Source: Amia ocellicauda (Eukaryota > Chordata > Actinopteri > Amiiformes > Amiidae). Taken from it: DNA of 64,000 bases. Shown here one piece after another: positions 1 to 64,000 of this stretch (position 1 is its first letter; every line of letters starts with the position of its first letter). The DNA lies in NCBI RefSeq assembly GCF_036373705.1, contig NC_089868.1, positions 15,668,520 through 15,732,519 of the forward strand, read 5' to 3'. Under the pieces are notes generated by a model. That model saw only the letters and a list, made by a program, of their open reading frames with translations. It was not told the origin of the DNA and did not search any database. Position numbers and translations under genes: made by a program.

Positions 1-159
1 TCTTTTGCTAATCATGCTTGCACACAGAAACAGAAAACAGAAAAACATTTATTTTCAGAATTTCCTAGCAAATGTTGTAATCATTTGAAATAAAAGAAAA
101 AGAAAAAAGGCATTTGATTAACTGAAACAATAAAAAACTATTAACAAAATGCAGTTTTG

Positions 160-160
<1 letters not shown>

Positions 161-198
<38 letters not shown>
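161..198. repeat. (CA)n microsatellite
   Basis: An uninterrupted CA dinucleotide run of about 19 units, read directly from the sequence. Confidence 0.97.
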
Positions 199-200
<2 letters not shown>

Positions 201-2337
201 TTGATTGGTTCCTGTACCAAATGTTCATACAAATTGGATATTTATGCTGGAATATCTATATAATAGTGGAGTTCTGCAAGAAAGCTGAGATTTTGTTTCA
301 GCCTTAAACTGGAAAACCAAATAATCATATAATTTATGGTAGGTTGTTGAAGAATGTGAATTGTCATTATGGTAAGCAGGAAGAAGGGAGAAGGAATGGT
401 AGTTTCAGAATTATAGTTTCAGAGTTGGTTATTTTGGCATTAACCTGTGAAAATAACTGTAGGCCCATGATAGGCTGAAATATGACTGCAGAATTGTCAA
501 TGGCTTTGTGCTGCAGGGATTTCACACAGTTTATCCAGCTGTTCAAAGTGTTGCAGACTGTAAAGCTTTTGTTGTTCAGACAGAGAAGCTGCCTGGCAGA
601 AAACCGCATTTGCCACACAGTTTTCCTGTGAGTTTTTCCAGCTGCAGATATCCTTGTCAGATCCCAGGCATGCCTTGCAGGGGTGTGTCACTGTTATATA
701 AGCTGTTCTGCAGCAGCACTGCAGAGCTGTCACCTACGGTGCTATTGTCAATCTAATTGGCATCTTGCTTGTTAACTGCAGTTCCAGGGTGTGTCAGCCC
801 GAGCTGGGTATTACTGACTCTGTGTGCAATTTCCAGTTTTAATTTGTGTTTTTTTCTTGATGGGAATCACAGAATTGGCTAACGATATTCAAGGTGAAGG
901 GAACCAGTCAGTGGAATGATTTTATTAATAGAAAGTTGTTGTTTTTGGCACAGCAAAGTGCTCAAGCTAATGTCAACCCAAAGAAACAAATGGTTCCAGT
1001 ATGTCAGATTTCCCAGTGAACCAGGGATAGCAAGAAAAAACACAGCCAGAATTCTGCTCTGGACCCTAGATCACTTCTTTTTAGTCTGTGTGTTTTTTTA
1101 GATTCAAGCATTTACTTTTTGTTATGTTTGTTTAGCGGGATACAAAATCAGGTTGAACATTTTAAAGAGGAACGCTACTTTGAATTCTGGCCATGAACTG
1201 TACTTAATTGTTCTGTAAGATATAGTGGCTGTTCCTGCTCATCTCTCTGAGCTGTGCTGGTCACAGACACGCTCCATCGGGATGAGATCAGCACTGAGCG
1301 GTCCGAGAAACAGTTTCAGTGGTTTTCCCTGAGCCACTGTTTTACACTGCCGGCGCTGTGGCATGGCTGGGTTCGTGTTGTTGTTGGTAGACACATGGGC
1401 GCTCACCGTTAAATTCCATCAGTGCTGTATTTGTGTCCAAAATAAGACTTTAAGTACATACTAAAGTCCGCAATCCACATATTATTTGTTAATATTGACA
1501 TAGACAGTTAATAGCAGTTACACGGAGACTAGAAATGCACATGAATAAGTCATGCTCGGAATTTGTTCTGAGTGGCAATTAATAGATTGAGAGCAGGATG
1601 CACTTTGTACAGTCAATGGAGTCATTCTACACTATTAGAGAGTAAAGACTGTTAAGGCTTTGAGTAGATAAGTAAAAAACATTACTATTGGATCATCAAC
1701 TTTCCATGTATTGTGACGTGTATTCCTAGTGCTGGATTGACATTGATTTTAAATAAATCTCTGCCTGATCAAGGCAGAGACAGGTCTTTTGACAGGTCCA
1801 AAGACAGGTCTTTTGTAACTCACCTATAATTTTGTTAATAGGGAGTGTCATGCATGAATTTCGGCCCCCCACACCTGATCTAAAAATAAAGCTTGATCCA
1901 TGCGAAGTGAAGACATCTGAACACAATGTGCCAGGCATGAGCCCAGCTTCATTTACTGTAAGAGCTTTCTATGCAGAACCAAAAAAAGATGGAAAAAAAG
2001 AACCCTAGTGTATGTACTTTCTGCCAGATGTGGCCGATTCAAGACAAGAATGTGTGTACTGTCCCTCCCCATCACCTCCCCCTACTCCCCCACTGTCTTG
2101 TTTGCAGTGATATGTGTTAGACTTGGACATAACCATAGAAATATATTGGGAATTCAAAACAGATGCATTTCTTAATTTCAGGATTTACCTCTGCACTGTC
2201 CCAAAGCAGAAAACTAGCTAAAGATTTATTATAGCCGTCTCTTTCCTATCAGAGGAACACATAAAACAGCTAATAAGACCAGTTTGTACTAGAGAGGACT
2301 GAGAAGGGGAATAGGATTATGCAATTCTTTAAAAATG

Positions 2338-2338
<1 letters not shown>

Positions 2339-2399
<61 letters not shown>
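2339..2399. repeat. (TA)n microsatellite
   Basis: An uninterrupted run of about 30 TA units. Such tracts can form cruciforms and are preferred Tc1/mariner target sites, but no element is inserted here. Confidence 0.97.
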
Positions 2400-2406
<7 letters not shown>

Positions 2407-2605
2407 AGTGATGGATCTGTGTCTTCAGCATTTTGATTAATTGGGTGTCAAGTCTAGCAAGCAAAACTTCAATTGTTTCCATCAGTGTATGTATATATCG
2501 AAGGACAGAAAGGTTGTAAACAGCTCTTTCATATTCTTTGGTCATATTAAACCTTAGGGCATGTGCTCCAGTCAATCCAAAGAACTCCACTTTTCCTTAA
2601 AAAGC

Positions 2606-2646
2606 AATGCATATAGAATTGAGGTTGACTCAATTCTATATGCATT
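2606..2646. repeat. Perfect inverted repeat, 18-bp arms
   Basis: The left arm 2606-2623 (aatgcatatagaattgag) is exactly complementary to the right arm 2629-2646, with a 5-nt loop (gttga). The flanks show no target-site duplication or transposon terminal repeat that I recognise. It could be a decayed palindromic repeat or a chance hairpin. Its function is unknown. Confidence 0.85.
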
Positions 2647-4312
2647 AAATTAGTCATCTTTTAGCTTGCCATAAATATTTCCCAAATAACTTGAAATTAG
2701 TTCTTTCATATCTCATCATCATGACTATGAGAAGATTTTATAATAACTTAGTTTTAAACTGATCAGATTTTGTTTCCAACCCTTTTGAATCACATTATAT
2801 TGTTTGATGACTATTTTTACAGCCTTTGAATCTTAGTGTTGAGCGCTCTTCTGTAATAACTAATAAGGACTCATTTTACCTCCATAACTATGAATGGCTG
2901 ATGCATAGCAAAGGAACACTTTAAACTTCTGTTACATTTATTCCCTTAACTATTATTTTACATTTGCTTGGTATGCCAAATCATTGCATTCAATGTGTAT
3001 ATCACTATAACTTCGTACAAAGAACGAGACAGAACAATATAACAGATAATACTAACCAGATTAAGTGCCAACAGAACATGTTTGTTAAAAGGATTAGATG
3101 TTAATGGAAGTAATATTAAAAACAATGAGGGAAACATTCCAATTTCCATCACAAGCAACGTCTCTCTCACGTCTCCTTAAATTGAGAACATTCTCTACAT
3201 AACTCTTCCATTGTGAAACACTATCGTAGTTGACAAGCTAATTAACTATCCCAGGTATCTTTATTCCGTATAAATCAACGGACAAAGCTACTGCACCACT
3301 GTGGAGTCTCCAGTAAGTTATTTGAATTAAAGATATGTAGGAAGGAATGGTAAGAGATTGCATAGGTTTTCCTAGGTGATACTGTTACTCTGTCTGGTGT
3401 CCCTACATTATATACAATTAAATTAAATATAAAAGTGTTTGATCTGGGAAAAAGCATAAAGGAATTAAACACTGTTCTGACAAAACGCTCTCCACTAACT
3501 CCGCCAAAAAACATCACCATGCCATACATGTTGTCAGTCCAAGGCTGCTATGTAAAGAACAACCGATATCACAAGAAGCGACAAGCAGTTCTCAAGATAA
3601 AGCCAGAGATGTAACTTTGATAATGAATGTTCATATGTGCTGCACAAACTTGTGCCAAAAATGTACCTGTAGCTATGGATACCTTGCCCCATTGTGGCGA
3701 CTGAGTTGTGCACACTTCAGACCAACACCTTCTACAATAGACACACCTGCAGCCTGATGAGGCCCTAACACTTCATTATTGCCTTCACTGAAGGTTATTC
3801 AGCTAAACAAGCCAGCGGCTGCTGTTTTGCCATTGCAGTTTCCTCTCGCAGTGCTTTTTCTCACCTAAACAAATATGTTTAAAGAAGCTTCTGAATCTAA
3901 TTAGGTCATCTGGGAGGAAGCATGTAACCCCAAAATCAATAACTGAGATTAATGCCAATAATACTGTCCTGAAGTACAATTAGAGAGTCTGATCATAAAT
4001 AATGTGCTTTTTTGGCATCATTTCCACACCTGGTAGGTCCCCTTATTCATAAGCCAGCCTGACCTCAATTATTCAAGAGAAGGTGAACCACTGCAAATTT
4101 TATGATGCACAAAAAAGCTCCCGTACACGATAACCTGAAGAAAATAATCCCTAGTGGGTAAGTGATACAGACGTGCGAAAATAAAAAGGCATTTCCTGTA
4201 ATCATTCCATTCTGAGAGGAAGTGGGGAGATAGGTGTGAAAGATTATAGTTTAAGACCCACGGCTTTTGAAATGCCCAAAAGCTGAGCCAATCACCTTTG
4301 AATTTATATATA

Positions 4313-5533
4313 CACTCACCTAAAGGATTATTAGGAACACCATACTAATACTTTGTTTGACCCCCTTTCGCCTTCAGAACTGCCTTCATTCTACGTGGCA
4401 TTGATTCAACAAGGTGCTGAAAGCATTCTTTAGAAATGTTGGCCCATATTGATAGGATAGCATCTTGCAGTTGATGGAGATTTGTGGGATGCACATCCAG
4501 GGCACGAAGCTCCCGTTCCACCACATCCCAAAGATGCTCTATTGGGTTGAGATCTGGTGACTGTGGGGGCCAGTTTAGTACAGTGAACTCATTGTCATGT
4601 TCAAGAAACCAATTTGAAATGATTCGACCTTTGTGACATGGTGCATTATCCTGCTGGAAGTAGCCATCAGAGGATGGGTACATGGTGGTCATAAAGGGAT
4701 GGACATGGTCAGAAACAATGCTCAGGTAGGCCGTGGCATTTAAACGATGCCCAATTGGCACTAAGGGGCCTAAAGTGTGCCAAGAAAACATCCCCCACAC
4801 CATTACACCACCACCACCAGCCTGCACAGTAGTAACAAGGCATGATGGATCCATGTTCTCATTCTGTTTACGCCAAATTCTGACTCTACCATCTGAATGT
4901 CTCAACAGAAATCGAGACTCATCAGACCAGGCAACATTTTTCCAGTCTTCAACTGTCCAATTTTGGTGAGCTTGTGCAAATTGTAGCCTCTTTTTCCTAT
5001 TTGTAGTGGAGATGAGTGGTACCCGGTGGGGTCTTCTGCTGTTGTAGCCCATCCGCCTCAAAGTTGTACGTGTTGTGGCTTCACAAATGCTTTGCTGCAT
5101 ACCTCGGTTGTAACGAGTGGTTATTTCAGTCAAAGTTGCTCTTCTATCAGCTTGAATCAGTCGGCCCATTCTCCTCTGACCTCTAGCATCAACAAGGCAT
5201 TTTCGCCCACAGGACTGCCGCATACTGGATGTTTTTCCCTTTTCACACCATTCTTTGTAAACCCTAGAAATGGTTGTGCATGAAAATCCCAGTAACTGAG
5301 CAGATTGTGAAATACTCAGACCGGCCCGTCTGGCACCAACAACCATGCCATGCTCAAAATTGCTTAAATCACCTTTCTTTCCCATTCAGACATTCAGTTT
5401 GGAGTTCAGGAGATTGTCTTGACCAGGACCACACCCCTAAATGCATTGAAGCAACTGCCATGTGATTGGTTGGTTAGATAATTGCATTAATGAGAAATTG
5501 AACAGGTGTTCCTAATAATCCTTTAGGTGAGTG
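4313..5533 (-). mobile_element. Tc1/mariner transposon, DD36E (Incomer-like), copy 1, intact
   Basis: The element is 1,221 bp and bounded by perfect 29-bp terminal inverted repeats (4313-4341 and 5505-5533) beginning CACTCACCTAAAGG. TA dinucleotides lie immediately outside both ends, as expected for Tc1/mariner target duplication, in a TATATA-rich setting. It carries one complete transposase gene on the minus strand. The same element recurs inverted at 8939-10159, with equal length and very few differences. The family name rests on the 36-residue spacing between the second D and the E; it is an inference from recalled literature on Incomer. Confidence 0.95.
4345..5385 (-). CDS. Tc1/mariner transposase (DD36E), copy 1
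   Basis: An intact 346-residue transposase predicted to excise and reinsert the surrounding element at TA dinucleotides by cut-and-paste. The N-terminal ~110 residues look like the paired helix-turn-helix DNA-binding region (QSAQLLGFS...TTISRVYKEW). The catalytic acidic residues are D155 (VAWSDESRF), D246 (FQQDNAPCH) and E283 (SPDLNPIEHLW). The gap between D246 and E283 is 36 residues, unlike the 34 of classical Tc1, which points to the DD36E group. A GGGG stretch lies near 190-193. There is no stop or frameshift. By eye it differs from copy 2 at six residues: H12R, R19T, C36R, T234A, M333I and K345Q. The start ATG is at 5385. C36 replaces an arginine in the helix-turn-helix region that copy 2 keeps, so activity may differ. 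Confidence 0.95.
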   Translation of the reverse strand: MGKKGDLSNFEHGMVVGARRAGLSISQSAQLLGFSCTTISRVYKEWCEKGKTSSMRQSCGRKCLVDARGQRRMGRLIQADRRATLTEITTRYNRGMQQSICEATTRTTLRRMGYNSRRPHRVPLISTTNRKKRLQFAQAHQNWTVEDWKNVAWSDESRFLLRHSDGRVRIWRKQNENMDPSCLVTTVQAGGGGVMVWGMFSWHTLGPLVPIGHRLNATAYLSIVSDHVHPFMTTMYPSSDGYFQQDNAPCHKGRIISNWFLEHDNEFTVLNWPPQSPDLNPIEHLWDVVERELRALDVHPTNLHQLQDAILSIWANISKECFQHLVESMPRRMKAVLKAKGGQTKY

Positions 5534-7413
5534 TATATATATATATATAATGACAGTGATTTTTAACTAGAAATTTGTTCTGATAGCTTGATTGATCAGC
5601 TCATTTAAACAGGTAATAAATCCCATTATACAGGAGAAGATTCAAAATCACTACTGATGGTGTCTCTGTAGCAGGTCATATCAGCTGACCCAGTGTGGAA
5701 GTAACAGAGGAAAAATAACAGACTCTTTCTAAATGTATCAAATAAAACATTTAAAACATTTACAGAAACAAAAACAGTTATTTTCTTACAAGAACTTACT
5801 AATTGTCATGTTCCTTGGAATCATTCAACTTTATTGTAAAATAAAAAAATAAAACATGCTTATGGGTTTTGTTAACAACAAACAGATGTAAGGAACAGTA
5901 TTTCTTTGTTACTTTTTAAAGTGATATTGATAATGATTTCCCATTCGTTCCTTAAACCTTTTTGGATTTCATAATTACTGGCATAAGAGGATCCCAATCG
6001 CCCGCATGTAAAGCTGTATTAATGGTCAGTCGGAGCCTAATTGGAGAAAGCACAGTCCACAAAGCCATCTGCTGCTCAAGATAGTTACAGGACTGGAGTT
6101 TTGAACTTGATTCTGAAAGCACTCCCCTTCTGAACTCATTCCAAATGGAATAATTTTCTCCACATGCGCCCATAGCACTACTGCAGTTTTTTTAGTAGAT
6201 TACATTACTGCACCCCAGTGTTCAAAGACTAATACAAGGGGCCAAGGTTTGTTATTGTTATTTGTCTAATCATCTGTACTGCCACTTGTAGTGCCACGAA
6301 TGAGTATCAGATAAAATCAATGATGCTGTGTGATAGAACCTCCTGGCTCACATTCTACAAGAGCTGTAACTACTCATTGATGTCTTAACATTTTGGACAA
6401 CAGGGTATGATCAGCATTTTTGCAGTTTTGTGGTGAGTGTCTGTATGTCTACCAGCAGTGGAATATATGATATGGACTTAGTTGCACCAAAAGAGGAACA
6501 TTAAGAACATCGAGACAACAAATTGCATCTGCCACTGCAAGTACATTGTGCACTAGATACTCGAGAATGTTTTATTTAATACTTATTATTACACCTGGTG
6601 TTTCTATATCATTTTTTCCTCACAAATCAACGTGAAGAACATTACATTTCTTTACAGCGAAGGAGGCGAAATGCAGCAACAAGCAACTTCATGTCCTGGC
6701 TGTAAACAGACCCCACAAAAGACGCTTCAGCCTCAATTTCCTTGCAGAATAGCTAGTGAACAAATACACCCATGATAGAGCGGGGAAAAGTGATGCCGTC
6801 TCCGGGGTTTGGATCCAATTAGCTTTGGCAAAATGTTTTCCTCATAAAACATGTTGTCATGTTCACATGCCCCCCAGAGCCTCAATTTGATGCGGCCGAG
6901 TACGGACTAATGTAGCGGCGGCCTCGCTGTTCGAAAAGGTTGTCGGATCAGCCACTTCCATTCACCAGAGAATCTGTATTGTGCTACAGCTTCATTACAA
7001 TACCGTCTCTCTGGGCACAGACAGTATGCTATAGTGGACTCAGAAACAGGGGGGAGGCAGCATTTCAACATGTTGAAAAAAGAAAACCAAACCTATTCTC
7101 TCCCTATTGATTACCCCTGCCAATTTTGAAAGACAATGCCTGAATTTCAGCTCCCAGCATCCAAGAACTAACTTCATAGTTCTCTAAAATGTAGTAATGT
7201 AATCAGCATAGACAAAATAATAACAGTTGCCCAGGGTCACATTAATCCTGGATTTGTTTAATTTCCCTGGGCAATTCAGTATGAGAAGCTACTCAAGTCT
7301 GTAATATAGGAAAGTATAGATGGAAGAATTCTTTCCACTCTCTTTTGGTCCCCTGTTAATATTAAGGTATACAAAATATATGATACTCGGTAGAACTGAG
7401 AGGTATGTAATTA

Positions 7414-7461
<48 letters not shown>
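7414..7461. repeat. (TAA)n microsatellite
   Basis: A trinucleotide run of about 16 units, read directly. No SINE body is recognisable beside it, unlike the tract at 44647-44698. Confidence 0.95.
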
Positions 7462-7462
<1 letters not shown>

Positions 7463-8766
7463 TAATACTGTGCCCTGAGGGTGTTGCCATTTTATAAATT
7501 GAAAAAATAAACACTCACAAGAGCAAAAATATAAAGTATACTATCCTATACATCTGTAAAGTCTGCTATTTTTCCAGTCTTTAAATGACAGATATTACAC
7601 CTATACTTAACTCCCACATCTGTGCATTTGTCAATGTTATTACCTATTAATAAACCATTAACCTTTACATAAGATACAGAGATAACAATCAGATCATGTT
7701 ATTGTAAAACTGCATGTCAACACTATCCCTTTGTTGTGGAAGTTGCCAAATATGAAGTAAAACTGTGACTTTTCAGTTCAGCCTTCTTGAACACGTTCCC
7801 AGAGAGTCTCCCTCATTCATTCGTCTTCTGAGAAGCTGCACCTGACTAACGCCAAACAAAACAGCCACAGAGAACATTTCATTGCTTAAAGTAGGATATT
7901 TCCAATTCCCTACTTGCATTACAATGATAAGAAAGCACTTTTTCCGATATACGTTTGGTGGACATGTCAAATCAGGTATCATATATCTGCACAGCTAATT
8001 ACAAATATATTCTGGTGATGGTTTATGCGATCCCTGCAAGAAAATGAGAGAATTTAGCAGTACATATTTGAAAATAAAGCACTGATTTATACCAAGGACA
8101 GAGGACAATATTTTCTCTTTGACGTTTTCCTTCTCTGATATCTTTTAGTTTTAAAACACCCCCACCCTCCATCCCTTCTATAAGGATGGCTTGCCACGTG
8201 CTCCCAAGACCGGACTATGTATCTGGGGAGATGGATAATTCTCTTACGCAAATGCACTGGAATGCTGTGCTTCAGTGCATTCAGTACATCTGACTCAGTT
8301 GTCAGTTAGTGTTCCTAAAACATGATAAAACTGGTTTTGTTTTGGCTTCTGATCCCAAATAAAATATTTTTTTCCTTCTGTAATATACAGTGTGTTGGGA
8401 CACTTGCCATAAAAGGTGTATTATCATGAAAAATGTTTTCCATTCTTACAAAGCTCCTCTAACATCCTGAAAGATGAAAAATAGATCAATGATACACAGG
8501 GTAACTTACAAATAACACTAATGGAGCTCTTTAGTGCAATTCCTCAGCGCAATGATTTACTGTAATCTGAATTTCAGCATCGTTATTCCTGTAGGCCTCA
8601 TGTCTTTTGAAATGTTTGAATTTACATATGTCTCCAAGTTATTGTCCATGTGTATGTCTGGAAAAACCTTGTGACCACATACCTGTCTCTCTGCTGAACA
8701 GATGTATATCTTCGGGATTTAAATCTTATGTGAAATATTTAAATAAAGACAAATGCGGACGATCTG

Positions 8767-8769
<3 letters not shown>

Positions 8770-8803
<34 letters not shown>

Positions 8804-8938
8804 TTATATAATATTTTGCACACACATAAAAACAACATTAATGACTATGGACTGAATGCAGATGGGAGATTGTCTACTTTATAGACTTTATATAAATATA
8901 TATACACATACACACACATACATACATACATACATATA
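8770..8938. repeat. (TA)n, (CA)n and (TACA)n simple-repeat cluster
   Basis: Alternating TA and CA tracts at about 8770-8830 and a TACA-type tract at about 8901-8938. The second cluster runs directly into the TA target site of the Incomer-like copy 2. Confidence 0.85.
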
Positions 8939-10159
8939 CACTCACCTAAAGGATTATTAGGAACACATGTTCAATTTCTCATTAATGCAATTTTCTAATC
9001 AACCAATCACATGGCAGTTGCTTCAATGCATTTAGGGGTGTGGTCCTGGTCAAGACAATCTCCTGAACTCCAAACTGAATGTCTGAATGGGAAAGAAAGG
9101 TGATTTAAGCAATTTTGAGCGTGGCATGGTTGTTGGTGCCACACGGGCCGGTCTGAGTATTTCACAATCTGCTCAGTTACTGGGATTTTCACGCACAACC
9201 ATTTCTAGGGTTTACAAAGAATGGTGTGAAAAGGGAAAAACATCCAGTATGCGGCAGTCCTGTGGGCGAAAATGCCTTGTTGATGCTAGAGGTCAGAGGA
9301 GAATGGGCCGACTGATTCAAGCTGATAGAAGAGCAACTTTGACTGAAATAACCACTCGTTACAACCGAGGTATGCAGCAAAGCATTTGTGAAGCCACAAC
9401 ACGTACAACCTTGAGGCGGATGGGCTACAACAGCAGAAGACCCCACCGGGTACCACTCATCTCCACTACAAATAGGAAAAAGAGGCTACAATTTGCACAA
9501 GCTCACCAAAATTGGACAGTTGAAGACTGGAAAAATGTTGCCTGGTCTGATGAGTCTCGATTTCTGTTGAGACATTCAGATGGTAGAGTCAGAATTTGGC
9601 GTAAACAGAATGAGAACATGGATCCATCATGCCTTGTTACCACTGTGCAGGCTGGTGGTGGTGGTGTAATGGTGTGGGGGATGTTTTCTTGGCACACTTT
9701 AGGCCCCTTAGTGCCAATTGGGCATCGTTTAAATGCCACGGCCTACCTGAGCATTGTTTCTGACCATGTCCATCCCTTTATGACCGCCATGTACCCATCC
9801 TCTGATGGCTACTTCCAGCAGGATAATGCACCATGTCACAAAGGTCGAATCATTTCAAATTGGTTTCTTGAACATGACAATGAGTTCACTGTACTAAACT
9901 GGCCCCCACAGTCACCAGATCTCAACCCAATAGAGCATCTTTGGGATGTGGTGGAACGGGAGCTTCGTGCCCTGGATGTGCATCCCACAAATCTCCATCA
10001 ACTGCAAGATGCTATCCTATCAATATGGGCCAACATTTCTAAAGAATGCTTTCAGCACCTTGTTGAATCAATGCCACGTAGAATTAAGGCAGTTCTGAAG
10101 GCGAAAGGGGGTCAAACACAGTATTAGTATGGTGTTCCTAATAATCCTTTAGGTGAGTG
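8939..10159 (+). mobile_element. Tc1/mariner transposon, DD36E (Incomer-like), copy 2, intact
   Basis: A 1,221-bp element, the same length as copy 1 but in the opposite orientation. The terminal repeats are 28 matching bases (left 8939-8966, right 10132-10159). The left repeat differs from copy 1 at the 29th base. TA flanks both ends (8937-8938 and 10160-10161). The element sits in a TACA/TATA simple repeat. It carries an intact transposase gene. Confidence 0.95.
9087..10127 (+). CDS. Tc1/mariner transposase (DD36E), copy 2
   Basis: An intact 346-residue transposase with the layout of the copy at 4345-5385: helix-turn-helix DNA-binding region in residues 1-110, then a DDE domain with D155, D246 and E283. 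It retains R36 in the second N-terminal helix region (GFSRTTISRVYKEW), where copy 1 has C36. It therefore looks closer to a functional ancestor at that residue. There are no internal stops. The start at 9087 is the first ATG and gives the full family length. Near-identity to copy 1 implies recent transposition or a recent duplication. Whether the gene is expressed is unknown. Confidence 0.95.
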   Translation: MGKKGDLSNFERGMVVGATRAGLSISQSAQLLGFSRTTISRVYKEWCEKGKTSSMRQSCGRKCLVDARGQRRMGRLIQADRRATLTEITTRYNRGMQQSICEATTRTTLRRMGYNSRRPHRVPLISTTNRKKRLQFAQAHQNWTVEDWKNVAWSDESRFLLRHSDGRVRIWRKQNENMDPSCLVTTVQAGGGGVMVWGMFSWHTLGPLVPIGHRLNATAYLSIVSDHVHPFMTAMYPSSDGYFQQDNAPCHKGRIISNWFLEHDNEFTVLNWPPQSPDLNPIEHLWDVVERELRALDVHPTNLHQLQDAILSIWANISKECFQHLVESMPRRIKAVLKAKGGQTQY

Positions 10160-13100
10160 TATACATATATACCATCATCAGCAGCAGTAGCCTGTATTGA
10201 TCCCCTGCTGGATGAAGGCATCCCTAAGATGTATCCAAAGGTTTTCACGTACAGCTTCTTTTCCAGACCACCAGGCAACGATGTGCACGTGTAACCCCAA
10301 CCCGTGTATTATTACTTGCCAACGATACAACAGCCAAAACCGTCGGCACTTCGTCAGCGCCCCTATACGCCCACCGCCCACCCAGTCGGCACTACATCAG
10401 CACCCCCCCACCCTGGGTGGGCGAGCCCCTGCCCTCTATACGTCTCATGCAGATTATGTCCATCTTTGGTCTTTTCCTCTTGCAGTGTGCCTGGCCCATT
10501 GCCATGCTAGCATTTTCACTCTTTCAATGTCGTTGTAGTCTTCTATGTTCCCAGATCCATTTATTTGTATCCGTCTCTTCTTGTTATTCTCCCGATGCTT
10601 CTTTGTTTTGTTTGCAGATTCCGTATAATTTTTGCATTTAGTAAACAGTTCCCAGAGCCGCAGGCGAGCACTGGTACCATACACTGATCAAATCACTTTT
10701 ATTCTTCAGGCAAATGGGTAGAATTACATTCGATAACCTGCCATTTCTTCCAATTGTAGTGCATCCCATTTTTTAAAACCCAAATATATATATAATCATT
10801 TGTAGACATATGAAGTGTACGTAGTGAATATGGTTTCAGACATTTTAATTAGCCTCCGAGAACTATTTGTGTATAGTTTATATACTATGTTACAGCTACA
10901 GAACATGCTGCAGTGGATTATCTGAGAAGGCAGTCTGCCATTCCATAATTTGACAGATTTGATTGTTATTCTTTTAATTACTATGGAAAAAATACTTTGT
11001 GCAGTACGTGTGTATGCACAATCAAGTGGATTTATGTTGCCACAGTTACAGAATAACAAATGAAGAAGCTAAAGTGAAATGTGCACCAAATTAAACTAAG
11101 AGGGGAGCATAGTACTAATACAATTTTGGGGGTCATTTCTCTGGTATGAAACTCAGTCCCTTAGAGAATCGGTTTGTACGCTCTGTGTATTTTGCTGCGG
11201 TTGTTGCCGTCAGTTAGGGCCATTTTATGACACTGCGTCAGCCTATTCTTAGTTAGTCCTAAATACTTCCCGCTTGCAAAGCCGAAAATTACTAATTTCT
11301 TCACATTCTTTATTGGGTGTATACAAGCTTTTGTTACAATTTGAGCACATTAAATGATAAAGGGAAGCATATATTATGCCAAGGTTTACACCCCACAAAT
11401 CAGGGGTGAAAAAAAACATTTCAAGTCCAGTCATTGTATTGCTTTTCTTTATTTGGTAGCAGTTTTTGTATGCATCACAGATATGTAGATTTACATGTGG
11501 ACCGATGTACAATGGAATAATGCCCAAAAGTCAGAGTATTACTTCTTCTATGCTATCCATAACTATGGTGGTTATGGCATTAAAAGTACACATGAGTCAC
11601 TGTAGCATTTTGTTTCTTTATATTTCAACCATCAATTTGAAAAAGCAGAAAGATTCCCGTATAAACTGTATCAGTGTTTTAAATCTGTAAGTAAATATAA
11701 TAAAAGCCAATAAAAAGGACACACTCATCTGAATGGAATATGAACATGTGTCTTGTATTTTAAGTACTAATGTGATGCAGATATCAAAACTCCAGTCTAT
11801 GTATACCTAGATTACTTGCACTTCCAAAAGTAAAATTGCTTTTGACTATAGTTTTCCACATCATCCCTTTCTCCTTAAATTACCAACATACATTTCTGAC
11901 AATATGCATTTTCATATAATAACATGCTGTATATACACATTCACATCAAGTGCTTTGATTGTCCATTGTCCACATGGTCATCTACATAATAAAGGTCAAC
12001 ATTAAATTAACATTAAATGAGCTTTGAACTTCTATGTCACTAGCACATTTCAGAGATATTAAGAATCTGAAGTAATCATTTGTGGGAATGTTTATGATAT
12101 GCTATGAAGTCTATTCCCAAAATATCAACTTATCATTTTCCCTTCATCCAGTGAAATCTTGCTTAACTACAATTGTTTTTTTTTTTTTTTGTTTGCTTTT
12201 TAAATTCCAGTATTTACACGCGTATCTAATAGGAATGCATCTCTGAATTAAAGGGTGACTATCATAGTGATTCAATGAAATTCAATATGAAATTGCAGAA
12301 GGCGTGGATGAAGGATGGTTAGAATCACAATGCAATTTGCTAATTCGTGCCTTTCATATTGTTCCCCATAACCTTTTCAATTTAAAAACAATATAATCTA
12401 TTCAACTATACAACTATTCAACATCAAAGCTTGACGTAAACTACTATAGCTATGCAATTACCACACCCTCCAAAATCTCCAAAATAGAATGAAAAGATTC
12501 AATTACTAAAGAAAGACACTTATATCAGAGGCATATAAAGGATAATTCAAATTTATTAACTAATTTCTCTCATTTTCACATTGTAAAAAATAGATTCATG
12601 TTATATAATATTCAAATATTGTATTAAACAAATAAATTAAATGAGATACAAAAAATCTAAACACCTGTAGAGTATGTAGAGTGTTGCTTTTTTTTTTTTT
12701 AGGAGCACAATCGTCTAAAACTCAATGAAAGGAATGGTCATTCATATTATAATCACTTTTTCCCCCTGTTCCCTAAATTAATGAAATTAAAGCGGCAATT
12801 CAATTAGATCTTAGTGGCCGTTGGGCATGTCACTCATTGAAGCAGACGATATTGTTTGGTTGTGTAGCGCTCCCTGGTTAAATTTCCACGCGGGGGGGGA
12901 AACGCAGGCTGCAGATTGTGTGGCATGCAGGATAGAGAATGACTGGGGGGGGGAATGGTACAAAAATCAAGAGGAACCAATAAAACCAATGGACAGAGAT
13001 TAATTAAAGCATGGTTTCTTCATAAAACCCACAGTCTGTTCAAATAAATTCTGCTTTGATGATCGATTAGGTTTAGCTTTGAAGAGGATAAAGGCTTCAG

Positions 13101-13635
13101 GGGTCAGTAGAAATTTACAAATACTCACTAGATGGCCATTCATCATGAAGTGAGTTCAATTGCAATCTACAGAGTCCTGAAGGGAACGATTACAGTTCCC
13201 CCAGATGCAACCTAGAGGGTCTGCGATGTTCAGACCCAGAACATGAAAAGGGAGAGCAATTTAAACTATATATGGAGAGTCTGAGAGTAAAGCTTGTGGA
13301 AAATGCATGTATGCGTTTGAGTGAAATTCCATATTGCTGCCGTTAAGTTTCCTCAGTGTACCGTTAATCTAGAAAATATATTTGAATGAGAAAGAAAATA
13401 ATTTAAGTTAAGGAGCAAGCAGCAGTACTTGTGGTGACAAAAGTAAACTTGAATTAATAATAATAAAAAAAAAACACACAAACTAAAATGTAGGTTAAAA
13501 ATATATTTTTCTTTAGATCACAGTTGTGTTTGCAGTACTATAATCTATAAAAAAAAATCTTAAAAAAAACAAATAATCCCAAAACACTGCTATTGTTTTT
13601 TTCCTTTTTTTCCCTCTTTGACATATGTACAACAC
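10160..13635. other. Region between Incomer-like copy 2 and the GIPC2 stop; GIPC2 3' UTR at its right end
   Basis: About 10190-10540 is clearly richer in C and G than its surroundings and contains C-rich runs (near 10375-10420). It looks like an old dispersed repeat, but I cannot name it. The rest is AT-rich with poly-T runs near 12175-12191 and 12688-12701 and G runs near 12893-12955. A minus-strand AATAAA lies at 12552-12557, about 1.1 kb past the GIPC2 stop, and could end its 3' UTR. No other gene is seen. Confidence 0.5.
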
Positions 13636-16600
13636 TTATTGAAGCCGGCCTTGCTTGGCATCTCCTATTGCTCCCCAGACGTCGAACACAAACTCATCTG
13701 GGAAGGCGAAGTCGCCCAGGGCCTCGTCCAGCGCCATGGCAAACTCATCTGGGTTCTTTCTGTCCTTTCCCACCTCTACCATGGTGGCAGCTGTGACAGG
13801 GTGAGACAGGCCAGGAGTTAGGAAGGGACATGGGAGACTTTGGAGCTATGCAGGAATGAAGTAAGTCAACACAGCATATGGAAGAGGTGCATCTTGGGAG
13901 AATAATGCAGCGATAGGTTTGACAAAACAGTACATGTATACGTAAGTTAAAATGGTTTAGAATGTATAAACACAGATAAACAGCCATAAAGGGGATTTGA
14001 AATACTTGACAGTTGGCACACACACATACAACTATAGTGGATTTGGGTAAATATTAATTATTCGTGATACATTTTCTTACCATCTGTGGTTTGTACATAT
14101 ATAGACAGCAACCCACCTAATTCAGTGTCTCGGATTCCCATGTAGCTTTCCAGAAGGTCGTCCACTTTCTTTGTCGCTTTTTCTTCAAACTCTGTTGGCT
14201 GAAGAATAATTTTCCACTTTCAGAAATACAGCCGGAGGGGAACACATTTGTTTTGGAAAAGACGACTGTGTTAAATAGAAAAAAGGTCCTGAAGACTGAA
14301 AACAGCAGCCATTAGTTTATTCAGCTCCTCACCACATGCGTTTTGTTCAAGTAAAAACGAAACACTTACAACTTCCTCCACGGTCGCTGGCCCTTTTGAT
14401 CGCAGTCTTAATGTGCCTCGACCGGTGCCTATTTTGTTTTCTGCGCCAGGCTTTGCGCCTTTGGATCTTGGTTCAATCATTTCTGTTTATTGGAGAGAGA
14501 GAAAAAAAAAACATCTTTCAGGCAGATGTGGAGTATCCAATTTAAACTTAGAACAAAAGCATAGTACTGTAAAACTTTTTTCTCTAGCCAAGCACATCGA
14601 CTATGTAGACTAATTTGAAGTGTCTGAATTATACAATATTTCTAGCTGCCAATTCTGGATATCAGGTTAAAAGGTCCCCCCCCCCCCCGAGTATCATTGA
14701 AGCTGGACATAAATTAAATGCCAGTAATTAAAATGGCAATCATATATAGCCTAGTTAAATCTTTATCTTGGATCTGCACAGTGTATAAAATTACACCTTA
14801 CATTGTTTATGCATTTGTTGTACAGATAAACCACAGTATAGTATAGATCAACCAAATTAGAAGCTATAAATTAGCTAGACAAAATTAGCTCCAGAATATC
14901 TGTTGCAAAAAATTAGAAAATGTTAATGTAAATCCTATATCAAACTCCAAAGTAGGTCTGCTTGATTGATTTCAGATGGTTAAGTAATGTTAAACAGCTT
15001 CAGACATACTGCAATTATCCTTAAAATAAAAAGGAATTCCAGTAACTAACAGTAAATAGAAAATCATTATTTCTGTGCTTTACAAGATCATTTGATTTGA
15101 ACAGATTAAGAATTTATAAAGAATCAACACTCTGCTTTTATTTCAATGAGACCAAACAGACTTTATAAAACTTTATAGAGCCAAGTAGATCATGTATAAG
15201 TCAATGTGAAAGAATAATTCAGTAAGTAGTGCCATATTTTATTATGCTGTGCGTCTTTTAAGACTGTCTGTGGTTCGGCAATGTAGGTCAATAAACCACA
15301 CCGAATGGAAAGAGAATTCTTCCTGCAGAGGGAAGTTTGCCCATTGGTATGAGAAGCAAATAACCACCATCTTAGAATAGATTAGGGCATATTTAGTCAT
15401 CAGCACAATCTTTAAATAATGACTTTTCATATTAAAACTGACATACACATATAAGACACCAATACCTTAAAACATGTTTGTCAGGTAACACACAAACCAA
15501 TATTCACTACTCCAGGCCAAAGTGCACAAAAGCACAAATTGTTACTGTCAAATGCTAGAACACCGTGCCATGTTTGTGTGTGCCCAGAGGTTCGCAAATC
15601 AGTGGAGCAGCTAATGGCTTTGCCAGTGAGAAAGCATGCACCAAGGCCAGGCAAGTTTAGCAGCATCAGGACCGACTATATAAATCGGTCCTGTCCGTAT
15701 AGCTAAGGTCACATTAACGCTGTAGGGTAGCAGCCTATAGCCTTTATCTAGGAGGAGACCAATGGGGACTTTTGTTTTCAGTTGAGCTGCGAATTACTTA
15801 ATTTAACAAATTACATACATAGTTAGTCACTCATTGAACATGGAATTGTGTATTGATTTGTAATACTGCGCTTTTATCATGCTTGTGCACATTGTAAATC
15901 TCATAAACACACATTTTCCTCAGTATCTCTTTACATGTAATTTAACACCTGCTGGATAAAATTAAAGGCAGTGATGTGCGGTACACATATAGCAATAAAG
16001 ATAGAATTAATTAACAGCAAAGTCAAATAAATATGATGGCATATTTGTCTATGATGGCATTTGTCATCTGTAACATCCAGTCTAGTGTTGTATTGGCACA
16101 GCTGCCGATGGTTTAAGAGATAACAGATTGTGATTTCAGTAATGAAATATGCCACTAAATATTTTGTTCTTCATGTCACTCTGTTCCTTTGCTGTCACAG
16201 GGGAAGTTTAATTGCAAATACCATGAAAAGAGCTGTGGTCGTGATACGTTTTAATAATCTCAGCTCCAATGGCAGGATGGGGAGGCATTTATTTCACCTT
16301 CTCTCACACAGAAAGGTGTCCCTGAGCGACAGACCAGTCGTGTGCTGTGTGAGGGATAAGTCCGCAATGCAACTCTTCGGATATTTCAGAAACCCTAGAA
16401 GTAATTAAACACCATCCCCAGAGATTCCATCACCTCTCTTGGTAGAAAATACAATTTCGGACTTTCGATCACAGGGTCACAGTACGATTTGGCCTCTCTC
16501 ACTCCATTAATTTGCTGATAAGACATAAAACGGGCCAACTATCATATAATATCATACCTTGAAGAGAAAAGATTTCTCAATAAACATAAAATATTGTAGA

Positions 16601-19600
16601 TGGAAAACAGTTCAAACTGAGAGATACTGTCCACAGGATTTGTTTTCCTAAGTGTTTCAGCATGCTCCTAGTACTATTATTAATAATCCAGCAGGAGAAC
16701 AAGACTCACATATTCACACATGCAGACTAATGATAACAGCAATATTATAATTATAATCACCAACACCACAAGGGCTGCTCATCAATTTACTTGTTCTACT
16801 AATGTGAGTGATTATTTTTTAAAGAACTTGTAATGCATTCTGATTTAGAAAAATTAGCATAGTACTTAACTCCAGTTCTTGTTTCTGTAGTTAACGCACA
16901 CATTGTTACAACAGTCTAGTAAAATGATGAGCTAGAGATACCAACTGCAATCCATTTTAAAAGCAATTGCTTCTAGCACAATCGGTAAAAGAAAATAACA
17001 CTCATCAGCACTTTAGTGGAGAGGAGAGAGGCAGAGAGGGGAAAAAGGTTCATGAAAAAGTTCATGAAACACACATACATAGGAGTCACCATGGACTTCC
17101 TTGAAAACCCTCAACTTTAGATTTAGTTGGATAGATAGTCTGAAATATATTGTCTTTCCTTGGTTGTCATTTTCTGCTTATAGTGCCCCTGGGATAATCA
17201 GACGCAGGTGCAGGATTTGAGAGCAGATCATATAGAGGTCAGGAAACATCAGCGTTCGTCAGCCTGCCCTGTACTAGGAACTGTACAATATCTTTAGACT
17301 GACAGGTCTAGAGGCTGTCTGGATCTTTACAGGGGAAATTGTCAGTCACCACCAGGCAATATTATTTCAACCTGCTGTGCTCGAGCTTTTCTAAATATAT
17401 GTTCTGCTCTCTGCTGCAATGGTTTCTTGATTTTCATTACAACCTTGAACACGTAGCAAAGCTTTCATATTCTCCAATGCCGAGTTCCACTTTTATTCAG
17501 TTGAAGAAATCTGACTGACTGCAAAAATGTAAGGGCTACAGCCAAACTAATTCTCTCTCAAGGCCAGCAGTGTGAAAAGCAGAGAATAAGTGATGCTTTT
17601 AAAGCCGCAAGACTAATAATGTAATGAGTCACCCAAGATCATATTTTGCTAAATCTTAAACGCTGTAGATTTTCATTGTTGGCATATATAAATAATCTTC
17701 AGCTTGATGTCCACATAGATTTTGTTTTAAATCATTTAAAACTTAAAAATCTCTGGGGGAGTAAAGAATTACACATTAAAAAGAAATGTTCCAGAAAAAG
17801 TGCTAAGAAAATACACTGACCGACCAAAACCCAGTAAACCACTGAAGAATTTACCTCCTACAGAACTCATTTCATTGTGATCTGGCTTCTGGCTATTTAA
17901 ACCAGCATGGGTTCAGCACATTCAGTTTTCTACAAAGCACATTGGAGGCAGTGATGCGATTAGGGAAAGGAAATCTGGATGTTTGAGTATTGCTCCATCT
18001 ACTGGACACAGGCTTCTATACAGCATATACCTCCCAACAATGATGTTAGTGCATTTAAACATGGCTGAAAGGGGCTGCACATTCGGGTTTATGAAATGTT
18101 TATCAGATTTCTTATGGGAAAAGAGGAAAACATGTAATCAACTCACCAAATGCTTTCATTGGTTCCACTAGCTTGAGGGTGAAGGTCTTTCCTTTTGGCA
18201 GTTCCTTCAGCATTCTGGCCACCTCGTAGTGTCTGGTGCCCACGATGTTTTGTCCATTGATACACTCTATGTGGTCCCCAACACAGATAACTTTAACGCC
18301 GTCAGCCACACTGCCTTCCTTTATGCGCTGGAAAACAGCAGCAACACAACGGTCATTTATTTACATCACACTGGTAAAAGCAGCCAAGAAGGATGACTAA
18401 AGATTTTGTTTTTCAATTAAGCATTAACAAGAGCTGCTGAAATCAGACACAATGCTTGCCAATGTGTTCGGCATAGTGTGAAGCGTTTAAATCAACACTT
18501 TCACCGCTTTTAAACACTCAGATTTAGACATCAGGATGATTATGGAGTGCAAGAGAAGATGTCATTCTGTATAAACAAGTGAACATAAAACATAATAGTT
18601 CACAAAAGATCAAATCCATTGCAAAGCATTTTGAGGGAGAACTTAATTTTAAACACGGCTTGAAAACTCCTAACATAAAATAAGTCAGCATGGGTCGTTC
18701 GTTCAGTAGTGCCACCAAATCATAATCAAAACTATCTAGCTGTGGGAATGATACAAACATTTTAATATCAGCATGAGAAGGGAGTGCCATTCTATACTGT
18801 CAAACTGGGCCAGCAAATTTAGTATAGTCCAAGGTGGATTAAAATTAAAATACATTCAGCAAACTATTATATTGAAGGCACAGGGATGTGTGCATTGCTT
18901 GTTGTTTAAGAGTCTGCGCAGAACACTTATTATAATTATAAAGAAATCTGGGAAAATCTTTGATGTTACTTTGAGTGCAGTGATGAATACACTTTAAAGG
19001 CTTGGGCCTTGTTGGGAAGGTCATGCGTTATTTATCTGCCTGGTATTTCTGTGGATTCTTTCATTTGAAGCATTACCGAGGCACTTAAATTAAAAAGCCA
19101 CCCTAACATGGCCAACTTTGGTCTTCCCTGTGCGTTCCATCTGAAATCCATTACTTAAATCACTGTACAACACATGTGATAACGGCATTTCTTTCCCTTT
19201 GATACAGTACTCTAAAAGTGTTCTAAGAATTTCTGAAATTTTGAGATGCGAAAGGAGTGGGGTGAGCTGTACAGAGAGATTCCATGACAAATTGGACTTT
19301 AAAAGCTGGAATATATAAAGCCGAATGAAGTGGCCTTCAAAATATCATACCGTTCAGTGGCTTTATACAGTGGGGGAAAAAAGTATTTGATCCCCTGCTG
19401 ATTTTGTACGTTTGCCCACTGACAAAGAAATGATCAGTCTATAATTTTAATGGTAGGTGTATTTTAACAGTGAGACACAGAATAACAACAAAAAAATCCA
19501 GAAAAACGCATTTCAAAAAAGTTATAAATTGATTTGCATGTTAAAGAGGGAAATAAGTATTTGACCCCTTCGACTTAGTACTTGGTGGCAAAACCCTTGT

Positions 19601-22600
19601 TGGCAATCACAGAGGTCAGACGTTTCTTGTAGTTGGCCACCAGGTTTGCACACATCTCAGGAGGGATTTTGTCCCACTCCTCTTTGCAGATCCTCTCCAA
19701 GTCATTAAGGTTTCGAGGCTGACGTTTGGCAACTCGAACCTTCAGCTCCCTCCACAGATTTTCTATGGGATTAAGGTGTGGAGACTGGCTAGGCCACTCC
19801 AGGACCTTAATGTGCTTCTTCTTGAGCCACTCCTTTGTTGCCTTGGCTGTGTGTTTTGGGTCATTGTCATGCTGGAATACCCATCCACGACCCATTTTCA
19901 ATGCCCTGGCTGAGGGAAGGAGGTTCTCACCCAAGATTTGACGGTACATGGCCCCGTCCATCGTCCCTTTGATGCGGTGCAGTTGTCCTGTCCCCTTAGC
20001 AGAAAAACACCCCCAAAGCATAATGTTTCCACCTCCATGTTTGACGGTGGGGATGGTGTTCTTGGGGTCATTCCTCCTCCTCCAAACATGGCGAGTTGAG
20101 TTCATGCCAAAGAGCTTGATTTTGGTCTCATCTGACCACAACACTTTCACCCAGTTCTCCTCTGAATCATTCAGGTGTTCATTGGCAAACTTCAGACGGG
20201 CCTGTACATGTGCTTTCTTGAGCAGGGGGACCTTCCGGCGCTGCAGGATTTCAGTCCTTCATGGCATAGTGTGTTACCAATTGTTTTCTTGGTGACTATG
20301 GTCCCAGCTGCCTTGAGATCATTAACAAGATCCTCCCATGTAGTTCTGGGCTGATTCCTCACCGTTCTCATGATCATTGAAACTCCACGAGGTGAGATCT
20401 TGCATGGAGCCCCAGACCGAGGGAGACTGACAGTTATTTTGTGTTTCTTCCATTTGCGAATAATCGCACCAACTATTGTCACCTTCTCACCAAGCTGCTT
20501 GGCGATGGTCTTGTAGTCCATTCCAGCCTTGTGTAGGTCTACAATCTTGTCCCTGACATCCTTGGACAGCTCTTTGGTCTTGGCCATGGTGGAGAGTTTG
20601 GAATCTGATTGATTGATTGCTTCTGTGGATAGGTGTCATTTATACAGGTAACGAGCTGAGATTAGGAGCACTCCCTTTAAGAGAGTGCTCCTAATCTCAG
20701 CTCGTTACCTGTATAAAAGACACCTGGGAGCCAGAAATCTTCCCGATTGATAGGGGATCAAATACTTATTTCCCTCATTAACATGCAAATCAATGTATAA
20801 CTTTTTTGAAATGCGTTTTTCTGGATTTTTTGTTGTTATTCTGTCTCTCACTGTTAAAATACACCTACCATTAAAATTATAGACTGATCATTTCTTTGTC
20901 AGTGGGCAAACGTACAAAATCAGCAGGGGATCAAATACTTTTTTCCCTCACTGTATGAACAATCATGCATTGCCTCTGACCAGGTGTATGGTTGTATACA
21001 GGTTTGATACGTGCTTGAAAGTAGCACAACTTTATGACGTTAATCCTTCACAGTGTGTTACTCAGATATGCAATGACAACACAAGCCGTTCAAATGTACA
21101 AGTGCATCTGTAAACCTAGATTCTGTTTACATCACAGCTGTGCCAATGAAATTCAAATCAACCTGCCCCACTGTTTGCTTTGCACACCTGACCTGGATAC
21201 GTTAGTAAAGATGTTAATATTAATGACCATTACAAAGCCCTTTAAATTTCTAATCAGCAGAAAACAAAACAGATCTTATTTTACATCTTGAAGTGGAACC
21301 TTTTCACATAGAACACTTATTTGCATTTAATGAATTTAGTTTAATGAAGTGGTTTAATATTCCAAAATTTCGAATTGCAGATGAACAATTTCTTTCCTAA
21401 GAGGTTTCTCTAACATGTGCTGGCACTTCACATACACTAGATGGCACATTAGCATTACCATGTCTTGGAAGCTTACTAATAAACCCAATTGTATAATGTT
21501 TCATTCGTATATAAATAATTGCAACTGTTCACACCAGCCCAAGTCCTAACCAAGTACCCCTTAAGAAATGCATACTACATGAATCCCCTCTCATCATTGT
21601 ATACCTTTATGAAAGCGTATCCGGCCCCATTGTCTGTGATGGTGAGCCCCAAGGCTTCTTCTGCTTTGAAGACCTCCACCTCTTTCTTTATTCCTTTTAT
21701 GTGGGCAAATATGAAGTCTTCCAGGCCTATCTGTCCTCCCAAGAGCTTGTCCATGTCAATCCTGTGAGTGTTTAGTGTACAGAACAGGATCTGTAGGAAT
21801 ATAAATAAAGCATAAGATACACAGCCACTTCAATGTATTCTTTGTACTAGAAATCATTGTGGAAACAACATTACTGTTACAGACTGTAGTGGATATGATG
21901 TGGATTGAACACATATTTTCAATTAATTCATATACAGTGTTACAGTCGAGAAATGTTATACAATTTTCCAGTTTAGAATTAAGATCTTTTTAGTCTTTTT
22001 CCTGTTTTGGTGCAGGAGTCTTTTAAATCACTCCTCAAGTGCTTAAGTTAGTAAATGTTTGAATTAATTAGTCATAGTCCAGTTGTGAACATATCAATAG
22101 ACATTAAATGCATATTAAGAAAAGCATAGATAAACATGAAACCAGTATTTCTCAAGGATTGTGTACACACCGTGTCACACTTATTCCATTACAAAACACA
22201 CATTATGCTTCATTTCCTCTTGCCATTGATATCAAGCTGTGAATGATCGAATGTTGTCCCAGGTTGCTTCCTGAGCACCAGATTCACCCCAAATCACTTT
22301 GCATTCTGTAACTGAATACAGCTATAATCTGTGTTCACAAATTGCCACAAAGTAAAGTAAAGTAAAATCCAGGTTCTTTAAACAAACCTTACCATTTTTA
22401 ACATGTGGCAAAACTAAGGAGATCATAAAAAATAGAAAATAAATGCATAATAAAAGTAGAAGACTTTAATTTAAACACATCAGGTGTCCTTATAATCTCC
22501 ATGTTACAACTACCAGATAAAGTATTTAAGTTAAACAGTAAGGAAGGGGTATTTTTTAATTTGTACCTTTTCAAAAATTGGATTTGCCTTCTCATGGTTT

Positions 22601-25600
22601 CTTTAAGTACTTTCAGTTTATAGACCAGATCAGAAACAGATTTAGAAACTGGTCATGTTCCACCCTTTAAAGTGTAGGTAAACACAGACATGCTATCCGA
22701 CACTGGTGTAAAGCTGAAGCTAGGCCTCTCAAAAAAAAAAAACTTGGCAGTAACACAGAGGTATTTTTTTCCGATTACTCAAGGTCACACCCAATTGTTT
22801 AGATTCCCGACATTTTGTTTAGTCTGAGCCAAATCTGTGCTGCTTCGCGTTCACATTACCAGTGTTGTAAATATGGTAATAATGGCTTTGTTGCATATTT
22901 AGTGTGGTCTACAATAGTACATACTGGGGGTCAATCTCACTCAGAGGTCTATGACACAGTCATAGTTTAATTTAACAATAATGGGGGGAAATAAAGTGTT
23001 CAGCTGGAATTAAATCAGATCGAACTGTAGGAAGCCAGAAGGCACAGACATTTGACACAGCTTAAAACTTTGATCTTTCTGCTTCTGACACGCCAATCAT
23101 TCCAAAAGACTCTTCTTAGTTTCTAGTCAATTTTCTCAGTGCTCACGGGATTATGCAACATGGAAAGAAAGGGTACAAATGGGCACTTCCTGACATTCCG
23201 GTTTAGGCCAGCGAAATTAGCCGAGTGCCTGACAAGCAACATACAGGGCTTGTACAGTCTTGATTTTGAGCCCAAACTTCAGAGACAAACCTTAAAATTA
23301 AAAAACGTGAAACTAAACCCAAAAAACCCCCCAAAAAACCCAAACTAAGACCGACAGAGACAGGCGGTGACGAATGCAGGTGATAACACATTTCAGTGCT
23401 TTTTCTTTCTTCGTGTTGAGCTTACATGCTCAGATGTATGGGCACTTTTTGTGAGCAGGTCCGCAAAGAAAAGTGTTCCGGTACAGGCCCAATGTTATAT
23501 GTAACAAAGGTAAAACTGACATGGTTTGTCTTCAACCAATATGGTCTGAAAGTGAACTTTTTCCACAGTGACAGTGACCCAAAAGCTAATTTCACACCTT
23601 GCATTCCAGGCGGCTGGCAGGAGAAGGGAAATGCGATCACCAGGAACATGATACATTGTTACTCTATTTAAACTCTAATCTATGTGGCAGTGACAGTAAA
23701 AGCCAAAGGAAGAACTTTCTAGCCATGAGTCAGTTATTCCTAGTTACATCTCTCTGGGACCAGGAGTGCTTTAAATAAACAGTGTCTCACTAAAGAACAA
23801 CTCTGCAACATGCGTCTTTGGACCACACTTCCATATCACGACATTACATTAAAAACGCCAAAAAGGCACTAAGAGACACTCAGACCTTTAAGAGTGGTCC
23901 ATTATAATCAACCAAACTGCAAACAATAAAATAATTAATCAATCAATTAAGTGCACTGTTTATGTAATGACATGGCTTGACAAGTGGCAGCTTTGAAAAG
24001 TATTGTTTTAATTAGTAGATGTATTCATTCTTACAAGATTTACTGTTAATTTAAACTCCCCCCCCCCCCCCCGAAAAAAAAACAGAGTACTTTAATTTCT
24101 TTAAATATGTAAATGCACGAATCTTGCATTAAAAAGAGCCACATTAAACTATGAATAGCGGTTAGACACCTCTATACTGAACATGGACAAGTAACAGCAG
24201 ACCATACCATAATAAACTCCAATTAAAAGTGTTTTTGAAGTGTGTTCCTCTGTGTATTACGGGCTCTGTAAACACACCAGCTGACACAGCAGTGTTGCCC
24301 CTGGTTACTAAAGCAATGCGTGAAATCACAGGGATTAGGAGCGCTGAAGTGACGTCTGCGCTCCCAGCTCCTACTCTGCTGGGGCCCATTGATAAAGCGA
24401 CTGTGAGAAGTGTGTGTGGATGGGGCTAGTCTGCCGAAGCTAGGTTAAGGCAGTGGGAGAAATCGCTGTAGCCTCCCACTGCTTTGAATTACGCAACTGA
24501 ACTGCCCTGTATAACTCATGCCTCCCACATATTATTTTTATCACGCCACACTATGTCCTCTCCTCCACTTTTAGGTGTGAACAGCAGTGGGAACGGTTTA
24601 CCCCGGAGACAAAGGTCTAAACACAGTAAAATAAAATAAAAACAAGCACTTCATTTAATGTCATATTACATTAACAGTAAAACAACTGTGTAATGCTTAA
24701 AGCTAGTAAATAAATTAGTTTTATAAAAAAAAAACATTTTTTCCTACTCAATCTCCTGGTCTTGCTTTGAATTGCTCAGTTCAGTAAATCTGCTTTAATT
24801 GTGTTTTTATTTTTATTGCATTTAAAAAAAGAGGCCAAGGATGCAAATTCAATCATGTTTCTGTTCTAAAATGGATGCAAACCATTCCCCAACCTCGTCA
24901 CAGTCATTTACATTTTACTTAGGAAACAAAAACAAGCCGCGAGCGATACAAAGCCTTCTTTTTGAAGCCCACAAGATATTTACATTCACTGCCTCCGACT
25001 TCAGAGCGGTTGCTATGAAGATGAGTGGGGTAGCCGTGCTCTCAGCCTTACCCATGAAGACGCACCATACACAAATGGCAAATAATCAGCCCTGAAAAAC
25101 AAACACCAGAGCCAAGAACCTGTACTTCAAATATTAAAGGGATATATGAAAAAGTAACATTTTAATTCAGTTTTGTACACTATTCAAACAATGAAATTTA
25201 GCAGGACGCTAGTAACATGTAAGATTTTAAACAACTTTGTTTATGCATTACAAACAGGTGTAGAGAGGTTACCAAAACGCTGATCACACAGTAAATATGA
25301 AACTTTACAGAACAGGGCAACAAGGAGAGAAAGTTATTGACCCTGAACTGGTACTTTCCAAATAAGATTCAAATTCTCCTTTCCTTAAAATTGACTTTAA
25401 AAGGTTTGTATTCAATAACTTCAGAGTTTGTAGTATCTAGTCCTAAAAGAGCTAAACATTAATCAGATTTTCTGGAGGAAATAGAATAGCCAGGGCTCTA
25501 ATAAAACCTGCCACATGCCTCTTTTATAGATGCACACAAACAAACTGCACAGAATTTCAGAATTAATAAAATGATTCCATTAAGTGTCTTTAAAAATAAA

Positions 25601-28600
25601 TGTATTTTATGCCACATCAGGCTTTTAAACTATGTAGTCACTGAGAAAGAGATTGGAGATTCATCAGATAGTGGATCCTACTGTAATGATTTATTTATTA
25701 AAAACAGTTAATAAGCTACATGGGGTCAACGATGCAGAGCGTCTGTCGGGGTTGAACACACAGCTGCCTTGCTCCCTGTCCATAACAGCATCCTGTCAGG
25801 TGGGATCCCGAGACAATGCGGTCTCCAGGAGCAACACCTCGCTCTCCTGCCCAGACCTGATTAGACTACCAACATTAATGACCACTTCAATTAGAGTGGT
25901 ATGCAAAGCTTCAGCTTGGAAGTAGAAAAACAATAACAATCCTCCCAACAAAAGACACCTTTGAATTTCCTTCTAGTCCAGGCAATCGTTTCAAAGCGAT
26001 TCCTTCTAGAAATGCAGCTGTCGAAACATGCTTTGGGGAAACAAGAGCCAACTTGACGCAGGGTGACATTTTGTTTTCTGAAAATTCATGTGCTGTTTGA
26101 CACACTTGAAAACACGGTGTGCCTTCAGGTGGATGGGCAATTTCTTACGTACAACACCACTACAGTCACATGGACCAGAGATTGGAATAGCAGTGAAACA
26201 ATAAGGACCAGCACAAGTGATGCAGAAAATGAATTAAATCTGAAATATGGGAGGATAAAATAAGATAATGAAACAATCATAGGAGCAGTTTGCAACTACT
26301 AAGTAGACTTGAGTGCAGGCAAGAAAATCTGGGAAGATATTTTACTCTACATAAATAGAACATAAATAGAGCATCTAGTTAGTTAAAGTATTCTGTTACA
26401 TTGAACTAGATTGTTGTGCACCAGCGGAACAAAAAGCAACAGTGACATAGCTGACATTATTTTCTAATCAACCAGTAATGCCCTTCCTTTGCCATCAGAA
26501 GAGAGTAACAACATTGAGCTGAGCTGATTATACAACATTCACAATACAGGGTTTTAAATCCTTGCCTTTCAAATCCTTCGTAAATTTGGTTGATTAATTA
26601 AGCCGGGTATACAGTCCTGTTAATTGCCATTATTAATATTTTCTTTAAGCCTAAACATGACACTAGAAGAGAGACTTCACCCTTTTACACCCTGCATCCT
26701 TCCTTGCAATGCATAAGCCACATTGGTCTCAATTCCTAGAACACAAATTATGTCACAGTCAAGATTAGCATAAAATAAGTGCATCTTCAAAAATTAAAAA
26801 AATCCCTTGAGGTCACAATTAACAAGCTGTAAGGGGTCACGTTGTTTAACCTATGGAATCCTATGAGCTGTGTGGGACTCCCAGCACTGTGATCACTAAC
26901 ATGGAGAACTTTCTCCTGTATTTATTGCAAATTCCTAAGAGTCTTGTCATTAGAACTTCATTTGCAAGAATGTATTATTTATTTAACAATTTAATCCTGA
27001 CTCTAATCCGGCCCCAAGAATGAAACATTTTTACACAAACTGCTCACACTCCCCCACTCATTGCGATGACGGCTAAATCCACACAGTGCAGTAAGCCATC
27101 TACTTGAATGGGAAATACTATATGGGATGTTTATATGTGCAGGGCTTTAAGGCTAAAAAAGTGGAAAAGGTCTATAATTATCAAATGAATAACTTAACAA
27201 AACTAGTTACTCAAACCTAAACACTACTGAAAGGTTTCATGTTGTTAAAATCCTATGAAGGCAATACCTGAATCCAAATTAAAAAGATCCCTGAACGTCT
27301 AAGGAAAGTAAATAACCTAAATCAAAATAAATAATCTGTATGAATGTCAGAAATATATTAAGAATATTGGACTGAAAAAATCACCCAAATAATTGATGAC
27401 AATCTGTTAACAATCATATAATAATTATACACCAAGGAAAATATTATAAACGAGTATACATAAATTGTTTTTTTTCTCCAAACACTACTTTGCATTTTTG
27501 TCGTGTAGGTTTCACTGGTGAACGAACAGAAGCAAGTTGAAACAGTTTGCCTTTCATTTAATAAATATTTAACATGTTTAAACTCCAAGAGTTACTCGTT
27601 TACCATATCAAACAAGAATAAAAATGTAGCAATTAGTATTCAATATTCAAACTTCTAATGATAATTTAGACTATGAATGTATTGTAAAACAATGTGTTTG
27701 GTATATTTTCTTTTTAAATGCAAAATGAAGAAAAATTGTAAGCCAGTGAGTCCATATGTATCATAGGGTTAAAGATAACGCAGACATTTGGTAACCAACC
27801 ACACCTGCTATAAATTCTGTAGCTGCAGTAATAAAAAGACTTTGTTCATTGTGGTAAAATAATATAAGCGTGTTTTCCTATGCTTAGACAATATGTAATC
27901 CCTTAACATTACAGATTCCCCTAAATAACCCGGCCTAAAACAAAATCAACAAATGCCAGATCTGTTCATATTTCCTTCACTCAAACAGAACAAGAACATT
28001 CTTCATTAAATATTTTAGGAATGCTATTAATTCTTTCCACACGGCAACAATAAAGACAGATATGGTTTATTTTTCATTGAAAACTCCCTCTGATACCCGC
28101 CTTGCATTCCTGTACAGTGCAGAACACTCGAAACATCATTATTTGTCCTTCCAGAATAAGCTTCCCAGCTATATAGGGTCAAAGTTGATACAAACCTTAA
28201 AGTTTCTGAAAATTGGTATTATTGCTGTCTCACCAATAACAGAGCTGTTTAAATAATTTTTGATAAACTGTAAGTTGGTATCAACACTGCAGGAAAACTA
28301 AATACAAACACAGAATACTGGTGTACAGTCTGATTGGGCTCATGTCCCTGGAGAACTCTTCCTAAGGGTTATCTGCAGCAATTTAAGGTTGTGCCCACCA
28401 AGCAGGATGTCAGGGACTTCCTATGTCTGCAGCTGTATCTCCTGACAGCTCCTGTCCTACCAAGACACGCTTCTGTATGCTCCTTTCATTGACAGAGAGT
28501 AAGGATTAAAACTCGGCATACATTAATTAACTGGACACGAGTTTACAACATATATACACGTTTGATAATGCAACTTTTTTTCTTTTTTAAAGCAATATCA

Positions 28601-31600
28601 CTGGAATTAAACATATAAAAACATATCAGCTGTAAAATTAACAAAGTATGTAAAGATGTAAATGTATAACTATCAGGTCCTAATTCACTTAACCTCTAAC
28701 CACGTTCTCCAAATGAAAACAATCTTCTGAATAATTAAAACCATCTAAAGTCAATACTGCTTTTATAATTTGGTACTTCTGGTGGTTTCTGTAAAGGATT
28801 AACACTAAAATCAATAAATAAGAATATAAAAGAGTGCCAAAAAGAAGATGGTAAACAAAAATCATCGTTCTCTTTTGTCATGCAATGGTGTAGTATGCAA
28901 ATAAGTCAACCGAGAGTACAGGATTAAAGTAGGGTTCCAGCAGACTGCACATCTCTCACAAACTAGCAATTAGGGTAAAAATATCTTCAAAGTCATCAAG
29001 AACCCCAACTGTTTTTAATTGATCCTAAAAGAACATTACACTGTATTCATAGAAATCACCACTGAAATGTTCAAGTATTCAGTGATGTTTCCTATATGTT
29101 TTTTTTATGATCAAGGACAAAATTAAAAAATAGCCTAGTTCTTGATTATCCAGTTATGTAGGGTTCATAAACCTGAATGTTAGATATAACTTTGAAAAGA
29201 TAAACCCTTAATCTCTAAAAACAGTACTTAAAGAAGAGAAAAGAAACAAAACATTTACATTTAATTTGCCAGTATTACTTGAAGATTTTGGCAGTTGATT
29301 ATGCTTAATGCTTACAGGTGTCAAATATTCATGAATAAAATGTAATTGTAAAGCCACAGGATTTAAATAAATGTCAAGGATTGACTGAATGTGGAATAAA
29401 TAGTTTAACTATTCCAAGATCTTTTAAATAAAACTATCCACAAATGTGCCTGTCTAGAAAATAAAGAGTCACACATATGTGGCCAGTAATAACAAGGTGG
29501 GGTTCCTCAATTGACTTTGCGTGGTGTTGGTTTGTTTTTTGTTTTTCTTTTCTGTGTAGAGCTAGACTTTTGAACATCAGTTGTCAGACTGGTTATTGCA
29601 AAGCTGCCTCCCTCGTTTCTATCATCTCCACTCCACTCCAAGAAGGCCAGAACTGATACGGCATTCAGGAAGAGGCAATGTCTATAGCCCTCTCTGGACA
29701 CAGATGTGGAAATCCACATAGGGGCCAGGAACGAAAATATATAACTCTTTAAAAAGGTTATGCTATTATTTGAGATAATAGTTTATATTTCTCAGCAACT
29801 CAAGATGTGTATCAGTTGGAGCAGAGGAAATGAAATGGAAAATATAATAACACACTAGAGCTCCACAAACAAATACTGTAAACTGAGAGGGGGTTACAGT
29901 GAGGCTGTCTGAGGACATCAACATTTAAAACTGAGCAGCAGGTGCAAGAACTTGTGCTAATGAAGCACGCCTCTGGGAAATAATTACAAGAAACCGATTT
30001 ATCTGCTGTGAGGAAAAAACATTAAGCATATGACTGTGGTCTCAGGCTTAATTTATAAGAGATTTATTTTATTTACTCGTCTAATTAGATTAACCTCATA
30101 GCCTAATACACCTAATTCCCTACTACTCTCCCTAATCAATATGATTTAACTACTAGTAGTAAACTGAACCTGTGCACTGGAATAATGGTTTCACTTATGT
30201 CGAGTGTGCAAAATGTTATTCACAATATAAATTTAGACTCGTTTATTTGTTTGAATTATTGAAGAAGAATGTTGCTGGGAGAGTTCGTAGCTCGGTGCTT
30301 TGCCAGTTCAAAGTCTAACCTTTTACGCAACAGTAAACCTATAGAAAAGCATACAGAGAAGATTGTGCCTCAGTTCATGCGAAACCTATCAGAGGAGCGA
30401 TCCTGTTTCAGAGCCAGCCATCCAGGAGACTTCAGAGGACATTAAAAAAACGTTGGAGAAAATATTAAGATCAGTTTTTGGAGGCTCACTGCCAAATGCC
30501 CATGACCTGGCAAGTGCGCCACACTGGAAAACGAGAAGGACGGGATAGACACACATTTGACTTCTGTGTAGTTACACTTTACAAGCTGAATTAATAAAAT
30601 ACTCGTTGCTGGTTGTGTGCAGGCTAGATTTCCATGTCCTTTTTTTTCTCCTAGTGAATGGCATCAGCTGACCCAAGATTTACATTTGGCTTATCCTTAT
30701 TTCCATACGATTGGATGGGGAGCTAAGAATGTGTGGAGGCGGAAATTATTCAGACAAACTTCGAGGTCAGAGACAACACAATAAACAAATACATGCATAT
30801 ATATGAAAAAAATCAAATCAAATCAAAAACCATTTCACTTTTGGAAGCAGCCTACAAAAAAGGAGTTACTTTCCACAGGTTGGCACATATTCTCTCATAC
30901 GCAGAGGAGGAACTGATTTTAAAACAGCTCATCAGACATGGACAATGCACCAAACTTATTTCATCTAATGTGTGCAAGCATGTTTTGAGAGTTTATAGTG
31001 ACAGTAAATAGTTAATGATGCACCCATCAATGAATTATTTCCATGCAAGCCTTCTGTTCTGCTTTCTACAAGTAATAATCAACTCCACAGACTGGGCATC
31101 ATCAGGTCCATAGTCCTGTAGCTCTGGTCTAATAAACAGGTTAAAGATGTCATGCATGATGTGGTTGGTACGTAGGCAGCCTTTTCGTGTACTATTTAAC
31201 GTGATAACTATCAATCATAACTGATCCACTGCGTCAGAAGTCCACTGAGTTTTGAAACACCTGTAGCGCAATTGTCGGGAATGAATTGGTAGTAAAGCAG
31301 TTCATGAGGAAAGTGTTTGCAGACCCTCTCCAGCCACCCTGTATACACCTGCTGCTCACCCAAACTCATTTTTAAAGCAGGTATAGTCTACCAAACTAAG
31401 ACAGAGCTTGGGATCCAGGGGAGTTTCACACCCACAACCATTTCAACATCATGTGTGTGAAACTCAACCTCCCCATACAAGCCTGGAAAAGAAAAAGCCC
31501 CCCAGTGCATATTTACCTCTGCTGCACTGAGGTTGAAGGCGCTGGCTATCTTCCCATAGAGCTCCTTGACGTTGGTGAAGCCCTCGATCCTGCCGGTGGG

Positions 31601-31789
31601 GCTGCCATGGGCGAGCTGCGTGTGGAAGACCAGCTTGGGCCGCAGGTTGGCAGGCGGAGGGGGCAGCCCGGCTCCATTGACCGCCGTCTTATTCTCGCTG
31701 CCCCCCGCCAACCCTGCCGTCTCCTCATTCTCCACCAAGTGCGAGCTCTCCCTCGACTTGTTTTTCTTCTTCCTTAACCCCAGGGGCAT
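13636..31789 (-). CDS. GIPC2: GIPC2, PDZ-domain adaptor protein, complete, six exons
   Basis: GIPC proteins are cytosolic adaptors whose PDZ domain binds receptor C termini and whose GH2 domain recruits myosin VI for endosome trafficking. Coding exons on the minus strand are 31517-31789, 21605-21790, 18147-18327, 14370-14482, 14117-14198 and 13636-13790. All have GT/AG borders, and together they encode 329 residues (human GIPC2 is about 315). The order is a basic N terminus starting [11 protein letters not shown]1 (about 52-125, [11 protein letters not shown]), PDZ (about 130-210, carboxylate loop LGLTI at 138-142) and GH2 to the end (about 243-329, [19 protein letters not shown]). I chose the ATG at 31789 because its product matches the human start. 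An in-frame ATG at 31852 would add 21 residues. Intron 2 holds a Tc1-type element. GIPC1 and GIPC3 are the alternatives, but the MPL start and the DNAJB4 neighbour favour GIPC2. Confidence 0.96.
14199..14369 (-). other. GIPC2 introns 4 and 5 region
   Basis: Short intron 4 (14199-14369). Intron 5 is 13791-14116. Both have GT-AG ends on the minus strand. Nothing else is visible in them. Confidence 0.85.
14483..18146 (-). other. GIPC2 intron 3
   Basis: A 3.7-kb intron between the end of the PDZ coding region and the GH2 linker exon. It has a C run near 14677-14688 and otherwise AT-rich sequence. An 8-bp hairpin (aggaccga/tcggtcct) lies near 15668-15690. I recognise no gene or transposon. Confidence 0.8.
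19575..20587 (-). pseudogene. Tc1-type transposase with a frameshift
   Basis: The N-terminal part (start ATG at 20587) opens [20 protein letters not shown] and contains the paired helix-turn-helix region. It leaves frame near 20235-20245, where one C appears to be missing from a C/G run, and then meets a stop at 20192. The remaining frame resumes from about 20235 to the stop at 19575. It keeps all three acidic residues ([23 protein letters not shown]), with 34 residues between the last two. The usual D of SPDLNP is H here. With one lesion and otherwise full coding content, this is a fairly young dead copy. Confidence 0.92.
20639..20717. repeat. Perfect inverted repeat, 35-bp arms, inside the Tc1-type element
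   Basis: The arms 20639-20673 and 20683-20717 are exactly complementary, with a 9-nt loop. They lie between the transposase start and the right terminal repeat, so the element's untranslated leader could fold into a long hairpin. My recollection is that this palindrome is typical of the subfamily rather than unique to this copy. Confidence 0.95.
21791..31516 (-). other. GIPC2 intron 1 (9.7 kb)
   Basis: The first intron, between the N-terminal exon and the GH1/PDZ exon. It is AT-rich overall. It contains a long C run (about 24058-24072) followed by A, and a 15-bp imperfect hairpin at 24445-24487. A locally GC-richer patch lies at about 24250-24480. No exon of another gene was recognised on either strand. 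First introns of this size often hold enhancers, but nothing in the sequence proves one here. Confidence 0.75.
24445..24487. repeat. Short imperfect hairpin in GIPC2 intron 1
   Basis: Positions 24445-24459 pair with 24473-24487 over 15 bp (two G-T pairs) around a 13-nt loop. The core is gcagtgggag/ctcccactgc. The stem is shorter than a standard microRNA precursor. I recognise no known microRNA. Confidence 0.5.
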
Positions 31790-32160
31790 CTCTCTCCTCT
31801 CTTCCCCCCCCCCCAGCAAATGCAAAGTGCGCTCTCGTTTGACGCACGCCAACAGGGATTTGCCCGTCCTTGCCAGCTAACCCGCCGGTCCACCTGTGAA
31901 AGTGCGTCTCCTTTCCTGCCCAGACTTTGTTCTTCAGCAGCGGCTGGCACTCTCGCCCGTCCTCGGTGTGCAACAGGTAGGGCAGCCAATGGAGAAGTTG
32001 CACCGCGGTTGCGCCCTCTGCTCAAAAGTGGTCCCGCATAGGCTGGAGTGGGGCTGAACAATAGCGACGCTGCTGCCACATTGTGCGAGCGCAGGCGCAG
32101 TGGGAGGAGGAAGCCCGGGTGTTGAGGAGCTATCGCTTGATACCGAAACTCCTTTACCTG
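31540..32160 (-). promoter_or_regulatory. GC-rich promoter and first-exon region of GIPC2
   Basis: The first coding exon and about 370 bp upstream are GC- and CpG-rich against AT-rich flanks (for example the gcgagcgcaggcgcag stretch near 32085-32100). This is the usual appearance of a CpG-island promoter. No TATA box is evident. The transcription start cannot be placed by eye. Confidence 0.6.
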
Positions 32161-34366
32161 CCTCAGGTGAGATCACTTAAAGAGACAGCGCTCCTTTTGA
32201 GGAAATCGCACTTTCTCTGCATGTTCTAGGTTGATTAAGCACATATCCAAAGCTAAATACCACTACAAATAGTTATTCTAGTAATCTTGCAAATCAAAAA
32301 GTACCCATTTGTGTGTAATGTATATTGAGATCATTTGTACAACAATCAACCAAAATAATACAATGCTGTAAATAACAATAATTGTATTCCAGCAGAATCA
32401 AAAGAGATGGATTCTGGTATAGTACAGGAGCTATTTCAACTTGAATAATAAAGTGTTATATCCATAATTGTTTATATTTCATTTCATATATTATTATTAT
32501 TATGATATATAATTAGTAACGAGAAATAAAATAATAAGGTAGTTTAATTAGTAAATTATTATTATATAGGCTATTTTGCACACGTCTTTATCCAAGGCAA
32601 CTTAAATGATTTTACAAACCCTACAAAGTACTACTACTAAAATTGTAGTACAAATAATGATGTTGCTGTAAAAAAAAGGCAACAGAAATTGGCAAAACAT
32701 TTCATTTTCTCATACTCTACTATATATTGTGTACTTATTGTCACATACCCTGATACGTACTGTGCATTTGCCTTGAAAGGGTACACATTGACACAGTCTG
32801 GCTTGGGCTTTGAGTTTCAGGACACGGCTGTACAAAATCAATATGACGCAGCAATTCTCCACATGCGTAGACCCGTGTCGTTGGGGTTTTTAATTAAATG
32901 ACTTGCAGTAGGAGGTTGGTACAGACAGCATTCACAGTATGTTACTATATGGAAATGGCCCTTAAAACAACAACAAACATAGTAAAATAATATAATAATT
33001 AATCATGATAAAGGAATACCTGTTTTTTTTTTTTTGTTGCATTTACTCTTCAGTTTCCTTTTAACTGACTAATGGGGAATATAATGTAATGTTCCAAAGA
33101 ACAAACAGTTTCTTAAAGCATAGCCTGACAGTGCTAACAAATTATTATTTGTTCTAGCATGTCATATCAGTTATTACTCAGTATCCTGACATCCAAAGAC
33201 AGAGGAAACAGATAAGGGAGAATGCTAACCTACCCAGCCCACTCTGTGCTATTTATAACAGCTGCCTGCCATTTCAGTTGTATTACATAGAGTTCATAAT
33301 GCTCTTGGTAAACCATATTGAGGACAGTATCAGACTAATAAAGGAAACAGGCACAGGCCTATACAAGATAACATCTTGCATGCCATTGCCCAGAACTCCT
33401 ACACTGTAACATATGTTTATGCTTTTCAGTGTGTATATACACAGGCTAATGCAGTCAGAGTTTGCATATTTAGGCACAGGGAGCACTACTTACATTATTG
33501 AGTAGTGCACCACCTCATGGCAGAATATAGTAAACTGACTTGCTGTCTATTTTCAGTGTGGGAATACAGGAAGGTGACTGATCTCTTTGTAGAGTATATG
33601 TTAATAAGTGCCTTTCATGTAAAATGTATTTAAAACTAAAAAGGGAAAGCACTCATGTCACTGACATTCTTTAACATTTTAACTTTTAGCACTGAAAAGC
33701 AATGTTTGCATACATCCAGAATGTTTGATTTTACTAAACAAATATTTTTAAGGCATTTTATTGACTTATCCATAATACAGAATCCAAATAAGTAGGCCAT
33801 ATAGTGTTACACTTTAGGCTTCGTCTGAGCTTCTTGTTGAGTATTGAAAGTTCCCAGGGTCTGAGATGCTTTAACACATCTGTGGCCTGTTGAAAATATG
33901 TAGATCTGTCATCAGCAAACCTCAGTATTAGATTTCAACAAACCATGTAACTTCAGGAACACCAATAAGAGTTTGTCATTATACAAAACACATTATACTG
34001 CAGATAAACTATACAGTTTACAGGACAGTTAACTGTACAGAGAGAATATGCAGTCATTTGTTCTAATTGCATCACATTAGAATATACAAAAATATACAAT
34101 CATGTTAAATAAAATAAATAAATGAATGAATACAACTGGTGGACAAGAACCAACACAAAATGTTCTTGTAGACATCAAAAAAAATACTTGGTTTAATTTA
34201 CATTGCAGCATGCATTTTTTGTTAGATTTTTTATGTTTTAAAAATAAACACAATATAGATAAAAAATATAAATTGCACATTTTTTGTAACATGTCTGTTA
34301 ACCATCAGCACTGTCCACACATGGGGGAAAGTCTGGTGCCGAGACATTAGTTTGCCTCCAGTCCTT
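32161..34366. other. GIPC2-DNAJB4 intergenic region with DNAJB4 3' UTR
   Basis: AT-rich sequence between the GIPC2 promoter and the DNAJB4 stop. Part of a fish SINE/LINE-type tail is seen at 32574-32620. A minus-strand AATAAA at 33757-33762 lies about 605 bp past the DNAJB4 stop and is a plausible end of its 3' UTR. No other exon is recognised. Confidence 0.55.
32574..32620 (-). repeat. Possible retrotransposon 3'-tail fragment
   Basis: The reverse strand reads like the conserved 3' tail shared by many fish SINEs and their partner LINEs (TTGCCTTGGATAAAGACGTG). Only the tail is seen, with no promoter-derived head. The identification is from memory and weak. Confidence 0.35.
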
Positions 34367-37300
34367 TTAAGACACCGGTAGATGGCGTTTGAGAACGTCC
34401 TTCGCGTTGGTAGGGAGACTGTCCGGAAAGGTCACGTCAAATTCCACTATGAGGTCTCCTCTCTGGTCGGGATTCTTGGGAAATGGAAGTCCTTGACTAG
34501 AAATTACCTTTCTCATGCCAGGTTTGACCACATCGATAAACTTCATATTAAATGATTTTCCCTCTAACGTTGGCACGGTGACCGAACAGCCACATAAGGC
34601 CTGAAAAGCAGAAAAAAAAACAATCATAATGGAATTATATATTACAATTTATTTTGTCTTCTATGATGCTCTTAAAATATGCATCGATCTGATTGTCTCC
34701 TCATTTTTGGTTTGATCTTTGAAGCATCATTTTTGTGAAGTACATAGTGTCATACTTACAGATACACGGCATTGTTAATAGTAAAAAGTGCCGCTGCAGA
34801 CTGCTTACAAAATAACATGCTCAGAACAGACTGCAAACATATCAGTTCTAGGCATATAATAGGATGTAACAGAGATAATGAATGACTTTCCAACATGGGA
34901 ATAAAATAATCTGTCCCTCCGTGGCTTTCAAAACTGAGAAAAGAGACAAGGCACATGAATGCAAAGCAATAGAAGCATCCAGGCTAATGCAGAGTCCAAA
35001 TTTATCTCTGTCTTGTACAAGCCTCCAGAGGGTTGTACAAGGAGCCATAAATATAGCTATAATCATTATTGCCATTTACAGTCAGAAACTTTGTATGAGT
35101 GTATTTTGTAGGAGGGAAAACTTTTATGTACTTGATATTTGGTTACAATTCATGTTTTCTGAGACAGAGTATAAAACTGCTTACAGCAGGGGAGAACAAG
35201 GCGATGTTGCCGTCTTTTTCTTTTTAATACCATACCTATGTTAGCTCGTTTAATGCCTACATGAACTAATAAATCAGCTTTCAAGATCTTTGCTAGGGAT
35301 TAATTTAGAAACCAGTACAAATAATATTTACTTCTCAATGACAGAAAATCTTCATGGCAAAGCTAGCTAGACAGTGACTCATTCAAAGGCTTTTCTCCAA
35401 AGCTATCTTTCTCTGAATGTTACTTTTGTAAATGGATGAAAATCAAGCATTCGATGGTGTATGTATTATATTTCTTTAACATGAACATAGTTTAGAAAAA
35501 TCTCACGTTGTGACATAATACAAACACAGTCATTTTGGTGTTAGTTTGAGTACTGAACTTCTACCCACCTGTCGTAAGGTGACCCTCACAGGGAACACGA
35601 TATTTGACCCCTCCCTCCTGTAGTGTGTATGAGGTTTGTCCTTAATGACAAAGACGATGTCCGCAGGGATTGTATTGGGCGACTCGTCTCCCTCTCTGGG
35701 GAAGGTGATTTTGGTGCCCTCTTTCCATCCCCTCTTGATCTCGATGGTGAGTATTTTGTCCTCTGTTCGCATGGTCCTGCCATCAGGGTTCAGCCTCTTC
35801 CTGGAGATCTTCATCCTCTTGGTGCAGCCATTGAAGATCTCCTCCAGGGACACCCTCAGCTCATGATGGATGGCGGGGTCCTGCTTGCGTCTGACCTGCC
35901 CCAACCCCATGTGTCTGTCCCGCGGGAAGCCGTTCAGGTTGAAGCTGCTGAAGGAACCGAAGGGATCTGAGTCCACCTCCATATCCTCCTCATCCCGCCC
36001 GTTGGCCGCCTTCCTCCCAAAGAACATTTCGAAGGGATTGGAGCCTCCAAAAAAGGCGGCGAATGTAGCATGGGGGTCTCCATGGAATGTGTAGGTGTAA
36101 TTCCCTCCCTGCCCGTCACAACCTCCTGCCCCTCCTTTAAGACCTAGCACAGGAATGAAAACACAGAGCTATTGGTTTCCCCCCATCACACAACACCACC
36201 CCTGCCACCGAGGGCACTGTCACCATCATCTGCCACTACATTGTACGATATCTGTGTCATTCTGAAATGAGTTTGTTGAAAATCATGACAATAATGTATG
36301 AATCAAAAGATATTTCAACCAATACACAGAATAAAATGGGAATGCTTTTCAAACACTGGTTGCTTCTATGAAATAGTAAATACAAATTCAGAGTCTATGC
36401 CTTTTTAGTCACAAATAAGCATTTTATCCCAAATAATGACAGCAAACGTAGGTGCATGTAATTTTGAAGGTTTTTGCCTTCCGGGGCTTGAGATTTAAAG
36501 CAGTTCCAAAATGCAGATCCTTAAAAGGAAAGTGTTTCCCTTTCTATTCTGCGTGGGATTTGCAGAAAGGATTGATGAGGTTGTAAGGGATGACTGTCTA
36601 GCCAATCGGGTAACAATTTCGGCATGTCGACATATGAAATCTTTATATATGTTTAGTATGGGCAGTTTTTTACTCATGTATGCGACTTTGTGTTATGGGT
36701 CTCATTAAGATATCCTAATGGTTTTCCTCTCAAATTAATGGCAATAAAATCCTAAATTCGAAATGAAGTTACAACTATAGAGCACTTAATGATAAACAAG
36801 AAACACAGAAACAAACCACACCAACATAACCTCTGGGATAGAAGTGTATCTCAAATATCAGTCCTAATAATGTTGAGACACAACACATACACTGGTCCAT
36901 GGAGCTCAGCCAGATGTCTCCTTTTACTGGAGCTAAATAGGGAACATTACTTTGATCCTTCTAGATTCTTCTCGACGATTACATGTATCGTTTCCATAAT
37001 TATTATAATAATAGTATTGACATTTTGACAACACTTGCTTGATTTAAAAACTTAAACATCAATACTATATATACTATATATACAGTATACATATATATAT
37101 ATATGATGCAAATAGCTCTGTCTATACCCTATAGAAGTAGCAAATTACATTCAAAATCATGATTCCCTCCTCAACAGGACATTGTCCAAGAAAATGAATC
37201 ACTTTACCTTCTTCTCCGAATTGGTCGTAAATCTCTCTCTTTTTGGGGTCGCTGAGAACTTCGTATGCCTCTGCGATTTCCTTAAATTTATCTTCTGCAT

Positions 37301-37418
37301 TGGCACTCTTGTTTTTATCTGGGTGCCATTTCAGAGCCTGCTTTCTGTATGCTTTCTTGATGTCTTCGTCCGCTGCTCCTTTCTGTATTCCCAGTATTTT
37401 GTAGTAATCCTTCCCCAT
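34367..37418 (-). CDS. DNAJB4: DNAJB4, type II Hsp40 co-chaperone, complete, three exons
   Basis: Delivers unfolded clients to Hsp70 and stimulates its ATPase in the cytosol. Minus-strand exons are 37208-37418, 35569-36143 and 34367-34600, all with GT-AG borders, giving 339 residues (human about 337). The J domain spans residues 1-70 with the HPD triad at 32-34 (KWHPDK). A Gly/Phe-rich linker follows from 71 to about 115 ([21 protein letters not shown]), then an acidic spacer ([10 protein letters not shown]). C-terminal domain I starts near 163 ([14 protein letters not shown]) and domain II near 262 ([15 protein letters not shown]). The exon structure matches the vertebrate gene. DNAJB1 and DNAJB5 are close relatives, but the GIPC2-FUBP1 neighbourhood selects DNAJB4. 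The promoter features upstream are listed separately. Confidence 0.97.
34601..35568 (-). other. DNAJB4 intron 2
   Basis: A 968-bp GT-AG intron between the two C-terminal-domain exons. I see nothing in it. Confidence 0.9.
36144..37207 (-). other. DNAJB4 intron 1
   Basis: A 1.06-kb GT-AG intron directly after the J-domain exon. It contains a TATA-rich run near 37065-37105 and a TTCTAGATTCTTC heat-shock-like string near 36959. No exon is recognised. Confidence 0.85.
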
Positions 37419-37523
37419 TTTCGTGCGCTACCGGGAGCCCGTATGCAGGCAGATCTGTTTCGCCTCCACAGTAATGCACCCGGCGACAGGGAAACGCGGC
37501 TCTTATAGACAGGGATGACTGCT

Positions 37524-37533
37524 CTTTTATATA
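37524..37533 (-). promoter_or_regulatory. TATA box of DNAJB4
   Basis: The minus strand reads TATATAAAAG, a near-ideal TATA box 106-115 bp upstream of the DNAJB4 start codon. Transcription would then begin around 37495-37505. A TATA box is consistent with an inducible chaperone promoter. Confidence 0.65.
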
Positions 37534-37681
37534 ACACCTATGGGTGGTATAAGGATGACAGCTCTTTCATGTGGGGAGAGTAAAGCGTGGCTCCACACTT
37601 CAGTCCTTGTGTTTCCCCTCTGCTGCCACCTTTAAATAGCCATCGCCCGCCCTGTGCTGGTGCCACTGGAATCCAGCAGCT

Positions 37682-37693
37682 CTTTCTAGAAAG
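37682..37693 (-). promoter_or_regulatory. Heat-shock element palindrome upstream of DNAJB4
   Basis: The palindrome CTTTCTAGAAAG contains the core TTCnnGAA bound by heat-shock factor, with a third, imperfect unit (TTG) next to it. It lies about 150 bp upstream of the TATA box. The position fits stress induction of this co-chaperone. It is not proven by sequence alone. Confidence 0.55.
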
Positions 37694-39088
37694 TTGGTAC
37701 TGAAACACGTCATTTCCCATATAAATACAGCTGACCTCTTCTTCACATACAAAGTCCCAGTGTTTCCATTCTATAGCACCACTGGGTGACTGTTTTATGG
37801 TTTGATTTGGAGATTTGCAAGTGTTTTGGGAATATTCATAAACGTTTGAATTGAATCGAATGAAATAGAATTCAAGTATGTATCATATCATAAAATAGGC
37901 TATTATTTCAAAATCTCCATTCCATCTTCCACTCATATGTCGTTTTTTCCACCGTTGTAAAGGCCATTGCCCTGATCATGTTCATAACGGGTGACCCTTC
38001 CATAGTAACATAATAAGGCATATATATTTAACATGAACTTATTTAACTCATTCATGATACATGCACTCACCAGAAGAGATTTTGATAAACAAAGGCAATT
38101 TGGGATTTCAGCTAATCAGAGTAAAGTCCCCCAAGGGTTGGGATCATTAGTCCAGCAGTACCAATGGGCATTGTGGGCTACTTGAAGTAAAAAATGTGTT
38201 TGGCCTAGGGGAGCAGGGCTGATCCATGAGAAGCCAATTGGAAATCAGATTGGCTATTAAGCAATGGCAGTCACTTCCTTTTGGTCCAGATTCTGACTGC
38301 AGATTGACCAGAGCACAACCTTCCTGTGAAATACAACATTGCCTTTTCATTTTATAACAATTAGATTGTTTCAATTAGTTTTGATTCCATAATTGCACAG
38401 TGTTTGCGACAATGAGAATGACTGAAACTCACACAATTTCTTAACCCATAAACTGAAAGTACACCTGAGTCAATTTGACAGTCCAGGACCTAAGCCAAGC
38501 CTTACAGTTTGGTGTCACACCTTAATCGTCACACTCAGCCTAGTGAATTTTAGTTTCGGTGTCATGGAGCCTCAAGTGAGAATTAGCCTATAAATTAAAC
38601 TTCACAACATCCCCTTGCACCCTAATCCATATAAATTAACCCTGGCTTAATCCCATACTGCAGTTAACCACATTTCACACTGAGCTGGACTGATAATGAC
38701 TCATTTCACAGCTGACACTTTCTAGCATTTCCAGGCAGATAAAACCACTTGTGCATTATGCTAATTAGCAGTTTTCGAAGCATGAGAATATGACTAACAA
38801 TATCTCATAGATAATCTTAATGTATGGGCATTATTTTTCTAACCTTGAATGGGGTGAAGATATCGTTATAGTGCCACCTGCTGTAAACTAGCCAGTGAAG
38901 CCTTGGACAGAGATGCTGTTGACTGAAGATGCTGCAGCTCTGAAAACCTACTGCATCCAGCCTCTGACTGCGAGAAAATGACTCAGCATCCACCCGATAA
39001 ATGGTACCTTTACAACCTCTCATATCTACACTTGATGTGCAAAGCAAGATGAGCATCATGTCATGAATCGTGTTTCCTTTTTCAAAGC
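37694..39088. other. DNAJB4-SCaMC intergenic region
   Basis: The region between the DNAJB4 promoter and the carrier gene, which diverge from it. It should contain the carrier promoter and 5' UTR, but no TATA box or CpG island is evident. I searched the plus strand for an upstream coding exon of the carrier and found none convincing. Confidence 0.6.
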
Positions 39089-42000
39089 ATGGATCAGTTC
39101 CGCGGCCTGTTCCTTAAACTAGACAAGAATAAGGATGGGTTTATTGCCGTGGAGGAGCTGCACAAAGAAATGACGAGAATCGGAGTTTTATCCGCAAATG
39201 AGAAAGCTCAGGTAATAATCTCCTGCGACATGATTTAGCGCTCACTAATTCAACAAACATGATCCCCATTGATACAATCTTCTCTAATGTATCTGTAGGA
39301 TTATGTCTAACAGATGTATATGGATGTAAGCTACTAAAGGTTTTTGCATTCTTGTTTTTTTTGTGTTTGTTTTTTGGTGAGAGTAAATTAAGCTGATTTT
39401 TGTAATACCTTCTGTTGTACAATCCATCACCTTGCCTTTCAGTCCATAGTAACCAGCTATGACCGAAATGACGATGGCCGTCTAGATTATGACGAATTCT
39501 TGGTTTACATGATGGACAGAGAAAAGAAGTGGAAACTAAACTTTCAGATCCTTGACAAAAATAACTGCGGTGAGCGCACATTAAATGTTATACAACTTGC
39601 AATGATATCCAATATTTGTACATTCAAACTCACAGATATTTTAGACGTTTCAACTTGCTCTATGTGGAAAATACTTAGTGTTACTCAGCTGGTTTCAAAT
39701 AATGTATTGAATCGGTAATTCTTACTTAGTGTAAGCCCTTAATTCACTGATTATTTACATTTTTCATTGTATTGCATCCTATTAAACACGTGGAGTTGGC
39801 AATTTTGATATGATCATTCAGTGCACTTGACATCTAGAACTGGGAGAGTGACTTGTTTTAATTAATTCTGAATTAAGGAAATCATATAAATAACTGAAAG
39901 CACAAAAATGACAAGAGGGGACAGGGCCTGGGAAAAAAATAAATGGACTTGACCCCTGTAAACACTGTTTCAAGGTCTCTTGTATGTAGGGTATATACAC
40001 ACTGTGTGATCTTTGTTGCTAGAGCAAATAGTGCACAGTGGTTTGATCAGTCACAGCCAGGAAATCAGAAAAGTGGTTGTAGTTCAGGTTTCATTCAAAA
40101 CCTACTCAAAGAGAATCACACTTAATAAGAACGTCCACAATTCAATCTAAGATTTCTCTTGAGCTTTTGCTCCAGTTATGCTAAATATCCATCCGGTCTT
40201 TTGCTGTTTTATATTATATGCTGTATTAAGGAGACTCATTGCACTATACAATCCAAACAGAAATGTTATAGAGAAAATATTCTATTCTAATCTCATATAT
40301 CTGATACAAGTCTAAAGTCAAGCATCTTGTATTCTGTCTATGTTTTAACCCACTAGTACAGCAATATTGTTTCATGGTAGAACAGGACTTAGATTTTACT
40401 ACTCCCTGTAAATCCAGATCCAAAGTGTAAAGGTTATAGGTCAGTCAGATAGAGATTTCTGTGAATTGTTTTGTATTAATCTCCATTTATTTTCTGTTAC
40501 TAGGCTTCATTGACCAGGAAGAGATCATACATTTGTTTAAGGAGTTAGGAGTGGTCATTTCAAAGCCACATGCAAAGAAAATAATACAAATGTAAGATTT
40601 GTTTTCGTGCTTTTTGATTAATGAATATCAAAGTACAATAAGCTGCTAACTTGTCTCTGTGCTCCATTTGTGATCACCTTGAAGAGATTACTTTCTTATT
40701 TCTTAAAGGATGGATAATGACAACTCCATGACAGTGGACTGGAGCGAGTTTCTGCAGCACATAATTCTGAATCCGGCTGAGGACATAGGAGAGCTGGTTT
40801 CTTCATGGAAACGCTGCATGGTAAAGATTTATATCAAAGCTTTGGTTTATGAATGTCAAAAAAGTGAATACATTACTATATTGGCCAGATTTTCAATCTG
40901 TCTTGCTCCGTGCTGCTGCAGGATTGGTCCAGTGTATAACAAAACCGTGACAGACTACGATATTGTGAATGTTGAATACACAATGCACCAACAGTGTACT
41001 CCTCATGCCCACAGGTATTTGACGTTGGTGAAAGTCGATCTATGCCAATGGAGTTTACACAGGAAGAGACTGACTCCGGAGCCTGGAAGTATATTTTAGC
41101 TGGAGGGCTATCAGATGCCGTGTCCAGGACTGTCACTGCACCCATTGATCGATTGAAAACTCAACTTCAAGTAACTGAATACATGCTGCTTTTTATATAT
41201 AATGAGCAGATTGAATAACACATGTTTTTGAGGGTGTACTATTGTATTATACATACCAGTAACTTTTAGCCTAACTGGAAAGTCAATGTCCAAAGCATCG
41301 TATAATATATATGAGAATAAAAGAGGGATGTGGTGATTTTAAATGCTGTATTTAGAGAAGGTCTCCAAGATTAAATTATTATCTTTGTGTAGGTGTATGG
41401 TTCCAGTGCACAGGGGTTCAGAGGGATGAGAGCTGGTGGTATCAAGTCTATGTGGCAGGGGAATATAGCGAATGTGTTGAAGGGAACTCCACAGTCAACT
41501 CTCCAGTACGTCATATATACTCAGGTTTGTTGTTGCGTTTGTTACATAATAGGATAATGACATAATAGGATAGTTTCACATTTCAAAGGTGTGCTTTAAA
41601 GTAAGGTAATGTAGAGATTTAACACATAGTTTCTTGTTCAGTGTAAACAAACCATACCATTAAAGTAGAAGACATTCTACCTCTGTGGTAGAGGCTGTGT
41701 TAGACTGGATATCAGAAAACTTCCAGTTGCCACTGTTATCATTCTTGTATTAAAGTGTGAGTACAGTATGTGAAGTTTAATTGGGATAGTCAAAGAAAGC
41801 TGATTATGTATGATGGGTGATATGTTCTTTTTTTAAATGTATGTAAAGACTATACTACACGGTTTTGATATTATTTTGTTGTTACACCAGAACATGCAGA
41901 ACAATTGACTACCCTGCTGTAATGTGTGTCTTCTGCAGATGAAGCATCTTGGTAGTGTCTCAGAAGACAAATTGACTATCCAACAAAGGTTTGGACTTGG

Positions 42001-43492
42001 CTGTGTATCCGGCGCAGCGGCACACGCTGTGTTTTATCCCTTAGAGGTACAACGGAACAGCGGGAGACCTGCTCACGCCACACAAAATATCACCGTGTTC
42101 CTGGGTCTATACACAAGTACTTCAGCTGTCAGGAATAACACGCCTACACACTGAAAAAATACATTTTAGCACTAAATATGCAGCCTCCTAATAAGGAAGC
42201 AATTTAATACCTAAGGATATGACACAAAATGTGTAAACTGACACAGTTGTTATATGATTGGAAAGAAGTACTAGAGAGAACAAAAAAAGTTTGTGAAATA
42301 TAGTAGATCACACAGTAAACTGAAACAGGGGATGTGGGTACATGTACTTTCTGATGAAAAGCCTGAAGGAGATATTCACTCTGATTGGAGCTCCTGGTTG
42401 TCATGCCAATTTGGCTGCGTTTCCCTGAAGTGGGCGGCAAAGAAACAGAACAGCTGACATTTGAGTATCAGTAGCAAGTTGGCCCGTTTATGTCATATCA
42501 TGTCGTCCTACTGATAACTGAGTCATGCATTACAGACATAAGAGTGATAGGTGTGCAAGTTCAATTCCTGTATATCTGAATTACCTATAATATCCAGTGT
42601 GTTTAATTTGATGGGATTCAATTTCAATTTCAGTGTACAGAGTATGTTTTTGTAGTTATTTATACTTTTGGAATTTGATAACGAATTTCTGAATGTCAAG
42701 CACACTGCAAACATTTAAAAAAAAAACGATCCCTGCCAAAACACTGAAGTTACATTGCTTCCTCTTTCAGGTTATAAAAGTCAGCCTGAATCTTCAACCG
42801 GCTGGTACATACACAGGCCTTGTGGGGTGTGCAAAATCCATTTACCAACACGAATCAATAGCTGCCTTTTATAGAGGTTTTAAGCCGAGCGTAATGTGCA
42901 TGATACCCTATGCAGGCGTGGAGTGTGCAGTTTATCATGTAAGTAGCCTACAGATCCTCAAAGTCCTTAAACTAAACAAATCTCAAAAACTTTACTAAGA
43001 TTGATGGTTTCTTCTCTATATTTCCTTTTCCTTTGATCACAGTCCATTATGAACTGGGCAAAAGCAGATCCAGCCAACAGCAGTGACTCAAAACTGTTCT
43101 GCTATAGCTTCGTTGCATTTGCTTCTGGACAGACTGCAAGTTACCCTTTGGCAGTGATCAGAACTCAGCAACAAGCTCAGGGTAAGAGATTCATTCAGCA
43201 TAGCAATTTCTACAGCCGAGTTTCATTAAACTGTTTTCCAAACTGTATTTGTAAGACATGAAAAAAAAACAATATTTATATTGATCAGGTATTTTCTTCT
43301 GTGTTTACTTCTCTTTCAGCTATTACAAAAACACAGTACAGTACCTTTGAAGCACTTAAACTCAGCTATGTGAATCATGGGATTAGAGGATTTTACAGTG
43401 GAATGGGCGCCAGTTTCGCGAGAGCATTTCCTTGTGCCATTATAAACTATACCTTAGCATCCAAACTGGAAGTTTTGTTTTCCCTTTCATGA
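39089..43492 (+). CDS. SCaMC-type calcium-binding mitochondrial carrier (SLC25A24-like), complete, ten exons
   Basis: SCaMC carriers exchange ATP-Mg for phosphate across the inner mitochondrial membrane when Ca2+ binds their EF-hands. Exons: 39089-39211, 39443-39569, 40504-40591, 40709-40820, 41015-41170, 41393-41524, 41939-42046, 42771-42938, 43043-43181 and 43320-43492. All are GT-AG and give 441 residues (human SLC25A24 is 477). EF-hands 1 (D12-E23) and 2 (D48-E59) are canonical. EF3 (from D79) has C83 where Asp or Asn is usual, and EF4 (D115-E126) is present. The carrier signatures are PIDRLK 193-198, PLEVIK 280-285 and PLAVIR 373-378. The ATG at 39089 has a strong context (A at -3, G at +4). 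It omits about 20 N-terminal residues seen in SLC25A24, and a pyrimidine-AG just before it leaves an upstream exon possible. The protein is clearly divergent from SCaMC-1, -2 and -3, so I give no symbol. A minus-strand gene lies on its left and FUBP1 on its right. Confidence 0.92.
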
Positions 43493-44646
43493 TGAATCCT
43501 AACATGTAAATTGTACATATTGATTTTTTTTTTTTTTTTTAGTTTTTATGTTTTAACAAGCATTATTAAAAAGGTCTTCCACAGCAATTACAAATCTGCA
43601 GTGTAAATTATGTATGTACATATGTATTTATTGTAACACCATCGAGGGTGTTGGGGGGCACAGTATGGTGTAAAGGACAGTGCATTTATTATGTACAGTG
43701 CCCAGTCAAAAGAAAAAAAAAAAACATATTCCACTTCCCTGTTTATAAACAAAATACTAACAAACAAACAAAGCCAATAGTCCTAATCACAAATCCACAA
43801 GCAAAGTCCAAGTCTATAGACAAAAGGTTGATTACCATTCCCTGGTGCTGTACACTCCTTGGGATCTAAAGCAGGGTGCTTTACCTAACAATAAGGGTGA
43901 GCCTGCTCATTTTCTTAAGCATGACCTGGTCTGGTGGTTCCAAGCATTGATTCAACCCTTCTGGGAGATGTAGTGGCTTTCAGGGTGGCCATTTTGAGCC
44001 CCACTGTATGTATGTATGCACATATATATTTATTTGTTTATGTTAACCAGTATAAGCAGGGAAACCACTCCACCGTCCCATCAATCCACACTGGCATGTC
44101 CTCCCTCAAGCATCTCCACAAACCGATTTTCTCGTTGAGGGAAGTAGTGAAGATTCACCATGCTAGCCAAATGGGTTGGTGGTTGAAGGAGTGTGAATGG
44201 TGATTAAACAACAAAGCTGGGTGTTGTCAGCCCCATTCTCAAGTCATCTGAACTCCAACTGCAGGCACAGTATTCTTGAACTTTCTGTCATATTCTACAT
44301 TAAGTTTGTTAAACCATTCAAAAATATATAAATGTAGTATTTTTAAGTTAAACTTTTTACAGTTGCCTTTTCCAATGCCTGTTGCCTTGGAAAAATACAT
44401 CAACCAAACCAAATAATAATAAAATAACAAATCACTACCTCCAGATTGGAAATAGGAAATTGGAAATATATATAAATGTGTCTCTCAGTGTGTATAAATG
44501 TACAAATTGTTTTTAATTAAACTTAAAATTAAACTCAAAATTCCATAGCATAGGCCTAGATGTTTTTATTCTTAATCTAGTTAATCTTATGTTGTAAATC
44601 GCCCTCTTATGTTGTAAATCACCCTGGATAAGGATGTCTGCCAAGA

Positions 44647-44698
<52 letters not shown>

Positions 44699-45370
44699 GT
44701 TAAAAGTAAGTATCACTATCAAAGTAGAAAAAAGAGGTACCTGTTCAGTACACAATTACTGCTGTAGCAAATGTGATTTTTATGATTAAACCATTTGCAG
44801 TTGAAAAAGTGCATCAGAGTCTTTTCACGTAATTAACTTCTAGGACTGTCTACCATAATTGTCATTCTCATTATTCACAAAGAGGATGCGTACTTCCTGT
44901 CTCCCAACCTTGGTCTGGGAGAGGCTCACACCTTCCTGTTTCTAGAAGCACCCAATTCAAATTTCAAGCCAGGGTAACTAGAACGTTATCACATTTCCAG
45001 TTTTCCAAGTACTTTGTGAATGCTGTGAATGTGTGGAGGCAGGTTTCTGCTCTGCATCATGAATATAAAAGGTGAACTAAAAACAACAACTTGTGGCTCC
45101 CATCTGGAGTACAATGTGGGCGTTGGTGTTTTATGACCACAGCTAAAGACTGAATTAATCTTGACTAATCAACCCAATTGTTTGATTGGATTATGTAGTG
45201 TAATTCAAAGTTTGGTTGGAATGTAGGCCTACTTTTCCGGGATCAATGTTTTTAGACATCTGTACTATGCAACAATAGCGCCTGTTGACAATATTAGTAA
45301 CAGTGTCAATGTTGCAGTTCTAAAACATGATTTATGTCCCAAGGCATGTATATTTACACAAATGGAAATT
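43493..45370 (+). other. Carrier 3' UTR and intergenic region before FUBP1
   Basis: ATTAAA at 43565-43570, 70 bp past the stop, is a possible polyadenylation signal. About 43660-44200 reads like low-complexity or old repeat sequence, but I cannot name it. A SINE-type tail with (TAA)n occupies about 44580-44698. No further exon is seen. Confidence 0.55.
44580..44698 (+). repeat. SINE-type 3' tail ending in (TAA)n
   Basis: The tail (gttgtaaatcaccctggataagg, then a tctgccaag string) matches the conserved GTCGCTCTGGATAAG-type tail of fish V-SINE/LINE partners, and it ends in a (TAA)n run at 44647-44698. A 20-bp unit (cttatgttgtaaatc, then g or a, then ccct) is tandemly doubled at about 44587-44626. 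No tRNA-like head is visible, so the copy is truncated. Confidence 0.55.
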
Positions 45371-45600
45371 GGGCTTCAAGGCATTCAAGACAGAAAACAG
45401 GAGACACTTCTTCACACAGAGAGGCGTCACAATCTGAACAAACTCCCCACCGATGTGGTTGAAGCTGAAAGTTTGGGAACATTTAAAGTCAGACTGGGTA
45501 CTATCCTTGGATCACTCAGTTATTAATGGACACTAAACGAGCACGATGGGTCGAATGGCCTCCTCTCGATTGTAAACTTCCTTATGTTGTTCTGTACATA
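45371..45600 (+). mobile_element. Fragment of a non-LTR retrotransposon (C-terminal reverse-transcriptase ORF and 3' end)
   Basis: A frame at 45399-45422 reads RRHFFTQR, a motif typical of the C terminus of CR1/L2-type LINE ORF2. A one-base deletion near 45437 then breaks the frame before the WNxLP region. Matching text continues as FK-type and LGS-type codons to about 45525, then a short 3' end. Similar sequence is familiar from other non-mammalian vertebrates. It is inactive and 5'-truncated. Confidence 0.6.
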
Positions 45601-45629
45601 TTCGATTAGTCTGTTCACCTACCAAAAGG

Positions 45630-46330
45630 GTCCACACTGCGTCTGCGCAGTCGGGCACTCAATTCCGCCTGCAAAAGCGTCGCGAAAACAACCCGAGTCG
45701 CGCCCTGCCGACCCCGCCCCCCGCCTGGATTGACACCTGCGACAACCAACCAGCGCCCGCAAACGGAGTCCCGCGAGAGCACGCCGCCACGCTATCCCCG
45801 CCCCCCGCCGTGTCGCAGAGCTACCTGCTCTCTCCGAGACGAGCGGCCATCTTCTCTTTACTTCCACGAGTGAGAAGAGCGACTGTTGCACAGGATGGCT
45901 GATTACTCTAGCGTGGCTCCTCCGTCCTCCGGCGCAGCTGGCGGGATGAACGACGCTTTTAAAGATGCCTTGCAAAGGGCGAGACAGGTGAGTCACCGTG
46001 TTGGTCATTATTTCGCACAGTTGGTGGTGTTGTTCATAAAAAAACACATTCGGGCTACAACAAAGCCCCGCTTGCCGAGAGCCTGCTTAGGCCCAGCTTT
46101 GTCCCGCAAAAACACCGTAACAAAGGACGGCGCCACTTCGGGAGCAACGGCTTCCACATGGAGAAAAACGTATTACTTGCTGTAACCGTATATTGTCCGG
46201 GTTTTTATGTCGAGGAGTGGATGGTCGCACATCCGCGGCTCGTTTGACGTGTCCCGTCGTTTTTCTCGCTGAAGGCCCGAATGAGCCCGAGTGAAATGCG
46301 CAGGAAAAATACTGTACTGGTGACGACGAG
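45630..46330 (+). promoter_or_regulatory. CpG-island promoter of FUBP1
   Basis: CpG-dense sequence surrounds the first exon. An NRF1-like string (tctgcgcag) lies at about 45646-45654, GC boxes (cccgccccccgcc) near 45711 and 45796, and a YY1-type site (GCCATCTT, reverse of AAGATGGC) at 45846-45853, 42-49 bp before the start codon. The pyrimidine-rich tcttctctttacttcc just after it could be the initiator. No TATA box is seen. This is a housekeeping-type promoter. Confidence 0.75.
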
Positions 46331-49300
46331 GAAGGAGGTCTTTTCCTGCCGAGTTAAACGGCCCAACGGCGGATTCAGTTTTTTTAAAACGTTGGTTACG
46401 TTTCCAAGGCCAAAGTTTACCGTTTTGTAACTAAATGTAGGCCTATATTAATAAGTTACGACGTGTTATACGGTAGAATGGTTAAAAAAAATATATTTAC
46501 GTATGATAAACGTGTGCTCAAGTTTCCTTCCTGGAAAAGTGCATCTCGCTCGTTTACTTTCTCTTGTGCGTTTGATCTGTGTATTGTGGCGAATATTTTT
46601 ATTTAATCCCAGCCTTGTTTATTTGTATGCACATAACTACGTCAGTTAACGGCTTATATATAATCCCAGAAGTTCGAAATCCATGATCTAAGTAGTAAAA
46701 AAAAAAATAGCCATCACTTTGCATGCTATATTTATGTGGGTACAATATCTTTTTCAATGATTTCCCCCCAGATTGCTGCTAAAATCGGCGGGGACACTGG
46801 TGGTGCTCCCCCACCCACTACCAATGAGTTTGGTTATGGAGGTCAGAAAAGACCACTAGAAGATGCAGGTAAGTTTTCTTTCCTATACGAACCTCTACAA
46901 TTAAATAGCAGATTCAAAATAGCCTAGGTTTATATTAAAGACGTTTAGAACCAGTTTTTTTGAAGCAATCTCCTGAACTTGCAAGAATTTCCATTTTATT
47001 CTGCATTTCCCGTTTTTTTTAGCTGAACCAAAATCTGTTTCCCTTTCATTTTCCAAGTGCCTGCTTGTATCTCTGTACGTGTTAGTTGTATACATACAGA
47101 AGCTGTATTCCATTATCCAAACAAATCTGTTTTTCCCCCCCCATATAAAATGTCTCAAATGTTTATACTTCAATCACTGTGTATGCTGTACTGCACTTTA
47201 CATGTTTCATGTTTTGACAACATGGATTTACATTGACTTCAGTTTAAACTAGTTGCTGAATTGAAAGTTATAGATCCTTTAGTGCTGCTTCACAATACGT
47301 TTTCCGTGTTTGAGCGCATATTACATATAGATTTCATGTATTAGTTTCTAGAAACATAAAAGTAGCAATTGGCATGGCAAATCCTAAGTATTGTACTAAG
47401 GGTGTGCTTGTAGTGTACTTAATGGGGGGAGAAAAAAAAAACTGATTCTCCAGTACTTCCATTTGAAAATGGTGAAAGGCCAAGCTTATGATGCTTCAGC
47501 TCATTTGTATCATGTGTTCTTTTTATTTCATGTGTAGATGACTCTTGGACAGGTCTGAACAGTAGAACACACTGGGAGGGAATGCCTCCTCCTTTCAAAG
47601 GCAGGAACCTTTTGCTTATTAAACCTGTGTGTAGTATGTGAATGTGTAAAAGTGTCAGCCCACTTTAGATGCCCTGCTCTGCAAAATGTTTTTATTTCTT
47701 TAACTAGCTGTGTTCATTTTATAAGCATTCCATGATCCAATATTTAACATTTGGAATGTAGGTCATTAGTGTTTGGCCATTTGCATGAGGGCCAGATACA
47801 TTTACAAAAAACACAGCCTAAGACGTTCAGATGTTTTCTTAATATTTGTTTTAGGGTAACATGGATTAAAGTCTCTTTAAATAAAATGCAGTAAGATACA
47901 CAGTTTGAGCTTTGCGTGGCATATCAATATTTTGTCCATCCTTGAACATTTTGAAAGCATTGTTAAACAGTGCTTTACACTGAAATTGACAACACTATAC
48001 AAATGTTTTCCTTGTTGACTGAGGTAAACCTCATTGTGCATTACATAATTAACAAATAACTGGAGATTTTGTCCTTTTAATTGAATTGTTTGGAAAATGG
48101 AAAGGCAATTTTCTTTTGAGTAATGAACCTTTATATTCTATGAAACTATCAGCTCCTTGCTTGTTTTCTGCAGGACTGTGTGAATCAACTTGGTTTTCGA
48201 TTAATGAATAGAACTGCTGCTAGAAATATAGCGTGTTTGTGGTTTTATTGTAGCTACATTTCTAGAACTAATTTATTCAAAAACTTGTCTCCTTTTCAGC
48301 ATCTTATTGGTGGGATACCAGTAAAGTACAATGAGGCATTTCATTTTATAGAACATTCTCATTTTTATTGCAGATCAACCAGAGACAAAGAAGGTGGCTT
48401 CACAGAATGATCGTAAGTTTCTAATTTCAACACTTAACTTTTTTTTTTAACTTTCCTTCAAAAATTTTAATCTTTACATGTATAATCACCCCCTGTGAAT
48501 GCTTAAGTTACTGAAATATTTAATCGGTTTCTAGGCACCAGGCTAAACTCCAGTTTCTCACTTGTATTCACTTCATTAAAAAGTTTTTGCTCAAATTGTA
48601 CTGCCTTTTCTTACAGCTTTTTCTTCTGCAATGGGGGGGATGAACCAGCCCCAGAGGTAATGTCTTGTAACTTTTTCTGTGTGGACTGTAGCATATTTTG
48701 GAAGTTTAGTACTTACTTGCACTCTGATTAACCTGCCCTATGCATTTACCATAAACTTTATAGAATATTAGTTTCTAGAATAAATCTTATCGGCTTTGTA
48801 ATTTTTTTAATTTAATTTTAATTTTTTTTGTTTAATAAAGGTCTGTTTCTGAGGAGTTTAAAGTTCCAGATGGCATGGTTGGATTTAGTAAGTCAGTTTT
48901 CAGTTTGTTTTTTTTGTAGTTTTTAAAAAAAAATTTGCTCATTTTAAATGACTGTCTTTAATTTTTATCCTTAGTCATTGGTAGAGGTGGTGAACAAATT
49001 TCTCGCCTGCAGCAAGAATCTGGATGTAAAATACAGATTGCCCCTGGTAAGTCATTGGTTTCATTTAATTTTAAAGTTTAAGGTAATGAATTACACAGGA
49101 CACTTTGATTTAATGCTTTTGGTTTGTAGTATATAGCATTATAATTTATTTGTAACACTGTAGCCTTTATTTGAAATATTTGCGTTGTAGTGGTTAATAA
49201 AGGTTTTTACTTGGGATGTGTGTTTGTGTTGTGTTTATTATTTGGCTAAAATAGTCTGTTAACCTTCTACATTCTGCCTCTTGACAATTTCATCTTCAAT

Positions 49301-52300
49301 ATCTAGACAGTGGTGGACTTCCTGACAGATCTGTGATGTTGACCGGATCCCTCGATTCCATCCAGTAAGTGACATTTGAGCCCCTATTTCTTCTTTAGGA
49401 ATGTCAAATGTTCTAGAATCATTTTTTTTTTTTTTTTCCCCGATTGACTTTGATTGTTATTCTATTTCTGTTTCGAAGGACTGCAAAGAGGTTATTAACT
49501 GAAATTGTAGAGAAGGGTCGACCTGGACCCGTTTTCCACCATTCGGATGGACCAGGAATGGCAGTCCAGGAAATCCTAGTTCCTGCCACAAAAGCTGGAT
49601 TGGTGATTGGAAAGGGTGGTGAAACGATCAAACAGTTACAGGTAATGAAGCTATGATCAAATCCACTGTTGGAGGAGGAGTTTCCAGCACGAAATTGCCT
49701 CGGGTACAAACTGCTCTTTCTTCATCTAACAGGAGCGTGCCGGAGTGAAGATGGTTATGATTCAGGAGGGACCACAGAACACTGGTGCAGACAAACCACT
49801 CAGGATTTCAGGAGAACCCTTTAAAGTCCAGGTATATAGATTACATTTGAAAACATGAAAGGGGGAAGATAATATTTATTGGGCAAGCACTTAACTTAAT
49901 TTTTCATTTATTTTTTATAGCAAGCCAAAGAGATGGTGATGGAGCTGATCCGCGATCAGGGCGGCTTCAGAGAGCAGCGTAATGAGTATGGGTCCCGAAT
50001 GGGAGGCAGTGACTGTAGCTTAGATGTAAGTGAAAGTCTGGATGTAAGTAAAAACAACAACTCGGCCACAGCATGTAACACGTTTTTAGGTGGGTAATGA
50101 TGTTTGTTGGGAGTATAGGTTAATGTTCAATGCAAACACGACTATTTGTTTTCTTAAAACAGGTTCCTGTGCCAAGGTTTGCCGTGGGAATTGTGATAGG
50201 CAGGAATGGAGAAATGATCAAAAAGATTCAGAATGATACTGGTGTGAGGATTCAGTTTAAACCAGGTATGTTAGATTTATTGTAACCCATGTTTTTATAT
50301 ATAGTAATCTTTAGATTTATAAAACCTGATTGAGTTGTAAATTAACCAATAGCTTTATATAGAGATCTGTTGATGTGCTTCAAGTAATTGTATTAAACTG
50401 CTGTAAGAGTGCAATGTCCCAGGGCTGGAAGTATGACTCATGTAAGGACCTTGTATGAAATTAAATGTAAGCTGCTTCATGGTTTTCTTGTTTTAACTTC
50501 AGATGATGGAAGCACCCCAGAGAGAATAGCTCAGATCATGGGCCCACCAGACCGGTCACAGCATGCTGCAGAAATCATCACAGATCTCCTCAGGAGCGTG
50601 CAGGTGTGTTTAAAACTCAAATAAGACTTACTTAATCTCCTGATAACAATTGACTTCTGTCACTCACTGCAGATTAGCAGTCAGGCAAATCCCAGGCACT
50701 GCCTACTATAGAAATGTTTACTACTGTTTAAATGGGTTTATTTTATTGACATGACATTTCTAAACACTTTTCCGTATCTGCAGGCTGGTGGACCACCTGG
50801 ACCAGGGGGAAGGGGACGAGGACGCGGACAGGGCAACTGGAATATGGGCCCACCAGGTGGACTTCAGGAGTTCAGCTTCACTGTGCCCACAATGAAGACT
50901 GGACTCATAATTGGGAAAGGTCAGCCATGTGTCATTTTATGCAAAACCAAGATGAAATTCACATTTTTACACTGAGCATGTTTTTCCTCTGGATGTGTTA
51001 GAAACCCACATGTTTTATGTTCCAGGTGGAGAGACTATTAAAAGCATAAGCCAGCAGTCTGGTGCCAGAATCGAGCTGCAGAGGAATCCCCCTCCCAATG
51101 CCGATCCCAGCCTGAAAATGTTCACCATCCGTGGGTCTCACCAGCAGATTGACTATGCCAGACAGCTTGTTGAGGAGAAGATTGGGGTGAGTGTAATAGA
51201 TCAAAACATGCATAGGCCAGTATTTACTGTAATTTAATTTTGTATTCATGCTAGTGTGAAATATAATACTAATAATTGAATATTTAAATGTTGTTCTTTA
51301 GTGAAAAGTTCTATAAATTGAACCCTTTTTTCCAGGGTCCGGTAAGTCCTCTGGGTGGTCCACATGGTCCCCCAGGGCCTCATGGAGGTCCAGCTCCTCA
51401 TGGGCCCCCAGGACCCCCAGGGCCACCTGCTCCAATGGGTCCTTATAACCCAGGACCCTACAACCAGGGCCCACCAGGACCTCAGTAAGTACAAATGCCA
51501 CTTAGGTGTAAACATTACATCTTAGTTCTGTACAAGGATGTTTGTTTCTGTTCATTGTTACTGTACTGGGGCGAGTCCGTTTTAGAATATTCAGGCTAGA
51601 TTTCAGAAACATCAGTCAGTCATCGCAAGTAAGGCTAAAAACCAAGAATAGTGATTTATTCCTGTAATGTTACTTTCATGTAATTTCCTTTGCTAGTTCA
51701 GGTATGATTTAAAACTCTTAACATGTAAATTGTTGTACGATTCCCCACCCTCTGGCCTGTTTCCAGAGCTGATCCTCTGATTTTTGTTTTAGTGGTCCTC
51801 CTGCACCATATCAGCCACAGGGATGGGGAAATGGCTTCCCACATTGGCAGCAGGGACAACAAGATCCCGGTAAGTGAGCGTTCCCTAATTTTATTTAAAA
51901 ACATCCCAAACGACAATCGTTTAGAAACTAAAGCTTTCATACTTTGGATAGTTTTTTTTTATATATATATATACTGCTCTAATCCCACTATGGGTTTATG
52001 TACACTTGTGAATGACTCCTTTTGTGCTCTGCATGTTTTATATGCATGTTTCACAGGTAAAGCAGCAGCAGATGCTAATGCAGCAGCATGGGCAGCTTAT
52101 TATTCTCAGTATCAGCAACAACCTCAAGCACCCATCGCAGCCACAAACGCTGCCCCAGGGTCTGCACAAACGAACGGACAAAGTAAGTCATCGTTCAGGC
52201 CTACTCCCCTCCTTCGCTGCAGTATTTCAGTGTAGCATGCTGTTCTGAGATGTGTGAAGTTTGATATTTTGGTTTGATTAGCATCTTGCTAAGGAAACCA

Positions 52301-53910
52301 GAGTCAATAGAAATCTGCTGAGTTGGGGCGAAATTCAAGAAGGTTTTGATCCTTAACTGTCGGAGCCCTGAATCGTCCTCACACATACAAAACAGATAAA
52401 CTAAATAAGTGAGCTTCTTCTGGTTTATGAGAATCAACAGATTTCTTTTGCCTTCTGTTGCTGTAGAGACGGTCAGGACATGCACCCTGAAGCACTTCAT
52501 ATTTAGTCTCTAAATTACTAGGGTAGAGACATGGTTTTGTCCTGCAACAAATGGTTCATTTACTTATGAAAGAGACAGGTGGGGGGGGGGATACTGCAGC
52601 CTTTTTAAGAATGGTTATCAATTAAATTGTACCATTTTTAACAGGTGACCAGCAGGCTCCAGGTCAGAGTGGACAGGCAGATTACACGAAGGCCTGGGAG
52701 GATTATTACAAGAAATTGGGTATAAAATATTTTGAAAACGTAGATTCGGACTCAAGTGGGATCAGTTAGTGAGCACTTTAGGTTTTAGTGTAACAGTGAC
52801 TGCTGCTAGGGATAGGTCAGAAGGGATTAGTCAGAAACCTTTGATTTCAATTTCTCACTTATTTCCTTTACTGTGAATAACTTTGAATGACTCTGAAGTT
52901 CTATGTAGAAAGTTCCACAATGCATTGCTTGTGGTGGTCTTTTAGATGTTGAAATCTTCACACATCTACATGGAGGAGGAAGTAGCTAAACAAGTGTGTT
53001 TTGGTTTAACGCATCTAATCTAAACACATGTGAAAGTAAGCTAATGAGGTGTAAAGTTTTTAACTTGCTTAATGTTGTGGGAAACGATGGATTCTTCTAT
53101 AAAATGATGCATTGCTAAAGTACCTTGCTATTTCAGGTCAACAGGGGCAGCAACCACAGGACTACACAAAGGCCTGGGAAGAGTACTACAAAAAACAAGG
53201 TATTGAAATGTTGTCTTTCTCAAAAGCTAAATTAATTACAGCAAATTAACGGGAGGGTGTAGTTTAGCCAATTAGGTTGACTTGAGCCGATATGGGTTTG
53301 TACTTATCGGTTATCAGTGTTGGCACAGAAAATCCTTATCTACACCCTTAATGATCAGGACCTTTTCTTTGAGTTGAGGATGGCAGCACTGCTAATAGTT
53401 TTTACGCATTTAATGAAGTCACGTTTCTCTTTTCTTATTAAACGAAGGTCAAGCTGCTCCGGCTGCAGCTGCCGCATCCCAGGCAGGCGGCCAGCCCGAT
53501 TACAGTGCAGCGTGGGCTGAGTACTACAGACAGCAGGCAGCCTATTACGGGCAGGCCAGCCCCCAGGCCATGCCCCCGCACCCCCCTGCACCACAGGCAC
53601 AGCAGGTACCGTCTTGCTAAACAATTGCTCTAATGTTAACGTGTGGTCTTCCATACTCAGCATCTTTTGGTTTTGATCTCCGAGACTAGTTGTCCAGCTA
53701 AGAGAAGCTTGTGTAATAAATTGGCTTGTGTGATGTCCTAACGTTTCCTCTCCAGGTGGCAGAACTCCAGAAGGACTGGCACCTTACTAACATTTATTTT
53801 CCCCCCTATACAGGTTTTTTAGCTTTTGTTTTCTTTTTAAGCTTGGTAGATGTTCCTGTTGTTAACCTTATATGTATTTCTTATGTATTTCTTCTGCACA
53901 GGGCCAGTAA
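45895..53910 (+). CDS. FUBP1: FUBP1, far upstream element-binding protein 1, complete, 22 coding exons
   Basis: A nuclear protein that binds single-stranded FUSE DNA upstream of MYC, and RNA, through four KH domains. Exon ends: 45895-45987, 46772-46868, 47538-47600, 48374-48412, 48617-48656, 48841-48887, 48975-49046, 49307-49364, 49479-49641, 49733-49831, 49921-50025, 50163-50265, 50503-50603, 50784-50919, 51026-51186, 51336-51484, 51793-51869, 52057-52182, 52645-52719, 53137-53199, 53448-53605 and 53902-53910. Total 677 residues (human 644). The N-box helix is at 19-38 ([16 protein letters not shown]60/FIR contact in the family). KH loops are GRGG, GKGG, GRNG and GKGG (domains about 113-180, 195-262, 292-362, 390-460). 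An RGRGRG patch precedes KH4. The Pro/Gly-rich tail has four tyrosine motifs (AWAAYY, AWEDYY, AWEEYY, AWAEYY). Exon 3 uses a GC donor and exon 11 has two donors. The N terminus and synteny exclude KHSRP. Confidence 0.97.
50020..50049 (+). promoter_or_regulatory. Tandem 5' splice sites of FUBP1 exon 11
   Basis: Two near-identical donors, GAT|GTAAGT at 50025/50026 and GAT|GTAAGTA at 50043/50044, lie 18 nt apart in the same frame. Use of the second would add six residues (VSESLD) between KH2 and KH3. Both match the U1 consensus well, so sequence alone does not say which is used. Confidence 0.8.
53756..53813 (+). other. Possible alternative exon or competing acceptor in the last FUBP1 intron
   Basis: A good acceptor (cgtttcctctccag) ends at 53755 and opens a phase-0 frame [15 protein letters not shown]. 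Within it, a perfect TACTAAC branch sequence (53785-53791), a pyrimidine tract and an AG at 53812-53813 form a second acceptor. A third AG at 53900-53901 precedes the GQ-stop exon seen in human FUBP1, which I chose for the CDS. Confidence 0.4.
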
Positions 53911-56900
53911 TGTGAAGTGGACATAGAGTATTTGCTTCATTGTCGAAAAACCTTTGTTAAATGTATGGATGCAGACGCCTTGATGAAGATCTTAATTTCT
54001 TTGGTTTAAAAGTTTCGAAAGTTCATAAAAGCACCGAAGGCAATTTTCCTGTATAAAATGAACGGTTTGTTTTTAGTATGTGGTTCTAGATTTGGACATT
54101 CCAGCTCCTGTATTTCATCTATTATGTGGTCAATGCTCATGTTTATAAACTGTAGTAATTTCCATGTAAATCTCAGTTTTTTTTAAAATGCCTGTTTTTG
54201 TGTTTTGCAATAAAACAAAATGAAACCTCCTGTGTTGGTAAGTGGGGTGAAAATCTGGGTAATTCTAAACCTTGCAAGTTCAATTGTAGATATAGCCTAA
54301 AGCAAACGTGCAGATTCTCGATGCAGACTGTCAATATTAGTGGACTCCAACTTCCCAAGTATCTTAGTCTTTTCTTTTAGCTTCTTAAAAATGCTCAGCT
54401 TTTATTTGAAGTTAAGTGAACAGAACTTTTTTTTATTAAAAACGTATGAAATGAGTAAAAAAAAAAAAATGCAGTTTCTTGCGTAAGTCTTTTTTTTAAA
54501 AATCTTTGTTATATAGGCTTTCATTTGTGTGACTTAGCCATAGGTTAATGTGTATGTAATGATACTGCGTTAGTGTTGGCAATACAAGTAAAATTTCAGC
54601 CCTAGTACTGTAGCATTTTTCGTTGTACTGTATATGACCTTTACCTGATTGCTGACTTTGAGATAGTCTGAACTGTTGATAATAAGAGAACAACTTTTTC
54701 CCTCACAGGAAAGATTAGAAAAGCGGTAAGCAAACAAAAAAAGAAACAAAATACTAAATGTTCCCTTAAATGTGACTTTTTATGAACATTTTAGTGAAAT
54801 TGCTGCTTTTTTACAGCACAGGTAAAAGTGTTTTTACATTAACAGAAACAATTTCTTTGCAAAAGTACTGAATTTTGTTCTTCCTATTTGGGTGTCTTAA
54901 AGCCATTGTTTGCTTTGTATATTTGCTGGCTTTTTTTAAAAACATTTGCTATGATTAAAAGAAAAACATGAATGCAAAATCTATTTGCTTTGCCATTGTC
55001 TGTTAAAGTTCATCCAGGGTAGGTCTAGATTTGTAGGGCTGAGGAGGCCCTCGCTGTACATCATCCTTGATTTGTTCCTTCAAGGAGAGATTACGCTGTA
55101 AGTACACGACTTTGATGGAACCAAATTCCTCTTTCAATGTATTTCTTTGAGAGACTGAAAATGTAGTGTCTTTCCAGTGGCCGTGAAATATGCATTTATT
55201 GAAAAAATAGGCTCTGTTCTGTTTCTGGGTAAGTATTAAAATACTAAAACGCGTGTATTTAAACCTTTACTGTGACTCCTTTCCTTAAGTATTCCATCAT
55301 GCCTTATGAAGTTTATTTAAATGTAAACTTTTCACGGTCTTGTGCTGCAATAACCATGGAAAATGAGTGCATTTAGGTTACTGCTTAAAAAGTGGTACTG
55401 TAGTTTGTTTTCTAGACTACTGTGCTTTTTTAGGAATGCATCAGTCGGACCATTCCCTTTCGATACTCTGAAATGTGAGTGCTGTGTAAGCTTTTAGTAA
55501 ATCCTTTGCAAATATTAGAATGTGCAATTGGTAGGTTTTCTGTTCACAGGAAATGTTTGCACCTTAGATGTGTTGTATACGTAACAATTTAATTTAAACT
55601 CTAAAATTCAAAATTATTCCAAGATTGAAATTAGCAACTGTTTTAAGAATCTGAACGTTAAGCAGATTAATGACATTTGTAGCATGTGAACAAGGGTCCA
55701 GTAAATGTCACTGAGAAATGTAAAGAATCTGTAATGAATGCTTTCTCATGCAGTAAGATATCACTAGTAAGTTTTGCATAATAGATAAACAATTTCAATG
55801 TTTAAGTTACTTAGATACTACCAGAAAAGCTCTCTAGGATTGTAGACTTATTCTGCTGATCAAATTTGCATTTTTTTGACATGCCATTGTTTGATAGAGC
55901 ATTTTATACTGGAGGCTGTTGAACTGATTCATAAATGAATGATTGAATCCTCACTGATGGCAAACAGTGCAATATTTAATCTTTGCAGTGTCACCCGACC
56001 TTGCACCTTAGGTTCTGCTGCAGTTTAACAGGTAAGCATAACCTAAGGAACCCAGTGTTTGAACTGTGAATGACTTGACTTGCCTTTGTAGTTCCAGTAA
56101 ATGTTTTTGTTCTGAGAAATGGTGAAGCTGATAGGGATGCATTCCACTCTTGTTCAAACTATTGTCTGATCTTGAAATGAATCAGAGGAGTAGCAACAGC
56201 CTTCATGTATTTCAGATTGCATATGTTCTGAACATTAATCAATTGCATGGCATTATTTTTTCTCCCACATGAAGCATATTGAACTGAAATGAAAGTATTT
56301 GTGCTAAGGTAGTTACATATCACTTGCTTTCCTTTTGACTGCACTGATTTCCAGAATAGGTTTGAGTTTGTGAAACTTGTCAATTTGCCAGTTCCGTATT
56401 GCATAAGTAATATACAGTTGTATGACTTTAATGTAGATCTTGTAGACGTACAGCATTTCCATGATTAACTATGTACATTGGTTTCATGGTAAGTCTAGTT
56501 TTATTTAGTGCGATTTATAATGCACAATAAAATAGGTATTGCTTTTCTTTTCATTGACATCAGTATAATATTTTGCATGCAATTTGAGATGCCGGTATTT
56601 TAAACCTAATATATGAATCTGTTTAAGACATTTAATGGCATATACTTCTAATTTGTATGTATTCTTGGTTTGAAATCTTTGTGATGCCCCATTTTAATAG
56701 TGTTTATATCATTTTAAAAATGCTGCCTTCATTTTCACACACAGTGTTGAAGATGCTGCAAGCATAGTTCATAGAATCAGGCCCCGAGATAGTTTGTCCC
56801 TAAGGAGGAATCCTTTGAGTGTATTCCACTGGTGAACGTAGACCAATCAAGGGCTCCAGTTATAAGGTAAACTTGAGGAATTGTTATAATTGAGAAATCA

Positions 56901-57560
56901 ATGTTCTTTCTGTCAGTTTAGGGTCTGTGTACATATCCATGTTTATTACACTGAAATGCTTATTGCTAACAAATGTCATTTGTATCATAAATTAATCTAT
57001 TGGTGTTCAGTGTCTTGTAATGTAGTTTATTTTAAACAATGCAGACTTATACAAATGCTTTTTCTTTAACTGGCAGTGCTCATTTCTTATAGATAAGGTG
57101 TTGAATATTCCTGACAACAGTTTGCAATAATGAGAATTTAGAAATTTAATTTTAAAGTAGACTTGAAACTTTTTTGATGACGTTTAGTAGAAAAGTTTAG
57201 ATTGTGGCAGTTAATTGGCTAATCTGTCTAATGTTTAAATCTAGTTTAAACTTGCAAGTTTATAAATTGTTGCCCATTTTTGTGTTTGGCTGCATATATT
57301 TTATTTATATGCATGAGATGCTGTTTCCTTTTGAGGAAAGTGTTCTCAACAGAAAAGTCCTGGGGGTGTAGAAAAGAAGACAAAAACAGAAGCTATACTG
57401 AGAAATATCCAAAAGGGGGAGCATGCATTAGAGGTAAACTAACACTGGTGAAATGTGCTGTGTATTCCACAATGTACTTTTATAGACTTAACTGTTCCAA
57501 GTGTGTGCAACATTGTTCCTATGTTAAAAAATAATAAACTTGTATTAGATGAAAGATCAA
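53911..57560 (+). other. FUBP1 3' UTR
   Basis: The sequence just after the stop (gtgaagtggaca, then tatttgcttcattg) resembles my recollection of the mammalian FUBP1 3' UTR. AATAAA signals occur at 54209-54214 (proximal) and 57533-57538 (distal). The long AT-rich region between them has no coding signal. A short and a long transcript are therefore plausible, and the true end is not proven. Confidence 0.6.
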
Positions 57561-59134
57561 ACGGTCTCTCTTTAGTGAGTCTTTCATTGATTTGTCACAT
57601 AGTGGTTTGTTGGAAAGAGCAGTTGTTGATTCTGCCATTGATATACCTTCACTTTCAACAGTTCACAAGTCTGTTTTCTACCACATCTCATGTTTTTTGT
57701 GAGAAACGGAACCATCAGTGTAAAGCTTTCTCATTGTGATTTATTGTCCAAGTTTGACCTATGTTAAAAGACAAGATAGAACACCTTTAGCTTTGCTAGA
57801 CGAGTGTCAAGTTGTATTGGAGGTTTTCTGTATATGCACCTTTTAAAGCGCAGTTTTGTGTCTAAAAGAATATTGACTTGTCTGTTGCTTCTGTAAAGGT
57901 AGGGTGTATTTTATTGAGCATCCCCTGCACAATGATCCCTCTTATGAGAACTTGTCAGGTGCAATGTGTGTGTGAAAAGTTGTGCATGTCAGAATTTCAG
58001 TGTATACAAATCTGTACATTTAAAAAAATTGTATTGGAGTCATTGAAATATATAGTACATTGCCAACCTACTAGTTTCCAGCATTATAGCTGCAAAGTAA
58101 TTGCATATGGAGGCTTCCGTTGCCTTACATAGAAACCCCACACACCCTGAGCAGTGTCCTTTCCTAAATGTTGGACCCTGTTTGAAGGGATTTCTGGGAA
58201 TTAATGGATGAATTTGGCCCAAGACAATACATAATTTATTAAAAATATCAAGGATGCTTATTTTTATAATTTTATGCCCTCTAGCTAAATGTCAGTCTTG
58301 AAAAAAGTCAATGTACGACAATGTAGCATTTTTAAAAGTTTTATTATAATTTAAAACATATCACAAATATTCTGGTTATACTTAACATTTTGTAAATGTT
58401 GTAAAAGTTGATTTGTTGCAGTTATTGGAATAGAAAATAACTGAATGTATTCGCAGCAGAGTTTATAATTAAATATCAAAACCAAGGGTACAAGATGGCT
58501 TTGTTTAACATTCTCAACCTTACAAAATATTTTAACTTTAAAAACTGTTGAATGGTTAAAAACAATTGGTATGCCTCAAATGAACTTTGTGTACGGGATT
58601 TTCCTGATGTTTTTCCCGGGTCAAGTACCATTTGGGGTGATTTACCCAGTGTCTGGATTACACTTAAAAAGCTTGGAACAGATTTCTGCTGTATGGAAAA
58701 TAGTCCATCAATGATTGTTTGGGGTATAAAACTATTTTTAGAACTACGTTACATGTTAGTGATTCAGGAGAACAATCTGAAAGATACCTCTGGTTTGGCA
58801 CAGTAACACTGAAAATTTTAGTAGTTTTAAGAGGAAAATTAGTTGTATGAAAAGGAGCAATACATGTAAAACTGCTGTGATTTTAACCAGTGGAGGAATG
58901 ACACAATTGCCAGACATTAGAATTCTTATTGCCCCACCCAAAGAAAAGCTGGAGATAGACTAGAGAAATGAAGGACAGAGGGGAAAGTTCCAGTAAAGCA
59001 GGGCATCAGTAGTCCTCAGCTAGAAAAGAAAAGAGAGACAGTTAAGAGAAGTAGAGGTGAAATGAGAAGTGTGTACAGAGTTATATCTCCCCTGTACCCT
59101 TAAAATGGAATGTAATGGGTGAGCAAACGTGCAG
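57561..59134. other. Convergent FUBP1-NEXN intergenic region with NEXN 3' UTR
   Basis: The two genes point at each other. Minus-strand AATAAA sequences at 58340-58345 and 58235-58240 could end NEXN transcripts. The distance from the distal FUBP1 signal to the NEXN signals is about 700-800 bp. No other gene is seen. Confidence 0.55.
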
Positions 59135-62100
59135 TCAGACCAACGGACGCTTACTTTCAATGGTGAGAATACAGGTGCTGGCAGCCGTGCCTCTGCTGTT
59201 CACTGCTTTGCACATGTATTCTCCCTCATCCTCAGGGAAGGTCTCTGGCAGATAAAGACAGTACGTTTCTCCCCTCTCAATGTACTGATAGTCCTCACAG
59301 TCCTGCAGCATTTCCCCTTCAAACCACCAGGTCACCTCTGGCTTGGGCTCTCCGTTGATTTTGACCGTAAATCGAACTGGTTCAGCGTCGACCACCGACT
59401 GGTTTTTAAGAGGCTTTTTAAACCACGGGGCTCCGGATCTCGCGTGATCCTCTTCGTCTTCATATGTTGATCCATTGACAATGCTCCCTTCCTCCTCCTC
59501 CTCATCGTCCTTTTTCTGTCAAAACAATATGGAAGTTCATTGTGTTAACCTACATATAACCCCAGAAGGTCACATCAAGAAGCCACTTACTTTATTTAAA
59601 TACATAAAAACCTGAACAGCTGACATGATCTTGATTTAAATATGCAATGGAGGGGGGGGGAAGAGTACCTTTTGTAAAGCTGCATCAATCTCCTGCTGTT
59701 CAAACTGCATTCTCTGTAGTTTCTGCTCTTCGATCCTCTTTCTCTCCTCCTCTTCCCTGGCCTTTGCCATTTGCTCAAATCGAGCCCGCATGTCCACTTT
59801 GTGTTTAAATGGAGCATCTTCTACTCGGGTGACTTCCCTTCTGCCCTCTTCATCTTCCTGGAAAAACAATCCAAAACATTACAACCAATGTGTCTCAGGA
59901 TCCTGGCTGCATCCAGGTAAGGGCAAGACTGGTGAGCAACTGCTGAGCAGAGCTGGATTCCAAAACGGGGGAGGAGGTTCAGTGGATCGTTGCTTTTGGT
60001 ATTGGTTAAGATTTAATGTTTAATCTCTAGGCAGGGACAAAGTGTGTAAAGAACAATGCCAAACATTCTGGAGGACTGGGCATGATCAGAGGGGGAAAAA
60101 AAATCCTTTGCTGTGAACACTTAGGGCAAAATCAGGCTACCTACTGACCCTGGGCTGGCTGGTGCACAAATCGTTGGTAATAAACGAACTGAAATGAGGT
60201 ACATTTTCCCCATCAACAGTCTGTTAACAGACGGCCATGTGTTGGGACAATGTGCCCCGGGAAGGAATTTCTAATACTTACTTCCTGGAATCTTTCGGCT
60301 TCCCTTTCTTTGATCTCAAGGTCGATAGCCTTCCTCCGTGCTCTCTCCTCCTCGATTTTCTTCTGAATTTCCTCTTCAGTGAGTTGCTTGATCTTTTCAA
60401 ACTTTGATTTTAAATTCTTGGCTTGTATTGAGCCAGTTCTCTTCAGGTTCAACAATTCTTCATACTCTGTGCTTACAATTTCATTGCTTTCATTTATTTC
60501 ATCCTGTATTGAAAAATAGTATGCAACGATAAGGAATGCAGTAAAGCTTCGGATGCTTAACATTCTGGAATTTTAATACCGCTTTAGAATATTCTGTGCA
60601 TTCTAAATAAATACTTCAAAACCTGCTTCTGGTGTTCACTAGGTGGTGCTGGTGAGGTGTAATTTCCCCTAGTGTTAAAGTAATGTAAAAATAAAGCCTT
60701 TCAAATATTCTCCCTCTTCAAACAATATAAATACTTAAGTTAGCCAAATAAAATAAAGATATGAAGTAATTTATTCTAAAGTAATCATATATAGACTAAG
60801 TGACTTGTCAGATGTTGAGCATTTAGTTGTTGAGAGAAATGCCAACCTCTCCCATTTCTTGTCTGAGTTGTTCGAACGCTTGCTTCTCCATTTCCAGTTT
60901 TTGTCTGCGTTCTTCCTCTGTCCGTCTCTTTTCCATTTCCTCCTTGTGCTTCAGCAGCTCCTCAAAGTTAATCTCTAGTTTCCCGGGGGCGAGTGCCTCC
61001 TGCGACGCAGTTTTTATGAGCTCTTCCTCCTCTGGTGCCTGTTCATGGGGAGACGCCATGTGATCCAAACTGCATTAAATCCGGAGTGCTACATCTACAG
61101 TAGAATAACCTAGTATGCATTTGTCCACACACAAGTGCCCAAAGCACAGACCTGAAAGCAAACTATTCATGACATGCTTCCACGTCAGTTACATCAATTT
61201 CAAAGTGTTAGTGTACATTTCACACAATGCAGCCATCTCAAATACAAATTACTTCAAGGTATACCTCACTGTTGGTCTGCTTTTTAATGGTAGTAACGTA
61301 TTAAATTGCAGGTCATCTTGCATAAAATCATTTGAGAAAGGTTCATCACAAATCAAAGTAAAAAGTGAATTGATTTAAACTTGACAAGTCTTACTTCATC
61401 ATCTCCATATCTCTTCAATGAATTTTCCTGATCCTGGTCTGGACTCTTCAGGAAACAATCAGGAAAACGAAAACAAAGCATTGCGTTTATACCATCTGAG
61501 CACATGCCACGAGACCTTTAGGTTGAATAAAATGTAAAGTCAATGTTGATTAAAACCACCCTTGTTGAGTAATTACTGCTATAAATAATTTAGATCATAA
61601 ATCCTGCAACCACAAGATAATCAAGTGTTTAATTATGCTCAAATGGTACCAGTATATAAGCATAAAGCAATCATTAGTTAGCATTTAAAAATGAATTAGC
61701 CAAGTAGCGTGAATACCCATTTATATTCAAAGCCTGATACAAAAAAAGTCAGAATTTCTACTTCTCTGTCCTGTACATGACTTTTTACAGTGTCTCCTTA
61801 TAGCTGAGCAGCAAATGAATGGCGGTGCTGGTGCAAGTGGGTGGATTGGACAGCACGCAGCCTGGTTAGCTTGAAGCTCTTTAATTATGTCCCACATTAT
61901 ACACACCGCCTCGCTGACACACATGCCTCTAAAAAGTAAGGCCAATTCAAGCATGAATTAAAAGCATGGTGGGATTGCCTGTGTTGATCCCTGCCTTTTC
62001 ATTGAACCGCTGTAGGCAACAAAACCCTCCCAGTGTATGTATGATGCCTGGCTTGCAGGCAATTCCAGCATGGAGCCACTTAGTCCTACCAAGCTCTTCC

Positions 62101-63798
62101 TCGCTTCTGCAAAGAGACGCTTCTCCTCCTCCAGCCGCCTCCTGGCCTCCTCCTCGGCCCGGCGCTGCTCCTCTTCGCGCCGCAGCCTCTCCAGCTCCTC
62201 AAAGCTGATGCTCAGCTTACCCGGCCGGGCGCTCTCCTTGGCCAACATGGCCACCAGCAGGTCGTCGTCCTCGTCCAGAACCTGTGTGTCAGCAGCTACA
62301 ATGTTATTTCAAGCTTATTTTTGCTATTTTACTAGCCAATTCGAGTGTTCTCCGATACTGACCATGCTCTTCCTGGCTTCAGCAAATGCCTTCTTCTCCT
62401 CTTCGATGCGTCTCTTCGCCTCTTCCTCTGCTTTCCGTCGCTCCTCCTCTACTCTCTGTCTTTCCAGCTCCTCAAAGCTCAGTTTTAATTTCCCAGGTAT
62501 GATCTCTTCTCTCATGAAGTGGGCTCCTCCCTCTTCCTCGTCGCCAGCACCCTGGAACAGTCCAAACGATGAGCTCCTTCACAGGCACACTTGAAATCTG
62601 GTCACCAATTGCCTGAACTTGGATAAAACTATTTCCTGTTGGCTGCTAAGGAATTATGAGTTGCTCAGCTTGCTGATTGCCTTTACACACATATGAATCC
62701 TAACCCTGATCAGTATTACCCATATTGAGACACAGTTTTGCCCTTCAATTAAGTGAAAATCACAGTAAACTTGATGCCTACTTCCAGTAACTCATTTTAG
62801 CTGTAAAATGTAGCTAAACTGTAACAGGAAACCTAGATAAGCACCATCCTTTGGTTACCATTTGTAGCCTGGCCTCCTCAAAGGCCGCCTTCTCCTCCTC
62901 CAGCCGGCGCTTCGCCTCTTCCTCGGCCTGTTTCTTCTGCAGGTCCTGGCGCTCTTTCTCCAGCTCCTCGAAGGTCAGCTTCAGCTTGCCGGGGGTGACC
63001 TGTTCCTTTGTTTCTTTGGGTTGGTCTTCGTCATCCTCCTTGAAACCAAATAAGAGTAAGAACATACACCACAAGTCTGCACACAGGACAGGACTCTCAA
63101 ATATCAGGGTAACTGATGAGACGTCAAGGGGAAGGGATGGTTCAGGTGTCTCCATTGATAGTTTGCTATCCGAGAACGAGTGTGGACTCTCACCTGGGTG
63201 GCAGTCGAGCGCCGCTTGGCCTCACGGAAGGACCGCCGGTGCTCCTCATATCTCTTCTGCTTCTCCTCCTCTGTTCTCTTCCTCTCCTCCTCTTCCTTGG
63301 CCTTGCCCAACTCTTCAAAGTTGACTTTAATCTTGCCCGGGTTCTTGAGTGCTTTTGCCGGCACCACTCTTACCATGAGGGAATCGTCTCCTTCCTGTGG
63401 AGTTCAGAAGAAGGGGAGGAGGATATTGTGTGCCAGAAAAGATGGTGGAACCCTTCTGGTTAAAGCAACACTGGGGAATGATTTTATAGGAGAAATCACT
63501 GGAATGGTGCAGAAACGCTATAATGACTAAAATCTAGAACCACATGATAACAAAAGAGTCTGTATCGAAGAAGACTGAATGGATACAGGTATGTCAAAAT
63601 CTAAATTGTACATAACCAGAATTTAATCTCATGAATACATGCTTTATTAAACACAAAGGGCATTTTGTCATACCTCACTCTTTGTCAAGAGACAACATTT
63701 GGGAGAGATCACTTGCTCTCCTAGACAGTGTAATAGATGATTAAATATTAATTTACCTTCATTTCTGAGCCACATCCAGTATATTTATTGTCATCAAT
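59135..63798 (-). CDS. NEXN: NEXN (nexilin), C-terminal part; 5' exons beyond the window
   Basis: Nexilin is an F-actin-binding protein of the Z-disc and cardiac junctional membranes. Minus-strand exons in view: 63757-63798, 63194-63394, 62859-63038, 62363-62551, 62090-62281, 61395-61445, 60847-61038, 60282-60503, 59669-59857 and 59135-59515, all phase 0, 612 residues. Human NEXN is about 675 in total, and about 150 residues should lie upstream. Most exons encode highly charged coiled coil built around a PGKLxxxFEEL repeat. It occurs five times here ([60 protein letters not shown]), against four in my memory of human. The last exon is an I-set Ig domain (VTWWFEGE ... GEYMCKAV) ending IESKRPLV. 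The open reading continues past a possible donor (GAAA|GTAAGC), so the last residues are uncertain. Confidence 0.95.
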
Positions 63799-64000
63799 CT
63801 AGTGAATGAAAATTGTTGTCATTATTTTCTCAAATTTGACTTTAAACTCATTCACCAGATGTTTTGTAAGTACTGAACTGCAAGAACACGAGAGAACATT
63901 TCAAACACATAAGCTTGCAGTCCATGAAAACGTCTCATTTTAAAGATAACCATGTATAAAATATCCTTATACCATATGTTGACATTACCTTAAAAAAACA
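63799..64000 (-). other. NEXN intron, cut by the window edge
   Basis: Upstream of the 14-codon exon at 63757-63798. No further NEXN exon is recognisable before the right edge. Confidence 0.7.

Follow-up and report, generated by a model that had tools for sequence, protein, structure and literature searches.

An intact, strongly diverged SCaMC-type carrier gene beside FUBP1 in Amia ocellicauda, probably an old duplicate

The 64,000-nucleotide stretch of Amia ocellicauda DNA analysed here (the window) contains a gene of the SCaMC type, the calcium-binding mitochondrial carriers of ATP-Mg and phosphate, between a DnaJ-type gene and FUBP1; the human DNAJB4-FUBP1 interval is not known to contain such a gene. 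The locus raises the questions of whether this is an ancient paralogue or a recent lineage-specific duplicate, and of whether its product still works as an ordinary ATP-Mg/Pi carrier. The gene is probably an old duplicate, and constitutes an intact, strongly diverged fourth SCaMC copy beside FUBP1.

Gene structure and genomic context

The features of the locus are as follows.

34370..37427, minus strand: DNAJB4-type gene, extent approximate, transcribed divergently from the carrier gene
39089..43492, plus strand: SCaMC-type gene of ten coding exons, 441 aa, from splicing and from PDB and Pfam matches
39089..39211, plus strand: exon 1; ATG, canonical EF-hand 1 loop DKNKDGFIAVEE
39443..39569, plus strand: exon 2; canonical EF-hand 2 loop DRNDDGRLDYDE, start of EF-hand 3 loop
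40504..40591, plus strand: exon 3; remainder of EF-hand 3, its loop DKNNCGFIDQEE having C as fifth residue
40709..40820, plus strand: exon 4; EF-hand 4, two changed ERD-clasp positions (R148 to L, D149 to Q), beginning of the amphipathic-helix region
41015..41170, plus strand: exon 5; linker and H1, matrix motif PIDRLK
41393..41524, plus strand: exon 6; in-frame shortening of the H1-H2 loop, H2 contact K260 kept, E264 to Q
exon 6 into exon 7, plus strand: cytoplasmic motif YEQxK to YTQMK
41939..42046, plus strand: exon 7; repeat 2 begins, with PLE as the opening part of the H3 matrix motif
42771..42938, plus strand: exon 8; H3 matrix motif PLEVIK completed, H4 contacts changed at G353 (to C), I354 (to M) and D361 (to E) and unchanged at Y357
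exon 8 into exon 9, plus strand: cytoplasmic motif YExLK to YHSIM
43043..43181, plus strand: exon 9; H5, with its matrix motif PLAVIR retained
43320..43492, plus strand: exon 10; H6, with contact K453 replaced by R, ASKLE in place of the cytoplasmic motif YExxK, and the stop codon TGA
45895..52232, plus strand: FUBP1 with KH domains, extent approximate from open frames

Joined, the ten exons give a coding sequence of 1326 nt (441 codons and one terminal stop); the ATG lies in the context AAGCATGG with an in-frame stop 5′ of it, and all nine introns are GT-AG. The product matches Pfam Mito_carr (166 bits, three stretches) and EF-hand_7 (77.8 bits, two stretches), and its top PDB match is 4n5x, the EF-hand domain of human SCaMC-1 (E 3.3e-40), followed by 4zcu and then ADP/ATP carriers. 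The original prediction of a complete gene with an uninterrupted frame, four EF-hand loops, three carrier repeats and nine consensus introns is therefore upheld. The product would be a carrier of the mitochondrial inner membrane whose N-domain binds calcium. It has no match among viral contigs.

The flanking genes are identified with unequal security. FUBP1 is supported by PDB matches (1j4w, E 7e-60; 6y24, E 9e-48; KHSRP, 2e-25). The minus-strand neighbour has a J domain (37125-37427) and a DnaJ_C domain (35533-36168) by Pfam, with the piece at 34370-34648 assigned by eye, but the J domain has DNAJB1 as its top PDB match, so that DNAJB4 is a putative name, taken from synteny.

A whole-genome search recovers four SCaMC-type loci: the window gene, found once, and SLC25A24-, A25- and A23-like genes. 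The SLC25A23-like gene (C7:190.0-197.3 kb, plus strand) is followed by a KHSRP-like gene, a paralogue of FUBP1, also on the plus strand and with its first exon ~3.6 kb downstream, in the same order and orientation as the window gene and FUBP1. The position of the window gene is explained by this correspondence with SLC25A23 and its KHSRP-like neighbour. A third FUBP gene (C9:2.84 Mb) is on the same chromosome as the SLC25A25-like gene (C9:5.44 Mb) but, unlike the arrangement in the window, ~2.6 Mb away from it. VAV first exons are present on C25, C7 and C9, and each of these three chromosomes carries VAV, FUBP and at least one SCaMC gene. The A24-like gene is ~15 kb from VAV3 exon 1 and, like the window gene, is on C25, the two being ~5.5 Mb apart.

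Relationship to the other SCaMC genes

The window gene shares its exon-intron structure with the SCaMC family, as expected from common descent. Intron positions and phases match at nine of nine introns in both the A24-like and A23-like genes, and at eight of eight in the A25-like model, for which exon 1 was not found and only eight introns were compared. The modelled exons 2-9 have the same lengths as those of the paralogues or differ by multiples of three. A retrocopy origin is ruled out by the nine shared introns, whose positions and phases are common to the paralogues.

The protein is strongly diverged, with 40.5% identity to the A24-like, 40.5% to the A25-like and 38.7% to the A23-like product, as against 65.2-68.7% among these three, and it is changed at 110 of the 237 sites that are invariant in them. 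Identity at fourfold-degenerate sites is near that expected from composition for A24 (21/72; expected 0.247), A25 (21/71; 0.234) and A23 (17/78; 0.224). This near-saturation against all three paralogues makes a recent duplicate unlikely, although the test has limited power, as A24 and A23, which are undoubted kin, are also near expectation (45/141, 0.319 vs 0.274). Sites shared two against two give no clear signal of a single closest paralogue (seven with A23, five with A25 and three with A24).

A SCaMC tree, the check named in the original prediction, does not by itself fix where the window gene branches. A sister relationship to A24 is rejected by the AU test only (0.034; KH 0.073 and SH 0.085 do not reject it). 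In the best constrained tree the gene groups with A25 (p-AU 0.867), and the AU test rejects neither an A23 sister (0.258) nor a position outside all three (0.164). In the unconstrained tree the outgroup attaches to human A24 and splits the A24 pair, making the root unreliable. The window gene does not have the character of an SLC25A24 orthologue, sister to A24 and near VAV3; a separate A24-like gene occupies the latter position.

Calcium-binding domain

As in other SCaMCs, the N-terminal domain has four EF-hands. Only EF1 and EF2 fit the strict PROSITE pattern, EF3 having C at loop position 5 and EF4 departing at the same position as in the paralogues; by the same script the A24-like, A23-like and A25-like proteins score two, three and zero (EF1 of the last not being modelled), so the count does not set the window gene apart. 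The ERD clasp is mostly lost, with E88 kept and R148 and D149 replaced; position 149 is E in the A24-like protein and D in the A25-like and A23-like proteins. In human APC1, mutation of any single clasp residue inhibits the carrier, according to passages of PMC6283063, and for this reason the window carrier could be locked shut.

Carrier motifs and proposed transport

All three carrier repeats have a matrix motif (PIDRLK, PLEVIK and PLAVIR), the animal consensus being Px[DE]xx[KR] with A in the third repeat (PMC6283063). Nine of nine motif positions are the same as in the paralogues, for which the chance is 0.0014 against a 48% background, with the positions chosen by the analyst from the published motif. 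The cytoplasmic network, to which each repeat contributes Y[ED]xx[RK] and which is highly conserved in APCs (PMC6283063, section 8), is largely gone, with three of nine positions kept in YTQMK, YHSIM and ASKLE. Among ATP-Mg contacts R209, K260 and Y357 are unchanged and K453 (to R) and D361 (to E) are conservatively changed, while adenosine and Mg contacts are altered at G353, I354 and E264. The pin residues K167, E183 and R291 are retained.

The gene product is predicted not to be a strict ATP-Mg/Pi exchanger, because most of the cytoplasmic motif, two of the three clasp residues and several ATP/Mg contacts are lost and the matrix motifs are kept. A carrier that retains its matrix gate and the cationic residues contacting phosphate (R209, K260 and, as R, K453) but has given up most of the cytoplasmic salt-bridge motif, G353, I354, E264 and the two clasp residues may move a phosphate-type anion or an altered nucleotide in a net or uniport-like manner, with altered calcium control. 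Judged from the sequence, loss of the cytoplasmic motif could instead have abolished transport. A divergent protein that still performs ordinary ATP-Mg/Pi exchange is unlikely: the retained R209, K260 and pin residues are consistent with it, but E264 to Q, G353 to C and I354 to M are not, and the cytoplasmic network is described in the relevant section of PMC6283063 as highly conserved in APCs and here keeps a third of its positions.

Decay to a pseudogene without carrier function would account for the missing cytoplasmic motif, clasp residues and substrate contacts. It is nonetheless very improbable given the frame free of frameshifts, the consensus dinucleotides at every intron, the intact matrix motifs and exon length changes that all preserve frame. 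The gene has no internal stop, against a mean of 11.6 and a minimum of 3 in 200 neutral simulations started from the A24 sequence and run to the same identity.

Origin of the gene

Of the two origins first proposed, the ancient paralogue is favoured by the near-saturated silent sites, the protein identity of at most 40.5% and the SLC25A23-like slot and orientation next to a FUBP gene, and the recent lineage-specific duplicate is disfavoured. The gene is likely an old SCaMC paralogue with an altered carrier mechanism, in the slot ancestrally held by a SCaMC beside a FUBP gene, on that copy of a 2R-era paralogon which bears FUBP1. The paralogon would date from about the time of the two genome duplications early in vertebrate history (2R), and the window gene would be of that era or older, the positional counterpart of SLC25A23 beside KHSRP, with SLC25A24 elsewhere on the same chromosome near VAV3. 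Only tentatively can it be proposed that vertebrates had a fourth SCaMC subtype of ancient origin, missing from mammals, that turned into a one-gated carrier, its matrix gate whole and its cytoplasmic gate gone, and that acts as a net anion or nucleotide transporter and not as an exchanger.

A special case of this favoured origin, a pre-2R tandem duplicate outside the A23/A24/A25 clade that was kept only at FUBP1, is doubtful. It would suit the long branch, the many changes at paralogue-invariant positions and the tolerated outside-all tree, although long branches may be drawn outward as an artefact and the best constrained tree unites the gene with A25. Quite unlikely is a post-2R duplicate of SLC25A24 that arose on the same chromosome, moved beside FUBP1 and then evolved fast. 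Both genes are on C25, A24 sisterhood survives the KH and SH tests, and therian mammals have a known tandem SLC25A24 duplicate (PMC3391283); this origin is opposed by the AU result and by the silent sites against A24, and it needs the shared slot and orientation at FUBP1 and at the KHSRP-like gene to be a coincidence.

Comparison with known SCaMCs

The window gene resembles SLC25A24 (SCaMC-1, human APC1) in domain order, four EF-hands and three matrix motifs, and its intron positions are identical to those of the A24-like gene of the same genome, but it differs from SLC25A24 in its cytoplasmic network, two clasp residues and several substrate contacts, and from the A24-like gene in sequence and in lacking VAV3 as a neighbour. 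SLC25A23 (SCaMC-3) has the same placement upstream of a FUBP-family gene but the lowest identity, and SLC25A25 (SCaMC-2) is its partner in the best constrained tree but is no closer in sequence than A24.

An orthologue of SLC25A41 (SCaMC-3L) was set aside by description: that gene is A23-like in sequence and looks A23-derived, and in human it lies between KHSRP and SLC25A23. Like the window gene it is an extra SCaMC, but it is without the N-terminal EF domain (PMC6283063). SCaMC-1Like (mouse 4930443G12Rik) is, as here, a fast-evolving SCaMC with four EF-hands; PMC3391283 describes it as a tandem duplicate adjoining SLC25A24 that retains the substrate residues, shows 75-78% similarity to SCaMC-1 and, in the authors' dating, arose in mammals once monotremes had branched off. 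Its different position and far greater similarity to SCaMC-1 set it apart from the window gene. Database searches reported in the same paper found no SCaMC-1L orthologue in non-mammalian vertebrates, and the main text of PMC3391283 has no words beginning with fish, zebrafish, synten, DNAJB4, Xenopus or chicken. Among the matches listed from the open-licence full-text literature, seen as titles and abstract starts, none describes this gene. A zebrafish gene may bear the name slc25a24l, a name not found in that literature.

Implications

If orthologues are common in vertebrates other than mammals, the ATP-Mg/Pi carriers of vertebrates would have had one founding member beyond the A23/A24/A25 trio. 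The gene would also be nature's own test of whether exchange or net transport depends on how the matrix salt-bridge network is balanced against the cytoplasmic one, within a single subfamily in which the motif of one network is whole and that of the other mostly gone. The SCaMC-FUBP-VAV linkage offers a simple way to frame how these genes arose.

Structure and genomic neighbourhood of the carrier gene

The window contains a gene of the calcium-binding mitochondrial ATP-Mg/phosphate carrier family (SCaMC or APC) at 39089–43492 (plus strand), and the original prediction of an intact ten-exon gene with consensus splice sites is borne out. The spliced coding sequence is 1326 nt long (441 codons with a single terminal stop), the ATG at 39089 is in good context, and 9/9 introns are GT-AG, including those bounding the following exon:

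43043–43181, plus strand: exon 9 of the carrier gene

Pfam identifies Mito_carr (166 bits over three stretches) and EF-hand_7 (over two stretches) in the product, and among solved structures human SCaMC-1 ranks first through its EF-hand domain (4n5x, E 3.3e-40), with ADP/ATP carriers next.

The minus-strand neighbour encodes J and DnaJ_C domains; because the best PDB match of the J domain is DNAJB1, the name DNAJB4 is one that we assume from synteny. The plus-strand neighbour is FUBP1, and the carrier gene stops 2.4 kb upstream of its presumed start (plus strand). The start codons of the DNAJB4-type gene (37418) and the carrier gene (39089) are head to head with ~1.7 kb between them, and, were the carrier gene absent, DNAJB4 and FUBP1 would face each other in this arrangement. 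Further out are a GIPC gene (GH1 domain) and an Ig-domain gene, which we take to be nexilin. The window also has two Tc1/mariner-type transposase frames of 346 aa each, near-identical by eye, at 4348–5385 (minus) and 9087–10124 (plus; Pfam on this one only), and two similar frames lie at 21.2845–21.2885 Mb of the same chromosome (C25), upstream of the SLC25A24-like gene. A different Tc1/mariner-like transposase (19578–20635, minus) appears by eye to be broken across two overlapping frames.

SCaMC genes in the Amia ocellicauda genome

A search of the genome (988 Mb, 385 contigs; window at C25:15668520–15732519) with the 441-residue protein yields 56 matches at E up to 10, with those that build SCaMC genes at four places:

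C25, window, plus strand: the carrier gene
C25:21.26 Mb, minus strand: SLC25A24-like gene (A24), ~15 kb from the VAV3 first exon
C9:5.44 Mb, plus strand: SLC25A25-like gene (A25), with K at position 3 of EF3
C7:0.19 Mb (190.0–197.3 kb), plus strand: SLC25A23-like gene (A23), beside a KHSRP-like gene

The models of the three paralogues reach no further towards the N-terminus than EF1, and exon 1 of A25 was not found during gene modelling. The C9 gene is named SLC25A25-like because K at this position is given for APC2 in PMC6283063. The paralogues share 65.2–68.7% identity among themselves, whereas the window product shares 38.7–40.5% with each, keeping 127 and changing 110 of the 237 gap-free positions invariant in all three. 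Intron positions and phases are identical, and modelled exons 2–9 are equal in length or differ by multiples of three. Genome searches show one strong locus per named subtype for FUBP, VAV and SCaMC, and there is thus no sign of teleost-type third-round duplicates, which would fit a non-teleost fish. Open frames seen by eye between VAV3 exon 1 and A24 (C25:21253211–21256305, plus) resemble an ADP-ribosylglycohydrolase-type gene.

On C7, A23 is followed by the KHSRP-like gene (plus strand; KH exons 203.2–205.5 kb), whose first exon, an open frame recognised by eye, lies near 200.9 kb, ~3.6 kb downstream of A23; no further gene was recognised by eye in this gap. The longest PDB match of the KH piece is FUBP1 (1j4w, 151 bits), but the gene is named KHSRP-like because over the KH domain alone KHSRP (2hh2, 146 bits) outscores FUBP1 (6y24, 112 bits). 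A third FUBP gene, called FUBP3 by elimination, shares its chromosome with A25 (C9:2.84 Mb), and VAV first exons are at C25:21.25 Mb (matching Vav-3), C7:1.79 Mb and C9:8.41 Mb. VAV, FUBP and at least one SCaMC therefore lie on each of C25 (15.7 and 21.2 Mb), C7 (0.2 and 1.8 Mb) and C9 (2.8–8.4 Mb), as expected of a paralogon from the two early vertebrate genome duplications. Of the two SCaMCs on C25, one is close to VAV3 and the other adjoins FUBP1, and the simplest account is that an ancestral VAV-SCaMC-FUBP block would have been duplicated in these events, with the window gene holding the FUBP slot. In the human map, SLC25A24 is by VAV3, and KHSRP, SLC25A41 and SLC25A23 are together; we know of no carrier gene in the human DNAJB4–FUBP1 interval.

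Age and phylogenetic position

The gene was originally proposed to be either an ancient paralogue or a lineage-specific duplicate, and its silent sites favour great age. At fourfold-degenerate sites it is close to composition expectation, being alike at 21/72 with A24 (0.292; composition predicts 0.247), 21/71 with A25 (0.296; 0.234) and 17/78 with A23 (0.218; 0.224), and the paralogues are alike at 45/116 (A24–A25; 0.388, expected 0.255), 53/134 (A25–A23; 0.396, expected 0.295) and 45/141 (A24–A23; 0.319, expected 0.274). Since saturation between A24 and A23 is similar to that of the window gene, these values indicate great age without ranking it above the paralogue splits. Relaxed protein constraint affects silent sites little, which makes a recent lineage-specific duplication unlikely. 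Protein evolution has been rapid as well, with a branch of 1.3–1.5 substitutions per site vs 0.05–0.28 for the remaining SCaMC tips.

The SCaMC tree called for by the original prediction has nine rows: four Amia ocellicauda SCaMCs, three provisional human sequences (two of them partial), and SLC25A42 and one ADP/ATP carrier from the same genome. Among constrained topologies, p-AU is 0.867 with A25, 0.258 with A23, 0.164 outside all three and 0.034 with A24, the last not being rejected by KH (0.073) or SH (0.085). The unconstrained tree splits the A24 pair and joins the outgroup to human A24, making the rooting unreliable. The tree mildly disfavours duplication of A24 as the source and is compatible with more than one branching order.

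Selection and predicted function

In 200 neutral-substitution simulations taking the A24 coding sequence to the observed identity (point changes, one branch only), internal stops averaged 11.6 (min 3, max 21) vs none in the window gene. The matrix salt-bridge network (PIDRLK, PLEVIK, PLAVIR) retains 9/9 motif positions vs 85/176 invariant carrier-domain positions (chance 0.0014). The cytoplasmic network (YTQMK, YHSIM, ASKLE) retains 3/9, which is background level (binomial 0.29) and therefore no excess of change in itself; the two networks differ in retention (Fisher p 0.009).

Published residues were mapped in human numbering via a provisional human sequence, with agreement at 15/15 numbered residues. 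Substrate contacts R209, K260 and Y357 are kept, K453R and D361E are conservative, and G353C, I354M and E264Q are lost. Among the pin residues K167, E183 and R291 are unchanged, with D176 replaced by E as in A23 and A25. The ERD clasp retains E88 and has L for R148 and Q for D149; A24 also deviates at 149 (E).

PMC6283063 describes APCs as exchangers with matrix and cytoplasmic networks of roughly equal strength, and reports a hypothesis in which a strong matrix network is paired with a weak cytoplasmic one in net importers. The motifs of the window protein show this asymmetry, and the protein may be a mitochondrial carrier whose calcium-binding head is partly conserved and which performs net transport of a phosphate-type anion or altered nucleotide. 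It is also possible that it is a locked, inactive carrier, because any single clasp-residue mutation puts human APC1 in an inhibited state (PMC6283063).

Among the open-licence papers listed, no description of the gene was found by title or abstract start, and it may well already be present in automatic genome annotation as 'SCaMC-1-like'. The proposal that it adds a member to the ATP-Mg/phosphate carrier family holds for descent, by which the gene belongs to the SCaMC family, but its protein departs from the ATP-Mg/Pi carrier description in two defining features, the cytoplasmic network and the ERD clasp.
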